Shown here piece after piece: positions 1 through 64,000 of a stretch of DNA of 64,000 bases (its first letter is position 1; every line of letters starts with the position of its first letter). Source of the DNA: Bacteroidota bacterium (GTDB taxonomy: Bacteria; Bacteroidota; Bacteroidia; Bacteroidales; FEN-979); the NCBI GenBank assembly GCA_026391835.1, contig JAPLDF010000074.1:1-64000 (forward strand). Reading direction: 5' to 3'. The position numbers were made by a program, and so were the translations under genes. The notes under the pieces were generated by a model. It was not told the DNA's origin. It made no database searches and worked only from the letters and a program-made list of their open reading frames with translations.

Positions 1-1668
1 GTTTGTTGCGGTGACCGTATAAGTTCCACCTGCCGAAACAGTAATGGCAGCGCTAGTTGCAGCGTTGGACCATGCATAACCTGTCCCACCAGTGGCAGTC
101 AGCATGACTGAACCGCCCTGGCAGAAGGTCACCGGACCGCCTGGGGTTATTATGGCTGTGGGAAGGGAATTAACCGTCACAAGGATGTTTTCAGAATCCG
201 TGCAGCCATTTGTGTTTGTTGCTGTGACGGTATAGGTGCCACCTGTCGAAACAGTAATGGAAGCTGCGGTTACAGCGTTGGACCAAAGATAACCAGTTCC
301 ACCAGAGGCTGTCAGCATAACTGAACCGCCCTGGCAGAAGGTCACCGGACCGCCTGGGGTAATTGCGGCTGAAGGAAGTGAATTGACGGTTACAAGGATG
401 TTTTCAGTATCCGTGCAGCCATTTGTGTTTGTTGCTGTGACGGTATAAGTCCCTCCTATTGAAACGGTAATGGCCTCATTGGTCGAAGCGTTGGACCACA
501 CATAACCAGCCCCGCCAGTGGCAGTCAGCATCACTGAACCGCCCTGGCAGAAGGTTACCGGACCGCCTGGGGTAATTGCGGCTGTGGGAAGTGAATTAAC
601 CGTCACAAGGATGTTTTCAGTATCGGTGCATCCATTGGCGTTGGTTGCGGTGACGGTATAGGTGCCACCGGCCGAAACATTAATGGCAGCGGTGGTTGCA
701 GCGTTGGACCACACATAACCAGCCCCGCCAGTGGCAGTCAGGATTACTGAACTGCCCTGGCAAAAAGTTGTCGGACCGCCTGGGGTAATTGCGGCTATGG
801 GAAGTGAATTAACCGTCACAAGGATGTTTTCAGTATCGGTGCATCCACTGGCGTTTGTCGCTGTGACGGTATAGATGCCACCGGCCGAAACATTTATGGC
901 AGCAGTGGTCGCAGCATTGGACCATATATAACCAGTTCCACCAGTGGCAGTCAGGATGACTGAACCGCCCTGGCAGAAGGTTACCGGACCGCCTGGGGTA
1001 ATTGCGGCTGTGGGAAGCGAATTAACCGTCACAAGGATGCTTTCAGTATCGGTGCATCCATTTGTGTTTGTCGCTGTGACGGTATAGGTGCCACCTGTCG
1101 AAACAGTAATGGAAGCTGCTGTTACAGCGTTGGACCAAAGATAACCAGTTCCACCAGAGGCTGTCAGCATAACTGAACCGCCCTGGCAGAAGGTCACCGG
1201 GCCGTTTGGGGTAATTCCGGCCGTGGGAAGAGAATTGACTGTCACAAGTAGGCTTTTCGTATCAGTGCATCCATTGGTGTTGGTTGTGGTGACCGTATAA
1301 GTTCCACCTGCCGAAACAGTAATGGCAGCGCTAGTTGCAGCGTTGGACCATGTATAACCTGTCCCGCCAGAGGCAGTCAGGATCACATGTCCCCCCTGGC
1401 AGAATGTAGAAGGCCCTCCGGCAGCAATGGCAGCAGTGGGGCCCGGGGTAACTGTTACGGATACACTTTCCGTATCACTGCATCCGCTCGCATTGGTTAC
1501 GGTTACAGTATAAATGCCGCCGGCATTCACACCAATTGCAGAACTGGTGGCGGCAGTTGACCATACATAGCTGGTTCCTCCCGAGGCAACCAGGTTCACC
1601 GAACCTCCCTGGCAAAAGGCAGTTGGCCCTCCCGGGGTTATCACCGCCGTTGGAATTGAAGCCGGCAG
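1..1668 (-). repeat. 213-bp tandem repeat array (8 units seen) encoding Ig-like domains
   Basis: The conserved anchor gcgttggacc (and variants) recurs at 62, 275, 488, 701, 914, 1127, 1340 and 1553, each step being exactly 213 bp (71 codons). The unit at 1553 is the most diverged. Blocks of roughly 85-110 bp are almost identical between non-adjacent units (275 and 1127; 62 and 1340), which points to recombination or gene conversion among units. The array continues past the left edge. Confidence 0.95.
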
Positions 1669-3051
1669 ACAGGTTCCCAAAAATGTAATATTATCGAGGT
1701 ACAAATTGTTGCCATTTAAACTGACCCCGCGGAACATCACCCTGTTGGTTGCCGAAGGCAGGGCAAAAGTTTTTGTTGCCCATTGCGCGGCTGTCGGTAC
1801 AAACGGGGTTGTTACGGCACCACCTGTATTGAGAGGCCCGCCAAGACCTCCCAGCCATGTGTTCAGCAGGGTGTAGGTGGTTCCATTGTTGACAGAGTAC
1901 CAGAGTTCAAGTTTATCTACCTGTGCCGCGTAGGTTGCATAAGCATGATCGAATTTCACAACCGGGTCAGTCAGTGCTGCCAGATTGAGTTCCGGAGAAA
2001 CCAGGTCACAACTTCCGGCAACCTGGTTCAGGAAATCTGCCTTTGCAGAAGCGGTGCCCGAACCATAACCGCTCGCCGAACCTGACCGACCCCATGGCAG
2101 GCCTGCCAGTGACCAGCAGACAGGCGGGAACGAACTTGTTTCGAAACCGGTGACAGACGGGAAAATACTGGTAATTGCACACAATGTTGAGGCACTAGCC
2201 CCAGTCCCGGTTGAATAGGCAGGAACTGGCGGCAAAACCGACCATGCCATATAATAATAGGTCATGGCCGGGCTCAGTCCCGTATGACTAAAGGATGTGG
2301 CTGAGCCATTGTAAATAACTGTTCCGCCCCCCGTGATGGCGCTCCCGGCAACATAGGAGCCGGAAGGAACACCAAACGAGTTGGTGGTATTGCAGGCAAC
2401 CATCACATCGTTGCCGCCCAAATTTTTTTTCCAGCTCAGGTTCACCTGGGATGAACCGGCAGGTACAGCCATAAAGCCCGATGGCGGCACGGGTGTTCCC
2501 AGTGCTATATAGGTAATCTGAATATTTGGCCTGTTTTGAGTCCGCGTTCCTGTTCCCGTTGGAGGAATATCATCCTGCCAGTATTCATGTGTGTTGGTCG
2601 CTATACTATAGCAAAAAACAGGGTATGTCGTTGCACCAATACCACCGAAATTCGATTCGCACAATACCATAAGGCTCGAATTTGTGGAAGCAAAATCAGC
2701 AATGTCGATGGTTTGCCATCCAGTTGATGAGAAAGATAATGTACCATTATAAACAAGGGTAGCCCCGCTTATCATGGTTGCCCATGTAGAGGCAGTCAGG
2801 GTTGTTGAACTGGTTGTCTTCAAATAAATTTTTACCGGGCAGGAAACTGCATCAGAGGTGCCGACATACCATCCAAGGCTGGTAATATACCCAAAAGCGC
2901 CTGTGTAAACCGCTGCCGACCGTTCATACCCATAAAACATTCCAAATGGCTGTTTCTGGGTAGCTGTACCGGTGCCTATTGTAACAGTCGTCTGCGATGA
3001 AAGTCGCCCGACAATGCAAATCAGCAAAAAGAAGAGTAACCGTTTTTTCAT
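1..3051 (-). CDS. Secreted multi-domain Ig-like repeat protein, 3' end outside window
   Basis: The frame is open from an ATG at 3051 to the left edge, giving 1017 visible residues. Residues 1-20 are a signal peptide (Lys-Lys-Arg, then a Leu/Phe-rich core, ending LSSQ). About 25-180 is a beta-rich module, about 184-275 looks like a fibronectin type III domain (begins VPPSGFMAVPAGSSQVNLSW), and about 300-457 resembles a jelly-roll/MAM-type domain beginning with FETSSFPP. From about residue 462 there are 71-residue Ig-like repeats with the pattern TFCQGGSV, GYxWSNA, GGTYTVT and GCTDTE, eight of them in view. Such chains in Bacteroidota are usually exported by the type IX system and end in a sorting domain; that end lies outside, so the route is inferred. 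Probably a surface adhesin or a protein with other surface-binding function. It lies 314 bp behind aroA on the same strand with its own promoter candidate. Confidence 0.85.
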   Translation of the reverse strand, partial: MKKRLLFFLLICIVGRLSSQTTVTIGTGTATQKQPFGMFYGYERSAAVYTGAFGYITSLGWYVGTSDAVSCPVKIYLKTTSSTTLTASTWATMISGATLVYNGTLSFSSTGWQTIDIADFASTNSSLMVLCESNFGGIGATTYPVFCYSIATNTHEYWQDDIPPTGTGTRTQNRPNIQITYIALGTPVPPSGFMAVPAGSSQVNLSWKKNLGGNDVMVACNTTNSFGVPSGSYVAGSAITGGGTVIYNGSATSFSHTGLSPAMTYYYMAWSVLPPVPAYSTGTGASASTLCAITSIFPSVTGFETSSFPPVCWSLAGLPWGRSGSASGYGSGTASAKADFLNQVAGSCDLVSPELNLAALTDPVVKFDHAYATYAAQVDKLELWYSVNNGTTYTLLNTWLGGLGGPLNTGGAVTTPFVPTAAQWATKTFALPSATNRVMFRGVSLNGNNLYLDNITFLGTCLPASIPTAVITPGGPTAFCQGGSVNLVASGGTSYVWSTAATSSAIGVNAGGIYTVTVTNASGCSDTESVSVTVTPGPTAAIAAGGPSTFCQGGHVILTASGGTGYTWSNAATSAAITVSAGGTYTVTTTNTNGCTDTKSLLVTVNSLPTAGITPNGPVTFCQGGSVMLTASGGTGYLWSNAVTAASITVSTGGTYTVTATNTNGCTDTESILVTVNSLPTAAITPGGPVTFCQGGSVILTATGGTGYIWSNAATTAAINVSAGGIYTVTATNASGCTDTENILVTVNSLPIAAITPGGPTTFCQGSSVILTATGGAGYVWSNAATTAAINVSAGGTYTVTATNANGCTDTENILVTVNSLPTAAITPGGPVTFCQGGSVMLTATGGAGYVWSNASTNEAITVSIGGTYTVTATNTNGCTDTENILVTVNSLPSAAITPGGPVTFCQGGSVMLTASGGTGYLWSNAVTAASITVSTGGTYTVTATNTNGCTDSENILVTVNSLPTAIITPGGPVTFCQGGSVMLTATGGTGYAWSNAATSAAITVSAGGTYTVTATN

Positions 3052-3364
3052 CAGCCTGGCTCAGTTTCCGTTTGACCTGGTCGCCAGCGATGGAGTTGCA
3101 ATTTCCGCTTGTTATGTATGGCTTCCAAATCACCTGTCAAAGGTAGACCGGAACCAGCCAACAATCAATGGTTGAAATCCCCATCCGGCACTTACGTAAA
3201 ACCGGAAGAAGGAAGAATCTCCGAAACAGTATATACCTGTCTATCAGTAAGTAAACCATGACCGATGACAAATGGTTTTTACGCCATAACATATCAGGTA
3301 AAATCAAATTTCAATGATTTAAAGACAGATACGCAATAAAAGTTGTGTCTTGATTCGCAAAGGA
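3052..3364. other. Intergenic region between aroA 3' end and the repeat protein
   Basis: This 313-bp stretch holds no credible gene. Apart from the promoter candidate at 3138-3164 on the minus strand I see no repeat, hairpin or RNA gene in it. Confidence 0.6.
3138..3164 (-). promoter_or_regulatory. Bacteroidota-type promoter for the repeat protein
   Basis: On the minus strand TACCTTTG (3138-3145) matches the -7 consensus TAnnTTTG and a TTG lies at 3162-3164, spacer 16 bp, one short of the usual 17-23. It would give a leader of about 80 nt before the ATG at 3051. Confidence 0.4.
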
Positions 3365-4624
3365 TCAGTGAATCTCAAACCCGACGCTTTTCAAATGTTC
3401 CCAGAAGCGGGGATAAGATTTCACAACCACTTCAGGGTTGAGGATCCTGAGTGATCCTGTTTTAAAAGCGAACGGAGCCAGTGACATGGCAGTGCGGTGA
3501 TCACCATAGGTATCAAAAGTAAGTCCCTGGGGAAAGGAAGGTTTCGTTGGTTCTATTTCAAGGGCTGTGATCAAATCGCCCTCCCTGGAAGATTTGACAT
3601 GAATCCCCAGTTTTTCAATTTCATTCTTCATTGCCCGCAGCCGGTCGGTCTCCTTTATCTGCAGGCTCTGCACACCTTCAAAGCGCCCCCTGATGCCAAT
3701 TCCGGCACATGTTGCGATGACCGACTGTGCGATATCAGGAAAATCGGTAAAGTCGAAATAAAAACCATCAATTTTTTTTACGGTCTTTGTCAGGCGGATC
3801 CCTGATTCAGTGAATTCGGTCCGGATGCCGAAATTCTGATAAATTACAGGCAGAATCGCATCACCCTGGAGACTTTTTAACGTCAACCCGCGGAGTTCAA
3901 GATCCACTTCATCAGCAAAAACGGCCGCTTCATACCAGAACGCCGCTGCCGACCAGTCCGATTCGACTGCAATGTTGCAAGGTACATATGGACCGGGCCT
4001 GACATGTATCCGGGTTTTTCCTTGTTTCACTTTCGAACCGAATTGTTGCATCAGCCTGATGGTCATATCAACATAAGGCAATGACACGGAGGAGCCTTTC
4101 AGGTGCAGGATGAGGCCTTCGGGAAGACAGGGAGCAATGAGCAGCAATGCTGTTGTGAACTGGCTGCTAACCGCGGTATCGATTGTCAACTCCCTGCCAT
4201 GCAGCTTGCTGCCGCTTATCAGCAAGGGCGGATAACCGGGTTTTGCAAGAAAATCGATGGAGGCCCCCAGGTGCTTCAGGGCGTCTGCCAGGATGCCGAT
4301 TGGCCGCTGTTTCATCCGTTCTGAACCGGTCAGTACCCACTTCCCGGGCAAAATGGCTAGAAAGGACGTCAGAAACCGCATTACCGTCCCTGCATTCGCG
4401 GCATCAAGTTCAACAACTTTTTTTCGTGTATTGCCGTGCAGGACCGTTTCAAGAAGTTTCTGCAATAATAGTGTGTCTTCAGCCTCGGATAAATTGCCGA
4501 TGGTAAAATCTTCGCCACTAAGCGCGCGGATCATGAGCAACCTGTTGCTGATGCTTTTCGACGCAGGAAGCATGATACTTCCTTTTAAATTTTTGTCGGG
4601 TTTGCTGATGACAATAGATTTCAT
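3365..4624 (-). CDS. aroA: 3-phosphoshikimate 1-carboxyvinyltransferase (EPSP synthase)
   Basis: Transfers enolpyruvyl from phosphoenolpyruvate to shikimate-3-phosphate, the sixth step of the shikimate pathway, in the cytoplasm. The 419-residue length is normal. The N-terminal PASKSISNR motif with the PEP-binding Lys at about residue 23, NAGT at 77-80, RPIGILADAL, the KETDRLRAM segment and GDHRTAMSLA are all present, so both inside-out alpha/beta domains look intact. The ATG at 4624 is 11 bp behind the aroB stop, and the order ald-family gene, aroB, aroA on one strand with gaps of 17 and 11 bp indicates one transcript. Nothing unusual is seen. Confidence 0.97.
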   Translation of the reverse strand: MKSIVISKPDKNLKGSIMLPASKSISNRLLMIRALSGEDFTIGNLSEAEDTLLLQKLLETVLHGNTRKKVVELDAANAGTVMRFLTSFLAILPGKWVLTGSERMKQRPIGILADALKHLGASIDFLAKPGYPPLLISGSKLHGRELTIDTAVSSQFTTALLLIAPCLPEGLILHLKGSSVSLPYVDMTIRLMQQFGSKVKQGKTRIHVRPGPYVPCNIAVESDWSAAAFWYEAAVFADEVDLELRGLTLKSLQGDAILPVIYQNFGIRTEFTESGIRLTKTVKKIDGFYFDFTDFPDIAQSVIATCAGIGIRGRFEGVQSLQIKETDRLRAMKNEIEKLGIHVKSSREGDLITALEIEPTKPSFPQGLTFDTYGDHRTAMSLAPFAFKTGSLRILNPEVVVKSYPRFWEHLKSVGFEIH

Positions 4625-4635
4625 TGGCTCCCTGA

Positions 4636-5751
4636 TTAAGATACCCCCGACAGGGTAGCGTTATAAAAGTGAATGGCCTCCAAAACTTCAGCATGGTTGC
4701 ATGAAATATTTATCACAGGTTGACCTGGTTTTGAGATCAGTGTAAACTGAAGGTGCCCGTTGAGCTGTTTTTTGTCATGCATCATCATCTCCATTATAGC
4801 AGCGATTGAATCACCTTCAACTGCACCCCCGGCAAATCCTTCAGCCAGGTAAATGCTGATCGCATCCAGGTCGGCGGATGAAAGACCGGCTTTTCTATGT
4901 GAAAGGTAAGATGCACAGATCATGCCTGCTGCCACCGCTTCACCATGCAGGAGAGGCTTACCATGCAGTTGTGAATACCCTTCGAGTGCATGGCCAACCG
5001 TGTGGCCGAAATTCAGCACTTTCCGCTGCCTTTGCTCCCGGTAGTCCTGCATCACCACTTTATTTTTAAATTTTACCGTGCCGGCGATCAGGCCAGGCCA
5101 GGGCTCACTTTCAACCGGCTGACGAAGGAGGACCGCCACAGGACGTTTTTGAACTCTCCGCCACATGACGGCGTCGCTGATCAGCGCACTCTTGATGATT
5201 TCAGCAAGTCCTGAACGGAGATGGGCTTCCGGCAAAGTATTGAGGAACCCGGGAAAAATGAAGACAGCCCGTGCTGCATAAAAAAATCCAACCTGGTTCT
5301 TCAGGTTGCCGAGATTTACGGCCGTCTTGCCCCCGATTGCCGCATCGGCCTGTCCCATCAGGGATGTCGGGATGTTGATGTACCTGATCCCGCGTTTGTA
5401 TCCTGCCGCAACAAATCCTCCCAGGTCACTGATCACCCCGCCGCCAAGGTTTACCAGCAAACTGGAACGGTCAGCGCCCGATGCCAGCAGTTCATTCCAT
5501 ATTTTTTCTGCGTTTTCAAGAGTTTTTGCAGCCTCCCCCCCTTCTATCTCAATGACCCTGCTATTTTCAAGCACAGTGCATTTTTCAAGGAGCAATGGAA
5601 GGCACTGCCTCCTCGTATTGCCGTCGGCCAAGATAAAGACTGCACCCGGGCGTAAGGTCGTTACGAACCGGTCAATCGAAGAAACCGCATCATTCCCGAA
5701 GAATACCGGTGTCCGGTCGATGGTGATAATGCGGCTCGGAATTTTCATCAT
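4636..5751 (-). CDS. aroB: 3-dehydroquinate synthase
   Basis: Converts 3-deoxy-D-arabino-heptulosonate 7-phosphate to 3-dehydroquinate, the second shikimate step, using NAD+ and a divalent metal. The 371 residues contain the NAD-binding GGGVISDLGGFVAAGYKRG segment, the IPTSLMGQADAAIGGKT motif and the metal ligands in LAEIIKSALI (Glu), NFGHTVGHALE (His) and LLHGEAVAAGM (His). Two Met codons open the frame; either could start. It sits 17 bp downstream of the preceding dehydrogenase-family gene and directly upstream of aroA. Confidence 0.97.
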   Translation of the reverse strand: MMKIPSRIITIDRTPVFFGNDAVSSIDRFVTTLRPGAVFILADGNTRRQCLPLLLEKCTVLENSRVIEIEGGEAAKTLENAEKIWNELLASGADRSSLLVNLGGGVISDLGGFVAAGYKRGIRYINIPTSLMGQADAAIGGKTAVNLGNLKNQVGFFYAARAVFIFPGFLNTLPEAHLRSGLAEIIKSALISDAVMWRRVQKRPVAVLLRQPVESEPWPGLIAGTVKFKNKVVMQDYREQRQRKVLNFGHTVGHALEGYSQLHGKPLLHGEAVAAGMICASYLSHRKAGLSSADLDAISIYLAEGFAGGAVEGDSIAAIMEMMMHDKKQLNGHLQFTLISKPGQPVINISCNHAEVLEAIHFYNATLSGVS

Positions 5752-5768
5752 TCAGTGGTCTGGGTGGG

Positions 5769-6992
5769 TTAATGGAATGCAGCCATCAGAAGGCTTATAT
5801 CCTGGAAAGGAAGGTTGTACGATTTACTGATAAATTGATTTGTCAGAATGCCATTGTAAATATAAACACCCTGCCTTACACCGTAGTCACGTTTAAGAAG
5901 GTTTTCGATGCCTCCTTCGGAACCGATGTCAAGAATGATAGGGACAATGATGTTGTTCAGGGCCTGGGACGCGGTGTGTGGCACTTTGGAAGGGATATTC
6001 GGAACAGCATAATGTGTAACCCCATGGACCTTGTACACCGGTGATTTATGGGTGGTGGGCCTGGAAGTTTCAAAGCAGCCTCCCTGGTCGATGCTGACAT
6101 CAATTGCAACAGCGCCGTCTTTCATCTGCCTGATCATATCCTCACTGATGATGCATGGTGTTTTGCCTTCTCTTGAATGGATTGCACCAATCAGTACATC
6201 TGCTGTACGCAGCGATTCAGCAAGCGCCTTGGGATGTAAAATAGAAGTAAAAACCCGCATGCCAAGGTTGCTCTGGAGCCGGCGCAGGCGGTAAACTGAA
6301 TTGTCGAAAACTTTTACAAGCGCACCCAGTCCGATGGCTGAACGTGCCGCAAATTCTCCAACGGTACCGGCACCGATGATCACCACTTCAGATGGTTTGA
6401 TGCCGGTGAACCCCCCGAACATCTCCCCCCTGCCATAATCAGAACTGGCAAGATAGTCGGCGGCAATAAAAATGGATGTACTGCCGGCAATTTCACTCAT
6501 CGCCCGGATGATGGCAAGCTGGTTTGTCTTATCCCGGATGGTTTCAAATGCAAGCGCCGTAACTTTTTTCGACAGCAGGGCCCTGAAATACTCTTCGCAC
6601 TGCATCCCTATCTGGATGGCCGAAATAACAGTCTGTTTTGGCCTCAGCATTTCTATTTCATCACGGTTCGGGGGCCCGACTTTCAGGATAATGTCTGCCT
6701 TGTATACCTCCTTCGGCGAATAAACAACCTGTGCCCCCGCTTCACTGTATTCATGATCGGTAAAATGTGCCGTAACCCCTGCGCCGGCCTCCACCATCAC
6801 CTGGTGACCATTGCTGCATAACAGCGCCACGCCGTCGGGAACCAGTGATACCCGGTTCTCCTGCACCGAAACTTCTTTGGGAACACCGATAAGCAGATTG
6901 CTGGGCTGGCGGGCTACCTCAAGCGTCTCTTCCTGGGGCATCAGGCGCTCAACCGGCGACATGCGGATATAATCCGGGCGGGGATCTACCAT
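5769..6992 (-). CDS. Alanine dehydrogenase/PNT family protein with altered active site
   Basis: The 407 residues follow the alanine dehydrogenase/pyridine nucleotide transhydrogenase fold: N-terminal catalytic part with GVPKEVSVQENRVSL (Arg47 at the usual substrate-binding Arg), a Rossmann motif VVIIGAGTVGEFAARSA, and DVSIDQGGCFETSRPTTH with the conserved Asp. However, aligning by the conserved spacing of 21 residues, the catalytic Lys and His of alanine dehydrogenase (Lys75 and His96 in the mycobacterial enzyme as I recall it) correspond to Gly106 and Gln127 here. L-alanine oxidation is therefore not assured. There is an N-terminal extension of about 33 residues. Genes of this type commonly lie next to tsaE and porX in Bacteroidota; here they are about 10 kb apart. 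It appears co-transcribed with aroB and aroA. Confidence 0.85.
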   Translation of the reverse strand: MVDPRPDYIRMSPVERLMPQEETLEVARQPSNLLIGVPKEVSVQENRVSLVPDGVALLCSNGHQVMVEAGAGVTAHFTDHEYSEAGAQVVYSPKEVYKADIILKVGPPNRDEIEMLRPKQTVISAIQIGMQCEEYFRALLSKKVTALAFETIRDKTNQLAIIRAMSEIAGSTSIFIAADYLASSDYGRGEMFGGFTGIKPSEVVIIGAGTVGEFAARSAIGLGALVKVFDNSVYRLRRLQSNLGMRVFTSILHPKALAESLRTADVLIGAIHSREGKTPCIISEDMIRQMKDGAVAIDVSIDQGGCFETSRPTTHKSPVYKVHGVTHYAVPNIPSKVPHTASQALNNIIVPIILDIGSEGGIENLLKRDYGVRQGVYIYNGILTNQFISKSYNLPFQDISLLMAAFH

Positions 6993-7053
6993 CTTGACGA
7001 AAATTTACACGAAGATACAAATAAAATGCTGAAATAATGAAACGGCGATGTCC

Positions 7054-7755
7054 CTATCCGATGCGACTGATTTTACGCAGGGCTTCTTCATCGAGAATTT
7101 CCATCTCATGATCTGAAATTTTCAGCAGGCCCTCCTTCTGGAAATCGCGCAGAATTTTCACAGCACTTTCACGCGACATTGCCGAAAGGTCGGCCAGGTC
7201 AAACCTGGACAGGATCATCGGGAATTTTGGCTGGAGAAAGATTTCATCAAAAAGATACAGCAGCGCATCTGCCATTCTCCCCGGCATCTGCTTCTGGGTG
7301 AGGTAGATCAGCCGGTTATAAACAGTGAGCACATCACGGCTGAAATCCTTGAGAAACTCCTCTGCAAACGCCTGGTTCCCCTTGAGTACGCCTTTAAATA
7401 CCTGAAGATTGATAAAGCAAACAGATGAATCGATCAGCGCGGTGATGGTGTAATGGTGCCGCTGGTCATAATAAATCCCGGGGCCGCCGATGAAACTCGT
7501 AGGCTTTACGATGCGCAGGATGGCCGATCGCCCTTCGATCCCCTCGATGTATAGCTTCGCAAGGCCGCTGTTTACCGAAAGCACATGCGACATAAAGGTT
7601 CCCTGCTTTTTAATGGTTTCCCCGGCCTTAAAATTAACATGGATCTTATTTGCATCCACCAGGTCCAACTCCTCTTTGTTCAACATCGAAAACAATGGTG
7701 ACATGCATTGGCAACCGTGACAACTCTGTGGTGATTTTTCAAAAAACTCAGACAT
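7054..7755 (-). CDS. Crp/Fnr-family transcriptional regulator, Fnr-like Cys pattern
   Basis: 233 residues: an N-terminal cysteine cluster (Cys12, Cys15, Cys17), a cyclic-nucleotide-binding-like beta roll (about 25-145) with a further Cys113, a dimerisation helix, and a C-terminal winged helix whose recognition part is DLADLSAMSRESAVKILRDF. Three N-terminal cysteines plus one near residue 113 mirror the ligands of the oxygen-sensing [4Fe-4S] cluster of FNR, though the spacing CxxCxC differs from the classic CxxCx5C. It is transcribed away from the Fe-S/NrfD/cytochrome operon, and an FNR-like palindrome lies between them, so it probably controls that operon and itself. Whether it binds a cluster or another ligand cannot be read from sequence. 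Confidence 0.9.
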   Translation of the reverse strand: MSEFFEKSPQSCHGCQCMSPLFSMLNKEELDLVDANKIHVNFKAGETIKKQGTFMSHVLSVNSGLAKLYIEGIEGRSAILRIVKPTSFIGGPGIYYDQRHHYTITALIDSSVCFINLQVFKGVLKGNQAFAEEFLKDFSRDVLTVYNRLIYLTQKQMPGRMADALLYLFDEIFLQPKFPMILSRFDLADLSAMSRESAVKILRDFQKEGLLKISDHEMEILDEEALRKISRIG

Positions 7756-7797
7756 CAGGCAGGTGATTTGGCATTTGAGTGCATAAAGTTAAACCAA

Positions 7798-7815
7798 AAT
7801 TGACACATATCAATT
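7798..7815. promoter_or_regulatory. FNR-like operator palindrome
   Basis: The sequence contains perfect 6-bp inverted arms AATTGA and TCAATT separated by 6 bp. The core TTGACACATATCAA (7800-7813) matches the FNR consensus TTGATnnnnATCAA with one mismatch. It lies 43 bp before the regulator's ATG and about 135 bp before the Tat Fe-S gene, in the divergent intergenic region. Confidence 0.7.
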
Positions 7816-7886
7816 CAAATCAAAGTTTATTTCCATTTTATTGAGGTAAAATATTCAGTTTAAAACATCAAAATTGCCGAATCATA

Positions 7887-7920
7887 TTGCAGATAGCGAA
7901 TATATATCAAAGTAGATTTG
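7887..7920 (+). promoter_or_regulatory. Promoter of the respiratory operon
   Basis: TTG at 7887-7889 and TAGATTTG at 7913-7920 with a 23-bp spacer fit the Bacteroidota form. The ATG follows at 7950, leaving a leader of about 25 nt. The FNR-like palindrome lies about 100 bp upstream, a plausible activator distance only if DNA bends or a second site exists. Confidence 0.5.
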
Positions 7921-7949
7921 AGGACTTCAATCCCTGAACCTGTTGCACT

Positions 7950-8897
7950 ATGAAACACCCTTCATCCAACCGTAGAAATTTCCTGAAACTGGGCATTGCT
8001 GCAGGGGCTACTGCCCTGATTGCCAGTGGGGGAAATGTTTTGTCAGCCCTCTCGGACCCGGAAAACAAAGAAACCGGTGAAAAAATGAAGCTGCTCACGC
8101 CCGATGGCAAACTGGTTGAGGTTGACAAAGGTCATGTGTGCTGCCAGCCCGCCGGAAACCTGGAAGCACGGCAAGGTTTGCCCTACAAAAAAATGGTGAT
8201 GGTGATCGACCTTGCCAAATGCAGGAATGCAAGGAAATGCCTCGAGGGATGCCAGAAAATGCACTTTCTCCCGCCGCATATGGAGTGGATCAAATTTTAC
8301 CTGATGCGCGACAGCGACGACCAGGCACCTTATTGGTTTCCAAAGCCCTGTCTCCATTGCAACAACCCTCCCTGTGTCAAGGTTTGTCCCGTCGGGGCAA
8401 CCTTTAAACGCACCGACGGTATCGTTCTGATCGACAATGACCGGTGTATCGGGTGTAAATTCTGCATGGCTGCCTGTCCCTATTCATCCAGAGTGTTTAA
8501 CTGGGAAGAACCGAACATGGACAAAAGCAAGACCCCTGGCACCTACTCCCCCGAAACCAGCACACCGCCGAAGGTTGGCACGGTGAGCAAGTGTGACTTC
8601 TGTCCCGACATGGTGAGGAAAGGCGAATTGCCCTCCTGCGTCACTTCATGCCCCAACGGCGTATTCTATTATGGAGATAAAAATGAAGATTCGGTCACAA
8701 ACGGGACAGATACCGTTCGGTTCAGCGAATTTATCGACTCCAGGGCTGCATACCGGTTTATGGAGGAGTTGGGAACCGAACCCAGTGTATATTACCTTCC
8801 GCCTGTCGACCGGGCCTTTAACTATGAAGAAGGATTCGAAGGGTTGAGTGAAGAGGAGGTTGCCTTGTATAAAAAAGAAGCGAGAATAACTGAATAA
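7950..8897 (+). CDS. Tat-exported four-cluster ferredoxin subunit (NrfC/PsrB/TtrB-like)
   Basis: 315 residues. The N-terminus carries a twin-arginine signal (NRRNFLKLG, residues 7-15) and a hydrophobic stretch to about 35, so the protein is folded before export to the periplasm. Four Fe-S motifs follow: Cys91/97/101, Cys134/137/142/146, Cys166/169/172/176 and Cys215/218/230/234. The first lacks its second cysteine (Ala94), so that cluster has three visible ligands unless Cys64 or Cys65 helps. Proteins of this kind relay electrons between a partner enzyme and an NrfD-type membrane quinol subunit, which is the next gene, 10 bp downstream. No molybdopterin subunit is encoded nearby, so the electron donor or acceptor is not known. 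Confidence 0.9.
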   Translation: MKHPSSNRRNFLKLGIAAGATALIASGGNVLSALSDPENKETGEKMKLLTPDGKLVEVDKGHVCCQPAGNLEARQGLPYKKMVMVIDLAKCRNARKCLEGCQKMHFLPPHMEWIKFYLMRDSDDQAPYWFPKPCLHCNNPPCVKVCPVGATFKRTDGIVLIDNDRCIGCKFCMAACPYSSRVFNWEEPNMDKSKTPGTYSPETSTPPKVGTVSKCDFCPDMVRKGELPSCVTSCPNGVFYYGDKNEDSVTNGTDTVRFSEFIDSRAAYRFMEELGTEPSVYYLPPVDRAFNYEEGFEGLSEEEVALYKKEARITE

Positions 8898-8907
8898 ATA
8901 ACTACGC

Positions 8908-11127
8908 ATGTACGAAGACGAAAAAACACAGCAGAACCTGATTGCATTCAAGCCGCAACTCGAAACCATTAGCAAAAAAGGAATCGCCCTGATTGTATTT
9001 CTTTCACTGGTCATCTTGTTCGGCCTGTTCTGCCTCTATACACAGATTACCAAAGGCCACATTGTTACAGGCATGCGCGACAATGTCGTGTGGGGGCTGT
9101 ACATTGTCAATTTTATCTTTTTTATCGGCATCAGCTATGCCGGCGCCCTGATATCAGGGATTCTTCACCTGTTGCGCGTTCCCTGGCGAACGCCCATCAT
9201 CCGGATGGCTGAAATGATCACCGTGATATCCACCATGATAGGACCAGCCTATATATTGTTGTGCATCGGGCGTCTTGACCGGTTACCCAATTTACTTCTT
9301 TTCGGCAGGATCCAGTCGCCGATCATCTGGGATGTCATCGCAATCACAACTTACCTTTCAGGGAGCATCATCTTCCTCTACCTGGCCATGATCCGCGACC
9401 TTGCGATCCTTCGTGAGAACCCCGTCAAGGTGGCCCGGTGGCGCAATCCCATATACAAATTCCTGTCGGTAAGATACAAGGACACGACCAAGCAAAAGGA
9501 GTTGCTGAATGTGTCAACGGATTTGCTCTCCATCGTTATCATTCCCCTGGCCATCCTGGTACACTCGGTGCTGGCATGGATCTTTGGCATGACACTCCGG
9601 CCGGGCTGGCACAGCACCATCTTCGCACCCTATTTTGTAATTGCCGCCGTGTATTCGGGAACCGGTGTGCTGATCATGGTCATGTGGGTATTCAGAAGGA
9701 TATACCACCTTGAAACACAAATCACCAAAATTCATTTCAACTACCTGGGGATCATTATGATCATCCTTGGTGCCCTCTACGGCTATTTTACATTCAGCGA
9801 ATATCTCACCAGCTGGTACGGCTCCATCAAATGGGACATGGAAGTACTGTTCCGGCTGTTCAACCCGAATGAATATTTTCTGCAATTCGTTTTTGCCGTA
9901 TTTATCGGTGTTTTGGTTCCTATCATCATTGTTACCGTGCCGAAATTCAGGAACATCAACTCCATTGCCTTTGCCGCGTCAATCGCGGTGCTCGCACTCT
10001 GGATAAAACGTTACCTGATCATCATCCCCACTCTCGAAACGCCATTGCTGCCGCTGCACGACCTCCGGCCTGAATATGCACACTATTCCGCAACGTGGGT
10101 TGAGTGGGGTCTGACGTTTGCCGGAATCGCCCTCTTCATCCTGCTCTTCTACCTGTTTTCAAAGTTTATCCCGATACTTCCCGTTGTAAGAACCGGGGAA
10201 GAAAAAGACTATTCGCGGCTGAGGAAAATTGTTTTTGAGAAACAGATGAAACAGGTCATCAGGGATAACAAAAAGATCGATGCAGCTGCCATCGGGCTCA
10301 TCATGCTGCTGACCCTGGGCACATTTTCTGGTTTGAAAGCGCAGGACGAACCCGAGATTAAAACAGTGTTAAAACTTGATTACTTCCATATTGATTCTTC
10401 ACAAAACCTTACCGCCACCCTGCGCGCAAAGGTGGCAGGAAAATTTTTGCCGCTTCAGGGAATGGAAATTATGTTTAACTACCGGCAGGGCAGCAACCTG
10501 ACCAGCCTGGGAAAAGCTATCACCAATGAGAAAGGAAAGGTCTCCATTGGCATTCCCGAAAACATTCTTGCTTCAGGCGGCGACAGGGGGATCTTTTCTT
10601 TTGAGGCCAGCTTCAGTGGCAAAGACAAATACCCCGGGGCCTCGGCTGTAACATCCATGAAACCCCTGAAAATTGAGATGGCGTTTTTGCAGAAGGACTC
10701 AGAAAAAATCGCCAGTCTGAAGGCATTTGAACTTGATGCAAACAACACCTGGGTACCCGTCGAAAACCTGGATATCCTGTTTTATGTACCGCGCACCTTT
10801 AGCCTGCTGAAGGTGGGAAAGGCATCTTTTGTGAATGGCCTGACCAGTCTTGATTTTCCGACCACTCTGCCGGGAAACCAGCTGGGATACCTCACACTCC
10901 TGGCCAAAGTGGAAGATAATGATGTTTACGGGAATGTAGAGGTAAGCGGAACCATCAACTGGGGAAAACCCCTGCCCCGGCTGAAAATTATTAAAAGGGG
11001 CCTCGGCGACACAAACGCCCCGCTGTGGATGGTTTACACGCTTATCGTGTTGCTTTCACTTGTTTGGTTTCACTACATGTACGTTATTTTCACTGTTTTC
11101 AGGATAAGGCACCAAGGTAAATCATAA
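8908..11127 (+). CDS. NrfD-like membrane quinol subunit fused to a membrane-anchored periplasmic domain
   Basis: 739 residues in one uninterrupted frame. Residues 25-425 form an NrfD/PsrC-type polytopic protein that normally exchanges electrons between menaquinone and a periplasmic Fe-S subunit. The second part begins with residues 457-480, a hydrophobic run ending GLKAQDE that looks exactly like an independent signal peptide. Residues 481-700 are beta-rich, in two Ig-like halves (LPLQGMEIMFNY and VPVENLDILFYV mark the same position in each), followed by a final membrane helix at about 705-729 and a basic tail. The layout suggests fusion of NrfD with a formerly separate membrane-anchored exported protein. 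It lies between the Fe-S subunit and a cytochrome c and almost certainly forms a complex with them. Confidence 0.85.
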   Translation: MYEDEKTQQNLIAFKPQLETISKKGIALIVFLSLVILFGLFCLYTQITKGHIVTGMRDNVVWGLYIVNFIFFIGISYAGALISGILHLLRVPWRTPIIRMAEMITVISTMIGPAYILLCIGRLDRLPNLLLFGRIQSPIIWDVIAITTYLSGSIIFLYLAMIRDLAILRENPVKVARWRNPIYKFLSVRYKDTTKQKELLNVSTDLLSIVIIPLAILVHSVLAWIFGMTLRPGWHSTIFAPYFVIAAVYSGTGVLIMVMWVFRRIYHLETQITKIHFNYLGIIMIILGALYGYFTFSEYLTSWYGSIKWDMEVLFRLFNPNEYFLQFVFAVFIGVLVPIIIVTVPKFRNINSIAFAASIAVLALWIKRYLIIIPTLETPLLPLHDLRPEYAHYSATWVEWGLTFAGIALFILLFYLFSKFIPILPVVRTGEEKDYSRLRKIVFEKQMKQVIRDNKKIDAAAIGLIMLLTLGTFSGLKAQDEPEIKTVLKLDYFHIDSSQNLTATLRAKVAGKFLPLQGMEIMFNYRQGSNLTSLGKAITNEKGKVSIGIPENILASGGDRGIFSFEASFSGKDKYPGASAVTSMKPLKIEMAFLQKDSEKIASLKAFELDANNTWVPVENLDILFYVPRTFSLLKVGKASFVNGLTSLDFPTTLPGNQLGYLTLLAKVEDNDVYGNVEVSGTINWGKPLPRLKIIKRGLGDTNAPLWMVYTLIVLLSLVWFHYMYVIFTVFRIRHQGKS

Positions 11128-11166
11128 TTTTGCAGAATTATTCACAATAACTAAAATAGAAAATTT

Positions 11167-11586
11167 ATGAAATCAAATCCAATCAGGTTAATCGCAATTT
11201 CAGCAGGCATGCTGATCGCATTTTCATTCTCAACTGCCGTGAAGGCCCAGACGCCTGCCGCATGGAATATTCCTGCCAAGTTTAAAACCACAAAAAATCC
11301 TGTGGCTGTAAATGCAGGCAGTGTGGCCGACGGGAAAGACCTGTTCGCCAAACATTGCAAATCATGCCATGGTGCAAAGGGATTGGGCGATGGCCCAAAG
11401 GCGGCAACACTGGATGTTTCGTGCAGCGATTTTTCAACAAAAAAATTCCAGGCACTGGCAGACGGTGAAATTTTCTTCCAGATATCAGAAGGAAAAGGCA
11501 AAATGCCTTCTTTCAAGAAAAACATCCCCGATGATAACGGCCGCTGGGCAATTGTAAATTATATCAGGACCCTGGCAGCAAAATAA
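11167..11586 (+). CDS. Small periplasmic cytochrome c, single haem
   Basis: 139 residues with a cleavable signal peptide (residues 1-28, ending VKAQ). The haem-binding motif CKSCH lies at about residues 62-66 in the context LFAKHCKSCHGAKGLGDGPK, and a Met in GKGKMPSF is the probable distal axial ligand, followed by the class I C-terminal helix WAIVNYIRTL. It is 39 bp downstream of the NrfD fusion and would be the soluble electron carrier or terminal subunit of that complex. Confidence 0.9.
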   Translation: MKSNPIRLIAISAGMLIAFSFSTAVKAQTPAAWNIPAKFKTTKNPVAVNAGSVADGKDLFAKHCKSCHGAKGLGDGPKAATLDVSCSDFSTKKFQALADGEIFFQISEGKGKMPSFKKNIPDDNGRWAIVNYIRTLAAK

Positions 11587-11598
11587 AGGAGGACCATT

Positions 11599-13281
11599 AT
11601 GTCACAGGAAAATCAGGATCAATCTGCCGGCATCAGGGAATTGCTTGAAAAAGTAACTTTGCTCGAACAGAGGATTGACAGGATTGAAGGACAATTTGAA
11701 GTTGCAATTCAGGGAATGGTATCGGCTCAGCCGGCACGATACCAGCCTGAACATGCAAATAACCCTGTTGAGGAAGAACTGCTCGTTGACAAGAGTTTAA
11801 TCGAATCAAACATTTTTGAATATGGATTGGCATGGTTTGGCAGCCTGGTGCTTCTTTTCGGGATCGCCTTCCTGTCGAATTTTGCAAGAAACTACCTCAG
11901 TGGCCCGCTGGCAAGCGTGGTTGGATATGCAGCGGTTGCCGGTGTGTTTTTCCTGGGCTGGTACCTCAGGAACTCATTCACCCACCTTTCATTCATGCTG
12001 AATCTCAGCGCCCACCTTCTCCTCTATTACATCACCCTGCGCCTGTTTTTCTTCATCGACCACCCGGTAATTCCGGTAAAAGGCATCGTATTGTTCATGT
12101 TGTTCGCGGTCATTTGTGTGCAATGTTATTTTGCAGTGAGGCAGCACTCGGAATTGCTCGCAGTGATCGGGCTGGTTTTATCCCTTGCCACGGCATTGTT
12201 TGCAGATGCAACCTGGATAAGCCTGCCGCTCATCATACTTACCGCGGGATTCTCTGTATTCCTCTTTATGCAAAAGGGCTGGTGGCGTCTCATGCTGGTT
12301 ACCCTCATCCTGGTGTATATTGCCCAGGGCATCTGGCTGCTCAACAACCCGGTCATGGGAAATCCTGTAGGGGCTTTCGCAACACATCCGTTCAACCTCC
12401 TGTGCCTGCTGGCCTATGGTGCCATTTTTTCGCTGGTGCCGATGATAGCACAAACTGATAAATTTCCGGCAGGGATCTATCCTGCCACCATCCTGATCAA
12501 CGGCATGAGTTTTTCAGTCGTGATGCTGTTTGTAATTGTGTCGTTTTACCCGGGCAGCTATGTCTGGATCTTCACCATGATCTCCGTCCTTTGCCTGTTC
12601 TATTCTATATTCCTGAAATACAGAACAAACCGCATCTTCGATCCTGCATTTTATGCAATTTACAGTTTCATGGCACTCAGTGTTGCGGTATACGGCTATT
12701 CAAAACTTCCCTATGCAATCTGGCTTCTTGCGCTGCAAAGCCTGCTGGTCGTATCCTGGGCCCTTTGGTTCCGTTCGCGGATCATCGTACTTATGAATAC
12801 CATTCTTTTCGTTGGCATCATGGTTTTTTACATGGCATTCTATCCCCCGGTGGATAAAGTTAATTTTGCCTTTGTCATCACGGCGTTCGTAAGCGCCCGG
12901 ATCATCAACTGGAAAAAGGAGCGGCTGACGCTGAAAACCGAGATGATCCGGAACACCTACCTGATCGCCCTGTTTTTATCCATGCTGTTTGCCTTGTACC
13001 ATGCAGTGCCCAGGCAATATGTCACCCTCTCATGGACCTGTGCCGCCGTATTTTACTTCATCATGAGCCTTATCCTTAAAAACATCAAATACCGGTGGAT
13101 GGCGATCATGACGGTACTGTTTACAGGGTTTTACCTCTTCTTCGTGGATTTCTCCAATCTCGAAACAGGATACAGGGTGCTGGCATTTCTCTTCCTCGCC
13201 GCTATTTCACTCGGGGCATCACTCTATTTCACCAAGAAGGTGAGGAAAAAAATAAACCAGGAAACCACCGAGATTGTCTGA
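11599..13281 (+). CDS. Polytopic membrane protein, short DUF2339-like
   Basis: 560 residues. The first 45 residues form a coiled coil (LLEKVTLLEQRIDRIEGQF); then a linker and LVDKSLIESNIFEYGLAWFGSLVLLFGIAFL leads into about 14 hydrophobic helices. The plan (coiled coil, linker, many helices) is the same as in the protein at 14232-16517 and in the DUF2339 family, but the sequence is more divergent. Function is unknown. It starts 12 bp after the cytochrome gene, so it may be co-transcribed with the respiratory genes and could assist membrane complex assembly; that is speculation. Confidence 0.75.
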   Translation: MSQENQDQSAGIRELLEKVTLLEQRIDRIEGQFEVAIQGMVSAQPARYQPEHANNPVEEELLVDKSLIESNIFEYGLAWFGSLVLLFGIAFLSNFARNYLSGPLASVVGYAAVAGVFFLGWYLRNSFTHLSFMLNLSAHLLLYYITLRLFFFIDHPVIPVKGIVLFMLFAVICVQCYFAVRQHSELLAVIGLVLSLATALFADATWISLPLIILTAGFSVFLFMQKGWWRLMLVTLILVYIAQGIWLLNNPVMGNPVGAFATHPFNLLCLLAYGAIFSLVPMIAQTDKFPAGIYPATILINGMSFSVVMLFVIVSFYPGSYVWIFTMISVLCLFYSIFLKYRTNRIFDPAFYAIYSFMALSVAVYGYSKLPYAIWLLALQSLLVVSWALWFRSRIIVLMNTILFVGIMVFYMAFYPPVDKVNFAFVITAFVSARIINWKKERLTLKTEMIRNTYLIALFLSMLFALYHAVPRQYVTLSWTCAAVFYFIMSLILKNIKYRWMAIMTVLFTGFYLFFVDFSNLETGYRVLAFLFLAAISLGASLYFTKKVRKKINQETTEIV

Positions 13282-13448
13282 ATTTCACAATGATTCCGTC
13301 CCCCTTTGGATAACATGTAGGCGAAAGTTTTTAGGCCAGGGTAAAAATACGCAGCCAGATCAGGCATTTCAGCGCTTGAATCACCCCTGCCGGTTGGTGT
13401 AATTTTACATCATTAAAAACAACAACCAACCCTAAAAAAACCGAAACC

Positions 13449-13880
13449 ATGAAATCAGCAAAAAATTACGCCATCATCAGCCTCATGATCATTTTTGCCA
13501 CCGCAACGTCATCTTTCGCCGGAGGAATCAGTAAGATCACCAGCCAGCCATCTGTGAACGGGGGTATCCGCCACCAGGTCAATGTGATCATTTCAAGTGA
13601 AAAACCGCTCTGCAATACATATCTGATTGAAATCCGCGACGGACACGGACAGTTGGTTGCCCCGGCCCAGCGCTATATCAGCGGGACTATCCAATATAAT
13701 TTTGCTGAACGCGGGCCTGCTTCAGGTGTCAGGGTGGCCAGGCTTGTAAGGGCATACGGCGACCATTTCATCTGCGAAAACGAACTTTTTACCACCCCTG
13801 CTGTTGTAACCGGACCTTTTGAAAACGGGCAGACCTGCCGTTTTGATCTTTACCCATCCTCACAGCCGTCAAAGCAGTGA
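13449..13880 (+). CDS. Small exported protein of unknown function
   Basis: 143 residues with a signal peptide (1-24, ending TSSFAGG). The mature part contains VNVIISSEKPLCNTYLIEIRDG and VARLVRAYGDHFICENELF, suggesting one compact beta domain with a possible Cys pair. I do not recognise the family. It sits between the two DUF2339-type genes with gaps of 167 and 351 bp, so it is probably a separate transcript. Confidence 0.7.
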   Translation: MKSAKNYAIISLMIIFATATSSFAGGISKITSQPSVNGGIRHQVNVIISSEKPLCNTYLIEIRDGHGQLVAPAQRYISGTIQYNFAERGPASGVRVARLVRAYGDHFICENELFTTPAVVTGPFENGQTCRFDLYPSSQPSKQ

Positions 13881-14231
13881 TCAACATAATTTCCGCTTAA
13901 TTTTTGACAGAGCCGTGCCGGAATCCAGGGACGGTTTTGCCGTTTGATCTCAGGTACAAAATTCCGGGGCTGCTCCGAAAAACTTTAAACCAGGCAAATG
14001 CCACTAAGACACCAAGGCACCAGGACACACAAAGTACTAGATTTCTGCAACATATGCATGGTGGAACTTTGTGACTTTGTGACTTTGTAGCAAAAACAAC
14101 TTTTCGAAGTGGGCTCAGCCTTCAATCTATGGTTTTCAATTGTTGCTTTTTTTTCATATTTTTATTGGTTGAAATATCTATCGGCAAATACCAAAACAGA
14201 AAAATGAGAAACCAATCTAATTTTCTTTTCC
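13881..14231. other. Intergenic region with an interspersed repeat remnant
   Basis: No gene is visible. At 13992-14092 lies a repeat-like segment: the motif cactaagacaccaaggcacc is followed by CACAAAGT, a 28-bp spacer-like part, and then ACTTTGTG repeated as three near-copies of actttgtg. The outer CACAAAGT and ACTTTGTG arms are inverted. The rest shows nothing recognisable. Confidence 0.6.
13992..14092. repeat. Interspersed inverted repeat element, degenerate
   Basis: Arms CACAAAGT and ACTTTGTG flank the centre, and each arm is built from 7-9 bp near-repeats (aagacacc/aaggcacc; actttgtg). It resembles the rough short-period repeats found at 55062-55101 and 61846-61896 in style, not in sequence. 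No coding capacity. Confidence 0.5.
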
Positions 14232-16517
14232 ATGGATGATCACCACGAGGAGATTCTCAGGTTGCATGAAAAGCTGGACGAGCTTTTAAAAAGACAGGCT
14301 TCTTTTAAAAAAGAGGTAACCGAATTGCGATATGAGATCAACAGGCTGGCTTTACCCGGGCCCGAGCCTGAAGTTCATGATCAGAAACCGGGTCCAACGC
14401 CGGAAATAAAAGTTGAAGAGTCATACCCGGCCCCCCCGGTAAAAAAAGAATTTAAGATCAGGTCGGACCTGGAAAAATTCGTCGGCGAAAACCTCATCAA
14501 CAAGATCGGCATCGTCATAACGGTCCTCGGCGTTGGCATTGGTGCCAAATACGCCATCGACCATGATTTGATCAGCCCGTGGACAAGGATCATCCTGGGT
14601 TACCTGGTTGGCCTGGGATTGTTCGGGTTTGCCATCAGGCTCAAAAAGCAATACCTGAACTTCAGCTCGGTCCTGCTAAGCGGATCCATGGCGATCATGT
14701 ACTTTATCACCTATGCCGCGTTTTCATTTTACAACCTGGTCCCGTTTTGGCTCACATTCGCGCTGATGGTCATGTTCACTGTGTTCACCGTCACTGCAGC
14801 CATCACCTGTAACCAACAGGTAATTGCCCACTTAGGACTGGTTGGTGCCTATGCAGTTCCCTTCCTGTTAAGCAATGATACTGGAAATGTTGCAATCCTC
14901 TTTTCTTACATGGCGTTAATCAATACGGGGATTTTGTTTATCGCCTTGAAAAAGTACTGGAAACCATTGTATTATTCATCATCGGCGATTACATGGGTAA
15001 TCGTCATCTCATGGTATTCACAGTCGTACCAGCCTTTGCTTCATTTTAGCCTGGCCCTTTCATTCATCCTTGTATTCTTCACGATATTTTACGTGATCTT
15101 CCTGGCATACAAACTCCTGAAAACTGAAACATTCGGCATCGAAGATATCCTGATGATCCTTGGCAACTCATCTGTTTTTTATGCTCTGGGATATTCCATC
15201 GTATATTCACATCTGACCGGTAATACCATACTGGGGTTGTTCACAATGTTCAATGCCCTGGTCCATTTGATCGTAAGCATTGTCATTTACCGTCGGAAAC
15301 AGGCCGACAGGAACCTCATGTACTTTACCGGCGGACTTGCCCTGGTATTTGTGACCATCGCAATACCTGTCGGGTTGGATGGAACCTGGGTAACGCTCTT
15401 GTGGACAGCAGAGGCAGCGATGCTTTTCTGGCTGGGCCGGACAAAAAATACGATTTTATACGAGTTACTGTCTTACCCGCTCATGTTCCTGGCATTTTTC
15501 AGCCTCATGCACGACTGGTTAACCCACTACAACTTCTTCGGGAATGAAATCTCTGCAGGCAGGATGTTCCCTGTTTTCAACATCATTTTCCTGACTTCCC
15601 TGATGTTAATTGCATCATTAACATTTATTAGCATCCTTAACCGAAAAACCAGTCATCCTTCTCCGTTGTTTCAATGGCAATGGCTGCTCAACACAATTAA
15701 TTTCTCCATTCCGGCGATGTTATTGATTGTTGCTTATGGGTTATTCGTCATGGAAATATCCACATTCTGGAACCAGCGATATATGGATTCCGTCATCACA
15801 TTAAACACAGGACTTACTGTTAATCAACATATTCGAAATACTGATGTTCTAAAATACAATACGATCTCGCTCATCGATTATTCGTTGTTGTTCTTTTCGA
15901 TCCTGTCAATCATGAATATCATAAAATTGAAAAACAGTATACTTGGCTATATCAACCTTGGCTGCAACACCATAGCGATAGGGGTATTTCTGACGATCGG
16001 CTTGTATACCATTGGCGAACTTCGCGACAGCTACCTTGGGCAGCCCAACGCAGCATATTTTTACCGAGGGGGATTCAATATCGGCATCAGGTATGTTTCG
16101 TTTGTTTTCACGGGGGGCATGTTGTTCCTGTTCAGGAAATACATCCGTCAAAAGTTTATTGAAGCAGATCTGAAGCTGGAATTCGATTTCCTCCTGCACA
16201 TCACACTGCTGACACTTCTAAGCAATGAACTCATCAACTGGATGGACCTTTTTAAATCGGAACATTCATACAAGCTTGGATTGAGTATTCTCTGGGGGAT
16301 CTATGCTTTGCTGCTGATCGCACTGGGCATCTGGAAAAAGAAAAAACATCTCAGGATCGGGGCCATAGTGCTTTTCTCAGCCACGCTGGTCAAGCTGTTC
16401 CTTTATGATATTGTCTACCTCGACACCATTTCAAAAACCATCGTATTTGTCTCGCTCGGGTTGCTGCTGCTGATCATTTCATTTCTCTACAACAAATACA
16501 GGAAACTGATTTTTTAA
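14232..16517 (+). CDS. DUF2339 family polytopic membrane protein
   Basis: 761 residues. Residues 1-45 form a coiled coil (EEILRLHEKLDELLKRQASF), then a Pro/Glu-rich linker and the family hallmark KFVGENLINKIGIVITVLGVGIGAKYAID at about 79-107, leading into roughly 20 membrane helices. DUF2339 proteins are widespread and have no established function. It begins 351 bp after the small exported protein and ends convergent to tsaE. The related 560-residue protein two genes upstream suggests a diverged pair. Confidence 0.85.
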   Translation: MDDHHEEILRLHEKLDELLKRQASFKKEVTELRYEINRLALPGPEPEVHDQKPGPTPEIKVEESYPAPPVKKEFKIRSDLEKFVGENLINKIGIVITVLGVGIGAKYAIDHDLISPWTRIILGYLVGLGLFGFAIRLKKQYLNFSSVLLSGSMAIMYFITYAAFSFYNLVPFWLTFALMVMFTVFTVTAAITCNQQVIAHLGLVGAYAVPFLLSNDTGNVAILFSYMALINTGILFIALKKYWKPLYYSSSAITWVIVISWYSQSYQPLLHFSLALSFILVFFTIFYVIFLAYKLLKTETFGIEDILMILGNSSVFYALGYSIVYSHLTGNTILGLFTMFNALVHLIVSIVIYRRKQADRNLMYFTGGLALVFVTIAIPVGLDGTWVTLLWTAEAAMLFWLGRTKNTILYELLSYPLMFLAFFSLMHDWLTHYNFFGNEISAGRMFPVFNIIFLTSLMLIASLTFISILNRKTSHPSPLFQWQWLLNTINFSIPAMLLIVAYGLFVMEISTFWNQRYMDSVITLNTGLTVNQHIRNTDVLKYNTISLIDYSLLFFSILSIMNIIKLKNSILGYINLGCNTIAIGVFLTIGLYTIGELRDSYLGQPNAAYFYRGGFNIGIRYVSFVFTGGMLFLFRKYIRQKFIEADLKLEFDFLLHITLLTLLSNELINWMDLFKSEHSYKLGLSILWGIYALLLIALGIWKKKKHLRIGAIVLFSATLVKLFLYDIVYLDTISKTIVFVSLGLLLLIISFLYNKYRKLIF

Positions 16518-16598
16518 CGACGGGATGCCTGTACATGGCCGAAAGCAAAGGTTTGGCCGCCGGTTTTCACGGCTCCACGTGAGTATGCGGAAGGGAAG

Positions 16599-17018
16599 TC
16601 AGACGGGTGTGTCGGTCACTTCTATAATCCTTTGACTTTCTCCGGATATACGCAGGCGAATGACATTGTCGGGCATCAGTGTTTCGATCAATTCGGGCCA
16701 TTCCATAAAACAATAATTGCCGGAGTACAGGTAATCTTCGTAGCCGATGTCAAACACTTCTGCAATATTCCTGATCCGGTAAAAATCGAAATGAAAAATC
16801 GATTCGCCTGTCGTGGTTTTATATTCGTTGACGATAGAAAATGTCGGGCTTTGAACGATATCAGCCACCCCAAGTGCCTGGCACATCGCCTTGACAAACG
16901 TAGTTTTACCGGCCCCCATGGTGCCATATAAAGCAAAAACCCTTCCCGATGGGCAGGCAGCGATGATTTGCCTGGCCACCGGGAGCAGTTCCGCCTCAGA
17001 ATTAACTACAAACTTCAC
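16599..17018 (-). CDS. tsaE: tRNA threonylcarbamoyladenosine biosynthesis ATPase TsaE
   Basis: 139 residues, the usual size. The Walker A motif GTMGAGKTT is at 32-40, followed by VQSPTFSIVNEY and FHFDFYRI, the family core. TsaE helps TsaB/TsaD place t6A37 on ANN-decoding tRNAs. It is downstream of porX on the same strand, separated by 103 bp that hold a short octamer array. Confidence 0.95.
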   Translation of the reverse strand: MKFVVNSEAELLPVARQIIAACPSGRVFALYGTMGAGKTTFVKAMCQALGVADIVQSPTFSIVNEYKTTTGESIFHFDFYRIRNIAEVFDIGYEDYLYSGNYCFMEWPELIETLMPDNVIRLRISGESQRIIEVTDTPV

Positions 17019-17073
17019 TGAAAAAAAATTGATTAACCAGTATTAACTATATTTAGACCTCTTTGACCAGCGG

Positions 17074-17121
17074 CCTGTCCCTTGTCCGCATATCCGCATG
17101 TCCAGCCCGCCCGTCCGCCCG
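17074..17121. repeat. Octamer tandem array YYGTCCGC (degenerate)
   Basis: About five to six degenerate 8-bp units of the form TTGTCCGC / CCGTCCGC on the plus strand, abutting the porX stop codon (17122-17124). Same family as the arrays at 41278, 43419, 52003, 54937 and 60830. Confidence 0.7.
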
Positions 17122-18675
17122 TTATTTTGGCTTGAGCGTCACAAACGGAATCAATATCTCCTCCATCGACATCCCTCCATGCTGAAAGGTATTCTTGTAA
17201 TAATTCACATAGTAATTGAAGTTGTTGGGATAGGCGAAGAAATCGTTGCTGCGGCAAAAAACGTACGAGGAGTTGACGGAGTTCTTAGGAAGAAAAATAT
17301 CAGCAGGGTTTCGTACTTCAAAAACCTCGTTGTGCTCATATTTCAATGCCCTGCCGGTCTTGTAGCGCAGGTTGGTGTTGGTGTTCCGGTCGCCAAGTAT
17401 TTTCACCGGGTTGTCAACCCTTATCGATCCGTGATCGGTGGTAATTGCAACATTCACATCCTTTTCGGCCAGGTATTTCAGGATATCGATCAGCGGGGAG
17501 TGTTTGAACCAGCTGACCGTGAGCGACCGGTAGGCCTTTTCATCGTCGGCCAGCTCGCGGATGATCTCCATCTCGGTACGGGCATGCGACAACATGTCCA
17601 CAAAATTATAGACGATGAAATTGAGCTTGTTCACCATGAGGTTGGGCATCAGTTCCACCAGCTTTTTCCCGTAGGTCTGATTCAGCACCTTGTAATAGGA
17701 ATACTTCACATCCCGGCCGTACCGCTTGAGAAGTTCACCCAGCAGTTCACTTTCAAAATTATTTTTTGGTCCTTCCTCCTCCTCATTGACCCAGTATTTG
17801 GGATATTTTTTCTCAATTTCTGTCGGGAGAAGCCCTGCAAAAAGGGCATTCCTTGCATATTGTGTCACCGACGGCAGGATGCTGTAATAGATCTCTTCCT
17901 TCTCCACCCTGAAATAATCTTCGAGAATGGGCTGCAGCACTTTCCACTGGTCATAACGCAGGTTATCGATGAGAATGACAAACAAAGGCTTGTTGTCGTT
18001 CATCAATGGGAATACCTTATCCTTGATAAGCGTATGTGACTGAACAGGTTTGTCCTGGCCCTTGCCACTGATCCATTCAACGTAGTTGCGTTCCATGAAT
18101 TTGCAGAAGACCTGGTTTGCCTCATCCTTCTGCATCTTGAGGACCTGGTTCATGCCGTCGTCCATCAACTGGCCAAGTTTCAGTTCCCAATAGGTGAGCT
18201 TTTTATAAACTTCGGTCCACTCTTCAAAGTTCAGGCGGTTGCTGATCTCCATGCCGATGCTACGGAATTCCTGCTGATACTGGTGTGTTGTTTTTTCACT
18301 CACCAGTTTCTTGTTTTCCAGGTTTTTCTTCAGGCAAAGCAGGATCTGGTTTGGTTTTACCGGTTTGATCAGGTAGTCGGCGATGCTTGAGCCAATGGCA
18401 TCTTCCATGATGCTCTCTTCTTCGCTTTTGGTGATCATCACCACGGGGAGTGAAGGAATGATTTCCTTGACCCTCATTAGGGTTTCAATTCCCGAAAGCC
18501 CCGGCATCTGCTCATCCAGGAATAAAATATCGAACGGTTTGCTTTTTATTATTTCGATGGCATCGTGTCCGTTGTTGATCGTTGTTACATCATACCCCTT
18601 CTCTGTCAGAAAAATGATATGCGGTTTCAGCAGGTCAATTTCATCATCAACCCATAAAATTGCGATCTTATCCAT
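17122..18675 (-). CDS. porX: Response regulator with PglZ-type phosphatase domain, PorX
   Basis: 517 residues. An N-terminal CheY-like receiver has the phospho-acceptor Asp54 (LFLDEQMPG) and Lys84. A helical linker is followed by an alkaline-phosphatase-superfamily PglZ domain (about 210-517) with the metal-site residues Asp237, Thr271, Asp360, His364, Asp414, His415 and His499 visible. PorX with the kinase PorY controls type IX secretion genes in Bacteroidota, and the effector domain hydrolyses oligonucleotides. The length equals that of known PorX. Its presence fits the T9SS-sorted protein at 48359. No PorY gene is in the window. It diverges from the HD hydrolase. Confidence 0.93.
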   Translation of the reverse strand: MDKIAILWVDDEIDLLKPHIIFLTEKGYDVTTINNGHDAIEIIKSKPFDILFLDEQMPGLSGIETLMRVKEIIPSLPVVMITKSEEESIMEDAIGSSIADYLIKPVKPNQILLCLKKNLENKKLVSEKTTHQYQQEFRSIGMEISNRLNFEEWTEVYKKLTYWELKLGQLMDDGMNQVLKMQKDEANQVFCKFMERNYVEWISGKGQDKPVQSHTLIKDKVFPLMNDNKPLFVILIDNLRYDQWKVLQPILEDYFRVEKEEIYYSILPSVTQYARNALFAGLLPTEIEKKYPKYWVNEEEEGPKNNFESELLGELLKRYGRDVKYSYYKVLNQTYGKKLVELMPNLMVNKLNFIVYNFVDMLSHARTEMEIIRELADDEKAYRSLTVSWFKHSPLIDILKYLAEKDVNVAITTDHGSIRVDNPVKILGDRNTNTNLRYKTGRALKYEHNEVFEVRNPADIFLPKNSVNSSYVFCRSNDFFAYPNNFNYYVNYYKNTFQHGGMSMEEILIPFVTLKPK

Positions 18676-18680
18676 AGTTA

Positions 18681-18710
18681 TTGTTTGCTTAGATAAATGT
18701 CGTAAGTTTG
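18681..18710 (+). promoter_or_regulatory. Promoter of the HD phosphohydrolase
   Basis: TTG at 18681-18683 and TAAGTTTG at 18703-18710, spacer 19 bp. The leader to the TTG start codon at 18765 would be about 48 nt. Confidence 0.5.
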
Positions 18711-18749
18711 TTTTTATTGTGCCAGGAAGGCCGTTTTATATTTCTTTAA

Positions 18750-18778
18750 CAAAATTAAGCGATTTTGTACACCACCAA
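18750..18778 (-). promoter_or_regulatory. Promoter of porX
   Basis: On the minus strand TTG at 18776-18778 and TAATTTTG at 18750-18757, spacer 18 bp; leader of about 70 nt to the ATG at 18675. The -33 part overlaps the first codons of the divergent HD gene. Confidence 0.5.
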
Positions 18779-20000
18779 TAAACAAAAAATCATAAACGAT
18801 CCGGTCTATGGATTTATCACCATTCCGGACGCGTTGATTTTCGATGTGATTGAACATCCGTACTTTCAGCGGCTACGCAGAATCCTGCAACTAGGCCTGA
18901 CACACTACACTTATCCTTCGGCCCAGCATACGCGGTTTCAGCATGCGCTTGGAGCCATGCACCTGATGGGATTGGCCATCGGGGTGCTGCGTTCGAAAGG
19001 GATCGGGATCAGCGACGAGGAGGCCAGGGGGCTGAACCTCGCTATCCTGCTGCACGATATCGGCCACGGGCCTTATTCGCACACCCTTGAACTGGCCATT
19101 GTGCGTGACCTGAGCCATGAAGACCTTTCAAAACTTTTCCTTGCAGAACTTAACCGGCAGTTTGACGGCGAGCTCGACCTTGCCTGTGCAATTTTCAACG
19201 ATACCTACCCGAAGAAGTTTCTCCACCAGCTGGTTTCAAGCCAGCTCGACATGGACCGGCTTGACTACCTTGCCCGTGACAGCTTCTTTACCGGGGTGGC
19301 TGAGGGAGTTATCAGCTACGACAGGATCATCAAAATGCTGACCGTCATCGATGATGAACTCGTTGTTGAAGACAAGGGGATCTACTCCATCGAAAAATTC
19401 CTCATCTCGCGCAGGCTGATGTACTGGCAGGTCTATCTTCACAAAACCGTGATTGCCGCCGACCAGTTGCTGGTGAACCTCCTCAGACGGGCCAAGTTCC
19501 TGGGGGAGAAGGATTACGAGCTCTTTGCCACACCGGCATTCGAAGTATTTCTCCGGAACAATCCAACCAGGCTTGATTTTGAAACTGACCCAAAATGGCT
19601 CGATTTCTTTGCCCAGCTTGATGATTTTGACGTATTTGCTTCTTTAAAAGTATGGGCGGGCCATTCCGACCCGATCTTGTCCGACCTTTGTGAAAAACTT
19701 GTAAACCGCAGGCTGTTCCGGGTTGAGATGCAAGCCAAACCGTTCGATCCCGTTTATGTCGAGAAGATCAAACAAAAAACCCTTTCATTATACCACCTGG
19801 CACCGGACGAGATCGGTTACTATTTCACCTGCGACAAGGTGGAGAACAAAGCTTACAACCCTTGCCACGAACGCATCATGATCAAGGGAAAGTCAAACGA
19901 GCTGGTCGATATTTCCGAAGCCTCCGGGCAGCTCAACAACGCAGTGATGCCGACCACAGTGAGCAAGTACCTGCTGTGCTATCCGAAGGAGATCAGGTGA
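18765..20000 (+). CDS. HD-superfamily phosphohydrolase (dNTPase/SAMHD1-like)
   Basis: 411 residues. The metal-binding HD signature is complete: His60 in RFQHALG, His97-Asp98 and His101 in LLHDIGHGPYSH, and a later Asp in SQLDMDRLDYLARD. Related proteins hydrolyse deoxynucleoside triphosphates, but the substrate here is not shown. The only start that keeps the conserved INDPVYGFI segment in a short N-terminus is TTG at 18765; no ATG is available nearby. This gene precedes the lipid A block in many Bacteroidota. Confidence 0.9.
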   Translation: MYTTNKQKIINDPVYGFITIPDALIFDVIEHPYFQRLRRILQLGLTHYTYPSAQHTRFQHALGAMHLMGLAIGVLRSKGIGISDEEARGLNLAILLHDIGHGPYSHTLELAIVRDLSHEDLSKLFLAELNRQFDGELDLACAIFNDTYPKKFLHQLVSSQLDMDRLDYLARDSFFTGVAEGVISYDRIIKMLTVIDDELVVEDKGIYSIEKFLISRRLMYWQVYLHKTVIAADQLLVNLLRRAKFLGEKDYELFATPAFEVFLRNNPTRLDFETDPKWLDFFAQLDDFDVFASLKVWAGHSDPILSDLCEKLVNRRLFRVEMQAKPFDPVYVEKIKQKTLSLYHLAPDEIGYYFTCDKVENKAYNPCHERIMIKGKSNELVDISEASGQLNNAVMPTTVSKYLLCYPKEIR

Positions 20001-20009
20001 GCAATACCT

Positions 20010-20041
20010 GATTTACGAATTACGATTTGCGATTTACGATT
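20010..20041. repeat. Heptamer array TTTACGA (short)
   Basis: About four imperfect 7-bp units (atttacg, attacg, atttgcg, atttacg) start 10 bp after the HD gene stop. Same family as 25509-25575 and, inverted, 55906-55943. Confidence 0.75.
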
Positions 20042-20162
20042 GGGGTTGTAAATATGCAACTGGGTGATTATCCGGTATTTTAAAAATTTCGAGGCTGGCT
20101 TAACGAAATTTTTGGTAAATTGCGCAACTTTTTAGTCCACAAAAATTCACGAAGCTTAATTA

Positions 20163-21197
20163 ATGGAATTCACCGCAGCCCAGATTGCCGGATTTCTTAA
20201 AGGTACCGTAGAAGGGAATCCTGAAGAAAAGGTTTTCAACCTCTCAAAAATTGATGAAGGTAGACCAGGGACACTTACATTTCTGGCCAATCCCAAATAC
20301 ACTCCCTTCATTTATTCAACTGAGGCGTCGGTCATCGTGGTGAACAATGATTTTGCAGCCACACAACCTGTAGCCGGCACGCTTATCCGTGTCGAAGATG
20401 CTTATTCCAGCTTCGCAACGCTGCTTGCCATGTTCGACCAATCGAAAGCGGGCAATACCGGCATATCGGCCCAGGCGTTGATCGATCCATCCAGCCAACT
20501 GGGCGAACGTGTTTCGGTGGGCGCCTTTACGGTCATTGGAAAAAATGTGGTTATCGGAAACAATGTGCTTATTCATCCGCAGGTGTTCATTGGCAACAAT
20601 GTGACCATCGGGGAGGATTCCAAATTGTATCCCGGCGTTAAAGTTTATCACGACTGCATCATCGGAAACGGATGTACCCTCCATTCGGGTGTGGTGATTG
20701 GTTCGGACGGGTTCGGCTTTGCCCCGCTTGCCGGCAACGACTACCAGAAGATCCCCCAGTTGGGGAATGTCATCCTTGAGGACCTGGTTGAGATCGGCTC
20801 CAATACCACCATTGACAGGGCTACCCTTGGCTCGACCATCATCAGGAAAGGGGTGAAACTCGATAACCTCATCCAGGTCGGACACAATGCAGAGATTGGC
20901 GAGAATACTGTCATAGCAGCCCAAAGCGGCATCAGCGGGTCCACGAAAATCGGCAGGAACTGCATGATTGGCGGACAGGTTGGCATCATCGGGCACATCA
21001 CCATTGCCGATGATGTGAAAATCGGCGCCGGTTCCGGCATCGAAGCGAGCATTACCCAGCCCGGGGCCATAATGCTTGGCGCTCCTGCCATTGAAATCAA
21101 CAAGGCCAGGCGCAACTTTATTCACTGGCGTAACCTCGATGAGATCGTCAGAAAAATTTATTCCATCGAAAAACAACTGAAGAAATCGCATGAGTGA
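20163..21197 (+). CDS. lpxD: UDP-3-O-(3-hydroxyacyl)glucosamine N-acyltransferase
   Basis: 344 residues: an N-terminal uridine-binding domain (1-100), a left-handed beta helix built from hexapeptides such as VVIGNN and VTIGED, and a C-terminal helix. The catalytic His241 lies in [11 protein letters not shown]. It adds the second 3-hydroxyacyl chain, to the 2-amino group, in lipid A assembly, using acyl-ACP. Its stop overlaps the start of lpxC-fabZ by 8 bp, indicating translational coupling. Confidence 0.96.
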
Positions 21198-22581
21198 AAA
21201 ACAGAGAACACTAAAAGCCCCAGTGAGTGTTTCCGGAGTAGGACTGCATACAGGCAATGAAGTTGTACTCACCTTCAAACCCGCCCCCGACAATTATGGA
21301 TACAAGTTCCGCAGGGTCGACCTCACCTCCGAGACCATGGTGGATGCCGATGTGGAGCATGTGGTTGACACATCACGCGGAACAAGCATCGAACAGGATG
21401 GCGTACGCATCGATACTGTTGAACATGTTCTTGCAGCACTTGCCGGATTGGAGATCGACAACGCCATCATCGAACTCAACCAGTCGGAAACACCGATTCT
21501 TGATGGCAGTTCCAGGTTCTACGTGGAAGCACTGAAATCAGCCGGTATCGTTGAACAAAAAGCACTTCGCCAGTATTTTGAAATAACCTCCAATATCACT
21601 TACCTGAACGCGGAAAAAAAAGTGGAGATGATTGCCATCCCTTCAAGCGAATTCCGGGTTTCAGTCATGATTGATTATGAATCTAAGGTGTTGCAGTCAC
21701 AAAATGCCACCCTCAACACGCTCAGCCAGTTTGACCAGGATTTTGCAAGCTGCCGCACGTTCGTTTTTTTACATGAACTCGAATACCTGCTCAACAACAA
21801 CCTGATAAAAGGCGGTGATCTGAGCAATGCGATCGTATTTGTCGACCGTGATATGTCGCGTACCGAACTTGACCACCTGGCACACCTGTTTAACAAACCC
21901 AGGGTTGAGGTATTGAAAGAAGGAATTCTCAACAACCTTGAACTGCAATACCCGAATGAACCGGCCCGCCATAAATTGCTCGATATCATCGGCGATCTGG
22001 CGTTGGTCGGGATGCCGATCAAAGGACATATCATTGCCACGCGTCCCGGGCACTATTCGAACGTGCAGTTCGCCAAGATGATCAAAAAACAATTAAAAAA
22101 AGAACGCAATTCAGAAAACGGGCATTCCTTCGATCCCAACAAGCCTCCCCTATACAACATCAACCAGATCAAGAACATCCTTCCGCACCGTCCGCCGTTC
22201 CTTTTTCTCGACAAGATCATCGAAATGGGGACAGATTATGTTGTGGGTGTGAAAAATGTCACCATCAATGAAGCATTTTTTGTTGGTCATTTCCCCGATG
22301 AACCCGTCATGCCTGGTGTTCTTATGATTGAGGCCCTGGCTCAGAATGGCGGGATCCTTGCCCTGAGCACCCTTGAAGATCCCCAGAATTACATTACCCT
22401 GTTTGTCAAGATCGACAATGTTAAATTCCGGCATAAAGTGGTCCCTGGAGACACCCTTGTGTTTTTCTGCCAGTTCAACGGCCCAATGCGCCGCGGATTG
22501 ATCAGCATGAAAGGTGTCGCATATGTTGGCAACAAGATCGTCATGGAAGCCGAGATGATGGCTCAACTGCAACGTAAATAA
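21190..22581 (+). CDS. lpxC-fabZ: Bifunctional UDP-3-O-acyl-GlcNAc deacetylase / 3-hydroxyacyl-ACP dehydratase
   Basis: 463 residues. Residues 1-305 are LpxC with zinc ligands His79, His261 and Asp265 and the general base region [10 protein letters not shown] (His288). Residues 318-463 are FabZ with the hot-dog active site His367 ([12 protein letters not shown]) and Glu381. The fusion is characteristic of Bacteroidota. It couples the committed step of lipid A synthesis with fatty-acid elongation, two pathways that compete for 3-hydroxyacyl-ACP. It overlaps lpxD by 8 bp; lpxA follows after 9 bp. Confidence 0.97.
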
Positions 22582-22590
22582 AATATCGTC

Positions 22591-23382
22591 ATGAATCAAC
22601 CCTTAGCATATGTAAACCCACAGGCTAAAGTCGCTGCCAATGTGGTCATTGAACCCTTTGTTTCGATCGACAAAAACGTGATCATCGAGGAAGGCACATG
22701 GATCGGCTCCAATGTTACCATCATGGAAGGTGCGCGGATCGGGAAGAATTGTAAAATATTTCCGGGAGCGGTGATCTCAGCTATTCCCCAGGATTTGAAA
22801 TTTGCCGGTGAAGAGACCATTGTGAAGATCGGGAACAATGTCACCATCCGAGAATTCGCAACCATCAACCGTGGTACCAAAGCCAGTTATGAAACAGTGG
22901 TTGGCGACAACACGCTGTTAATGGCTTATGTGCATGTGGCACATGACTGTGTGATCGGCAACAACGTGATCCTCGCCAATGCCGCAATGCTTGCCGGACA
23001 CTGCATCGTCGACGACTGGGCAATCATCGGCGGGATGGTTCCCGTACACCAGTTTTGCCATATCGGCACCCATTCGATCATTGCAGGGGGAACAGGCGTC
23101 GGCAAGGACGTACCGCCCTATACAAAAGCCGCCAGGGATCCGCTTTCCTATGTTGGTGTTAATTCCATCGGGCTTCGCCGCAGGGGGTTCAGCCCGGAGG
23201 TGATCAACAAAATCCAGGAAATCTACAGGATCATTTTCATCAAGGGGTACAATGTTTCACAAGCGGTTGAGATCATCGAAGCCAAAGTGGAGGCAACCCC
23301 CGAAAGGGATGAAATCCTTTCATTCATTGCGAATTCAAGCCGTGGAATTATGAAAGGGTATTCCAAGATGCGGGAAAAATAA
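22591..23382 (+). CDS. lpxA: UDP-N-acetylglucosamine acyltransferase
   Basis: 263 residues, a left-handed beta helix followed by a C-terminal helical bundle (about 195-263). The catalytic His lies in MAYVHVAHDCVIG at about residue 120, and the IPQDLKF and NRGT segments are typical. It performs the first acylation of lipid A synthesis. Third gene of the lpx operon. Confidence 0.97.
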   Translation: MNQPLAYVNPQAKVAANVVIEPFVSIDKNVIIEEGTWIGSNVTIMEGARIGKNCKIFPGAVISAIPQDLKFAGEETIVKIGNNVTIREFATINRGTKASYETVVGDNTLLMAYVHVAHDCVIGNNVILANAAMLAGHCIVDDWAIIGGMVPVHQFCHIGTHSIIAGGTGVGKDVPPYTKAARDPLSYVGVNSIGLRRRGFSPEVINKIQEIYRIIFIKGYNVSQAVEIIEAKVEATPERDEILSFIANSSRGIMKGYSKMREK

Positions 23383-23428
23383 CAACTTCCCGAAAATCGC
23401 CGGCCGGAATGCCCGCCTAACATGCATC

Positions 23429-24052
23429 ATGAAAATTCAACTTGACCAGATCGGGAAGAAATTCAATACGGAGTGGATCTTCCGGAATGTTTCATTCTCC
23501 TTTGAAGAAAATTCGGTTTCTGCCATCCTAGGACGAAACGGATCGGGAAAATCAACCCTGCTCCAGGTCGTTGCAGGCAACCTGCACCCTACTGCCGGGA
23601 AAGTCGTGTATACACATGGCGGACAAACCATCAGCAGCGACGAAATTTTCAGGCACCTCGCCATGGTTGCTCCTTATCTCGAACTCATCGAGGATTTCAC
23701 CCTGGATGAGATGCTTGCGTTCCATTTTTCGTTTAAACGGTACCTGCCCGGGTACGACATTGCCTCCGTCACCGACCTGCTTCAGTTTCCTGCCATGAAA
23801 CACAAACAGATCCGCCAGTTTTCATCAGGAATGAAACAACGCGTGAAACTGGTCCTTGCCATTCTCAGCGATGTGCCAATACTCCTGCTCGATGAGCCCA
23901 CCATGAATCTTGATAAAACCGGTATCGACTGGTACCTTGAACTGGTGCATAAATTCGCGGGGAGCCGTTCGGTCATCATCTGTTCGAACCTTCACCAGAC
24001 CGAATCGGCCTTTGCAACCAAATCGCTGCAGATTGAAGAATTCAAACAGTAA
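23429..24052 (+). CDS. ABC transporter ATP-binding protein
   Basis: 207 residues, a single nucleotide-binding domain: Walker A GRNGSGKST (about 36-44), signature FSSGMKQR (about 131-138), Walker B ILLLDEP with the catalytic Glu. No permease gene is adjacent; the same lone ATPase follows lpxA in other Bacteroidota, so its partner is encoded elsewhere. The substrate is unknown. Confidence 0.9.
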   Translation: MKIQLDQIGKKFNTEWIFRNVSFSFEENSVSAILGRNGSGKSTLLQVVAGNLHPTAGKVVYTHGGQTISSDEIFRHLAMVAPYLELIEDFTLDEMLAFHFSFKRYLPGYDIASVTDLLQFPAMKHKQIRQFSSGMKQRVKLVLAILSDVPILLLDEPTMNLDKTGIDWYLELVHKFAGSRSVIICSNLHQTESAFATKSLQIEEFKQ

Positions 24053-24080
24053 AATGCAAATGGCAAAACGGGGAACTGCG

Positions 24081-24108
24081 TAATTACTAATTTTTAATTT
24101 TTAATTAT
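24081..24108. repeat. A/T-rich short tandem repeat between convergent genes
   Basis: Near-copies of aattttt (7-8 bp) fill the gap up to the stop of the FkbM gene (24109). Confidence 0.6.
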
Positions 24109-24831
24109 CTACGGGTGGCCGACGAAATAATATTCGCTCCCATTTTCAAACATATCCCGGAACTGCGTTTCGGTAAGGGCAGGGGCCTGCCGGAGGTATC
24201 CTTTTAAAGTTGAAATTTTCATGCCGCATTCCCTGGTAAGGAGGGCATGCAGGTCATTGGGTTTGGAATCATAAAAATCGGCTGCCCCAAGTCCGAACTC
24301 AAAGATAACAACGGGCTTACAGCGCCTCAGGGTGGCAATACCGCCTTTCATCACCCTTAACTCCGCACCCTCTACATCAATTTTCACCAGATCAACATGG
24401 AGATCGCCCGGGATGGCATCATCCAGCAGACCGGTTTGAACCGTAATCTGGTCGATATCGACATTTTTTCCGACGTATTTGCGCTTTTTAATCCCACTGT
24501 AGGCCGGGGCATTCAACACATGCTGGAATGTGGTGGTTCCTGTTTGATCATACAGTGCTGTGGCTGAAATAACGATTCGGGGATCGCCGGAATACTTCCC
24601 GGTGAGGAACTGAAACAGTTCCGGAATCGGTTCAAATCCATATTTTTTACCACCGGGTGCCCATTTGATCATCAGGTCGAGAATTTCTCCTTTATGACAG
24701 CCGATATCAATGCAATTCGAACCGGGTTTCAGGCTTTGCTGAATAATTTTCTGGGTATAGGCATCGTATTTCTGGTTCCGCGTCAACGAAATATGAAGTA
24801 GGGCAAGCAGTCGTTTCAGTATTTGTTTCAT
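24109..24831 (-). CDS. FkbM family methyltransferase
   Basis: 240 residues from the ATG at 24831. An earlier ATG at 24879 exists, but the -7 box at 24866-24873 would then lie inside the gene, so the later start is preferred. The S-adenosylmethionine fold is visible: NCIDIGCHKGEI (motif I), GFEPIPE, then LVKIDVEGAELRVMKGG, the hallmark of FkbM proteins, and VVIFEFGLGA. FkbM enzymes O-methylate small molecules or sugars. It is the only minus-strand gene inside the lpx-efp block and may be a late insertion. Confidence 0.88.
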   Translation of the reverse strand: MKQILKRLLALLHISLTRNQKYDAYTQKIIQQSLKPGSNCIDIGCHKGEILDLMIKWAPGGKKYGFEPIPELFQFLTGKYSGDPRIVISATALYDQTGTTTFQHVLNAPAYSGIKKRKYVGKNVDIDQITVQTGLLDDAIPGDLHVDLVKIDVEGAELRVMKGGIATLRRCKPVVIFEFGLGAADFYDSKPNDLHALLTRECGMKISTLKGYLRQAPALTETQFRDMFENGSEYYFVGHP

Positions 24832-24865
24832 CAGCAGTAGTGGACCATATTTTTCAATGCAGCCG

Positions 24866-24873
24866 CAAAAATA
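24866..24873 (-). promoter_or_regulatory. -7 box of the FkbM gene
   Basis: TATTTTTG on the minus strand, about 35 bp before the ATG at 24831. Together with the plus-strand box at 24899-24906 it forms an inverted repeat (GCAAAAATA and TATTTTTGC) of two divergent promoters. No clear -33 TTG. Confidence 0.45.
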
Positions 24874-24898
24874 AGACATTTAATCCAAGATTTTTAAC

Positions 24899-24906
24899 TA
24901 TTTTTG
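24899..24906 (+). promoter_or_regulatory. -7 box of efp
   Basis: TATTTTTG on the plus strand, 34 bp before the efp ATG. The mirror copy at 24866-24873 serves the opposite gene. Confidence 0.5.
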
Positions 24907-24940
24907 CAGCCCTTTTAAAATCATTCGTCAATATATTTTT

Positions 24941-25507
24941 ATGGCTACAACAGCAGATATCAGAAATGGTCTGGTCATTGAATTCAACAACGACTTGTAC
25001 AGCATCGTGGAATTTCAGCATGTAAAACCAGGCAAAGGCCCGGCATTCATCCGTACCAAGCTTAAAAGCCTGAAACACGGACGCGTCATCGCCAATACCT
25101 TTGATTCAGGTGCAAAGCTTGAGATTGCACGCGTAGAGCGCAGGAAATACCAGTATCTCTTCAAGGAGAATGCCGACTACCATTTCATGCATACCGAAAC
25201 CTTCGAGCAGATTTATGTTCCCGCTACACTTATCAATGCCCCACAGTTTTTAAAAGAGGGACAGGAAGTTGAAATTCTTTTTCATGCCGATACCGAAACG
25301 GCCCTCACCTGTGAACTCCCCCCCTTCGTAACGCTGAAGATCATTTATACCGAACCTGGAATGCGGGGTAACACCGCGACCAACACCCTCAAAGACAGCA
25401 CCGTTGAGACAGGGGCCATTGTAAAGGTTCCCCTCTTTATCGGGGAAGGTGAAACCATTAAGGTGGATACAAGGACGGGGGATTACTCGGAGAGGGTGAA
25501 GGTGTAA
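24941..25507 (+). CDS. efp: Elongation factor P
   Basis: 188 residues in three beta-barrel domains. The tip loop [10 protein letters not shown] carries Lys32, the residue that is modified or used directly to rescue ribosomes stalled at polyproline. The C-terminal signature [23 protein letters not shown] is complete. It is followed by a long heptamer array and then by the second lpxD-like gene. Confidence 0.97.
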
Positions 25508-25508
25508 A

Positions 25509-25575
25509 TCAATTTACGATTTACGATTTACGATTTACGATTTACGATTTACGATTTGCGATTTACGATTTTTGA
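25509..25575. repeat. Heptamer tandem array TTTACGA
   Basis: Eight to nine near-perfect 7-bp units, one with a T-to-G change (atttgcg), beginning within 5 bp of the efp stop codon. The longest member of this family in the window. Confidence 0.95.
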
Positions 25576-25617
25576 TTGAGTGTGGGTTTATTGGTTTTTA
25601 CTATAATTCCGGATTAA

Positions 25618-26547
25618 ATGAAATTTGCACTACCCTTAAAACTTGCTGAACTGGCGGTTATGCTGAATGCGAAGCCGGTAGGTGATCCCGATTTTTTAGT
25701 TACAGGGATGAATGAGATCCACATGGTTGAATCCGGAGATTTGACTTTTGTAGATCATCCCAAGTATTATGAGAAGGCGTTGAATTCGAATGCGACGACG
25801 ATCCTCATCAACAAAGAGGTGGAGTGCCCGGTAGGAAAAGCATTGCTCATCAGCGACAAACCCTTTGATGACTACGTTTCACTGGCTGTCCGGTTCCGTC
25901 CATTTGAAAAAGCCGTTGCATCCATCAGTCCAAGCGCTGAAATAGGTGAAGGAACTGTAATTCAACCAGGTGCTTTTGTCGGGAACCATGTGAAAATCGG
26001 CATGAACTGTATCATCCACGCCAATGCCAGCATTTACGACCATACGGTGATCGGCGACCATGTGATCATCCATTCAGGAGCTGTGATCGGTGCCGACGCA
26101 TATTATTACCAGAGACGCCCGGAAGGTTACAAAAAACTTGAATCCTGCGGCAGGGTGGTCATCGGAAACAACGTGGAGGTCGGGGCCCTCACAAGCATCG
26201 ACAAGGGTGTTTCAGGCGACACCATCATTTCAAACGGAACCAAGTTTGACAACCATGTACAGGTTGGTCACGACACCTATATCGGCAGGAACTGCCTGAT
26301 TGGCGCATTTTGTGCCATTGCAGGGGTCACAAGGATTGAGGATGATGTCATTCTTTGGGCCAATGTACTCATTAACAAAGACCTTGTGATCGGGAAAGGG
26401 GCAATTATCCTGGCCGGCTCGGGAACTGAAAAATCACTTGAGGGAGGAAAAACCTATTGGGGCATGCCAGCCATGGAAGCCCGGAAAATGTGGCGCCAGG
26501 TCGCCGCCCTGAAAATGCTTCCAGATATCCTGGGCAAACTGAAATAA
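25618..26547 (+). CDS. LpxD-like UDP-acylglucosamine N-acyltransferase, second copy
   Basis: 309 residues with the LpxD arrangement: an N-terminal domain (1-95) with SGDLTFVDHPKYYEKALNS and a hexapeptide beta helix. The His in HVQVGHDTYIG corresponds to the catalytic His of LpxD. It is clearly different from the copy at 20163 (shorter C-terminus, different YYYQRRPEGYKKLESCG loop). A second lpxD behind efp is usual in Bacteroidota; whether it acts on lipid A or another sugar is unknown. Confidence 0.88.
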   Translation: MKFALPLKLAELAVMLNAKPVGDPDFLVTGMNEIHMVESGDLTFVDHPKYYEKALNSNATTILINKEVECPVGKALLISDKPFDDYVSLAVRFRPFEKAVASISPSAEIGEGTVIQPGAFVGNHVKIGMNCIIHANASIYDHTVIGDHVIIHSGAVIGADAYYYQRRPEGYKKLESCGRVVIGNNVEVGALTSIDKGVSGDTIISNGTKFDNHVQVGHDTYIGRNCLIGAFCAIAGVTRIEDDVILWANVLINKDLVIGKGAIILAGSGTEKSLEGGKTYWGMPAMEARKMWRQVAALKMLPDILGKLK

Positions 26548-26570
26548 CAACGATTTACCCCCCTGTTTTC

Positions 26571-26603
26571 ATTGTCATTTGTCACTTGTCACTTGTCACT
26601 TGC
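26571..26603. repeat. Heptamer array TTGTCAC
   Basis: About four 7-bp units between the convergent lpxD-like gene and the ligase gene. Its right part encodes the last residues and the stop of the ligase gene (26589). Confidence 0.85.
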
Positions 26604-28070
26604 CCCCCCATCAACCATCTTCCCTTTTCCCGCATAAATATCCAGCGCCACAATCGCAGCCATGAATCCCCATACGGGAACCGACGCCTTATCGGTATCC
26701 AGGAAATTATTCATGGTTCCATGCATGAAATACGTCAGAAGTGCAAGCATAAGTGACAGGCTGAGCGTCTTTACTTCAGGATCGGTTGAATTACGGTAAA
26801 CGCGCATGGCAACCATGATGAATGTGCCTACCAGCAGGAACACCAGCAACATCCCCGGCAGTCCCTGCTCGGCGAGGGGACCAATATATTCACTGTGTGC
26901 ATTCCCCTTGTCGCCGGCATTCGTGCTGATCAGCGTTTTCTCTTTCGCACGCTGAAAGGGGGCATATTCAAACTGGTATGTTCCGGGGCCATAACCAAAC
27001 ACAGGCCTGTCTTCAAACATCCTGAGGGCCGATTGCCACCGGTTAATGCGCTCGAGGTTTGAGTTATCCGTTGAAATGTTGGAAATCGACCGCAGGTGCT
27101 CCACAAAGTTTGCTGAAGGACCCTGCCTGTTTTTTTCAAGCCGGTCAAGTATCTGGAATGAAAAAAGATAAAACAGGATGCCAAAGATGACGGAAACAAA
27201 AATAATCCATTTGAATTTGATCCTGAAAAGAACAATAAACAGAACGCCAAGTGCAAAAACAAGACTGAGCCAGGCGGCCCGGCTATATGATAGTACAAGG
27301 GCCATCAGCAGGATTGACAATACAATAAAGGAGAAAAATCTTGCGGTTTTCGAATATGCCTTGCTGAAGGTGAATCCAAAAAACATGGGAATAAAGAGTG
27401 CAAGAATTACACCATACGCGGTATGATCATTATAAAAAGGTTCCATTACCCAGTGACCTGCCTGCTCGTCAAACCCCCAGAGTGAGTGGTTGTAAGTTGT
27501 ATAGGCAATAACACCGATGAGGGGAACTGTATAGAACCAGATAAAACGATTGATATTCGACCGCTTCCTGAAAAGCTGGATACCCAGAATATAAAACGGA
27601 ACCACGAACCACAGGCGTGCCAGGAGATGTTTAAAAGAAACCATCGGAAGATCACTGGTCATGCTGGTAATCAGCATCCACACCAGTTGCAGCCCGATCA
27701 CAACCGTTAAAGGATGGTTCCAGATTTTTTGATCAATCCGGTTTTCGTAAAATAATTTAATGATGAAGATCAGCAGGACACCCAGCATCAGGGGTTCGGA
27801 AGGAATTGAAACGCCGACGTTGAATTCAAACTGGGTAATGTTGATGGCAACCGGCGTAAGTGCGGTAATCAGTAAAAGGATTACGTCAAGGGCATAAAAG
27901 TAGAGGTAAAGAATCACCAGGAAGAGTGGAAAAAACAGCAGCCAGTAGATATCGCGGTAGATCAGATAGCAGTTCAACCCGATAAAGATCGCGCTCAGCA
28001 CATAAAGGATGGTTATCCTCTGGTTGCTGCCTGTGAGGTAACTTCGTATTTCGGCCAGTTTATCCTTCAT
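26589..28070 (-). CDS. O-antigen ligase/polymerase family membrane protein
   Basis: 493 residues from the ATG at 28070; an upstream ATG at 28109 would overlap the Wzz gene by 50 bp and is less likely. About twelve hydrophobic helices and a large periplasmic loop with RWQSALRMFEDRPVFGYGPG and AHSEYIGPLAEQGLPGMLL, the Wzy_C/O-antigen ligase signature with its conserved Arg and His. It either polymerises surface polysaccharide repeats or ligates them to the lipid carrier. Last gene of the Wzz operon; its final codons lie in a heptamer array. Confidence 0.88.
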   Translation of the reverse strand: MKDKLAEIRSYLTGSNQRITILYVLSAIFIGLNCYLIYRDIYWLLFFPLFLVILYLYFYALDVILLLITALTPVAINITQFEFNVGVSIPSEPLMLGVLLIFIIKLFYENRIDQKIWNHPLTVVIGLQLVWMLITSMTSDLPMVSFKHLLARLWFVVPFYILGIQLFRKRSNINRFIWFYTVPLIGVIAYTTYNHSLWGFDEQAGHWVMEPFYNDHTAYGVILALFIPMFFGFTFSKAYSKTARFFSFIVLSILLMALVLSYSRAAWLSLVFALGVLFIVLFRIKFKWIIFVSVIFGILFYLFSFQILDRLEKNRQGPSANFVEHLRSISNISTDNSNLERINRWQSALRMFEDRPVFGYGPGTYQFEYAPFQRAKEKTLISTNAGDKGNAHSEYIGPLAEQGLPGMLLVFLLVGTFIMVAMRVYRNSTDPEVKTLSLSLMLALLTYFMHGTMNNFLDTDKASVPVWGFMAAIVALDIYAGKGKMVDGGASDK

Positions 28071-29025
28071 TGCCCTCTGTTGAAAGGCCACGGAATTTGC
28101 CGCGTTCAATCAATCCGATGATCAGGACAGCCATGAAGAATGCTGCCAGCGTGCTGAATACCACGATCAGCCAGCGAATGGGATATGCCTTTTTATCGGC
28201 CACGAATGGCTTGCTGAGCACATTCACATAGGTATATTCGCGGTTGTAGTCAAGCAGGGCACGGTCTGCATCCAGTTTCATTGCACTGAAGGTTCCTGAT
28301 TCGGACTTTATCATCTCTCCGAGCACCAGCATCTCACCGCCCTTTTCCTCCAGGTTCTTCTTCATCGCCCTTGCTTCGGCCGAGCGAACCGATCCTCCGC
28401 CCGTGCTCAGGTAGGCGCGCAGCACTTCGCGTGTCTGTGCTTCATACTGCAGAATTCCGTATTTTACCCCCAGTTCCTGTGTCCTGGCTTTCAGGGAGTC
28501 CATATAAACCTTTTTCACTCCCATGATATAATTATAGTTGGAGACAACTTCGCCGAATTTAGCTTTGTGCATCGCCCTGATCTTTTTGTTGTAAGCGTCA
28601 AGCATGGCATTGATCAGGTCGCGGGCCATCATCGGGTCCTTGTCCCAGATTTCAATTTCTACGGCCTCAAAAGGTGTTTTATTGACATGTACCCGTTGGC
28701 TGTATATCCAACCCAGGGTGCTTTCAAAATGGGTGTAAGCGGAATCAATTTCCCAGTGCTTCGCCAGGTTGAACTGCTTTACAAGGGAATCGCGGATATC
28801 CCTCGACTGGAATATTTCAACACTCTGCTCCGTTTCACTTTCGTCAGAATAAGGAGAAATATTTGACGGGTAAAGCAAACAATTTGATTTATAAAGAGGT
28901 GTGATAAATATCGGACTTGAAAACAAGACAGATAGCAGGATGGCAGCCACAACAACGACCACAAGCTGTACCTTCCATTTAAGCACAATATCGATAATAT
29001 TTTTATTGTTGAAAAAACTGTCCAT
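28060..29025 (-). CDS. Wzz-type polysaccharide chain-length protein (first paralogue)
   Basis: 321 residues: a short N-terminus, a transmembrane helix at about 20-42, a periplasmic coiled-coil region of about 230 residues and a second membrane helix near 283-305 preceded by the Pro-containing AYPIRWLIVVFSTLAAF. No cytoplasmic tyrosine kinase domain is attached. It shares plan and motifs (KSNCLLYP versus KSTVIMFP; KxYPIRWLI) with the neighbour at 29041. The pair probably sets chain length in the surface polysaccharide system. Confidence 0.88.
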   Translation of the reverse strand: MDSFFNNKNIIDIVLKWKVQLVVVVVAAILLSVLFSSPIFITPLYKSNCLLYPSNISPYSDESETEQSVEIFQSRDIRDSLVKQFNLAKHWEIDSAYTHFESTLGWIYSQRVHVNKTPFEAVEIEIWDKDPMMARDLINAMLDAYNKKIRAMHKAKFGEVVSNYNYIMGVKKVYMDSLKARTQELGVKYGILQYEAQTREVLRAYLSTGGGSVRSAEARAMKKNLEEKGGEMLVLGEMIKSESGTFSAMKLDADRALLDYNREYTYVNVLSKPFVADKKAYPIRWLIVVFSTLAAFFMAVLIIGLIERGKFRGLSTEGNEG

Positions 29026-29040
29026 ATCTTGGATTTTATA

Positions 29041-30096
29041 TTATGATTGTCCTATCTGAAATTTCTTGTGTGAATTGTAGTCCGATATTTTTTCCATGAC
29101 CATGATCACGATGATCGACATGAAAAGTGCTGCGACCGTTGATACCATAATGATAAGCCAGCGGATGGGATAGGATTTGCGTTCAGCTTTGTAGGCATCA
29201 CTTACAATAAATTTCTGTGGCAGGTTCTCCTCTGCATCCACCTTGGCCTGCTTGTATTTTGTTTCAAGCAGGATAAGTTGTTCGGTTTTGAACTCGAGCG
29301 AATTTTTAAGCGCCATATAAATACCGCCATACTTACCCAGCACATCGAGTTTCTTTTGCAGGGCTGCCATGGCTGCCTTGTTGCCATTCATGAGCGAAAT
29401 GGCAAACTGCTGGTTCAGTACCTGCGACTGGTATTCCACGTCATTCACACCCAGGCTTCCAAGGGTGATCAGGGAATCGACGATCTTATCTTTTTCAGAT
29501 TTCAGGGAATTGTATTCCGCCTCAACTACCTGAAATCCCTTGACTGACCGTTGCCGCATCATGTCATTTTTAGCAGAGTCGAGCAGCGAAGCAATCGTAT
29601 TGGCTATATCCGCTGCCATCTGCGGATCTTTGTCGTATACCGAAATCTGGACTGCCATGAATTCTGTACGCCTGAAGGTGATGTTGTTGTCATATTCCTT
29701 GAAAAGGTTGGAATATTTCACGTCGGACGTGCTGTCTATATCGTAATGCCGCATGAGGTTGAACTTGCGCATCACCCTGTCGCGGATCTTATTGGAATTC
29801 AGAATCTGAAGCAATTGTTCAGCCTGGTCATCCTCACCAAATGCCGTTATATCCTGTCCCTTAACCGACTGCTCGTTAAGCAGCGACTTTGAGATTGAAC
29901 TGCTGCTGGCAGGAAACATGATCACCGTTGATTTGAATTTGGGTGTGATAAACCAGGGAGAGGAAAAAAACCACGAGCCCACCAGGGCCACAAGCATTAC
30001 AATAAACAAGGGTTTTCTCCATTTGTAGAGAAAGATTACGAGGTTTGAGGAATCGAAATCTTCGCCATTTTTTATTTCATTGGCCATAGAAGACAT
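29041..30096 (-). CDS. Wzz-type polysaccharide chain-length protein (second paralogue)
   Basis: 351 residues with two membrane helices (about 28-48 and 313-335) around a periplasmic coiled coil, no kinase domain. The promoter box at 30111-30118 leaves only about 10 nt before the ATG at 30096; the Met at residue 4 (30087) is also possible. First gene of the wzz-wzz-ligase operon. Confidence 0.88.
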   Translation of the reverse strand: MSSMANEIKNGEDFDSSNLVIFLYKWRKPLFIVMLVALVGSWFFSSPWFITPKFKSTVIMFPASSSSISKSLLNEQSVKGQDITAFGEDDQAEQLLQILNSNKIRDRVMRKFNLMRHYDIDSTSDVKYSNLFKEYDNNITFRRTEFMAVQISVYDKDPQMAADIANTIASLLDSAKNDMMRQRSVKGFQVVEAEYNSLKSEKDKIVDSLITLGSLGVNDVEYQSQVLNQQFAISLMNGNKAAMAALQKKLDVLGKYGGIYMALKNSLEFKTEQLILLETKYKQAKVDAEENLPQKFIVSDAYKAERKSYPIRWLIIMVSTVAALFMSIIVIMVMEKISDYNSHKKFQIGQS

Positions 30097-30110
30097 TTCA
30101 AAATTGGTGT

Positions 30111-30140
30111 CAAAGGTAGGAAATAATACGGAATTTACAA
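30111..30140 (-). promoter_or_regulatory. Promoter of the wzz operon
   Basis: Minus strand: TTG at 30138-30140, TACCTTTG at 30111-30118, spacer 19 bp. Confidence 0.55.
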
Positions 30141-30168
30141 CAGTAGGTTACGTGGAAAGGCTAAATGA

Positions 30169-31725
30169 TCAGCGGTCTTCACGCAAAATCTTCATCATGG
30201 AACCGAAACTCCAGAGGCGTAAAATCCCGGCCAGCGTGATGGAAAAAAGCAGCATCAATCCAAAATTGCCAACCCAGGCTTTCCCGGCCGGGAGGAAATT
30301 CCAATGAATGACGAATAACCGGGACAGGATGTTGAATGCGACTACCCCGATTACAAATATCAGAAGTGTAAACAGGTACCGGTAGTTCACCTTGAATTTA
30401 AAAATCCGTTGTACCATTAGTACCTGGAGAATGGCCATTGTAAACTGGGTAACCAGGCTTGAAATGGCTGATCCTGACGCAAGTAGCCTGGGTATCAGCA
30501 GGTAATTAAGGATCAGGTTGATGACCAGTCCCAAAAACGCAATGATGTTCAGTTGCCTCAGGTTCCCGTTGGCGGTAAGCAATGTGCCGAATATATAGGT
30601 TGTCGATACGGCAATAAAACCAGGTATCAGCAGCCGGAACACTTCGGTTGATGCCCTGATGTGCGTGTTGTAAAGCAGATCCATCAGTTCATAACTGTAA
30701 AAGAACAGGCTGAACCCGACGATAATGGCCAGTGTGATGATGAGGGTAAACGACAGTTTCAGCATGTGCTCGATTGGCTGCTTTTTTTTGAGCATCTTCG
30801 AGAAAATCGGCACCAGGAGCACCCCAAAAAGATAGGCGATCATATTGGCCGCATCGAGAAGCCGGAAACCAGAAGCATAGATGCCGGCCTGAAAATTACC
30901 GGTCCTCTCCGCCATCATGTTATCAACAATTCCGGGATCAAGGTGGGCGATGGTGGCGAAAATGCCTACCTGGACCATCGGCATTCGTGCAGGCAGCAAA
31001 CTTTCGAGCATTACCGGATCAAGGCGGTTGTAGAGGGTCATCAGCAAAACCAGCAACGCAAATGGCAGACTCTGTTTGATGATCATCAGGAAAAAAGGCC
31101 AGTTCCAGTTTAGTTTCCTGAAATGCGCTTTCTTCATCACAATCAGGAATGCAATGCCAGCCGTAATTGAATAGGCAGCGGTTTGTGAATATACAAACCA
31201 CTCTATGCGAAATGGCGATGAGGTAATATGCCCCCATAATAACACCCCGCAGAACAGGATCATCAGCAGCCTGTCAAGAACGGAAAGCATGCTGTCGGTC
31301 TTAAACATCATGAAACCTGAAATGTTTGACCGGAGGTACAATATAAATGAAAGCAGGAACTGGTTGAGGGCCAGCCAGCCCAGGAGCCGGAACTGCTCGG
31401 CATTGTACCGCAAAATAAAGGCAACGACAAAAGCGATCACCACATAGGTAAGGCCAAGCAGCAGTTTCAGTACCAGTATCCCCGAAAAATGCTTGTTCAG
31501 CAGGTGATTGTTCTGCGCGATGTTACGGTTGTTGAAATTTGTGATGCCAAGGTCGAGGATGATGTTGAACAGGAAGGAAAAATTCAGGATTACAAAATAG
31601 AAGCCGTAATCCCCTACCCCAACAATTCGCTGCACGGTTAGGTCAATCCCAAAAATCCAGACCGGTTTGATGAGAAGATTTAAAAATAGGAGTAACCCCA
31701 GGTTTGTCAGGAACTTCCGCTGCAT
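30169..31725 (-). CDS. Polysaccharide flippase (MATE/Wzx superfamily)
   Basis: 518 residues with about fourteen membrane helices and basic cytoplasmic loops. The N-terminus has a PVWIFGIDLTVQRIVGVGDYGFYFVILNF-like segment typical of lipid-linked oligosaccharide flippases. It would move undecaprenyl-linked repeat units across the inner membrane for the ligase and Wzz proteins encoded downstream on the same strand. It has its own -7 box at 31797. Confidence 0.85.
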   Translation of the reverse strand: MQRKFLTNLGLLLFLNLLIKPVWIFGIDLTVQRIVGVGDYGFYFVILNFSFLFNIILDLGITNFNNRNIAQNNHLLNKHFSGILVLKLLLGLTYVVIAFVVAFILRYNAEQFRLLGWLALNQFLLSFILYLRSNISGFMMFKTDSMLSVLDRLLMILFCGVLLWGHITSSPFRIEWFVYSQTAAYSITAGIAFLIVMKKAHFRKLNWNWPFFLMIIKQSLPFALLVLLMTLYNRLDPVMLESLLPARMPMVQVGIFATIAHLDPGIVDNMMAERTGNFQAGIYASGFRLLDAANMIAYLFGVLLVPIFSKMLKKKQPIEHMLKLSFTLIITLAIIVGFSLFFYSYELMDLLYNTHIRASTEVFRLLIPGFIAVSTTYIFGTLLTANGNLRQLNIIAFLGLVINLILNYLLIPRLLASGSAISSLVTQFTMAILQVLMVQRIFKFKVNYRYLFTLLIFVIGVVAFNILSRLFVIHWNFLPAGKAWVGNFGLMLLFSITLAGILRLWSFGSMMKILREDR

Positions 31726-31796
31726 GAACCAAGAATAAAAGTTGCCAGGTGTGGTAACTTTTCATTATAACTCAAAAAAAATTCAGATATTTGCTA

Positions 31797-31804
31797 CAAA
31801 GTTA
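31797..31804 (-). promoter_or_regulatory. -7 box of the flippase gene
   Basis: TAACTTTG on the minus strand, about 70 bp before the ATG at 31725; no clear -33 element. A near-match GATATTTG on the plus strand at 31786-31793 may serve the divergent glycosyltransferase. Confidence 0.4.
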
Positions 31805-31813
31805 AGAAAATTA

Positions 31814-32941
31814 ATGAACATCGCTGTTAATACCCGGCTGCTTATCCAGAACAGACTCGAAGGAATCGGTTGGTTTACGTATGAATCTCTCAAACGTATT
31901 ACGACTCAACATCCTGAGCATCAATTCTTTTTTATTTTTGATCGGGAATATGATCCTGAATTTCTCTTCTCGGCGAATATCACTCCGATCATCCAGTACC
32001 CACATGCCCGGCACCCGGTACTTTATTATACATGGTTTGAAATGGCCATCCCGAAGCTGCTTGACAGGATAAAACCTGACCTGTTCCTCTCGCCCGATGG
32101 ATTCCTTTCCTTAAAAACCCCCGTGAAATCCCTGGCAGTCTTTCACGATCTGAATTTTGAACATTACCCGCAGGATATCCCGTTCTGGACGCGCCGCTTC
32201 TACCGCCAGTATTTTCCGAAGTATGCAGCCAAGGCGGTTCGGATCGCCACCGTTTCTGAGTTTTCGAAGGCCGATATCGTGAAACAGTATAAAGTGCCGC
32301 CCGAAAAAATCGATGTGGTCTATGATGGTGCGAATGATGCTTATCACCCGCTCAGCCAGGAAGAAAAGAGAACTATCCGGAAGGAGTATACCGAAGGACT
32401 CCCCTATTTCGTTTTCATAGGCTCCCTCCATCCCCGGAAAAACCTCGTAAATCTCTTCAGGGCATTCGACCTCTTTAAAAAATCCAACCCTTCCGATGTC
32501 AAACTGCTGATTGTCGGGGCCAAGAAATGGTGGACGCGTGATATCGACATTGCGTTTAACCGGATGATCTTTTCGGATGATGTCATCTTCACCGGGCGTC
32601 TTGATGTCAATGAACTCGCACGCGTGCTGGGATCTGCCATCGCACTTACCTATGTATCCTATTTCGAAGGATTTGGAATCCCGATCGTGGAGGCCTTCCG
32701 CTGCGATGTGCCCGTGATCACCTCAAATGTCACCTCCATGCCCGAGGTAGCCGGCGATGCGGCAATCCTGGTCGACCCTTTTGATCCTGAATCAATTGCA
32801 GAAGCCCTGTACAAAGCATACCAGTATGAGAGCATCCGTGCAGAACTCATCATCCGCGGGCGCCGCCGGAGGGACCTTTTTTCATGGCAGCAAACTGCCG
32901 ACAGGCTATGGGAATCCATTGAAAAAGCAGCTAAATCCTGA
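31814..32941 (+). CDS. Glycosyltransferase family 4 (GT-B)
   Basis: 375 residues from the ATG at 31814. A longer frame opens at 31742, but its first 24 residues lie across the divergent promoter region and the conserved N-terminus is MNIAVNTRLL. The GT-B C-terminal domain shows YFVFIGSLHPRKNLVNLF, VIFTGRLDVNEL and the donor-binding EGFGIPIVEAFRCDVPVITSN with the two conserved Glu. It probably adds a sugar to the surface polysaccharide or lipopolysaccharide core. Next gene purD is only 6 bp downstream. Confidence 0.9.
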   Translation: MNIAVNTRLLIQNRLEGIGWFTYESLKRITTQHPEHQFFFIFDREYDPEFLFSANITPIIQYPHARHPVLYYTWFEMAIPKLLDRIKPDLFLSPDGFLSLKTPVKSLAVFHDLNFEHYPQDIPFWTRRFYRQYFPKYAAKAVRIATVSEFSKADIVKQYKVPPEKIDVVYDGANDAYHPLSQEEKRTIRKEYTEGLPYFVFIGSLHPRKNLVNLFRAFDLFKKSNPSDVKLLIVGAKKWWTRDIDIAFNRMIFSDDVIFTGRLDVNELARVLGSAIALTYVSYFEGFGIPIVEAFRCDVPVITSNVTSMPEVAGDAAILVDPFDPESIAEALYKAYQYESIRAELIIRGRRRRDLFSWQQTADRLWESIEKAAKS

Positions 32942-32947
32942 TCGAAT

Positions 32948-34225
32948 ATGAACATCCTTCTGTTAGGTTCGGGGGGGCGCGAGCATGCTTTGGCTTGGAA
33001 AATTTCCCAAAGTCCTCTCCTCACGAAATTATATATTGCGCCCGGAAACCCGGGGACCTCTAAATTCGGTATCAACCTCCCATTATCGTTAGCCAGCTTT
33101 GATGGCATTAAACAATCGGTTCTGGCATACCACATTGACATGGTGGTGGTCGGGCCCGAAGATCCGCTGGTGAATGGCATTCACGACTACTTCCTCGCCG
33201 ATCCGGCGATCCGCCACATTCCTGTGATTGGTCCGTCAAAAAAAGCGGCAATGCTCGAGGGAAGCAAGGATTTTGCAAAGCAGTTCATGAACAGGCATGC
33301 CATTCCCACTGCAAAACACAGGACTTTCAGTAAACAAACCGTCAGTGAGGGGGTGGATTTCCTGCATTCACTGAAAGCGCCTTATGTGTTAAAAGCCGAC
33401 GGACTGGCAGCCGGCAAAGGGGTGATCATCTGCAAAACCATCGGAGAAGCGGTTGAAGAATTCTCGAACATGTTGCAGGATTCAAAATTTGGTGCCGCTT
33501 CCGACAAGGTTGTGATCGAAGAGTTTTTGTCGGGGATTGAACTTTCCGTGTTTATTCTTACAGATGGAAAAAGTTACCTGGTTCTGCCGGAAGCCAAAGA
33601 CTATAAGAAAATCGGTGAGGGCGACACCGGCCCGAATACCGGTGGCATGGGATCAGTTTCTCCGGTGCCGTTTGCCGATGAACAGTTCATGCAGAAAGTG
33701 GAACAACGCATCATTGTACCAACGATGCAGGGCCTGATTTCAGAAGGGATTGAATACAAGGGATTTATCTTCGTGGGATTGATCAGCGTACACGGCGATC
33801 CTTATGTAATCGAATACAACTGCCGCCTGGGAGACCCCGAAACAGAATCGGTGATTCCCCGCCTCGGGAACGACCTGGTTCAATTGTTCAATGCAGTTGC
33901 ACACCAAACGATACAAGCCGAAACCATCGTTGTCGATCCCCGGGTTGCGGCCACCGTGATGCTTGTTTCAAAGGGCTATCCGGGAGTGTATGAAAAAGCG
34001 AAAGCCATTACGGGCGAAGACCTGGCAGCAGGCAGTCTTGTTTTTCATGCCGGAACTGCCCTGGATGCTGAAACCGGCCAGTTGGTTTCCAGCGGCGGGC
34101 GCGTCCTGGCAGTAACTTCGCTGGGGGCAACCATGGAAGAGGCGCTTGCAAAATCCTATCAAAACATTTCAAAAATAGACTTTGATGGAAAAAATTTCCG
34201 CCACGATATCGGCTTCGATCTGTAA
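32948..34225 (+). CDS. purD: Phosphoribosylamine-glycine ligase
   Basis: 425 residues, the usual size. The N-terminal LLLGSGGREHALAW, the ATP-grasp core with LKADGLAAGKGV, GPNTGGMGSVSPVP and EYNCRLGDPE are all intact. It makes glycinamide ribonucleotide in purine synthesis. Head-to-tail with the glycosyltransferase (6-bp gap) and the following membrane protein (3-bp gap). Confidence 0.97.
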   Translation: MNILLLGSGGREHALAWKISQSPLLTKLYIAPGNPGTSKFGINLPLSLASFDGIKQSVLAYHIDMVVVGPEDPLVNGIHDYFLADPAIRHIPVIGPSKKAAMLEGSKDFAKQFMNRHAIPTAKHRTFSKQTVSEGVDFLHSLKAPYVLKADGLAAGKGVIICKTIGEAVEEFSNMLQDSKFGAASDKVVIEEFLSGIELSVFILTDGKSYLVLPEAKDYKKIGEGDTGPNTGGMGSVSPVPFADEQFMQKVEQRIIVPTMQGLISEGIEYKGFIFVGLISVHGDPYVIEYNCRLGDPETESVIPRLGNDLVQLFNAVAHQTIQAETIVVDPRVAATVMLVSKGYPGVYEKAKAITGEDLAAGSLVFHAGTALDAETGQLVSSGGRVLAVTSLGATMEEALAKSYQNISKIDFDGKNFRHDIGFDL

Positions 34226-34228
34226 TTT

Positions 34229-35221
34229 GTGTTTATAAAATTCTTCAAATCCAGCTTCTTTATCCAGTATCTCGTCATCGGGATTACCGGCCTTTGCCTT
34301 TGGTTCAGTGCCTTCCTTACACCCCCGGGAATGCCTGTTCCGGAAGAACCCACTCCACTATACTCCCTGTTATTCAACCTATTGCACAACATGCCGCTTT
34401 TAGCAACCGTGGTTGGTTTTTTCCTCATCCTGGCCGAAACGTATTGGCTGACCAGGATCCTCAGCCTCCACGAACTGGTTTTAAAAAATTCCTCCCTTTC
34501 AGCACTGGTGTTCCTGGTGATGATGAGCTTTCTGCCTGAACAGCTTACGCTGAATCCCATCAACATCGCCCTGGCTTTCATGATGCTTATTCTCCACCAC
34601 CTCCTGATCTCGTACAATAAACCCGAACATCTCGACCGTATTTTTGCCGCGGGCTTCTTCACCGCCCTGGCCAGCATGTTCTACCTGCCGTTTATCCTTT
34701 GGTTTGTATTTGTGATCGTCAGCTTCCTGGTTTTCCGTGCCGGCAACTGGCGGGCCTGGATGGCTGCTGTCATCGGCCTTATCACCCCGTTCCTGTACCT
34801 GGCAGTGTGGTATCTCTGGCACGATGAATTTATCACCCGGGCGCTCGAATTCCCTGCCTTTTTCAGCCGGGTTATGGTTTTTCCAAATCCCTTTCACACC
34901 GATTTCTGGATTCTTTCAGGGTTTACACTGCTGATGGCATTGTGGGGGATCTTCCTGTTCCAGGGCGGACCTCAGAAGACAGTTGAGGTGAGGGTAAAGA
35001 CCAACATCCTGCTGTGGACCCTTGTTTTCACCCTGCTCTCCTTCGTCTTTTCCAGGTCGATGGCCATATTTCATCCTGCCCTGGCCATGCCTGCCCTGGC
35101 AATGGTAATTACAGGTACCCTGATCGGGCTTAAAAAAACGCGCGTGGCCGAGTTGATCCTGATGATCTATTTTCTCAGCGTATTGCTCAACAACCTGTTT
35201 CTTCATAACCTGGTGAACTGA
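34229..35221 (+). CDS. DUF6427-like polytopic membrane protein
   Basis: 330 residues with about ten hydrophobic helices. The start codon is GTG at 34229, 3 bp behind purD, giving MFIKFFKSSFFIQYLVIG. The size, the N-terminus and the place next to a purine gene fit a Bacteroidota-specific membrane family that I recall as DUF6427. Function unknown. A GC-rich 6-bp stem (35264-35284) follows but lacks a T run. Confidence 0.7.
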   Translation: MFIKFFKSSFFIQYLVIGITGLCLWFSAFLTPPGMPVPEEPTPLYSLLFNLLHNMPLLATVVGFFLILAETYWLTRILSLHELVLKNSSLSALVFLVMMSFLPEQLTLNPINIALAFMMLILHHLLISYNKPEHLDRIFAAGFFTALASMFYLPFILWFVFVIVSFLVFRAGNWRAWMAAVIGLITPFLYLAVWYLWHDEFITRALEFPAFFSRVMVFPNPFHTDFWILSGFTLLMALWGIFLFQGGPQKTVEVRVKTNILLWTLVFTLLSFVFSRSMAIFHPALAMPALAMVITGTLIGLKKTRVAELILMIYFLSVLLNNLFLHNLVN

Positions 35222-35321
35222 TAATGAGAATGAACGCATGGGATTGTTTATTACGATGCTGCTCCCGGCGCAGGTAGAGCCGGGTCTGTAAAATTGAAAA
35301 GTTATACAATGGATATTTACC

Positions 35322-35900
35322 ATGCTGCTGAGCCATTACACCGATAGCCTTTCGGAGGCGGGATGCGATGAAGCTGGCCGCGGGTGCCTTGCAGGGCCTG
35401 TGTTTGCCGCGGCTGTCATACTTCCCCGTGATTTCAGGGATGAAATCCTCACCGATTCGAAGCAACTTACTGAGAAACAGCGTGACAAGTTACGGCCCGT
35501 CATTGAGTCGAATGCCATCGCGTGGGCAGTAGCCCATGTGGATGCAGGGGTTATCGACAGGATCAACATCCTGAAAGCCTCCATCATGGCCATGCATCTT
35601 GCCGTTGACCAGCTCAAGATAAAACCCCAGTTGCTCCTGGTCGACGGCAACCGGTTCATGCCATATCCCGACATCCCTCATCAGTGCATTGTGAAGGGAG
35701 ATGAAAAATATCTTTCAATCGCCGCGGCATCGGTACTGGCCAAAACCTACCGTGACGCTTTTATGAAGCGGATACATGAAGAATTCCCGGTATATGGCTG
35801 GATAACGAACAAGGGGTATCCGTCAAAAAAACACCGCGAAATTATCGCTGAAATCGGGGTTACACCTTACCATAGAATGACATTCAGAATGTCCCGGTGA
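35322..35900 (+). CDS. rnhB: Ribonuclease HII
   Basis: 192 residues. The catalytic Asp16-Glu17 are in [14 protein letters not shown], the third Asp in LLLVDGNRF, and [21 protein letters not shown] carries the conserved Lys and Ser. Removes ribonucleotides from DNA and RNA primers. Normal length. Confidence 0.96.
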
Positions 35901-35963
35901 TTCCCCCGTGCGCCGGTGTTCCTTCGCAATTAACAACAGCTCAAAAACCAGCTGATAACTTTT

Positions 35964-35995
35964 TTGCCATCGTGTATTTCTTCACCATACCTTTG
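35964..35995 (+). promoter_or_regulatory. Promoter of the 912-residue anchored protein gene
   Basis: TTG at 35964-35966, TACCTTTG at 35988-35995, spacer 21 bp; the ATG at 36024 follows after about 28 nt. Confidence 0.55.
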
Positions 35996-36023
35996 CCGCG
36001 GTTTTTTTTAAGAAAAACCATCA

Positions 36024-38762
36024 ATGAGAAATCTCAGGACCATTCTGATTGTTTGCGGGGCTGTTTTGGCGGTGACAGGTTTTTCCTGGCTCGGCTACAC
36101 CTTGTATAATAAGTTCCAGCCACCCTCCGAATCGCCATTCAATGCCGTGCCGGGCAACACGGCTCTGATCATACAACTCAACAAAGCCGGCAACCTCCTC
36201 GAAGAACTCAACCGGTCGAATTTACTCTGGCGGGCTTTGTCCCGCTTTCCGGGAATCAATACGGTTAAGAATGAGCTGCACTATGTTGACTCGACCAGCC
36301 GGAAAAACGGCAAAATCAACAAAATTTTCCAGCAATACAACATATTGGTATCCATTACGCTGAGCGGCCGTAACAATTTCGGGGCGCTATATCTTGCCTC
36401 GGTTGCCGGCAGGGATCCCGAATCGTATATTCTTGAGTTCATCAATGAGATAAATGCCGGGAAAGCAATACTTTCCGAAACACCCTACTCCACAACCCGG
36501 TTGCACCGAATTCAATCGGGTGGCAGCCGTGAAGCTTTCTATTTCGCTGTTCTGAAAGGGGTTTTCATGGGCAGTTTCCACGCCGACCTGGTTAAAAGGG
36601 CCATCGACCGGCTGTCGCTCAACACGCCGATGGCGGCCTCTTCGGGCTTTCGCAAAGTGCAGGCCACTGCCGGTAAAAAAGTGGATGCCAACATCTATAT
36701 CAATTATCGTTTCTTTTCATTGGTCCTCTCGAAAATAACCCGTGAAGAAAATCTGCCCGACCTGCTGAAATTTTCAAATTTTGCAGACTGGAGCGGGCTC
36801 GACCTGATCATTAAAAAGGACGAGTTGCTGTTCAACGGCATTACGGTGGCTTCCGACAGCAACCAGCAGTTCCTGTCGCTGTTCACTGATCAAAAACCCC
36901 AGAAAAAGGAGATAGCCTCCATCATCCCTGAAAAAGCGCTCTATTTCACGGCATATGGCTGGAGTGATCCGTCGCGGTTCTGCCAGCGGTTTCAGAACAG
37001 GATGCAGCGCGAGGAAAACTTTACCGGGGAGCAAAATGATGTCATTTCCCTGATTGACAGATACCAGCTGAATGTAAGTGAATATTTTTTGCCCTGGATG
37101 GGAAATGAAGGCTGCCTCTTTGTAACGGAAGGTCAGAAATCGCATGGTGAAACAGGTTATACCGCCTTCAGCACCCGCGACACGCTGCTTGCAGCCACCT
37201 CACTTTTTGCACTGGCTGATACACTCGGGATCAGGTATGATTCGCTACAATTCAAAAGACATAAGATTTACCGGCTGGCACTTCCGGCTTTTATTCCCGC
37301 CCTCTTCGGCGAACTTTTCGGGAAATATGATGTCAATTGCTTTACGTTTGTGAAGGGCTATATCGTTTTTGCTTCCCAGCCGGGCGATCTTGAAGAGGTG
37401 ATCGATGCGGTTTCCGACAAAGCCACCCTTGCCAGGGACAGGGTATTCAACGATTTTGAAGCCAACTTATCCGACAAATCCAATGTTTTCTCATATTTCA
37501 ATACACGCAATGCGATTCATGCCCTGAAGGGACTGCTGAGCCAGGATCTTTCAGATCAATTGAACCCCATGATGGATACGCTCAGGAAATTCGAATCCGT
37601 TGCTTTCCAGTACAGCAATGCCGATGGCCAGTTTTACTCCAGTTTCTTTTTGCGTTATGACCCAAACCTCGGAAAAGAAGGCCCCCTGCAATGGCAGGCC
37701 ACGCTGGATACAACTATCGTCGGGCGTCCCAGGATCATACCGGTTTCAACTGCAGGAAACCAGGTTGTAGTAGTAAACGATGTTGCCAACAACCTCTATG
37801 TTGTAACACCGCAGGGGCATATTGCATGGAAACTTCACATCATGGGAAAAATCATGGGTGAAATCCATACGGTTCAGCTTCGGGGCAGTGATTCTCTCTG
37901 CCTGCTGTTCAACACAGATACACACCTTTACCTGCTTCATGCCGATGGCACTTTTGCCGAAAAATTCCCGATGCGCTTTCCACTCCATGCCACAAACGGG
38001 ATTACAGTGACTGACTGGGACAATAACCGTGATTACAGGGTTACGGTTGCTTTCCAGGATAACCGCGTATATTGCTTTACATTGGACGGGGTGTCAGTTT
38101 ATGGGTGGAAGCGGCCAAACCTGAAAGAAGAGGTGAATGATCCCGTTTCCGGATTCACCGTAGGGACGAAGGATTACCTCCTTGTTTCAGGAGTTACCGG
38201 GAACACCATGATCCTCGACAGGACCGGTGATCTTCAGATTATGCCGGGACCTAAATTCACGCATGCTCCAATGTCGGGGTTTCATGTCAACAAAACCAAC
38301 AAAAAGGGACCGTTTATCACCACAGGCCCTGATGGCAAGCTGATCTTCATCCATGAAAACGGCAAGACATCCGAGGTTACCCTGAATCTTTTTTCACCTG
38401 AACACCGGTTTTTCTATGAAGACATTACCGGAAACGGCCAGCCTGAATTCATTTTTTCTGACAGGAATACCATCTACTATTATGACCGGAATTATAAAAT
38501 GATATATACCTACGCATTTCGACGTGAAATCAGCAACCCTCCGTTCCTGCTTCATGGAAGCGAAGGCAAGGTGATGATCGGGTATGTGGTGCCTGAAACC
38601 AACGAGATGTTCCTGTTTGACCACAACGGTTACCGTGAACTCGAATCGGGCATCCGCGGCAATACACCGTTCGATGTGGGATATCTTGAAAATGATGCCC
38701 AGCTCAATCTCGTGGTTGGCGCCGGGAAAATCCTTAAGAATTACCGCCTACCGAAGCCTTAA
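36024..38762 (+). CDS. Membrane-anchored DUF3352-like protein with C-terminal propeller-like region
   Basis: 912 residues. One N-terminal membrane helix (about 8-28) anchors a long periplasmic part. Residues 40-560 resemble DUF3352: VPGNTALIIQLNKAGNLLEEL and EVIDAVSDKATLARDRVFNDF. Residues 580-912 contain repeated short blades such as NNLYVVTPQGHIAWKLHI, DTHLYLLHADGTFAEKFP and DNRVYCFTLDGVSVYGWK, about 45 residues apart, like PQQ/BamB-type beta-propellers. The function is unknown. The last 15 bp overlap the convergent glucosaminidase gene. Confidence 0.75.
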   Translation: MRNLRTILIVCGAVLAVTGFSWLGYTLYNKFQPPSESPFNAVPGNTALIIQLNKAGNLLEELNRSNLLWRALSRFPGINTVKNELHYVDSTSRKNGKINKIFQQYNILVSITLSGRNNFGALYLASVAGRDPESYILEFINEINAGKAILSETPYSTTRLHRIQSGGSREAFYFAVLKGVFMGSFHADLVKRAIDRLSLNTPMAASSGFRKVQATAGKKVDANIYINYRFFSLVLSKITREENLPDLLKFSNFADWSGLDLIIKKDELLFNGITVASDSNQQFLSLFTDQKPQKKEIASIIPEKALYFTAYGWSDPSRFCQRFQNRMQREENFTGEQNDVISLIDRYQLNVSEYFLPWMGNEGCLFVTEGQKSHGETGYTAFSTRDTLLAATSLFALADTLGIRYDSLQFKRHKIYRLALPAFIPALFGELFGKYDVNCFTFVKGYIVFASQPGDLEEVIDAVSDKATLARDRVFNDFEANLSDKSNVFSYFNTRNAIHALKGLLSQDLSDQLNPMMDTLRKFESVAFQYSNADGQFYSSFFLRYDPNLGKEGPLQWQATLDTTIVGRPRIIPVSTAGNQVVVVNDVANNLYVVTPQGHIAWKLHIMGKIMGEIHTVQLRGSDSLCLLFNTDTHLYLLHADGTFAEKFPMRFPLHATNGITVTDWDNNRDYRVTVAFQDNRVYCFTLDGVSVYGWKRPNLKEEVNDPVSGFTVGTKDYLLVSGVTGNTMILDRTGDLQIMPGPKFTHAPMSGFHVNKTNKKGPFITTGPDGKLIFIHENGKTSEVTLNLFSPEHRFFYEDITGNGQPEFIFSDRNTIYYYDRNYKMIYTYAFRREISNPPFLLHGSEGKVMIGYVVPETNEMFLFDHNGYRELESGIRGNTPFDVGYLENDAQLNLVVGAGKILKNYRLPKP

Positions 38763-39704
38763 AACAGTCCCCGCGGCCGGCTCATCTCCAATGCGTAAAT
38801 TGTTTCGCTTACGGAGCATTTTCATTTTTATTCCATACCATTGTGCAATGGAATAGAGTGTCTCTGCATTTTGAACCTTATGGCTTTCAACACTCCCCCT
38901 GCGGTGCTTGGGTTCAAGGTAAACAATCTGACCGGGAATCAATGCAGTAGGTTTTGGCAGGTCGTTGTAACGAAGCAACCTGTTAACGCTCGTATTAAAA
39001 TCGCGGGAAATCAGGTAGAGGTTATCATCCCCGGTGGCGATGATCATTCGCAGCCCTTTGTTTTCATAAATATTCCGATCGTCAATGCCTTTGCCAATCA
39101 GCACAAAGCCTTGTGTTTCCTGCAGTTTAACAGGATGAGCCCCCTCTTTTAGGCTGTCGTGAGATGCTAATGGAGGAACGGGTCTATCATACCGGTCAAG
39201 TAAAAACGTTTCGATGGTCTTGATCAGCAGTTGCGGATATGCCGGGTTTGTTGCATATCCGGCTGATTTTAATCCTGTTGCCCACCCCCTGTAATCGGTT
39301 ATATCCAGTTTGAACAATCCTTTATACCGGTCGCGGGTAGTAAGAAACTGCGAGTGGTCACGAAACGATTCAAGCGGGCTGTCATACTTCCTGAAACATT
39401 CACCCTTTGTTTCATCATCCTTGTAAAATGTCGGGCCTGTCCACTCCTTATGGCATTTTATACCGAAATGGTTGTTCGCCTCTAGAGCCAGCGGGCTTCG
39501 GCCGGCGTTCGACTCAAGGATTCCCTGTGCAAGGGTGATGCTTGCCGGGATGCGATATTCCTTCATCTCTTTGACCGCAATATCCTTATACTGCTGGATG
39601 TAGCGATTGACGATTGCATTGTACTCAGCCTGCTGCTGCTGAGCAGGTACCTGGTTTGTACTAAATAAAATTATTATAACCAATCCCCAAACAAATCTCA
39701 TCAT
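38748..39704 (-). CDS. Exported N-acetylglucosaminidase with LysM
   Basis: 318 residues from the ATG at 39704; the frame extends further upstream through an A/T-rich repeat into murD, but the signal peptide (MMRFVWGLVIIILFSTNQVPAQ) fixes the start. Residues 35-175 are a glucosaminidase domain (PF01832 type) with the catalytic Glu in TLAQGILESNAGRSPLA and NNHFGIKCH. A C-terminal LysM (about 270-318) with VQNAETLYSIAQWYGIKMKML binds peptidoglycan; a weaker LysM-like segment precedes it. It likely remodels the cell wall and lies behind the MurL/MurD pair. Confidence 0.85.
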   Translation of the reverse strand: MMRFVWGLVIIILFSTNQVPAQQQQAEYNAIVNRYIQQYKDIAVKEMKEYRIPASITLAQGILESNAGRSPLALEANNHFGIKCHKEWTGPTFYKDDETKGECFRKYDSPLESFRDHSQFLTTRDRYKGLFKLDITDYRGWATGLKSAGYATNPAYPQLLIKTIETFLLDRYDRPVPPLASHDSLKEGAHPVKLQETQGFVLIGKGIDDRNIYENKGLRMIIATGDDNLYLISRDFNTSVNRLLRYNDLPKPTALIPGQIVYLEPKHRRGSVESHKVQNAETLYSIAQWYGIKMKMLRKRNNLRIGDEPAAGTVLRLR

Positions 39705-39761
39705 CCTCTTTCTATAATCCCCTATATGTTGCACAACTATAAAACACAAATCCTTCATTCT

Positions 39762-39806
39762 GAAACTCTTAATTTTGAGTTTTGGAATTTGATTTTGCAT
39801 TTTAAA
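39762..39806. repeat. A/T-rich short near-repeats behind the murD stop codon
   Basis: Near-copies of aattttga/aatttgatt occupy the gap just behind the murD stop (39808). Confidence 0.45.
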
Positions 39807-39807
39807 T

Positions 39808-41229
39808 TTAACTCCTGACCAGTTCCCTGAACCTCTTTCCCCTCTCCTCGAAATTTTTAAATTCATCATAGCTGGCGGCTGCCGGAGATAAAACACAGGC
39901 AAATCCCGGACGGGTTTCACGAAAAGCGATGGCTTTACAATCATCAAACCGGTTGATATAAAAGATATTTTTACCCGCATGACCGGTGAGCATGAGATGT
40001 TCCTTGATCCGCTTTCCCGCAGCCCCCACGAGGATAAAATTCCTGACATCCGACATGCTTAAAAATTCAGCCAGGCCGGCATAATCGATCCCTCGGTCAA
40101 AACCTCCCGCAATGAGGGTGTCTACATTCGGAACGGCTTTTATCGCCTCGATACATGCTTCGGGAATGGTTGCAATTGAGTCGTTATAAAAATGAATCCC
40201 GCCAAACTCGCCCACATATTCCAGCCTGTGCTCCAATCCTTTGAAGGTGGCAATTCCGTCTCCAATCAGCTCAGGATCAATACCGCATATCATTGCAACA
40301 TTTACGGCAGCCATGATGTTCTTCAGGTTATGTTCACCACGGAGAAACCGGTCCTGGTGAATGTTCCATACAGGAACAACAGTCTTACCATCAGCGAAAC
40401 AAACAACACCATCCCGGACAAAACCACCGGGCTGAGGTTGACTGATCAACGAAAATGGATAGCAATACCGGTGTTTCAGGCAAGGTTCGACCAGCATTTT
40501 AACCTGCATGTCATCGGCATTGTAAACAAAAAAATCGCCTGGCTGCTGGTACTTTGTAATGTTTATCTTGGCAAGCTGGTAAGCTTCATAGCTTTCATAA
40601 GCGTCCAGGTGTTCCTGGTACAGGTTGAGCAGCACCGCGATATGCGGGGCAAGTTTTAGAAATTCCAGCTGGTGCGACGACAGTTCAAAAACAATGGTTG
40701 TTTCGGGTGTGATGATATCGATAAAATGAAATACCGGGTTGCCGATATTTCCGGCAAGCAGTACATCCCGGCCTGCCGTCTTTAAAATATGGTGAATCAG
40801 GCTTGAGGTGGTGCTCTTCCCCTTGGTGCCGGTAACACCGACTACCTGTTTTGAATAGTATTCAAGGAAAAGCTCGGTCTGTGAAGTGATCTTTGCCCTT
40901 GGGATAAGACATTTGGTCGTCGGGGTGGTCGATTCGTTGGTGAACTGTTTAACCGGGGAAGTCAGCTTCCAGATTGGAATTCCCGGGGAGCGAAAAATCA
41001 CGTCATAATCCGACAGGTGCCCGAGGTAATCGGTTCCGGTGATAAAATGGAGGTAATCATCGTGCGCGATCAGGGGGTTTTCGCGAACACCGTCACTCAG
41101 GTCGGCTATCGTAAATTGTTTCCCGGGAAAGACCTTCCGCAGCAAAGTATAGGTCGATTGTCCCTCCCTGCCAAACCCCAGCAATAAAACTGATTTATGT
41201 TCAAACCGTTCGCGGATAAGCTCTATCAT
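39808..41229 (-). CDS. murD2: UDP-MurNAc-L-alanine:glutamate ligase, probably MurD2 type
   Basis: 473 residues with the Mur ligase plan: a Rossmann N-terminal domain (VLLLGFGREGQST), a central ATPase domain with GVTGTKGKSTTSSLIHHIL, and a C-terminal glutamate-binding domain (FKGLEHRLEYVGEFGGIHFYNDSIATIP, then AGGFDRGIDY). It adds glutamate to UDP-MurNAc-L-Ala. Because the next upstream gene resembles MurL, this enzyme probably uses L-glutamate (MurD2) instead of D-glutamate (MurD). The P-loop has GTKGKST where most MurD enzymes have GTNGKST/GSNGKST. Gap to murL is 45 bp. Confidence 0.85.
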   Translation of the reverse strand: MIELIRERFEHKSVLLLGFGREGQSTYTLLRKVFPGKQFTIADLSDGVRENPLIAHDDYLHFITGTDYLGHLSDYDVIFRSPGIPIWKLTSPVKQFTNESTTPTTKCLIPRAKITSQTELFLEYYSKQVVGVTGTKGKSTTSSLIHHILKTAGRDVLLAGNIGNPVFHFIDIITPETTIVFELSSHQLEFLKLAPHIAVLLNLYQEHLDAYESYEAYQLAKINITKYQQPGDFFVYNADDMQVKMLVEPCLKHRYCYPFSLISQPQPGGFVRDGVVCFADGKTVVPVWNIHQDRFLRGEHNLKNIMAAVNVAMICGIDPELIGDGIATFKGLEHRLEYVGEFGGIHFYNDSIATIPEACIEAIKAVPNVDTLIAGGFDRGIDYAGLAEFLSMSDVRNFILVGAAGKRIKEHLMLTGHAGKNIFYINRFDDCKAIAFRETRPGFACVLSPAAASYDEFKNFEERGKRFRELVRS

Positions 41230-41274
41230 ACTATAAGGTATTAATCCTGATCAATCTCGTTGTAAACATCTGCC

Positions 41275-42756
41275 TTACTCCCCGTCCGCATGTCCGCATG
41301 TCCGCTTGTCCGCTTGTCCGCCTGTCCGCCTGTCCGCCTGTCCGCCTGTCCGCCCGTTCACTTTTCTCACCCACTCCCCGACAATTTTGAAAAACTCCGG
41401 CCGCAGGTGATGTTCCGGTGAGATATGAAGCAATTCGGCTGCAAAATCAATCTGGCAATACCGGGAATAGGTTTGAGATTTTTTGTAATAGTCAAGAAGA
41501 AACGGCAATGTTGTTTCATTCCGGCGCCTGATGGTTTCGCACAGTGCCAGGTTCACTTCGCGGACAGTTCCGATGCAATCGAACGGTTTTTCATTGGCAA
41601 CACCTGTAAGCTGATCGAACAACGGTTTCAATGATCCGTCCTCAAAAAGATTTTTCCCAAAAATATCCAGCAGCTGAACTTCACTGAGAAACGGTGAAAG
41701 TATGGCATAAGTAAAGAGGCATTTGGCGCAAACGCCGCACCACGTGTCAGTTTTGCTTCCCGCATTACAGCTTTTAAAAACAGGGTGATAGCGTGTAAAC
41801 CGGGCAAACAGCGAAGCGATCTGCAATTCATTCAGCGGGCGCAGGAAACTGAAATAGTTGATATCCCTGCAAATCCATTTTCTGACATATTCCCGGAAAT
41901 GAGTTTCAAACTGGAACGACTTTGAATATTGGTGGTTGATCTCAGTTCCTTCGATGGTCGCTTCACTGGCGCTCGATTCATTCGAGAGGGCAATATGGCG
42001 GTAACCTGTCAGAATGGCCGAAAGGACTGTAACAAAAGCGAGCATGGCGGAAAATGGCGTATGTCCGTTTAAAAATCCCTGATCATTCAGCCTCAATAAC
42101 TCCGGATCAATGACGCGGTGGATTTCGATGAGCCGGTCCAAGGCAATCCCATTTACTGCAATGGTTTCAAGACTTGCCCCGCGCGGATTCAGGATCAGCG
42201 GCAAACTGCCCGACGCTGCTCCAAGCAATTCGAGTGTCACTGCCGAATCTTTGCCTCCCCCGACAGGGATGATCACCGAATCATACGGTTGCAGGAACCC
42301 TCCTGCATCCGCCGGTGAAGCCGTGCTGGGATCCGGTTGCAGGACGCTGATCTCCATAAAATTGTCTTCGGTGACATCGATGCCGTTCAGGTAGAAAAAT
42401 TCGCCAAGCCCGTGAAAATAGAGTTTTTTCCACCAGGTTACCTGGTCATGATGAAGTGGAAATGGCCTGACAACAAGTGTTGGCGAACAGGCAGCTTTCC
42501 AGTAGCTGACAAGCTCGATCATCCCGAGGTTGAAGACGATGTTATCGAGCTTGTTGTCGAGATAATCGTCTGCCAGGAAAAAAGATTTCCGTGGTATAAA
42601 AAGGGTTGGGTGAAAGGTGTGCTGACCGGCAAGGTTAAAGGTAAACCGGATATCAAGGCCGCGGCTGGTTAGGGAATACTCCTGCTTTTCAAAGATAAAG
42701 AATGGATATTGTTTGCGTAATTGAAAAAAAGTTGACTGCCTGCTTGACCTTGCCAT
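41275..42756 (-). CDS. murL: UDP-MurNAc-L-Ala-L-glutamate epimerase-like protein (MurL)
   Basis: 493 residues. An ATP pyrophosphatase-type PP-loop IIPVGGGKDSAVTLELL (GGGKDS at 166-171) and a later Cys motif TWCGVCAKCLF are visible. MurL of Xanthomonas, as I recall, uses ATP to invert the L-glutamate of UDP-MurNAc-L-Ala-L-Glu and is encoded next to murD2; the pairing with a MurD gene here matches. This would replace glutamate racemase. Residues 467-493 (NGRTGGQADRRTGGQADKRT and following) are encoded by the octamer array that runs into the stop codon, and are probably a recent addition. Divergent from yqgE. Confidence 0.75.
   Translation of the reverse strand: MARSSRQSTFFQLRKQYPFFIFEKQEYSLTSRGLDIRFTFNLAGQHTFHPTLFIPRKSFFLADDYLDNKLDNIVFNLGMIELVSYWKAACSPTLVVRPFPLHHDQVTWWKKLYFHGLGEFFYLNGIDVTEDNFMEISVLQPDPSTASPADAGGFLQPYDSVIIPVGGGKDSAVTLELLGAASGSLPLILNPRGASLETIAVNGIALDRLIEIHRVIDPELLRLNDQGFLNGHTPFSAMLAFVTVLSAILTGYRHIALSNESSASEATIEGTEINHQYSKSFQFETHFREYVRKWICRDINYFSFLRPLNELQIASLFARFTRYHPVFKSCNAGSKTDTWCGVCAKCLFTYAILSPFLSEVQLLDIFGKNLFEDGSLKPLFDQLTGVANEKPFDCIGTVREVNLALCETIRRRNETTLPFLLDYYKKSQTYSRYCQIDFAAELLHISPEHHLRPEFFKIVGEWVRKVNGRTGGQADRRTGGQADKRTCGHADGE
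41278..41357. repeat. Octamer tandem array YYGTCCGC inside the murL 3' end
   Basis: Nine to ten 8-bp units (TTGTCCGC, CTGTCCGC, ATGTCCGC), the middle ones identical. Three units are 24 bp, so the encoded peptide repeats every eight residues (RTGGQADR/K). The array reaches to the stop codon. Confidence 0.95.
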
Positions 42757-42774
42757 GATTTGGTATTATATTTG
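42744..42774 (+). promoter_or_regulatory. Promoter of the YqgE gene
   Basis: TTG at 42744-42746, TATATTTG at 42767-42774, spacer 20 bp. It lies partly within the murL start region and leaves about 43 nt to the ATG at 42818. Confidence 0.55.
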
Positions 42775-42790
42775 CCGGGAGTGCCCAACG

Positions 42791-42798
42791 CAAAAGTA
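42791..42798 (-). promoter_or_regulatory. -7 box of murL
   Basis: TACTTTTG on the minus strand, about 35 bp before the murL ATG at 42756; no clear -33 element. Confidence 0.4.
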
Positions 42799-42817
42799 CA
42801 AAAATTGTAACAACACC

Positions 42818-43378
42818 ATGGAAAAACCACGCACAAAGCCAAAGCAGGGAAGCATCCTTATCTCTGAGCCATCCCTGCGCGATTTCTATTTCCGCCAATC
42901 GGTGATTTTGCTTGCCGAGCACAACGAAGAAGGCACTTTCGGGGTGATTGTCAACAAGCCCATCGAAGCCCGGCTAAAAGATATCATCAAGGGATTCACC
43001 GGGTACAACCTGCCGGTATATCTTGGCGGACCTGTGAAGACCGACAGTATTTTTTTCCTCCATACCCGTGATGATATTGCGCAAAGCCTTCCGATCATGG
43101 AGGGGCTTTATTGGGGCGGCGATCTCGACGCCATCAGGGAAATGTTGAAAAGCAAAGTGATGGCACCCAGTGAAATACGGTTTTTCGTAGGATATTCAGG
43201 CTGGTCGCCCAGGCAGCTGGACCGGGAGTTAAAGGAAAAATCGTGGGTGTTGTCGCAGACCACGGTGAAAGAAATCATCAACGACCATCCCGAAACCCTC
43301 TGGAGCAACTACCTGAAAAACATGGGTAAAGATTATGCCATCTGGGCAAACTTCCCTGCCGACCCCACTTTTAACTAA
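42818..43378 (+). CDS. YqgE/AlgH family protein
   Basis: 186 residues from the ATG at 42818 (an earlier in-frame ATG at 42755 lies upstream of the promoter -7 box and is rejected). Family motifs GSILISEPSLRDFYFRQSVILLAEHNEEGTFG-like N-terminus, FGVIVNKP, VYLGGPV and FFVGYSGWSPRQLD are present. AlgH/YqgE proteins are broadly conserved with no settled biochemical function. Followed by a palindrome and an octamer array. Confidence 0.92.
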   Translation: MEKPRTKPKQGSILISEPSLRDFYFRQSVILLAEHNEEGTFGVIVNKPIEARLKDIIKGFTGYNLPVYLGGPVKTDSIFFLHTRDDIAQSLPIMEGLYWGGDLDAIREMLKSKVMAPSEIRFFVGYSGWSPRQLDRELKEKSWVLSQTTVKEIINDHPETLWSNYLKNMGKDYAIWANFPADPTFN

Positions 43379-43386
43379 GCGTTTAC

Positions 43387-43415
43387 ACCTTCCAGGTTTT
43401 AAAAACCCCGAAGGT
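43387..43415. terminator. Palindrome ACCTTC..GGTTTT / AAAACC..GAAGGT
   Basis: Two 14-nt arms (43387-43400 and 43402-43415) pair at 12 of 14 positions around a single A. It lies 8 bp after the yqgE stop and directly before the octamer array. A hairpin terminator or an interspersed palindromic element are both possible; there is no T run after it. Confidence 0.55.
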
Positions 43416-43418
43416 TCG

Positions 43419-43511
43419 GTCCGTCCGCCCGTCCGCCTGTCCGCCTGTCCGCCTGTCCTCCTGTCCGCCTGTCCGCCCGTCCGCTTGTCCGCTTGTCCTC
43501 CTGTCCGCCTG
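43419..43511. repeat. Octamer tandem array YYGTCCGC
   Basis: Eleven to twelve 8-bp units, two with GTCCTC instead of GTCCGC, in the gap between yqgE and the Mpv17-like gene. The orientation relative to the upstream gene is opposite to that at murL. Confidence 0.95.
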
Positions 43512-43535
43512 AATACAAGGCACGAATAATTTCCC

Positions 43536-43543
43536 TACTTTTG
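43536..43543 (+). promoter_or_regulatory. -7 box of the Mpv17-like gene
   Basis: TACTTTTG, about 48 bp before the ATG at 43592; no good -33 TTG, the position being close to the octamer array. Confidence 0.4.
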
Positions 43544-43591
43544 CCCCTTGTTACATAACCCTCACCGGTTTTATCAGCACGAAAGCTTTTT

Positions 43592-44305
43592 ATGAAGAGA
43601 TCAGATTTTATTGTTTTTGGAGTGATCATCCTGGCATTGCTCCCGTTTTTTATTTTCCCGCCGGTACTCAATGCCTACCAAGAGTTGAATGCTGCACACG
43701 GATACATCCTGAGCTTTATTAAATTCGCCCTGCTGGCAACGTTCGGTGAGTGCCTGGGGCTGAGGATCCGCATCGGAATCTACAACAGGCCCGGGTTTGG
43801 CTTGCTCCCCCGTGCCATCGTGTGGGGGTTTCTCGGGGTCACCATTAAATTTGCCTTTGTGATCTTCGGCGAAGGTGCACCCATGATGCTGAAAACCCTT
43901 GGTGTACATTTTTCGATGGCAAACCCCGGTGATGTATTGCGGCAACCAGGCTTCAGCTGGCTGAAATTGCTGTCCGCTTTCAGCGTCAGCGCCACGCTGA
44001 ACCTGTTTTTCGCCCCGGTTTTCATGACCTTCCACCGCATTACCGACATGCACATCATCAGTACCTCTGGTACACTCAGAGGCTTCTTCACTCCTATTCC
44101 TGTGAGAAAATATATCCGGGAAGCTGACTGGTCCGCATTCTGGGGTTTTGTCCTGAAAATGACCATTCCGATTTTCTGGATTCCCGCCCAGACGCTTAAT
44201 TTCATGCTCCCCGAAGGGTCCCGTATCCTCGTTGCGGCTGTTTACAGTGTGATCCTGGGCATCCTGCTTTCCCTGGCAAGCCTGAGGCACACGAAGCGGC
44301 ATTGA
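43592..44305 (+). CDS. Mpv17/PMP22-like membrane protein
   Basis: 237 residues with about five hydrophobic segments. The C-terminal segment FWIPAQTLNFMLPEGSRIL followed by a membrane helix matches the Mpv17/PMP22 pattern W-P-x-Q-x-x-N-F-x-x-V/L-P-x-x-x-R, and IKFAFVIFGEGAPMML earlier has the family's helix-turn. Mpv17 proteins are best known from mitochondria and peroxisomes; the bacterial role is unknown. It is 93 bp upstream of hpdB, which has its own promoter. Confidence 0.65.
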   Translation: MKRSDFIVFGVIILALLPFFIFPPVLNAYQELNAAHGYILSFIKFALLATFGECLGLRIRIGIYNRPGFGLLPRAIVWGFLGVTIKFAFVIFGEGAPMMLKTLGVHFSMANPGDVLRQPGFSWLKLLSAFSVSATLNLFFAPVFMTFHRITDMHIISTSGTLRGFFTPIPVRKYIREADWSAFWGFVLKMTIPIFWIPAQTLNFMLPEGSRILVAAVYSVILGILLSLASLRHTKRH

Positions 44306-44330
44306 AATTTTTAGCCTGAATTCCGTTTTC

Positions 44331-44365
44331 TTTTGTATTTGGGTAACAATGAATCGTTAACTTTG
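44331..44365 (+). promoter_or_regulatory. Promoter of the hpdBCA operon
   Basis: TTTTG at 44331-44335 and TAACTTTG at 44358-44365, spacer 22 bp (a second TTTG at 44338-44341 gives 16 bp). ATG at 44399 follows after 33 nt. This argues against the in-frame TTG at 44333 as a start. Confidence 0.6.
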
Positions 44366-44398
44366 GGTTCAATTATTTTGAATCAAAACGATTTCGCC

Positions 44399-47068
44399 AT
44401 GCCTGATAAAACCCAAGCCCATGTTAACTATTACGGCAGTGAACCGGACGCCGAAGTAGCATCGCGCGATAGCAAGCGACAACCTACTGCCCGAGCAAAT
44501 GCTGCCAGGGAACTTTATTTTGAAGCCAAATCCTCGGTTTCCATGGAATTTCCCTACTGGTATACCCGCCGATGGGAACAACTGGAAGGTGAGATTCCAA
44601 TTATCAGGCGGGCTGAGGCATTGAAATCAGGTTTTGAACACCTTACCGCAACAATATATCCCGGTGAACTGCTCGCCATGGGCAAGGCATCTTACCTTCG
44701 GGGATCCTTTCCCATGCCCTGGCTTTCCGAAGCCTTTTTCATGGCTGCCGAAGACGACCTGTACAAAGAGGCCCAGGAATCGGGAAAACTGACCGCCGAC
44801 ACGTTTACCACCATGGGCAAAGGCGGCGGTAATGTGACGAAAAGTGCAGGCAGGGTGATCTCCATTGCCGGAAAATTCGGGCTGCGCGTGGAAGAGATGC
44901 CGGTCATGATCGAGGTGGCAAAGAAATGGAAGGATAAATCGGTGGATGATATCGGCCACAAATATGAGCAGCTGGTGCCCGGGTACAAAGAAAAAGAGGC
45001 CCTGATGCGTTCGGTGATCTGCATGTTCGACTCCGGCTACACCCTTCCGCAAGGACGTGAAGTGATGAACTATTATTACCCGCTGCAGTTCGGCATCGAC
45101 GGGATTATCAGGAATTGTGAAGACGGCATTGCCGATGTGGCCGGATATCCAGGGATGGACCGCCTCTATTTTTACAAGGCCGTCATCCTGACACTCGAAG
45201 GAATCAAACAATGGATTAAAAACTACGCGGAGGAAGCGCAGTTACTTGCCTCCATCGAAAAGGATGAAAAACAAAAAAATGAATACCTTGAGCTGGCCGA
45301 ACGCCTGGAATGGCTTTCCTCCAAACCTCCCCGCTCATTTCATGATGCGTTGCAGATGGTCTGGCTCTTCCATGCAGCCGTGCAGAACGAAGATGCCATT
45401 TCGGGATTGTCGCCAGGCCGTATCGGGCAGGTGCTCTATCCCTACTGGCAGCGCGACATCAAAAACGGGGTGCTTGACAGGGAAAAAAGCCTTGAACTGC
45501 TGGAATGCATGCGTATCAAATTTACCGAAATCGACTGCTTTGCATCCATGGGAGTTGTTGGAGGCGTACTTTCGGGCAACACCTTCAATAACCTCTGCGT
45601 TGGCGGCTTGTTAAAAGATGGTTCCTCAGCAGCGAATGAACTTGAAATGCTGATCCTTGAAGCGGGGATTACCTGCGATACACCGCAACCCACACTCTCC
45701 CTCTTATACGATGAAAAGCTCCCGGAAGAGTTCCTGCTCAAAGGCATTGAGTGTACCAAAATCGGTACAGGCTACCCGGCATGGGTCAACAACCAGGTGG
45801 CCATGGAATTTCTGCTCGGCAACTATGCCCATGAAGGCATGAATCCTGAAGAAGCCCGTGCATGGGGAATCGGGGGCTGTCTCGAAACATCGCCCGGGAG
45901 CTGGATGCCACTTGAAATCGACAATGAAATTCATTGGATACCAGGAGGCTCAGCCCCTGCCACCAGTGTTGGCGTGCATTTCCTGAACCTTCCCAAATTG
46001 CTGGAAGTTACCCTGTTCGACGGCATGGACATGCGCACCGGCCAGCGGATTTTCCCCCCGCACGGGTATGCGCTTGAGACCTATGACGAAACCTGGCAGG
46101 CTTTTAAGGATTATTTCAGCCGCGCCTGCCATGTACTTACGCTGACAAACAACATCCAGCATGATGCATGGCGGAAGATCTCCCCGTCGCTGGTCAATTC
46201 AATGCTGAAGCCCGATTGCCTCGCAAAAGGGAAGGATATCGGCCAGATGGGCTGCCGGTACAACACAACATTCAACATTGAAAGCTGTGGCACCACCAAC
46301 CTTGTGAATTCACTGGGTTCGCTGAAAATGAATGTCTATACCGAAAAGAATTACACCCTCAACCAGTACCGCGAAGCCATCCTTGCCAATTTCGGATACC
46401 AGACGGCACAGGAAACCGGTTCCTACTCGCTGATCGACCAGGTACCCACCGGGGATTACCACAACTGGAAAAAGATCCACAGCCAGAGCCTGGGCGCCCC
46501 GAAATTCGGCAACGACAATCCGTTCGTTGATGCCATCCTGAAGGATTGGGAAGACTGGTTCTGCGACATGGCGCACAATTACCGGTCACTGTACGATCAG
46601 CCAATGTATGCCTGCCAGATCTCCGTTTCCACGCATGGCCCGATGGGTGCTGTAACCCTCGCCAGTCCCGACGGGCGCTTAAGCGGCACCACTTTTTCCG
46701 ATGGCTCTGTATCGGCCTACCCGGGTACTGATAAAAACGGGCCCTACGCCCTGTTCAACTCGGCCACGTGCTGGAACCATGCTCAGTCGCAGAATTCACA
46801 ACTCAACATTAAAATTCATCCGTCCGTGGTGAATGGCCGCGAAGGGTCGCGGAAATTCCTCGAACTGATCCGTGCCTACCTTCGCAAAGGCGGTTTCCAC
46901 GTGCAATTCAACATCGTCGACTCACGGATGCTCAAACAGGCCCAGGCAGAACCCGATAAATTCCGGAGCCTGCTTGTCCGTGTTGCCGGTTTTACCCAGT
47001 ACTGGGTTGAACTGGGAAAACAGATCCAGGACGAAGTGATCTCCAGGACGGAGTACGAGGAGTTATAA
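44399..47068 (+). CDS. hpdB: Glycyl radical enzyme, 4-hydroxyphenylacetate decarboxylase large subunit type
   Basis: 889 residues from the ATG at 44399. The glycyl radical loop LLVRVAGFTQYW places the radical at Gly864; the thiyl Cys494 and Glu496 are in GIGGCLETSPGSW. Compared with the clostridial 4-hydroxyphenylacetate decarboxylase residues as I recall them (Ser344, Cys503, Glu505, His536, Glu637, Gly873), the same residue types occur here at 335, 494, 496, 527, 628 and 864, a constant offset of 9. That enzyme decarboxylates 4-hydroxyphenylacetate to p-cresol. The small Cys-rich subunit and the activase follow at once, completing the system. A related arylacetate substrate cannot be excluded. 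Oxygen-sensitive, so anaerobic life is implied. Confidence 0.88.
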   Translation: MPDKTQAHVNYYGSEPDAEVASRDSKRQPTARANAARELYFEAKSSVSMEFPYWYTRRWEQLEGEIPIIRRAEALKSGFEHLTATIYPGELLAMGKASYLRGSFPMPWLSEAFFMAAEDDLYKEAQESGKLTADTFTTMGKGGGNVTKSAGRVISIAGKFGLRVEEMPVMIEVAKKWKDKSVDDIGHKYEQLVPGYKEKEALMRSVICMFDSGYTLPQGREVMNYYYPLQFGIDGIIRNCEDGIADVAGYPGMDRLYFYKAVILTLEGIKQWIKNYAEEAQLLASIEKDEKQKNEYLELAERLEWLSSKPPRSFHDALQMVWLFHAAVQNEDAISGLSPGRIGQVLYPYWQRDIKNGVLDREKSLELLECMRIKFTEIDCFASMGVVGGVLSGNTFNNLCVGGLLKDGSSAANELEMLILEAGITCDTPQPTLSLLYDEKLPEEFLLKGIECTKIGTGYPAWVNNQVAMEFLLGNYAHEGMNPEEARAWGIGGCLETSPGSWMPLEIDNEIHWIPGGSAPATSVGVHFLNLPKLLEVTLFDGMDMRTGQRIFPPHGYALETYDETWQAFKDYFSRACHVLTLTNNIQHDAWRKISPSLVNSMLKPDCLAKGKDIGQMGCRYNTTFNIESCGTTNLVNSLGSLKMNVYTEKNYTLNQYREAILANFGYQTAQETGSYSLIDQVPTGDYHNWKKIHSQSLGAPKFGNDNPFVDAILKDWEDWFCDMAHNYRSLYDQPMYACQISVSTHGPMGAVTLASPDGRLSGTTFSDGSVSAYPGTDKNGPYALFNSATCWNHAQSQNSQLNIKIHPSVVNGREGSRKFLELIRAYLRKGGFHVQFNIVDSRMLKQAQAEPDKFRSLLVRVAGFTQYWVELGKQIQDEVISRTEYEEL

Positions 47069-47093
47069 ACAACGTAACGGTGAAATAAAGACA

Positions 47094-47351
47094 ATGGAAG
47101 AGACCGGTTGCAAAGATTGCAGGTATTACCTGCCTGTTGATGTTTTCAGGGGCATGTGCAAACTAAGTAAAGATCCAATCACCCCTGATGATCCATTGTG
47201 TGCCGCGATGGAACACATTCCCAAATGCAAATTCTGCGCATACTATACGACCGACAAGGATTACCTGGGCAAATGCATGGGATCCATCCTGGCATATCCC
47301 GACATGATCGCCAGCAAATGCGCAGATTTTAAATGGGACAAACAAAATTAG
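47094..47351 (+). CDS. hpdC: 4-hydroxyphenylacetate decarboxylase small Fe-S subunit type
   Basis: 85 residues with eight cysteines in two equal sets: Cys6, 9, 22, 36 and Cys45, 48, 61, 76 (CxxC-x12-C-x13/14-C). This pseudo-twofold pattern, with GMCKLSKDPI and GKCMG, is that of the decarboxylase gamma subunit, which holds two [4Fe-4S] clusters. In the clostridial protein one ligand of the first cluster is His, as I recall; here all eight positions are Cys. Presence of this subunit separates the system from choline lyase and pyruvate formate-lyase types. It overlaps the activase gene by 19 bp. Confidence 0.85.
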   Translation: MEETGCKDCRYYLPVDVFRGMCKLSKDPITPDDPLCAAMEHIPKCKFCAYYTTDKDYLGKCMGSILAYPDMIASKCADFKWDKQN

Positions 47352-48325
47352 CCCGCGGGCATATTTTCGACATCCAGGGGTTCTCATTGCACGATGGCCC
47401 TGGTTGCCGCAGTTTGATTTTTTTCAAAGGGTGCACCCTGGAATGCGCATGGTGCTCAAATCCGGAAGGAATCTCCTTCGCTCCTGAACCTCTTTACCTG
47501 GATTCCAAATGTACCCTTGATGGACTGTGTGTTGATGCCTGTTCACACGGTGCCATAACTTGTTCACCAGGCGGGGCATACGGCCGGTTGACTTTCGACC
47601 GGGAAATTTGTGCCAGGTGCAGCACATACAGTTGCGCAAAAGTATGCTGTTCGGGAGCAGTGAGGATTGGCGGGTACGAAATTTCCATTGAGGAGTTGTA
47701 TGCAACCATCAACCGCGACCGCCAGTTCTGGGGCGCAGGCGGCGGCATCACCCTCACCGGCGGCGAACCATTCGCCCAGCCGGAATTTGCCCATGACCTT
47801 CTGAAACGCTGTTTTGATGCCTACATTCACACAGCCGTTGAAACCTGTGGCAATGTCCGGTGGGAAAATTATGAAAAATCGCTCCCCTATATTGACTGGA
47901 TCTTTTTTGATCTGAAAACGATGAACGGATCAGAAAAGCTCCAGACCGATGGGCTACCTGCCGATCCCACCGGTCCGCCATTCCCAGGGTTTACCCGGTC
48001 ATCCATTTCCCAAATCCTATCAAATGCCAGCCGCATCGCCAATGAATTTCCCGGGCACATGGTGTTCCGCCTCCCGTTGATTCCCGGGTTTAATGATGAT
48101 GCCGGCAACATCCATGAAACAGCCCGTTTCATACGGTCAACCGGCCGGAATGAGGTCAATGTCCTTCCGCTTCATCACCTGGGCCGGGAAAAGTACAGGC
48201 TCACCGGTAAAACATATTATACAGGCGATTTTAAAATCCCCGGGAAAGATCATCTTGATGAAATCGCATCTCAATTCACTTCTTATGGAATCCACTGCTA
48301 TATAGGGAGTGAAACACCTTTTTAA
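47333..48325 (+). CDS. hpdA: Glycyl radical enzyme activase (radical SAM)
   Basis: 330 residues. The radical SAM motif CTLECAWC gives Cys34, Cys38 and Cys41. A ferredoxin-like insert follows with Cys60, 66, 70, 77 and Cys93, 96, 101, 105; in the first of these the usual second Cys is replaced by Asp63. The TGGEP motif at 142-146 contacts S-adenosylmethionine. It abstracts the hydrogen from Gly864 of the adjacent large subunit. Start ATG at 47333 overlaps hpdC, so translation is likely coupled. Confidence 0.9.
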   Translation: MGQTKLARGHIFDIQGFSLHDGPGCRSLIFFKGCTLECAWCSNPEGISFAPEPLYLDSKCTLDGLCVDACSHGAITCSPGGAYGRLTFDREICARCSTYSCAKVCCSGAVRIGGYEISIEELYATINRDRQFWGAGGGITLTGGEPFAQPEFAHDLLKRCFDAYIHTAVETCGNVRWENYEKSLPYIDWIFFDLKTMNGSEKLQTDGLPADPTGPPFPGFTRSSISQILSNASRIANEFPGHMVFRLPLIPGFNDDAGNIHETARFIRSTGRNEVNVLPLHHLGREKYRLTGKTYYTGDFKIPGKDHLDEIASQFTSYGIHCYIGSETPF

Positions 48326-48358
48326 TTTTTTAATTATTCCTGTTTTTTTCTTAATTTT

Positions 48359-50530
48359 ATGATCTTGTTAAACCTGAGAGACATGTTAAAAGGGGTTTTA
48401 TTTCCCGTTTTCCTGCTGCTCTTGCTTCCCATGCCTGGTTTTTCGGAAGGCACCAAACAGTTTGTTCCGCACGCAACAGCAGAGGGCCAGCTTTGTATTG
48501 ATAAATACCGGAACGATTTTGGTTTTTTCAACGCAGCACCCGAATTCAGAATCAACATTCACATTGCCAGCCTGACCGAAAAGTTTTATTTTGGCCTGGG
48601 TGCAATTACAAGGAACGATACAGGGGTTGTTCGGTACCAGGTAAAGGACCCTGCCGGGAACATCGTTATCGGACCCGCTCCCGTACCCGTTTCGGGGCAG
48701 GGATATATAAGTTCCTACGATCAGGATACCATTGGCCCGTTTGTAGCCGACAGCGGCTATAACCCCCTGCAGCACATACCCGCAATTACCGGTGATTACT
48801 CACTTGAATTTTTCTATCCCCCCGACCAGGTTGGCATATATACGATTAGCAGCTACATGAAGTTTAAGTATTTTGACATTACTGTGGTGGATGCAGCCAA
48901 CCATCCGATCCAGGGTAGAGTATGGTCAAAAGCGTGGCAGTTTAATTGCGGCCCGGTTGAACCGCCCCCGCTGACTAACAGCCGTTTTTACGGAACAATG
49001 TTTGTCCTTTCCGACGACAGCATCGTGACCAGTGTGAATTGCAACGGTTTTATCGGTGGCACCTTCTCCATTTCGAGCAACAGGACCGGATGCTCAGCAA
49101 CAGGCAATATCGCCATTGACAGGCAGTCACGCACTGGGTTTCACACCTATCCGCAATACAAGATTTTCCTGTCCGATCCCGACAGCACGATTTTCCCAAC
49201 CGGCAAGGCAAATCCCGGGATCATCATGCCAATCACCATTAACAACAATTGCGCTGCGGGTTCGGTCGACCTGGGGGTGAAAGTAACCCAGGATGGGATC
49301 ATTGAAATCCTGGTCGAAGTTGATCCCAAGCCCGGTGTCGATCCCCGCGATGTGAAACTTACATCAAATGTATATGCCAACCCGGGGGGTAACGGGTACA
49401 ACATCATCCGGTGGAACGGGAAGGACGGTTTGGGAAAACCGGTTGCCAATGGCGTAACAGCCTCGTCAATCATCAGGTTTATCCACGGCATCACCCATTT
49501 GCCCATCTACGATATTGAATACAACGACCGTGGGTACATCGTCGAGGTCATCAGGCCGCCTGGCCAGAAGCCGGATATGTATTGGGATGACAGCCTTCTG
49601 CCCGACAGTACCTCCAACCTCAGCGGTTGCAATGATGTTTTCGGATGCCATTTCTGGGATATGGCTACCGGCGATACCAATACCGTAAACTCATGGTGGT
49701 ATGTTGCAAGTTCAACCGCCCCTGCGATCTCGTTCACAGTTAAAAGGACGCCGGGTTCACCCGGTGTGATCAGCGGCGATAAGTCTTTTTGTGAAGGAGG
49801 GGTAACAAGAACCTACTTCATCAGGCGTGAACCCAACTCATCCTCCTACAACTGGTCATACTCGGGAACAGGTGTCACGCTCACGCCCAATGACACGTCG
49901 GCAATCGTCAGCTATGACGTCACGGCAACTTCAGGAACCCTTGCAGTCTCAGGCAGTAACCCTGATTGTGGTACCGGGCCGGGATCCACCCTGCCAATCA
50001 CCTTCTACCCGCCTCCGCAGGTATCACTTTCCGGTTTCGATTCAATTTGTTACAATGAACCTTCATTCCCAATCTCAGGCGGCACCCCGCCCGGCGGGGA
50101 ATACACTGTAAACGGGTCCCCTGCCGACATTTTTGATCCGGCATCCGCAGGCACAGGAAACCACCAGGTCATATACAAATACACCGATTCGCATGGATGT
50201 AAAAATGCCGACAGTGCCACAGTGTTTGTCAGGCATGGAAGGGAGTGCGAAATTGTGATATGGGTACCCAATGCTTTTACACCCGACGGCGACGGGGTAA
50301 ATGACATCTTCAGGCCGGTTTCGAATAATATCAGGCAATTCAGCATGAAAATCTACAACCGTTACGGGCAACTGGTATTCACCTCCTCGAATCCGGAGAA
50401 CGGTTGGGACGGGACTTTCCATGATGGAAGATCTCCAGAGGGAAATTACATTTATATCATTGTTTACCAGTCGTCCTTTGCGCCACCTGAAAACACCACC
50501 CTCACCGGGAACGTCGTTTTGGTTCGGTAG
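48359..50530 (+). CDS. T9SS type B sorted secreted protein
   Basis: 723 residues. The N-terminus carries a signal peptide; the start may be the ATG at 48359 or at 48383 (MLKGVLFPVFLLLLLPMPG). A long beta-rich region is followed by an Ig/PKD-like stretch (about 470-620) and a C-terminal domain with VPNAFTPDGDGVNDIFRP, MKIYNRYGQLVFTS and GWDGTFHDGRSPEGNYIYII, the CHU_C/gliding motility type B sorting domain. It should be exported by Sec, carried over the outer membrane by the type IX machinery and attached to the surface. Function of the N-terminal part is unknown. Confidence 0.85.
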   Translation: MILLNLRDMLKGVLFPVFLLLLLPMPGFSEGTKQFVPHATAEGQLCIDKYRNDFGFFNAAPEFRINIHIASLTEKFYFGLGAITRNDTGVVRYQVKDPAGNIVIGPAPVPVSGQGYISSYDQDTIGPFVADSGYNPLQHIPAITGDYSLEFFYPPDQVGIYTISSYMKFKYFDITVVDAANHPIQGRVWSKAWQFNCGPVEPPPLTNSRFYGTMFVLSDDSIVTSVNCNGFIGGTFSISSNRTGCSATGNIAIDRQSRTGFHTYPQYKIFLSDPDSTIFPTGKANPGIIMPITINNNCAAGSVDLGVKVTQDGIIEILVEVDPKPGVDPRDVKLTSNVYANPGGNGYNIIRWNGKDGLGKPVANGVTASSIIRFIHGITHLPIYDIEYNDRGYIVEVIRPPGQKPDMYWDDSLLPDSTSNLSGCNDVFGCHFWDMATGDTNTVNSWWYVASSTAPAISFTVKRTPGSPGVISGDKSFCEGGVTRTYFIRREPNSSSYNWSYSGTGVTLTPNDTSAIVSYDVTATSGTLAVSGSNPDCGTGPGSTLPITFYPPPQVSLSGFDSICYNEPSFPISGGTPPGGEYTVNGSPADIFDPASAGTGNHQVIYKYTDSHGCKNADSATVFVRHGRECEIVIWVPNAFTPDGDGVNDIFRPVSNNIRQFSMKIYNRYGQLVFTSSNPENGWDGTFHDGRSPEGNYIYIIVYQSSFAPPENTTLTGNVVLVR

Positions 50531-50662
50531 GGATTCCCATTTCTGCCGGCCTGAAGGCAACCGCAGAAATTTTCAATAACCTTTCCGGGAACGTTGGATT
50601 GTTGAAAAATTTTCTCCAATTTTGTTGCCTGTTATTATGTAGACAATCACGCCATATTTAAG

Positions 50663-51985
50663 ATGCCCATGAAAGAGACACCAATCAATTACGATGTCGT
50701 TCAACGACATATCCATGAAAGTAAAATCCGGAACATTGGCAAGGCATCTATCCGTGAAATCAAGCGGTTGATCAATGGAATCGAGACAGAGACCGGTGAG
50801 AAATTCATCCGCATGGAGATGGGCGTTCCGGGGCTTCCCGCCACCCACATTGGTGTGCAGGCAGAGATTGAAGCCCTTCAAAAGGGGGTCGCGGCAATAT
50901 ATCCCGATATCGAAGGCACTCCTGTTCTCAAAAAGGAGGCGGCACGCTTTGTCAAATTATTCCTGGATATTGACGTTGATGCTGCGAATTGTGTGCCCAC
51001 CGTTGGAAGCATGCAGGGTGGATTTGCTGCATTCCTCACTTTTTCGAAAATCCACAGGGACAAGGACACCACCTTGTTCATCGATCCGGGGTTCCCGGTT
51101 CATCACCAGCAGCACAAGGTCCTGGGGCAAAAATTCGAGACTTTCGATGTATACAATTTCCGTGGTGACAAACTCCGCGATAAACTTGAAAGCTATTTTT
51201 CCAAGGGGAATATCCATTCCGTGCTTTACTCCAACCCGAACAATCCGTCGTGGATATGCTTTACAGATAAAGAACTCAGGATCATCGGTGAACTTGCAAC
51301 CAAGTATGATGTGATCATCATCGAGGACCTGGCCTATTTTGCCATGGATTTCCGCAAGGACTACTCAAAACCCGGTGAACCGCCATACCAGCCAACGGTC
51401 GCAAAATATACCGACAACTATCTCCTCCTGATTTCCAGTTCCAAAGCATTCAGTTACGCCGGCCAGCGCATCGGGCTCATGATCCTTTCAAACAAGTTGT
51501 TCAATACCCAGGCTCCCGACCTGCTCCGTTACTACTCCACCGATATTGTCGGCAGGGCCCTGATCTACGGCACAGTGTATGCGCTGAGCGCAGGTACTGC
51601 CCATTCAACCCAGTACGCCCTGGCTGCCATGCTGAAAGCCGCGAACGACGGCACATTCGATTTCGTGGAAGTGGTTAAGGAATACGGGGCAAAGGCCAAG
51701 ATCATGAAGGAGATGTTTACCGGCAACGGGTTTTCAATTGTATACGACAAAGACGAGGACGAACCTATCGGCGACGGTTTCTATTTCACATTCTCTTACC
51801 CGGGCTTTACCGGCGAAGAGTTGCTCAGGGAACTGTTGTATTATGGCATCAGTGCCATTGCCCTTAGCATCACGGGAAGCGAACGCATGGAAGGTATCCG
51901 TGCCTGTGTTTCCCTGGTCAAACGTGAGCAGTTCCCCGTGCTGGAAGAAAGATTGAAGAAATTCAGGGAAAACCACCAGGATTAG
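50663..51985 (+). CDS. Aminotransferase class I/II (PLP-dependent)
   Basis: 440 residues of fold type I. The PLP Lys261 is in SSSKAFSYAGQRIG, with YSNPNNPSW (Asn194) and EDLAYF (Asp222, Tyr225) at the cofactor. The substrate cannot be read with confidence; the fold group includes aspartate, aromatic and branched-chain enzymes. The next genes encode a 2-oxoacid:ferredoxin oxidoreductase, so the natural reading is removal of an amino group to make a 2-oxoacid for it. The gap downstream (193 bp) contains an octamer array, so it may be a separate transcript. Confidence 0.88.
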   Translation: MPMKETPINYDVVQRHIHESKIRNIGKASIREIKRLINGIETETGEKFIRMEMGVPGLPATHIGVQAEIEALQKGVAAIYPDIEGTPVLKKEAARFVKLFLDIDVDAANCVPTVGSMQGGFAAFLTFSKIHRDKDTTLFIDPGFPVHHQQHKVLGQKFETFDVYNFRGDKLRDKLESYFSKGNIHSVLYSNPNNPSWICFTDKELRIIGELATKYDVIIIEDLAYFAMDFRKDYSKPGEPPYQPTVAKYTDNYLLLISSSKAFSYAGQRIGLMILSNKLFNTQAPDLLRYYSTDIVGRALIYGTVYALSAGTAHSTQYALAAMLKAANDGTFDFVEVVKEYGAKAKIMKEMFTGNGFSIVYDKDEDEPIGDGFYFTFSYPGFTGEELLRELLYYGISAIALSITGSERMEGIRACVSLVKREQFPVLEERLKKFRENHQD

Positions 51986-52002
51986 CGAAATGGTTGAATC
52001 AC

Positions 52003-52056
52003 TCCGCCCGTCCGCCTGTCCGCCTGTCCGTTCGTCCGCTTGTCATCCTGTCCTCC
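52003..52056. repeat. Octamer tandem array YYGTCCGC (degenerate)
   Basis: Six to seven 8-bp units with decay toward the right (GTTCGTCC, GTCATCCT), starting 17 bp after the aminotransferase stop. Confidence 0.85.
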
Positions 52057-52178
52057 AAACTTAAACCAGTTCTAAATTATACCATTTGCAAAAATTAACC
52101 AGGGTTGATAGGCCGTCGGTTCAAACTAATTTTCGTACTTTCGCCCTGTGAATCCGTTAACAATTCAACATCTACAAT

Positions 52179-52409
52179 ATGGCAAAAATCAAAGGTGATA
52201 TCGTGATCAACACCGAACGTTGCAAGGGCTGTGAAGTATGTCTTGCCGCATGCCCATTCACGGTGATCGCGATGTCGAAGGAAGTGAACAGCAAAGGATA
52301 TCATTTCGCAATGAAAGTAAACGACGAATGTACGGGCTGCACCAACTGTGCCCTTGTCTGCCCCGACGGCGTAATCACCGTCTACCGGGCCAAAGTCGCA
52401 ACAGAATAA
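52179..52409 (+). CDS. 2-oxoacid:ferredoxin oxidoreductase, ferredoxin (delta) subunit
   Basis: 76 residues with two [4Fe-4S] motifs, CKGCEVCLAACP and CTGCTNCALVCP. It passes electrons from the catalytic subunits to free ferredoxin. First gene of a tight four-gene operon (gaps 22, 2 and 51 bp). Confidence 0.93.
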   Translation: MAKIKGDIVINTERCKGCEVCLAACPFTVIAMSKEVNSKGYHFAMKVNDECTGCTNCALVCPDGVITVYRAKVATE

Positions 52410-52431
52410 AAAATCAAAAAACAAATAAGCA

Positions 52432-53514
52432 ATGGGTGAACTAAGATTAATGAAAGGTAACGAAGCTGTTGCCGAAGCCGCCATTCGCGCAGGCTGCGAC
52501 GGTTATTTCGGATACCCTATCACGCCCCAGTCCGAAGTGATGGAATACCTGATGGCTGAAAAGCCGTTCGAGCGGACTGGCATGGTGGTTCTTCAGGCTG
52601 AAAGCGAAGTAGCTGCCATTAACATGCTTTACGGCGGCGCCGGAACAGGAAAAATGGTAATGACCTCCTCCTCAAGTCCGGGTGTCAGCCTCATGCAGGA
52701 AGGAATCAGCTATATGGCAGGCGCTGAGTTGCCCGCCGTTATCGTCAATATTGTTCGGGGCGGCCCCGGGCTTGGAACCATCCAGCCCTCCCAGGCCGAC
52801 TATTTCCAGGCGGTTAAAGGCGGTGGTCACGGCGATTACAAAATGCTCGTACTTGCCCCGGCTTCGGTGCAGGAGATGTGCGACCATGTGAAACTTGGTT
52901 TTGAAAAAGCATATCAATACCGCACGCCGGTAATGATCCTCTCGGATGGCGCCATTGGCCAGATGATGGAAAAAGTGGTCCTGTTCGACCAGGTCCCCCG
53001 GCGTACCGATGCCGAACTGATCGAACAATGCCCCTGGGCTTCCAACGGCCGTCCAAAAACCCGTAACCACAACATCATCACGTCGCTTGACCTCGATCCG
53101 GCCGGGCAGGAACGGGTGAACCTGAAACTCCAGGCCAAATACAAAGTCATGGAGCAGAATGAAGTGCTTTACGAGGAGATCCAGTGCGAGGATGCAGAAT
53201 ACCTCTTTGTCGCCTTCGGACTTTCGGCCCGTATTTGCCAGAAAGCCATTGACATGGCCCGTGCAAAAGGAATTAAAGTCGGTTTGTTCCGTCCCATAAC
53301 CCTCTATCCATTCCCGTCAATTGAAGTTTCAAATGTCGGGAACCGCGTGAAAGGCATCCTGGTCGTTGAAATGAACGCCGGACAAATGATCGAAGATGTC
53401 AAACTTTCGGTAGGCTGTAAAGTGAAAATCGAACATTTCGGCCGTTTTGGCGGTATCATCCCGGCTCCGGATGAAGTTGTAAGAGCCCTTGAACAAAAAA
53501 TTATCGGAGGTTAG
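52432..53514 (+). CDS. 2-oxoacid:ferredoxin oxidoreductase alpha subunit (VorB/KorA type)
   Basis: 360 residues. MKGNEAVAEAAIRAGCDGYFGYPITPQSE is the N-terminal signature of the pyrimidine-binding subunit; VKGGGHGDYKMLVLAPASVQEM follows. With the TPP subunit it oxidatively decarboxylates a 2-oxoacid to acyl-CoA and reduces ferredoxin. The sequence is of the branched-chain/2-oxoglutarate type; substrate not decidable from sequence alone. Confidence 0.9.
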   Translation: MGELRLMKGNEAVAEAAIRAGCDGYFGYPITPQSEVMEYLMAEKPFERTGMVVLQAESEVAAINMLYGGAGTGKMVMTSSSSPGVSLMQEGISYMAGAELPAVIVNIVRGGPGLGTIQPSQADYFQAVKGGGHGDYKMLVLAPASVQEMCDHVKLGFEKAYQYRTPVMILSDGAIGQMMEKVVLFDQVPRRTDAELIEQCPWASNGRPKTRNHNIITSLDLDPAGQERVNLKLQAKYKVMEQNEVLYEEIQCEDAEYLFVAFGLSARICQKAIDMARAKGIKVGLFRPITLYPFPSIEVSNVGNRVKGILVVEMNAGQMIEDVKLSVGCKVKIEHFGRFGGIIPAPDEVVRALEQKIIGG

Positions 53515-53516
53515 TT

Positions 53517-54329
53517 ATGGAAGAACAATTCGCAAAGACCGAAATTCATAAACCGGAAAACATCGTCTATAAAAAGACCGACCTGATGGTCGACCGGCCG
53601 CTGAGCTATTGCCCGGGCTGTGGCCATGGCACCGCACACCGCATGCTGATGGAGGTGATCGAAGAGATGGGCATACAGGATAAAACCATCGGTGTTTCAC
53701 CGGTTGGCTGTTCGGTGCTGGCTTATGATTTCCTCGACATCGACATGATCGGTGCAGCCCACGGAAGAGCTCCCGCCCTGGCTACTGCCATCAAACGCAT
53801 GTGGCCAAATCACTTTGTTTTTACCTACCAGGGCGATGGCGACCTTGCCGCAATTGGCACCGCCGAGACCATTCATGCCTGTAACCGTGGCGAAAACATC
53901 ACAATCATCTTTATCAACAACGGTATTTATGGTATGACCGGTGGCCAGATGGCCCCGACAACCCTCCCGGGAATGCGCTCTTCCACCTCACCTTACGGCA
54001 GGGATGTGCCTACCATGGGGCACCCGCTCAAGATCACCGAACTTGTTGCCCAGCTTCCTGGTGTATATTATGTTACCCGCCAGGCAGTTCATACGCCGAA
54101 TAATGTCCGGAAAACCAAGAAAGCAATCCGCAAGGCTTTCGAACTCCAAAAAGAGAACAAGGGATTAAGTTTCATTGAAATCGTATCCAATTGCAATTCC
54201 GGATGGAAAATGACGCCTGTACAATCCAACAAATGGATGGAGGAAAATATGTTCCCGTTCTATGAACTTGGCGACATAAAGGTTGACGGAAAACTCGTGG
54301 AAAAGAAGGCTACGGCTGAAAAAGAATAA
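53517..54329 (+). CDS. 2-oxoacid:ferredoxin oxidoreductase beta subunit (TPP-binding)
   Basis: 270 residues. The Fe-S/TPP subunit shows SYCPGCGHG, the TPP motif GDGDLAAIGTAETIHA ending IIFINNG, and YGMTGGQMAPTT. Starts 2 bp after the alpha subunit stop. Its C-terminus has the KMTPVQSNKWMEENM-type tail of the KorB group. Confidence 0.92.
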   Translation: MEEQFAKTEIHKPENIVYKKTDLMVDRPLSYCPGCGHGTAHRMLMEVIEEMGIQDKTIGVSPVGCSVLAYDFLDIDMIGAAHGRAPALATAIKRMWPNHFVFTYQGDGDLAAIGTAETIHACNRGENITIIFINNGIYGMTGGQMAPTTLPGMRSSTSPYGRDVPTMGHPLKITELVAQLPGVYYVTRQAVHTPNNVRKTKKAIRKAFELQKENKGLSFIEIVSNCNSGWKMTPVQSNKWMEENMFPFYELGDIKVDGKLVEKKATAEKE

Positions 54330-54333
54330 ACTC

Positions 54334-54372
54334 CGTTCGAAATTCAAGATTCGTTATTCAATATTCGATATT
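54334..54372. repeat. Short heptamer-like near-repeat (attcgaa/attcaat)
   Basis: Near-copies of 7-bp attcgNN fill the gap right behind the beta-subunit stop codon, before the gamma subunit. Confidence 0.55.
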
Positions 54373-54380
54373 TATTTGAC

Positions 54381-54935
54381 ATGACAGAAGAGATCATTAT
54401 TGCCGGATTCGGAGGACAGGGTGTCCTTTCAATGGGGAAAATTCTCGCCTATTCAGGGGTGATGCAAAATAAAGAGGTCAGCTGGATGCCGTCCTACGGG
54501 CCTGAGATGCGCGGCGGAACAGCAAATGTTACAGTGATCATCAGCGATGAGCGGATCAGTTCACCCATCCTGAATGCTTACGACACGGCCATCATCCTCA
54601 ATCAGCAATCGATGGACAAGTTTGAAAAGACAGTTAAACCAGGTGGATTGCTCATATACGATCCCAATGGACTCACCCGGCTGCCGGAGCGGAAAGACAT
54701 CAATATCTACTCCATCGAAGCAGCCGATGAAGCCGGAAAGCGCGGTCTCTCGAAAATTTTCAATATGATCGTCCTGGGAGGTTTTCTGAAACTGAAACCA
54801 TTAGTTGCACCAGAATTTATTCACAAAGGACTTGAGAAATCCCTTCCTGCGCGCCACCATGCCCTCATCCCCGAGAATGAAAAAGCCATTGAGATCGGGA
54901 AAGAGCTTCTGAAACCGGTGCATATTCTCAATTAG
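54381..54935 (+). CDS. 2-oxoacid:ferredoxin oxidoreductase gamma subunit
   Basis: 184 residues. IIAGFGGQGVLSMGKILAYSG is the classic gamma-domain start, and PSYGPEMRGGTANVTVIIS the CoA-binding region. Completes the four-subunit enzyme. A strong hairpin terminator lies at 55016-55045. Confidence 0.93.
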   Translation: MTEEIIIAGFGGQGVLSMGKILAYSGVMQNKEVSWMPSYGPEMRGGTANVTVIISDERISSPILNAYDTAIILNQQSMDKFEKTVKPGGLLIYDPNGLTRLPERKDINIYSIEAADEAGKRGLSKIFNMIVLGGFLKLKPLVAPEFIHKGLEKSLPARHHALIPENEKAIEIGKELLKPVHILN

Positions 54936-54936
54936 G

Positions 54937-54987
54937 ACATTTAGACAAGCGGACAAGCAGACAAGCGGACGGGCGGACATGTGGACG
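54937..54987. repeat. Octamer tandem array GCGGACRR
   Basis: Six to seven units of gacaagcg/gacgggcg starting directly after the TAG stop of the gamma subunit, same strand orientation as at 60830. Confidence 0.9.
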
Positions 54988-55015
54988 ATAAAGTTTATAG
55001 TTTAAAAGGATTCGG

Positions 55016-55050
55016 ACGCCATGAAAGAGATGATCTTCATGGCGTTTTTA
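55016..55050 (+). terminator. Rho-independent-type terminator of the oxidoreductase operon
   Basis: Perfect 10-bp stem ACGCCATGAA / TTCATGGCGT (55016-55025 and 55036-55045) with a 10-nt loop, running into a T-rich tract (two runs of five T split by an A). Confidence 0.85.
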
Positions 55051-55061
55051 TTTTTATTCTT

Positions 55062-55101
55062 GGTGTATCTTCGTGCTTACTTCGTGTATCTTCGTGAGAC
55101 C
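55062..55101. repeat. Interspersed short repeat (tatcttcgtg)
   Basis: Two near-copies of gtgtatcttcgtg about 20 bp apart just upstream of the TIGR02757 gene; a related trace (tacacgaagatacaaa) lies at 7002-7018. Confidence 0.5.
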
Positions 55102-55115
55102 AATTAAATATCAAT

Positions 55116-55895
55116 TTGAATCCTGCATTTCGCACTGCGACCGATCAAGAGTTAAAAGAGTTATTAGACCATAAGGTCCTGGAATACAACACACCAGAAT
55201 TTATTGCGGATGACCCGGTCTCTGTTCCGCACCTGTTTACCCTGAAACAGGATATCGAAATTTCGGGCTTCCTCAGTGCAACAATTGCCTGGGGGAACAG
55301 GAAATCGATCGTTCAGGATTCAAACAGGCTTGTTCAGATGATGGACAACACACCGTATGATTTTCTGCTTCATGCAAAGCCGGAAGATTTCAAACCGTTT
55401 CTCCGGTTTGTACACCGCACCTTCAATGGAGATGACTGCCTGTTCTTTCTTACTTCGCTGCAGGCTATTTACAGGCAGTACCAAAGCCTGGAACCACTTT
55501 TCGCAACAATGAACGAACAGGGTCCTGCCCATGCCATCAGCCGGTTCAGGGAGCGGTTCCTGTCAACAGACCATCTCGGACGGTCGGAGAAACACATCGC
55601 AAACCCGCTGGCGGGTTCCGCAGCCAAACGGATAAATATGTTCCTGCGATGGATGGTGAGGCGTGATGCATGCGGCGTTGACTTTGGTCTCTGGAGATCA
55701 ATAAATCCGTCAATGTTGATCTGCCCCCTGGATATTCATGTTGGGCGCGTGGCACGTTCACTGGGACTGCTGCACCGGGCCCAGAACGATTGGAAAGCCG
55801 CCATAGAATTAACAGAATCACTCAGCATGTTTGATCCGCATGACCCGGTGAAATACGATTTTGCCCTTTTCGGGATGGGCGTTCACGGGTGGTAA
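55116..55895 (+). CDS. TIGR02757 family protein
   Basis: 259 residues. The motif set LSATIAWGNRKSIVQDSNRL, KRINMFLRWMVRRD and MLICPLDIHVGRVARSLGLL resembles the TIGR02757 family, related in fold to HhH-GPD DNA glycosylases; biochemical role not established. The start is TTG at 55116; no ATG is available before the conserved region. Confidence 0.85.
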   Translation: MNPAFRTATDQELKELLDHKVLEYNTPEFIADDPVSVPHLFTLKQDIEISGFLSATIAWGNRKSIVQDSNRLVQMMDNTPYDFLLHAKPEDFKPFLRFVHRTFNGDDCLFFLTSLQAIYRQYQSLEPLFATMNEQGPAHAISRFRERFLSTDHLGRSEKHIANPLAGSAAKRINMFLRWMVRRDACGVDFGLWRSINPSMLICPLDIHVGRVARSLGLLHRAQNDWKAAIELTESLSMFDPHDPVKYDFALFGMGVHGW

Positions 55896-55905
55896 GCAAC
55901 AACCC

Positions 55906-55943
55906 AAAATCGTAAAATCGTAAATCGTAAATCGTAAATCAAA
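55906..55943. repeat. Heptamer array AAATCGT (inverted TTTACGA family)
   Basis: About five 7-bp units starting 10 bp after the TIGR02757 stop and ending at the ATG of the YqaE gene, whose leader they form. Confidence 0.9.
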
Positions 55944-56096
55944 ATGGGTTTCCTTCGAGCCATCATCTGCATCATCTTTCCACCTCTTGCCGTGCTTGAC
56001 CGTGGCTGCGGCGCAATCTTACTTGTTTTTATCCTGACCTGCTGCGGCTGGATCCCCGGCGTGATTGCTGCCATTGTCTTTAACATGAGAAGATAA
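55944..56096 (+). CDS. YqaE/Pmp3 family small membrane protein
   Basis: 50 residues. Two membrane helices; the family pattern FPPLAVLDRGCG and LTCCGWIPGVIAAIV is complete. Members help membrane potential or stress tolerance in yeast and bacteria. The gene starts directly behind a heptamer array. Confidence 0.88.
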   Translation: MGFLRAIICIIFPPLAVLDRGCGAILLVFILTCCGWIPGVIAAIVFNMRR

Positions 56097-56159
56097 TAGC
56101 CATAGGGTTACGGTGACTGGCCCCCTTTTATCCGGTTAATTTCTCTATCTTGCGGCCAT

Positions 56160-56609
56160 ATGAAGTCATTACGGAAAAAAATCATCGCATACTTTCTCGG
56201 GCTCTTTACCCTTCCCAGGGTTAAAGAGCTAATTGGCGGCTATGCCAGGATGTTTCTTGGAGAAGCAGGAAGGTATTCGACAGGAATAAAGGCGGAGGCG
56301 GTTGATACCAGGGAGACCTTCACGATCCTAACCAAGTATATCAAAAAGGAGAAGATCACCAGGGAAGAGAAGAAGAAATTTAAAAAGCAGGTCATCGACA
56401 TCCTGAGGAGTTCAGGCGTAATCGTTCCTGTGATGCTTATTCCTTTGCCATTTATCGGAACCCTGCTGCTGATCATCATGGATCACCTGCTGCTGAGCAT
56501 GCACATACAACTGTTGCCCGACTCATTTTATCCAAAAGAGAAAACCGGTTTACTTACACCCGAGGGAATCGAAAAAGATCTGAAAAAAGACAAGAACTTC
56601 GTATTGTAG
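56160..56609 (+). CDS. LETM1-like membrane protein
   Basis: 149 residues. A charged helix (KEKITREEKKKFKKQVIDIL, about 61-80) leads into a hydrophobic helix VIVPVMLIPLPFIGTLLLII and the tail HIQLLPDSFYPK, which parallels the LETM1 pattern of acidic/basic helix, Pro-rich membrane helix and LPSTF. LETM1 is known for mitochondrial K+/H+ or Ca2+ exchange; a few Bacteroidota carry such proteins. Function here unknown. Confidence 0.6.
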   Translation: MKSLRKKIIAYFLGLFTLPRVKELIGGYARMFLGEAGRYSTGIKAEAVDTRETFTILTKYIKKEKITREEKKKFKKQVIDILRSSGVIVPVMLIPLPFIGTLLLIIMDHLLLSMHIQLLPDSFYPKEKTGLLTPEGIEKDLKKDKNFVL

Positions 56610-56637
56610 CAAATACGCCGCACGCCCTGTCACACAC

Positions 56638-57222
56638 CTATTCTATCTTCTTAAGGGTTTCAATGGCTTCGGTAATATGCTTCTCAAAATTGAGTTGCGA
56701 GGAGAACATCATCCTGATCACTCCATGCTTGTCAACAACAAAGGTGACGCGACCGGGTATTACCCCCAATGACTTGCCAACACCATACTTGTCGGCAACC
56801 GTCTTGTCCCTGTCCGAAAGCAGGATAAACGGTAATTTATGATTGGCTGCAAACGCCTGGTGCGAGGCAACATCATCGGAACTGATACCGATCACCACAG
56901 CACCGGCTGCCTTGAAAACTTCATAGTTATCACGGAAACTGCAGGCCTCCTTGGTACAGCCATACGACTCATCCTTGGGGTAAAAAAATATTACCAGGTT
57001 TGACTTTCCCAGGAAATCACTGAGATTCATCCTCTTTCCAAACTGATCGGGTAATGAGAAATCGGGAGCCTTGCTGCCGACCTCAATTTTGTTTACCATG
57101 TTGTTGTTGTTTTTAATTCCCGGTGTTACTCCGGAAGGTGCCGGTGAATTATTACTGCAATTGCACAATAAACCACCTGAAAGAAATATTAGCAATCCAT
57201 AAAAACAGGATTTTCGGAACAT
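56638..57222 (-). CDS. Exported Bcp/AhpC-type peroxiredoxin
   Basis: 194 residues. The N-terminal hydrophobic segment (LLIFLSGGLLCNCS) is a signal peptide, possibly of a lipoprotein (weak lipobox). The thioredoxin fold has the Bcp motif with peroxidatic Cys in YGCTKEACSFRD and a resolving Cys five residues later. It reduces hydroperoxides, here probably in the periplasm. The TPGC motif of typical Bcp reads SYGC. Confidence 0.88.
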   Translation of the reverse strand: MFRKSCFYGLLIFLSGGLLCNCSNNSPAPSGVTPGIKNNNNMVNKIEVGSKAPDFSLPDQFGKRMNLSDFLGKSNLVIFFYPKDESYGCTKEACSFRDNYEVFKAAGAVVIGISSDDVASHQAFAANHKLPFILLSDRDKTVADKYGVGKSLGVIPGRVTFVVDKHGVIRMMFSSQLNFEKHITEAIETLKKIE

Positions 57223-57328
57223 AAAACCATTTTGTTCACAGGAAAAACAGAAACTATAAAGATAAGAAAATAAACGATGGGAATATAATTTGTTTTCAGG
57301 TCAAAAGGGACCAGGGGTAGGTTTCAGA

Positions 57329-57360
57329 TTTGCCCAGCTATGCAAAAATCCCTAAGTTTG
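57329..57360 (+). promoter_or_regulatory. Promoter of the 340-residue protein gene
   Basis: TTTG at 57329-57332 and TAAGTTTG at 57353-57360, spacer 20 bp. It places the start codon after 57360, so the ATG at 57370 or 57379 is preferred over the one at 57340. Confidence 0.5.
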
Positions 57361-57369
57361 CACGCTAAA

Positions 57370-58392
57370 ATGCAACCCATGCTCAAACAACTCATCGCGC
57401 GGCAAATGGTGAAAAGGACCAAAAGCCGCCAGTTCCCGGTCGATTACCTTGAACAAAAACATGTTGACCAGGCACAGCCTTATCCGAACGACAGTTCCTA
57501 CTTCTATGGCGGCGACAAACAGGGAAATGCATTCATTACCCGCATGGCATTCAGGGAGCCTAAACGTGCCAATGAGTACTGGTTCGATTTTTTCCTGAAA
57601 GACCATGGGTATTTCGGACTGACCTCATCCCCCGGACCGGAAGGTGTTGGATTTCAGCAGGGCACCCTCAAATGGGAAGCCATTGAAACCGGGAAGATCT
57701 GGCGGGTAACCTTCGAAGGAACTGTTCATGATCGTGGAGGAAAACCTCACCGCTGCATCACCAACCTCGTCTTTACCGGTGATCACCCGGTGTACGATTT
57801 TGCAAAGAGTTCTGACCATACAGCCATTGCCAGCGCAATAGCAGCCGAGAAATGGACCAAACAGTTCTTCCATGCCATGAAGGATACCCACCAGGTACAT
57901 TATGAACAAACCGGAAGAATCAAAGGCTCAATAATCCTTGACGGGAAAACCATTCAACTCGATATGACAGGTTCGCGCGACCACTCGTTCGGTTCCCGCA
58001 ACTGGCTTACCTGGGACCGTCATTACTGGATTACAGGCGTTTCAGATGCCGGTATTCACTGGACGGTTACGACGATCAAGTGGCAATTCCTCGGACGTCT
58101 TACAGCAGGTTTTATCACAGCCGCCGACGGCACCACCGATGCCATTGTGGCCTGTACCGACCTCGAAACAGTTTCAAAAGAACAACTGCTGCCCGACCAT
58201 GGTATTGTTGACATTAAAACCCGCGCCGGTAAAACCCACCGGATGGAATTCTGGCGACATGGAGAGTTCCCTTACCTGCACGATGGTAAATACATGATGC
58301 GCGAAGGGATCGGAACCTATAAATTCGATGGCGTTGATGGCGTCGGGATGGTTGAATTCGGGTTTCATTCGGATAAATACAAGGGAATTTGA
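57370..58392 (+). CDS. Hypothetical lipocalin-like/DUF2804-type protein
   Basis: 340 residues from the ATG at 57370. No signal peptide. The sequence has many aromatic-rich strands (YWFDFFLKDHGYFGL, SRDHSFGSRNWLTWDRHYWI, IHWTVTTIKW), a pattern like the lipocalin-type beta-barrel proteins of the DUF2804 group, though I cannot match it to a named family. It precedes the phosphotransferase-like gene by 49 bp and shares its strand, so the pair probably works together. Substrate unknown. Confidence 0.6.
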   Translation: MQPMLKQLIARQMVKRTKSRQFPVDYLEQKHVDQAQPYPNDSSYFYGGDKQGNAFITRMAFREPKRANEYWFDFFLKDHGYFGLTSSPGPEGVGFQQGTLKWEAIETGKIWRVTFEGTVHDRGGKPHRCITNLVFTGDHPVYDFAKSSDHTAIASAIAAEKWTKQFFHAMKDTHQVHYEQTGRIKGSIILDGKTIQLDMTGSRDHSFGSRNWLTWDRHYWITGVSDAGIHWTVTTIKWQFLGRLTAGFITAADGTTDAIVACTDLETVSKEQLLPDHGIVDIKTRAGKTHRMEFWRHGEFPYLHDGKYMMREGIGTYKFDGVDGVGMVEFGFHSDKYKGI

Positions 58393-58418
58393 AGATTTGG
58401 AAATTTGAAAATTTGAAG
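58386..58418. repeat. Short near-repeat gaaatttg/aaaatttg
   Basis: About four 7-8 bp near-copies overlapping the stop of the preceding gene (58390-58392). Another member of the stop-adjacent repeat set. Confidence 0.6.
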
Positions 58419-58441
58419 GTGGTGGAGAGGAGGATTGCGAT

Positions 58442-60829
58442 TTGATCCGGTTTTTGCATGAGATCACGAATGAGGAAGTCGGCGGAAAGGCACAGGGGCT
58501 CAAGACATTAAAAGAGATCGGGCTGAAGGTGCCCGGGGCCTTTGTCATGATCCACCCGAAAGTTGAGACACTCGATGATGAAGTTGTCAGAAAGCATCTT
58601 ACCATCCTGGGTGCCGGCCCGAAAGCAGTCCGTTCATCAGCTGTAAGTGAGGACGGCAACTCCGCATCATTTGCCGGCCAGTTCGAAACCTATCTCGACC
58701 TAAATACTTTTGAGGAAATAAAAACTGCCATTGTAAAATGCATCGAGGCGGCAAACGGGGACCGTGTGCGATCCTATGCCGGGAATATGCTCTCTGAAGC
58801 CGACCTGCGCATCTCGGTAATCCTGCAAAACATGGTGGATGCCCGCGTGGCCGGCGTCGTTTTCTCCGCAAACCCCGTTAACAACAGGCGTGATAAAATC
58901 ATTATCAACGCGGTGGCCGGAAAAGGAGAACAACTGGTAAGCGGGATCGCGGACTCCCATCATTACGAAATTTTCCGCAGCGGATCGAACGCCGCGTCTG
59001 AATCAGCGAAAAACGGGCAACTTCTTGACGAAAAACACCTTCGGGAGATACTGGAAGGTACACTGCAGTCCGAAAACCATTTCGGCCAGCCAGTCGATCT
59101 CGAATGGGCCATCGACCACGACGGCACCTTGCACTGGCTTCAGGTACGACCGGTTACCACCCTTGACGATGTTCATTTCAATGAACTTGACACGGTGAAA
59201 GGAACCAGCAACGACATCTGGACACTTGGGAATATCGGAGAGATGATGCCGGGAGTCGCCACCCCGTTGACCTATTCGGTAAGTGCCGAAGCCATTGATT
59301 ACGGCATGACCGCCCTGGCTGAAAAGGCGGGTGCTTTCAAACTAAAAAACCGCACTACGCCAAGGTACATCCAGATGTTTTACAACCGGCTGTTCATCAA
59401 CATGAGCAACATGATGGATTATCCGAAAAATGTATGGCTCAACAAGGCCTCGGATGTGCAGTTTGCCCTGAGCGGTAAAATTTTCCCGGGCGTGGAAGCA
59501 AAGCCGGATGTAATTCTTCCCGTGCGGATGCTTAATTTTTGCAGGCAGATGATCAGCACCGGCAGGGCGTCAAAATACATGGAAGAACTTAAAGTCCTGG
59601 AAGCCGGGTTCATTATTGAAACGGGCGGGTCAATGCAGGAACTGCACGAAAACCTTCAGAAGGCAATCCTGCCGCTGGGAATCGGTTTCGGGCATCATCT
59701 CGGCGCCTCTGCCCAGTCGGGAACGTTATATTCGGCTTTTATGCGCATCATGACCGGTGATAAACGTTTGCCTGGGGCTGAGGATCATCATGTTGCCACC
59801 ATGCTCCTGCTGGATATTCCCGAAATTGAGAGTGCCGACGCAGTGAAGACCCTTGAACTGTTCGCAACGCAGATCCGCGCTGACAAACGTTTTGCCGGCC
59901 GGTTTGAAACTGCCGCCCCGGCCGATGCGCTTGAAATCCTGCAACATGATGCACCACCCGAAATATCGAAGCAATTCCTTCTCTTTATTGAACGTCATGG
60001 TCACCGCTGCGTCAGGGAATCGGAACTACGTGAAAAAACATGGGAAGAGAATCCCGGGCAACTGATTCAGATGCTACAAACCCGGGTGCGGGTGGGAGAA
60101 GCAAAGCATGCACCTCACAATGTGCCGGAGGAAATCCGGAAAGCTATTGAACCACAGCCTTTTATCAAACGTAAAATCCTGATGGCCATGATCCCGACAG
60201 CCCGGAAAGCCGTGGCAAGACGGGAGATCACCAAAGCCTTGTCTATCAAAATGGTAAGCAAGGTCCGGAAAGGATACCGGATACTTTCAGATCAAATGCT
60301 GAAAGCCGGGCTGCTGGATGATACAGATCAGATTTATTTCCTGACACAAAATGAAATCGGGCAACTGCTCCGCGATCACAACCCTGCCTGGAAGATTAAA
60401 GCGAACAAGCGGCGAAAAATCCTGCCCGAACTCGACAGCCTCGTATTCGATGAGGTGAGTTTCGGAATCCCTGAACCGTTGGAACATGAGGCGGAAATTG
60501 AAGTTACCGAAGGACAACTGAAAGGAATACCCGTAAGCAGCGGGGTTGTTGAGGGGCAGGCACGGATCATCCATTCCCTTGAGGATGCTGAACAACTCTG
60601 TGAAGGAGAGATTATGGTGGCCGCTTTTACCGACATTGGCTGGACTCCCTATTTCAGCATCATCGCCGGGCTGATCACAGAGATTGGAAGCCCGCTCTCA
60701 CATGGTGCAGTAGTTGCCCGCGAATATGGGATCCCCGCGGTTGTCGGCGCCAAAGGCGCACGCAAGTTCCTGGAAAACGGCGACCTGGTCAGGCTGGATG
60801 GAAACAGGGGGATTATTGAGAAGGTGTGA
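58442..60829 (+). CDS. Rifampin-phosphotransferase-like PEP/pyruvate-binding enzyme
   Basis: 795 residues. An N-terminal ATP-grasp part has VGGKAQGLKTLKEIG, PKAVRSSAVSEDG and DLEWAIDHDGTLHWLQVRP (about 1-240). A helical middle (about 250-640) is the region that binds the substrate in rifampin phosphotransferase. The C-terminal swivelling domain shows GSPLSHGAVVAREYGIPAVVGA with the phospho-transferring His754. The order ATP-binding, substrate-binding, His domain matches rifampin phosphotransferase and not PEP synthase. The real substrate is unknown. Start is TTG at 58442; no ATG lies near. An octamer array begins at the stop codon. Confidence 0.82.
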   Translation: MIRFLHEITNEEVGGKAQGLKTLKEIGLKVPGAFVMIHPKVETLDDEVVRKHLTILGAGPKAVRSSAVSEDGNSASFAGQFETYLDLNTFEEIKTAIVKCIEAANGDRVRSYAGNMLSEADLRISVILQNMVDARVAGVVFSANPVNNRRDKIIINAVAGKGEQLVSGIADSHHYEIFRSGSNAASESAKNGQLLDEKHLREILEGTLQSENHFGQPVDLEWAIDHDGTLHWLQVRPVTTLDDVHFNELDTVKGTSNDIWTLGNIGEMMPGVATPLTYSVSAEAIDYGMTALAEKAGAFKLKNRTTPRYIQMFYNRLFINMSNMMDYPKNVWLNKASDVQFALSGKIFPGVEAKPDVILPVRMLNFCRQMISTGRASKYMEELKVLEAGFIIETGGSMQELHENLQKAILPLGIGFGHHLGASAQSGTLYSAFMRIMTGDKRLPGAEDHHVATMLLLDIPEIESADAVKTLELFATQIRADKRFAGRFETAAPADALEILQHDAPPEISKQFLLFIERHGHRCVRESELREKTWEENPGQLIQMLQTRVRVGEAKHAPHNVPEEIRKAIEPQPFIKRKILMAMIPTARKAVARREITKALSIKMVSKVRKGYRILSDQMLKAGLLDDTDQIYFLTQNEIGQLLRDHNPAWKIKANKRRKILPELDSLVFDEVSFGIPEPLEHEAEIEVTEGQLKGIPVSSGVVEGQARIIHSLEDAEQLCEGEIMVAAFTDIGWTPYFSIIAGLITEIGSPLSHGAVVAREYGIPAVVGAKGARKFLENGDLVRLDGNRGIIEKV

Positions 60830-60905
60830 ACGGGCGGACAAGCGGACAAGCGGACGGGCGGACAAGCGGACGGGCGGACGGGCGGACGGGCGGACAAGCG
60901 GACGA
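60830..60905. repeat. Octamer tandem array GCGGACRR
   Basis: Nine to ten 8-bp units of gcggacaa/gcggacgg beginning on the base after the TGA stop of the phosphotransferase-like gene. Confidence 0.95.
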
Positions 60906-61017
60906 GAGGTATGAAATAAAATACAATGTCAAGCGATCTTTTTGCTCTGTGGGATCAACATCGTAAAAAAAACTCAATTCCTTACTTACCCCACTACAGG
61001 TGTGGCATTACGGATGA

Positions 61018-61785
61018 TTAAAAAAGGAATTTATCCTGCAACTGCGGAATATCTGCATTCAGAATATCATGCAGGTAAAATTCCAGCCCATGGTATTTTT
61101 GGCCGATCCGGTCAAGCGCCGCCTGCAGGTATTCCCTGCGTACTTCCAGCAATGGCCGGAGTATCTCGCCGTTATGACCTGATTCCGTCACCTTGCGAAT
61201 AATCTTTTCAGCAAATGGAGCCGCAACTATATTGGTGGCCATATAATCGTCCCATATATCTTTCATTTCCACACCAAGGGCCGTCAGCAGGAACAGGGTG
61301 GCCATACCGGTACGGTCCTTCCCCGCAGCACAGTGGTATACAAGCGGCAGGTTTTCCGTTGTTGCAAGAATGTGGAGAAATTTCCTGAAATCAGCCTGGT
61401 GTGAATCCACCATCCGGGTATAATCCCCGATCAAAACCGTTTCCAGCCCCCTGGCATCGTTGTTTTCAAGGAACTTTTCCGCTTTTTCACGCGCAGCATC
61501 ATGAATGTCAATGTGAATCACATCTTTTACAGTAAGAATGACCTTGTCGGGACGCTGTTCCAGTTCACGTTGCGCACGCAGGTCAATGATGGTACCGAGT
61601 TTCAATTGCTCCAACGTAAATATGTCATCATCCGTGAGTGAATAAAAATCTCCACTGCGGTAAAGCACTCCCGGCTTGATGTGCCGGCCATCTTTCGTCG
61701 CAATTCCGCCCAGGTCGCGGAAATTAAGCTGGTGAGTTAAAATTGTTTTCAAAGCTCTTTGTTTTCTGAATGCAAAAGTACCCAT
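61018..61785 (-). CDS. Tyrosine-specific protein phosphatase family
   Basis: 255 residues from the ATG at 61785. The phosphatase loop HCAAGKDRTGMATLFL (CX5R) and NFRDLGG, LYRSGDFYSL are typical of the PTP-type DUF/Y_phosphatase3 group. A -7 box TACTTTTG at 61773-61780 lies inside this start, so the TTG at 61752 (MKTILTHQLNF) could be the true start. An upstream ATG (61917) lies in an intergenic repeat and is rejected. Confidence 0.85.
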   Translation of the reverse strand: MGTFAFRKQRALKTILTHQLNFRDLGGIATKDGRHIKPGVLYRSGDFYSLTDDDIFTLEQLKLGTIIDLRAQRELEQRPDKVILTVKDVIHIDIHDAAREKAEKFLENNDARGLETVLIGDYTRMVDSHQADFRKFLHILATTENLPLVYHCAAGKDRTGMATLFLLTALGVEMKDIWDDYMATNIVAAPFAEKIIRKVTESGHNGEILRPLLEVRREYLQAALDRIGQKYHGLEFYLHDILNADIPQLQDKFLF

Positions 61786-61845
61786 TTTAAACTGATGCAG
61801 TACTTGTCGTGCCATGGGTTCCCTGTGCCCATCAGTGTCGCCTCC

Positions 61846-61896
61846 GTGCGTTCTCCGCGTTCTCTGCGTTCTCTGCGGTTTATTAAAAAAAAAATC
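61846..61896. repeat. Interspersed short repeat (ttctctgcg/ttctccgcg)
   Basis: Three to four near-copies of a 9-bp unit upstream of the phosphatase; rough relative in style of the repeats at 13992 and 55062. Confidence 0.5.
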
Positions 61897-61946
61897 AGCA
61901 TCCTGCTTGAAACACACAATTAATCCTGGTTAAACCAATGTATTTA

Positions 61947-61954
61947 TAACTTTG
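61947..61954 (+). promoter_or_regulatory. -7 box of the GH3 gene
   Basis: TAACTTTG, 39 bp before the ATG at 61993; no clear -33 TTG. Confidence 0.4.
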
Positions 61955-61992
61955 TAGCACGTCAGAAAAACACATAAATACATCACCAGCTT

Positions 61993-64000
61993 ATGATCTC
62001 AGTTTACAACAAAGGCCTTGCTACCCTGGTTATTTCTGTTTTGATGACAGTTACCGGGAACCACCCTGTGTATTCGCAACATGCTGAACCCTATAGGAAT
62101 CCTTCCCTGCCTGTTGAGAAACGGGTTCAGGACCTCCTTGGCAGGATGTCGCCGGAAGAAAAGTTTTACCAGTTGTTTATGGTTCCCGGTGATTTGACCA
62201 TCGGTAAGGACAAATTGAAACACGGGTTATTCGGACTGCAGGTGACCGCAAGCGGACAGACCTCTGATGGTGCCGGGCAGATGCTTACCTACAGTCAATC
62301 AGCCTCAGCGGCAATGCTGGCCTCAAAAATCAATGATCTGCAAAGATTCTTTGTCGAAGAAACCAGGCTTGGAATTCCGATTATCCCGTTTGAGGAGGCA
62401 TTGCACGGCCTGGTTTGCCGGGGAGCAACCGCTTTCCCGCAATCCATAGGGCTTGCCGCCTCCTTCGATGTTGAATTGATGCACAAGGTTGCCAAAGCCA
62501 TCGCGGCAGAAACCAGGTCACGGGGCATCCGGCAGATCCTCTCCCCTGTGCTGAACATCGCCCGTGATGTACGATGGGGCCGGACCGAGGAAACATATGG
62601 GGAAGATCCGTATCTCGTTTCCCGGATGGGGCTTTCATATATTTCGAAATTTGAAAAAGCCGGCATCATTGCCACCCCGAAACACTTTGCCATGAATGCG
62701 GGTGATGGCGGCCGCGACAGCTACCCCATCCATTACAGCGAACGGCTGATGGAGGAGATCTACTTCCCGGCCTTTAAAACTGCAACCGGGCAGGCAGGCG
62801 CCCGGTCATTGATGACGGCATACAACTCCTTCGACGGGAGCCCATGCAGTGCAAACAACTGGCTGCTGAATAAAAAACTTAAGCGCGAATGGGGATTTCA
62901 GGGGTTTGTGATTTCCGATGCATGCGCAGTGGGCGGTGCCAATGTGCTTCATTTTACGGCCACCGGGTACGCTGAGGCAGGAAAACAAGCCATTGAGAAT
63001 GGCCTTGACGTGATATTTCAAACTGATATTAGCCATGCGGAACTGTTTTCCGAACCTTTTTTCAATGGGACGGTCCGCCAGGGAGCCATTGACAGTGCCG
63101 TAACCAGGGTGCTTCTGGCGAAATTCGAACTCGGCCTGTTCGAAAACCCCTGGGTGGATACTGCTGAATCAACAAGCCCCATTGCCTTGAAAGATCATCG
63201 GGAGACAGCCCTGCAGGCTGCAAGGGAATCAATCGTCCTCTTGAAAAATGACGGCAACATCCTGCCCGTTTCCCCCGGGATGAAAACAATTGCAGTCATC
63301 GGTACCGATGCTGCCGAAGCCAGGCTGGGCGGATACAGCAGTGAAGGGAACAACAAAATCTCCATCCTGGAAGGGATTCGGCAAGCCGCCCCGCGGGGAG
63401 TAAAAGTAATGTACAGCCCGGGATGCGGAAGGGCAACCCGGCAATATGTCATAGTGCCGGGGGAGAACCTATGCTCTTACCTGGATAACAAAAAATCGGC
63501 GGGACTCAGGGCAGAATATTTTAACAACATCAACCTGGAAGGAACAGCAAAGGTGACCCGGACCGATGCTACGGTTGACTTCGGATGGACACTTTACGGT
63601 CCCGATCCGGCTATCCCGGCCGACTGGTATTCGGCCAGGTGGACAGGAAAAATTACCGGGAGTGCCAATGGTAAATACAAGATCGGCATCGAAGGGAATG
63701 ACGGCTACCGCCTTTACCTGGATGGCAGGCTGGTCCTGGACAATTGGGTGAAAAAATCACACAATACACTGCTGACAGACTTTTCGTTTGTGAAAGGCCA
63801 GGAATATGATCTTCGGCTGGAGTATTTCGAATGTACCGGCAACGCACGTCTGAAACTTATTTGGAACGCAGGACTAACCGACACAATTGATGAGACGATT
63901 CGCAAGACGGCAGAAATGGCGGCACTTACAGATATTATCATCGTAGTTGCCGGCATTGAAGAGGGAGAATTCCGCGACCGGTCTTCACTTAAATTACCCG
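61993..64000 (+). CDS. Glycoside hydrolase family 3 with PA14 insert, 3' end outside window
   Basis: 669 residues are visible, starting at the ATG at 61993. A signal peptide (about 1-30) shows export. The family 3 N-terminal barrel begins with DLLGRMSPEEKFYQLFMVPGD and includes the nucleophile Asp309 in GFVISDAC; most members have SDW, here SDA. LPVSPGMKTIAVIGTDA marks the second domain, and a PA14 module (about 508-625: LRAEYFNNINLEGTAK, then YLDGRLVLDNWVKK) is inserted in it, as in many beta-glucosidases that bind oligosaccharides. Typical role: periplasmic or surface release of glucose or xylose from plant glycans. No PUL genes are in view. Confidence 0.92.
   Translation, partial: MISVYNKGLATLVISVLMTVTGNHPVYSQHAEPYRNPSLPVEKRVQDLLGRMSPEEKFYQLFMVPGDLTIGKDKLKHGLFGLQVTASGQTSDGAGQMLTYSQSASAAMLASKINDLQRFFVEETRLGIPIIPFEEALHGLVCRGATAFPQSIGLAASFDVELMHKVAKAIAAETRSRGIRQILSPVLNIARDVRWGRTEETYGEDPYLVSRMGLSYISKFEKAGIIATPKHFAMNAGDGGRDSYPIHYSERLMEEIYFPAFKTATGQAGARSLMTAYNSFDGSPCSANNWLLNKKLKREWGFQGFVISDACAVGGANVLHFTATGYAEAGKQAIENGLDVIFQTDISHAELFSEPFFNGTVRQGAIDSAVTRVLLAKFELGLFENPWVDTAESTSPIALKDHRETALQAARESIVLLKNDGNILPVSPGMKTIAVIGTDAAEARLGGYSSEGNNKISILEGIRQAAPRGVKVMYSPGCGRATRQYVIVPGENLCSYLDNKKSAGLRAEYFNNINLEGTAKVTRTDATVDFGWTLYGPDPAIPADWYSARWTGKITGSANGKYKIGIEGNDGYRLYLDGRLVLDNWVKKSHNTLLTDFSFVKGQEYDLRLEYFECTGNARLKLIWNAGLTDTIDETIRKTAEMAALTDIIIVVAGIEEGEFRDRSSLKLP

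What the first reader, a model, noticed from the sequence alone, without database searches (positions are those of the whole stretch)
44399..48325. Complete 4-hydroxyphenylacetate decarboxylase-type glycyl radical system (hpdB-hpdC-hpdA) in a Bacteroidota
All six catalytic positions known for the clostridial decarboxylase (Ser, Cys, Glu, His, Glu, Gly) are found at one constant offset of 9 residues. The eight-Cys small subunit and the radical SAM activase follow with overlap. This predicts p-cresol formation. As I recall, Tannerella forsythia is a Bacteroidota precedent, but such systems are uncommon in the phylum. The numbering of the clostridial enzyme is recalled, not looked up.
Basis: partly seen in the sequence, partly recalled or inferred. 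Interest (0 to 1): 0.72.

Follow-up and report, generated by a model that had tools for sequence, protein, structure and literature searches.

The report
p-Cresol-forming radical decarboxylase in Bacteroidales
This stretch encodes a complete, well-conserved copy of a known oxygen-sensitive enzyme system that should turn 4-hydroxyphenylacetate (a tyrosine breakdown product) into p-cresol; it is ordinary in kind, but it sits in a family of uncultured Bacteroidales where it is common, while it looks rare in the rest of the phylum.

Summary
Confirmed. hpdB-hpdC-hpdA at 44399-48325 is a 4-hydroxyphenylacetate decarboxylase (HPAD) system. HpdB passes the curated HPAD model (1436.5 bits, cut-off 1150; indoleacetate decarboxylase 712.7, cut-off 1100), matches the solved C. 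scatologenes enzyme at 433 of 852 positions, keeps 9 of 10 checked active-site residues, and lies inside the HPAD clade of a tree. HpdC passes its model; HpdA misses the HPAD-activase cut-off but passes the general activase model. A known kind, new member. Added here: (1) 28 of 43 genomes of the window's family pass the HPAD cut-off, against 10 of 393 sampled in the order, 5 of them this family, and 1 of 395 sampled in the phylum, the window itself. (2) The locus looks ancestral in the family and lost in places; one relative keeps an apparent in-frame stub of hpdB. (3) HpdC here has Cys where the 19 clostridial HpdC seen have His, and the 24 Cys-type systems seen all have Asp for one Cys in an HpdA motif. 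(4) A tyrosine-to-HPA supply by downstream genes is plausible but unproven: the aminotransferase there occurs without hpd too.

The parts
44358..44365 (+). TAACTTTG, a candidate Bacteroidota -7 promoter box upstream of hpdB
   Evidence: Seen; TTAACTTTG occurs in 7 of 10 aligned upstream regions (window, L003, L004, L005, L006, L007, L031); G016 has TATCTTTG; L041 and G033 lack it; two further regions (L008, L023) were under 60 nt and dropped. The consensus TAnnTTTG is recalled.
44399..47068 (+). hpdB, large catalytic subunit of 4-hydroxyphenylacetate decarboxylase, 889 aa
   Evidence: NF033715 1436.5 bits, cut-off 1150; 2y8n_A 433/852 identical, catalytic residues kept; tree; low-confidence model with best PDB match 2y8n_A
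45878..45886 (+). codons of thiyl radical Cys494, Leu495 and Glu496
   Evidence: alignment to 2y8n_A Cys503/Glu505
46280..46282 (+). Glu628 codon, equivalent of Glu637 that takes the substrate's p-hydroxyl proton; absent in IAD
   Evidence: alignment; role from passages of PMC6181972 and PMC4979209
46988..46990 (+). Gly864 codon, glycyl radical site in RVAGF
   Evidence: alignment to Gly873
47094..47351 (+). hpdC, small subunit with 8 Cys (6, 9, 22, 36, 45, 48, 61, 76); Cys6 stands where clostridial HpdC has His
   Evidence: NF033716 62.1 bits, cut-off 50; 2y8n_B E 0.0017; 45 distinct HpdC compared and 5 more
47333..48325 (+). hpdA, radical SAM activase; C34xxxC38xxC41 and two ferredoxin-like motifs, the first with Asp (C60xxD63xxC66xxxC70)
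   Evidence: TIGR02494 265.1 bits over cut-off 174.35; NF033717 288.6 bits under cut-off 420; alignment
48359..50530 (+). T9SS type B sorted protein; neighbour, probably unrelated to the function
   Evidence: TIGR04131 55.2 bits, cut-off 35; present in relatives without hpd
50663..51985 (+). class I/II PLP aminotransferase of no named subfamily; possible source of 4-hydroxyphenylpyruvate
   Evidence: Pfam PF00155 77.4 bits, cut-off 19.7; 53 NCBIfam matches, 25 shown, the best 71.7 bits under its cut-off 415; present in 31 of the 32 family genomes searched, with or without hpd
52179..54935 (+). four-subunit VOR-type 2-oxoacid:ferredoxin oxidoreductase (52179-52409, 52432-53514, 53517-54329, 54381-54935); possible source of 4-hydroxyphenylacetyl-CoA
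   Evidence: VorB NF005507 535.2 bits, cut-off 399; the delta and beta subunits match such models under their cut-offs, as does gamma (103.8 of 235); 37.9-51.6% identical per subunit to the genes beside hpdBCA in clostridial genome G545

Best explanation
HpdA (radical SAM) uses SAM and a [4Fe-4S] cluster to put a radical on Gly864 of HpdB; the radical moves to Cys494; bound 4-hydroxyphenylacetate loses its phenolic proton to Glu628 and an electron to the Cys494/Glu496 pair, CO2 leaves, and p-cresol is released. HpdC, expected to hold two [4Fe-4S] clusters, docks on HpdB and is needed for active enzyme; a role in quenching the radical has been proposed for it but not confirmed. The system was probably present at this locus in an ancestor of the window's family and has been lost in some members. 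Shown here: gene content, residues, clade, distribution, sites without hpd. Inferred from the studied clostridial enzyme: the chemistry, the clusters and the product.
For: Curated HPAD model passed, IAD model not. 433/852 identity to the solved enzyme with R220, S335, G336, F396, C494, E496, H527, E628, G864 kept. All seven IAD rows in that alignment lack the Glu at 637, which PMC6181972 gives as marking HPAD against IAD (passages). Tree: HPAD clade 100, IAD group 99. A small subunit is present, as in HPAD and not IAD. Order hpdB-hpdC-hpdA kept in the relatives in which all three were found. In 25 aligned HpdB (24 relatives, 57-91% identical to the window's), all ten checked active-site columns are invariant. 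Chemistry from passages of PMC6181972 and PMC4979209; HpdC role from passages of PMC12358834 and PMC6181972.
Against: HpdA falls under the curated HPAD-activase cut-off (288.6 of 420) and leads the IAD-activase model by only 16 bits. Its first ferredoxin-like motif lacks one Cys. The HpdC match to the solved small subunit is weak (E 0.0017). Predicted structures are poor: mean pLDDT 53.1 for HpdC, 58.9 for HpdB, so neither geometry nor clusters were tested. I saw no biochemistry for a member of this clade.
Confidence: 0.92

Rival explanations
1. The enzyme is an HPAD homologue whose true substrate is another arylacetate (phenylacetate to toluene, indoleacetate to skatole, or a ring-substituted hydroxyphenylacetate).
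For: The protein is only about half identical to the tested enzyme, and Gly532 of its active site is Ser. Related enzymes of the superfamily use such substrates.
Against: Glu628 and His527 are invariant in 25 aligned sequences; IAD lacks this Glu; the C. scatologenes enzyme did not convert phenylacetate (passage of PMC4979209); Ser at 532 is found in 13 of the 17 clostridial-family HPAD rows as well (2y8n not counted).
Confidence: 0.05
2. The system is part of a local tyrosine-to-p-cresol pathway: the aminotransferase (50663) gives 4-hydroxyphenylpyruvate, the four-subunit oxidoreductase (52179-54935) gives 4-hydroxyphenylacetyl-CoA plus reduced ferredoxin, an ADP-forming acyl-CoA synthetase elsewhere frees HPA with ATP, then HPAD acts. 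(An addition to the best explanation, not an alternative to HPAD itself.)
For: Same-strand neighbours 2.3 kb downstream. One search was given 32 of the 43 family genomes; 21 of the 32 pass the HPAD cut-off, and in 16 of these 21 hpdB and the aminotransferase lie on one contig within about 11 kb (coordinates). A clostridial genome (G545) has the same kind of oxidoreductase beside hpdBCA, and the C. scatologenes enzyme was shown to oxidise 4-hydroxyphenylpyruvate (PMC13285125, Results read). Two long ADP-forming synthetase candidates are in the own genome, and a hydroxyproline dehydratase (1147.4 bits, cut-off 1100) fits amino acid fermentation.
Against: The aminotransferase is in 31 of the 32 family genomes searched, including ones without hpd, and the aminotransferase-oxidoreductase block stands at the site without hpd in G016, G017 and G025, so proximity may only be old shared position. 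Known VOR enzymes act on branched-chain 2-oxoacids. A separate IOR-like protein (546.9 bits, cut-off 650.9) could do the arylpyruvate step. No acyl kinase or phosphate acyltransferase was found among the aminotransferase and nine other neighbours scanned with Pfam; the rest of the genome was not searched for them. The Discussion of PMC13285125 says most HPADs are not near tyrosine genes.
Confidence: 0.3
3. The enzyme scavenges 4-hydroxyphenylacetate made by other microbes and serves to consume protons inside the cell (pH or proton-gradient gain), independent of tyrosine use. (Also compatible with HPAD activity.)
For: [quoted passage not shown] hpd is patchy in the family while the aminotransferase is nearly universal in the genomes searched.
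Against: No transporter was recognised among the neighbours scanned, though the frame directly upstream, 43592-44305, matches no NCBIfam or Pfam family and its function is open.
Confidence: 0.4
4. Non-functional or decaying copy.
For: Signs of loss in relatives.
Against: All three frames are open, catalytic residues are kept and the sequence is strongly conserved, and a promoter-like box is kept.
Confidence: 0.02

Closest known systems
4-Hydroxyphenylacetate decarboxylase HpdBC/CsdBC with activase HpdA (C. scatologenes 2y8n/2yaj; C. difficile)
   Same: Gene order B-C-A, large-subunit model, catalytic residues, small Fe-S subunit, radical SAM activase
   Different: HpdC ligand position Cys in place of His; first ferredoxin-like motif of HpdA is CxxDxxCxxxC in place of four Cys; HpdA under the curated cut-off; different neighbours
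Tannerella forsythia HPAD (A0A1D3UC78)
   Same: HPAD in the same phylum, already in print (PMC6181972, passages)
   Different: An oral species (recalled); its sequence was not compared here
C. scatologenes hpdDEFG-hpdJ-hpdK-hpdBCA cluster (PMC13285125)
   Same: A four-subunit VOR-type oxidoreductase lies near hpdBCA
   Different: Here it is downstream, next to an aminotransferase, 37.9-51.6% identical per subunit to the genes beside hpdBCA in the unnamed clostridial genome G545; no hpdJ- or hpdK-like gene among the neighbours scanned
Indoleacetate decarboxylase (IAD)
   Same: Nearest family in the tree
   Different: No small subunit, no Glu at position 637; the window protein scores 712.7 of the 1100 needed

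Membership tests
4-hydroxyphenylacetate decarboxylase | Large subunit passes curated HPAD equivalog cut-off | tested here: met
   1436.5 bits, cut-off 1150
4-hydroxyphenylacetate decarboxylase | Catalytic Gly, Cys, Glu1 and active-site Ser, His, Glu2 | tested here: met
   S335 C494 E496 H527 E628 G864
4-hydroxyphenylacetate decarboxylase | Fe-S small subunit HpdC encoded beside it | tested here: met
   NF033716 62.1 bits, cut-off 50
4-hydroxyphenylacetate decarboxylase | HpdC first-cluster residue His as in the clostridial protein (a feature of the clostridial members, not of the curated family model) | tested here: not met
   Cys6 instead. 24 of 50 distinct HpdC have Cys and 26 His (45, with L084 read by eye; 5 more, all His). 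That this His is a ligand is recalled. I take it as variation within the family, since both forms occur next to HpdB that group as HPAD.
4-hydroxyphenylacetate decarboxylase | Dedicated radical SAM activase HpdA | tested here: inconclusive
   Best match is the HPAD activase model but 288.6 of 420 bits; general activase model passed, 265.1 over 174.35
4-hydroxyphenylacetate decarboxylase | Falls in the HPAD clade | tested here: met
   support 100 for the 51-row HPAD clade in a 69-row tree, quick method
4-hydroxyphenylacetate decarboxylase | Forms p-cresol from 4-hydroxyphenylacetate | not testable with these tools
   needs an anoxic assay
Indoleacetate decarboxylase | Passes IAD cut-off; lacks Glu2 and small subunit | tested here: not met
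   712.7 of 1100; Glu2 and small subunit present
Phenylacetate decarboxylase PhdB | Groups with PhdB | not tested
   no PhdB sequence was at hand
Fumarate-adding enzymes (benzylsuccinate synthase) | Closest to Bss/Ass large subunits | tested here: not met
   TutD 169 bits, MasD 167.8, against 1004.3 for HPAD

The most novel reading that the evidence does not exclude
In this Bacteroidales family HPAD is a retained ancestral trait with a remodelled set of iron-sulfur ligands: an all-cysteine HpdC (His to Cys at the first cluster) paired with an activase whose first ferredoxin-like cluster would be held by Cys and Asp (CxxDxxCxxxC). All 24 Cys-type pairs seen have the Asp form, and 11 of 14 His-type pairs have four Cys there, so the two changes may be functionally tied and shift the redox potentials that switch the glycyl radical on and off, perhaps for water that is only intermittently anoxic. 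These bacteria would then be an unrecorded source of p-cresol outside animal guts.
Probability: 0.2. Interest if true: 0.5.

Novelty: new member of a known kind. Interest (0 to 1): 0.3.

Why it matters
p-Cresol is toxic, malodorous and a precursor of a uraemic toxin, and is usually discussed for gut bacteria such as C. difficile. HPAD in 28 of 43 genomes of one uncultured Bacteroidales family points to a further, probably environmental, source (5 of the 39 related loci come from records titled Lac Pavin). Present and absent pairs within one genus allow a test of what HPAD is for, which PMC13285125 calls unknown. The His/Cys and Cys/Asp changes offer a natural experiment on the unknown role of the HpdC clusters.

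Tried and rejected
Fumarate-adding or other glycyl radical subgroup: rejected by models, PDB search and tree. IAD: rejected.

A dedicated tyrosine-to-cresol operon as the main claim: held back, because the aminotransferase occurs in nearly all family genomes searched, with or without hpd.

Recent gain of hpdBCA at this site: not favoured. G016 lacks hpdBCA in an otherwise matching gene order but has, after a promoter-like box, a 21-residue in-frame peptide matching HpdB starts (score 42 against 25 N-termini; 0 of 1000 shuffles reach it, but the best reaches 41, and I chose the 21 residues by eye). The DNA evidence is weaker: against 8 relatives the best match of the whole 205-base stretch scores 44 (300 shuffles: mean 20.5, largest 34), but it covers the region before the peptide; matches over the peptide's own DNA score 29-32, under the largest shuffle. 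G039 has an hpdA that matches only from residue 43, with a transposase-like frame upstream (the IS3 likeness is recalled, and an assembly join is possible). G015, G017 and G025 show no stub (best scores 16-20). HpdB and aminotransferase identities correlate over 136 same-locus pairs (Spearman 0.80; the p-value ignores relatedness; 54 pairs with three genomes whose hpd lies elsewhere were set aside).

AlphaFold models were too poor for geometry: mean pLDDT 53.1 (HpdC) and 58.9 (HpdB). The HpdB model's best PDB match is nevertheless 2y8n_A, E 1.3e-53, TM 0.63.

A literature source for His as HpdC ligand: not found in the open library.
Full report
What is there. The window carries three same-strand genes: hpdB 44399-47068, hpdC 47094-47351, hpdA 47333-48325. 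hpdC and hpdA overlap by 19 nt; hpdB and hpdC are 25 nt apart.

Identity. HpdB scores 1436.5 bits on the NCBIfam HPAD model (cut-off 1150), 712.7 on IAD (cut-off 1100) and 409.9 or less on the other ten families listed. The best solved structure is 2y8n, HPAD of C. scatologenes (1004.3 bits; next 345.1; TutD 169). In a MAFFT alignment 433 of 852 positions are identical. Of ten positions checked (nine from a passage of PMC4979209, plus the recalled Gly873), nine match: R220, S335, G336, F396, C494, E496, H527, E628, G864. Gly532 is Ser523; besides 2y8n only four HPAD rows have Gly there, all from the clostridial family, while 13 other rows of that family have Ser. All ten columns are invariant in 25 aligned HpdB (24 relatives, 57-91% identical to the window's).

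Tree. In a 69-row tree of rows of at least 690 aa (quick method, SH-aLRT, midpoint root), the HPAD rows form one clade (100) and the IAD rows another (99). Within HPAD, the 18 clostridial rows plus a Negativicutes row group together (99), and the window lies among 30 Bacteroidota-type rows (99), of which one is titled Ignavibacteria and one Alphaproteobacteria. The tool warns of long branches meeting among the other glycyl radical rows. The Alphaproteobacteria row (L009) is nearly identical to a Bacteroidales row (L041) and is probably a binning error (inference).

Small subunit and activase. HpdC passes its model (62.1, cut-off 50). HpdA has the HPAD activase model as best match but does not reach its cut-off (288.6 of 420); it passes the general glycyl radical activase model (265.1 over 174.35). 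In 45 distinct HpdC sequences found at E 1e-6, the residue three before the first invariant Cys is Cys in 24 and His in 21 (L084 was trimmed by the script and read by eye). That search had missed the HpdC of six clostridial loci; looked up afterwards, these give five more distinct sequences, all with His. In all: 24 Cys, 26 His; the His set holds all 19 distinct clostridial-family sequences seen and seven others (L018, L019, L021, L022, L035, L087, L089). From memory, this His is a ligand of the first [4Fe-4S] cluster in the solved structure; no held paper gave it. In HpdA the first ferredoxin-like motif is CxxDxxCxxxC. Over 38 distinct HpdC-HpdA pairs, all 24 Cys-type pairs have Asp there; of 14 His-type pairs 11 have four Cys and 3 (L021, L022, L035) have Asp or Glu (eight rows that the script could not parse were read by eye from these calls). 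Five clostridial HpdA left out of the pairs (L134, L135, L140, L141, L142) also show four Cys. Fisher p 3e-7 on the 38 ignores relatedness, so it shows an association along one phylogeny, not independent events; the three exceptions show that the Asp or Glu form can occur with His. In Pyrococcus ferredoxin an Asp in such a place binds the cluster (recalled).

Distribution. In the window's family 28 of 43 genomes pass the HPAD cut-off, and five more (G010, G029, G040, G041, G042) have pieces that look like HPAD (for G042 also hpdC and hpdA). In an even draw from the order, 10 of 393 pass, five of them in this family. In an even draw from the phylum, 1 of 395 passes, the window itself. In the rows shown for these two draws at most two candidates per genome were scored, so a miss is possible. 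A scan of named genomes with a single query gave 39 distinct loci, most titled Bacteroidales or Bacteroidetes, others titled Ignavibacteria, WOR-3, Methanomicrobiales, Thermoplasmata (two), Euryarchaeota, Alphaproteobacteria, Negativicutes and Clostridium among them; five of the 39 titles name Lac Pavin.

Locus history. The order Mur ligase gene-41275-yqgE-hpdBCA-aminotransferase-oxidoreductase recurs in relatives, with 43592 and 48359 present in some. G016, G017 and G025 have it without hpdBCA; G015 lacks 48359 too. G016 keeps an apparent 21-residue in-frame stub of hpdB (peptide: 0 of 1000 shuffles as good, best shuffle 41 against 42; the peptide's DNA alone is not above shuffles). In G039 hpdA matches only from residue 43, next to a transposase-like frame, with no hpdB or hpdC in the 1.7 kb left on the contig. 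G032 and G034 carry a more distant hpdB (72-73% identical) elsewhere, and their yqgE-aminotransferase site has none. HpdB and aminotransferase identities correlate across 136 same-locus pairs (Spearman 0.80). The reading that fits best: ancestral in the family at this site, lost more than once, and probably gained elsewhere by transfer in at least two members (inference).

Supply of substrate. The four-subunit oxidoreductase is of the VOR type (VorB 535.2 bits, cut-off 399), the type to which C. scatologenes HpdE belongs (PMC13285125, Results and Discussion read). It is 47.9, 44.5, 51.6 and 37.9% identical (D, B, A, C) to the genes beside hpdBCA in clostridial genome G545. But the aminotransferase is in 31 of the 32 family genomes searched (32 of the 43 were given), regardless of hpd. 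Of these 32, 21 pass the HPAD cut-off; in 16 of the 21 hpdB and the aminotransferase are on one contig within about 11 kb, in five they are on different contigs (coordinates). The genome also has an IOR-like protein (546.9 bits, cut-off 650.9), two long ADP-forming synthetase candidates and a trans-4-hydroxyproline dehydratase. Among the aminotransferase and nine other neighbours scanned with Pfam there is no acyl kinase or phosphate acyltransferase; 43592, 41275 and 56160 match nothing. A tyrosine-to-p-cresol route is possible in the cell but not shown.

Literature. T. forsythia HPAD is in print (PMC6181972, passages). Eight searches of the open library listed no paper whose title or abstract start reports HPAD in freshwater Bacteroidales; I saw only the listed top rows, and subscription papers are not held. 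Papers opened: PMC13285125 (outline, sections 5 and 14), PMC6181972, PMC4979209 and PMC12358834 (passages), PMC11138216 (a find with no hits). Martins 2011, Yu 2006 and Andrei 2004 were seen only as references.

Verdict. This is a new member of a known family, with a modest variation in its predicted iron-sulfur ligands and an informative distribution.

Noticed in passing
L073:8692-11184 (-) in G025 and L074:8500-10998 (-) in G016: Two same-genus genomes without HPAD carry a glycyl radical enzyme of about 830 aa with IAD-like active-site letters (no Glu2), best NCBIfam match IAD at 731.2 and 750.3 bits but under the 1100 cut-off, placed outside HPAD plus IAD in the tree, with an activase frame directly after it and no small subunit seen between: a candidate further arylacetate decarboxylase subgroup.
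   Followed up: partly
L022, L027, L036, L039: HPAD large-subunit genes, three of them cut, on contigs titled Methanomicrobiales, Thermoplasmata (two) and Euryarchaeota; L027 also has a phenylacetate-CoA ligase-like gene (536.4 bits, cut-off 646.3) close by. Whether the contigs are truly archaeal was not settled.
   Followed up: partly
window 41284-41354, 43423-43511, 52002-52032, 54943-54988, 60833-60904: Arrays of an 8-bp GC-rich unit (GTCCGCCT/GGCGGACA); the 23-base pattern matches 83 times in the window's genome and in 5 of the 42 other family genomes. The tool's reversed-pattern control is no control here, since it is the same repeat in another phase.
   Followed up: partly
window 50663-51985: Aminotransferase found in 31 of 32 family genomes searched and next to a VOR-type oxidoreductase, yet far below the curated cut-off of each of the 25 NCBIfam families shown.
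   Followed up: no
window 43592-44305: Frame directly upstream of hpdB with long hydrophobic stretches and no NCBIfam or Pfam match; kept in four genomes (G015, G016, G017, G025) at the site without hpd.
   Followed up: partly
[quoted passage not shown]
   Followed up: yes
L083 (G039:C18): hpdA matching only from residue 43 beside a transposase-like frame: a second sign of hpd loss, or an assembly join.
   Followed up: partly
window 1-1404: 6.6 tandem copies of a 213-bp unit in a frame on the - strand (1-3051) that runs off the window's edge, a repeat-rich surface-type protein by its look.
   Followed up: no
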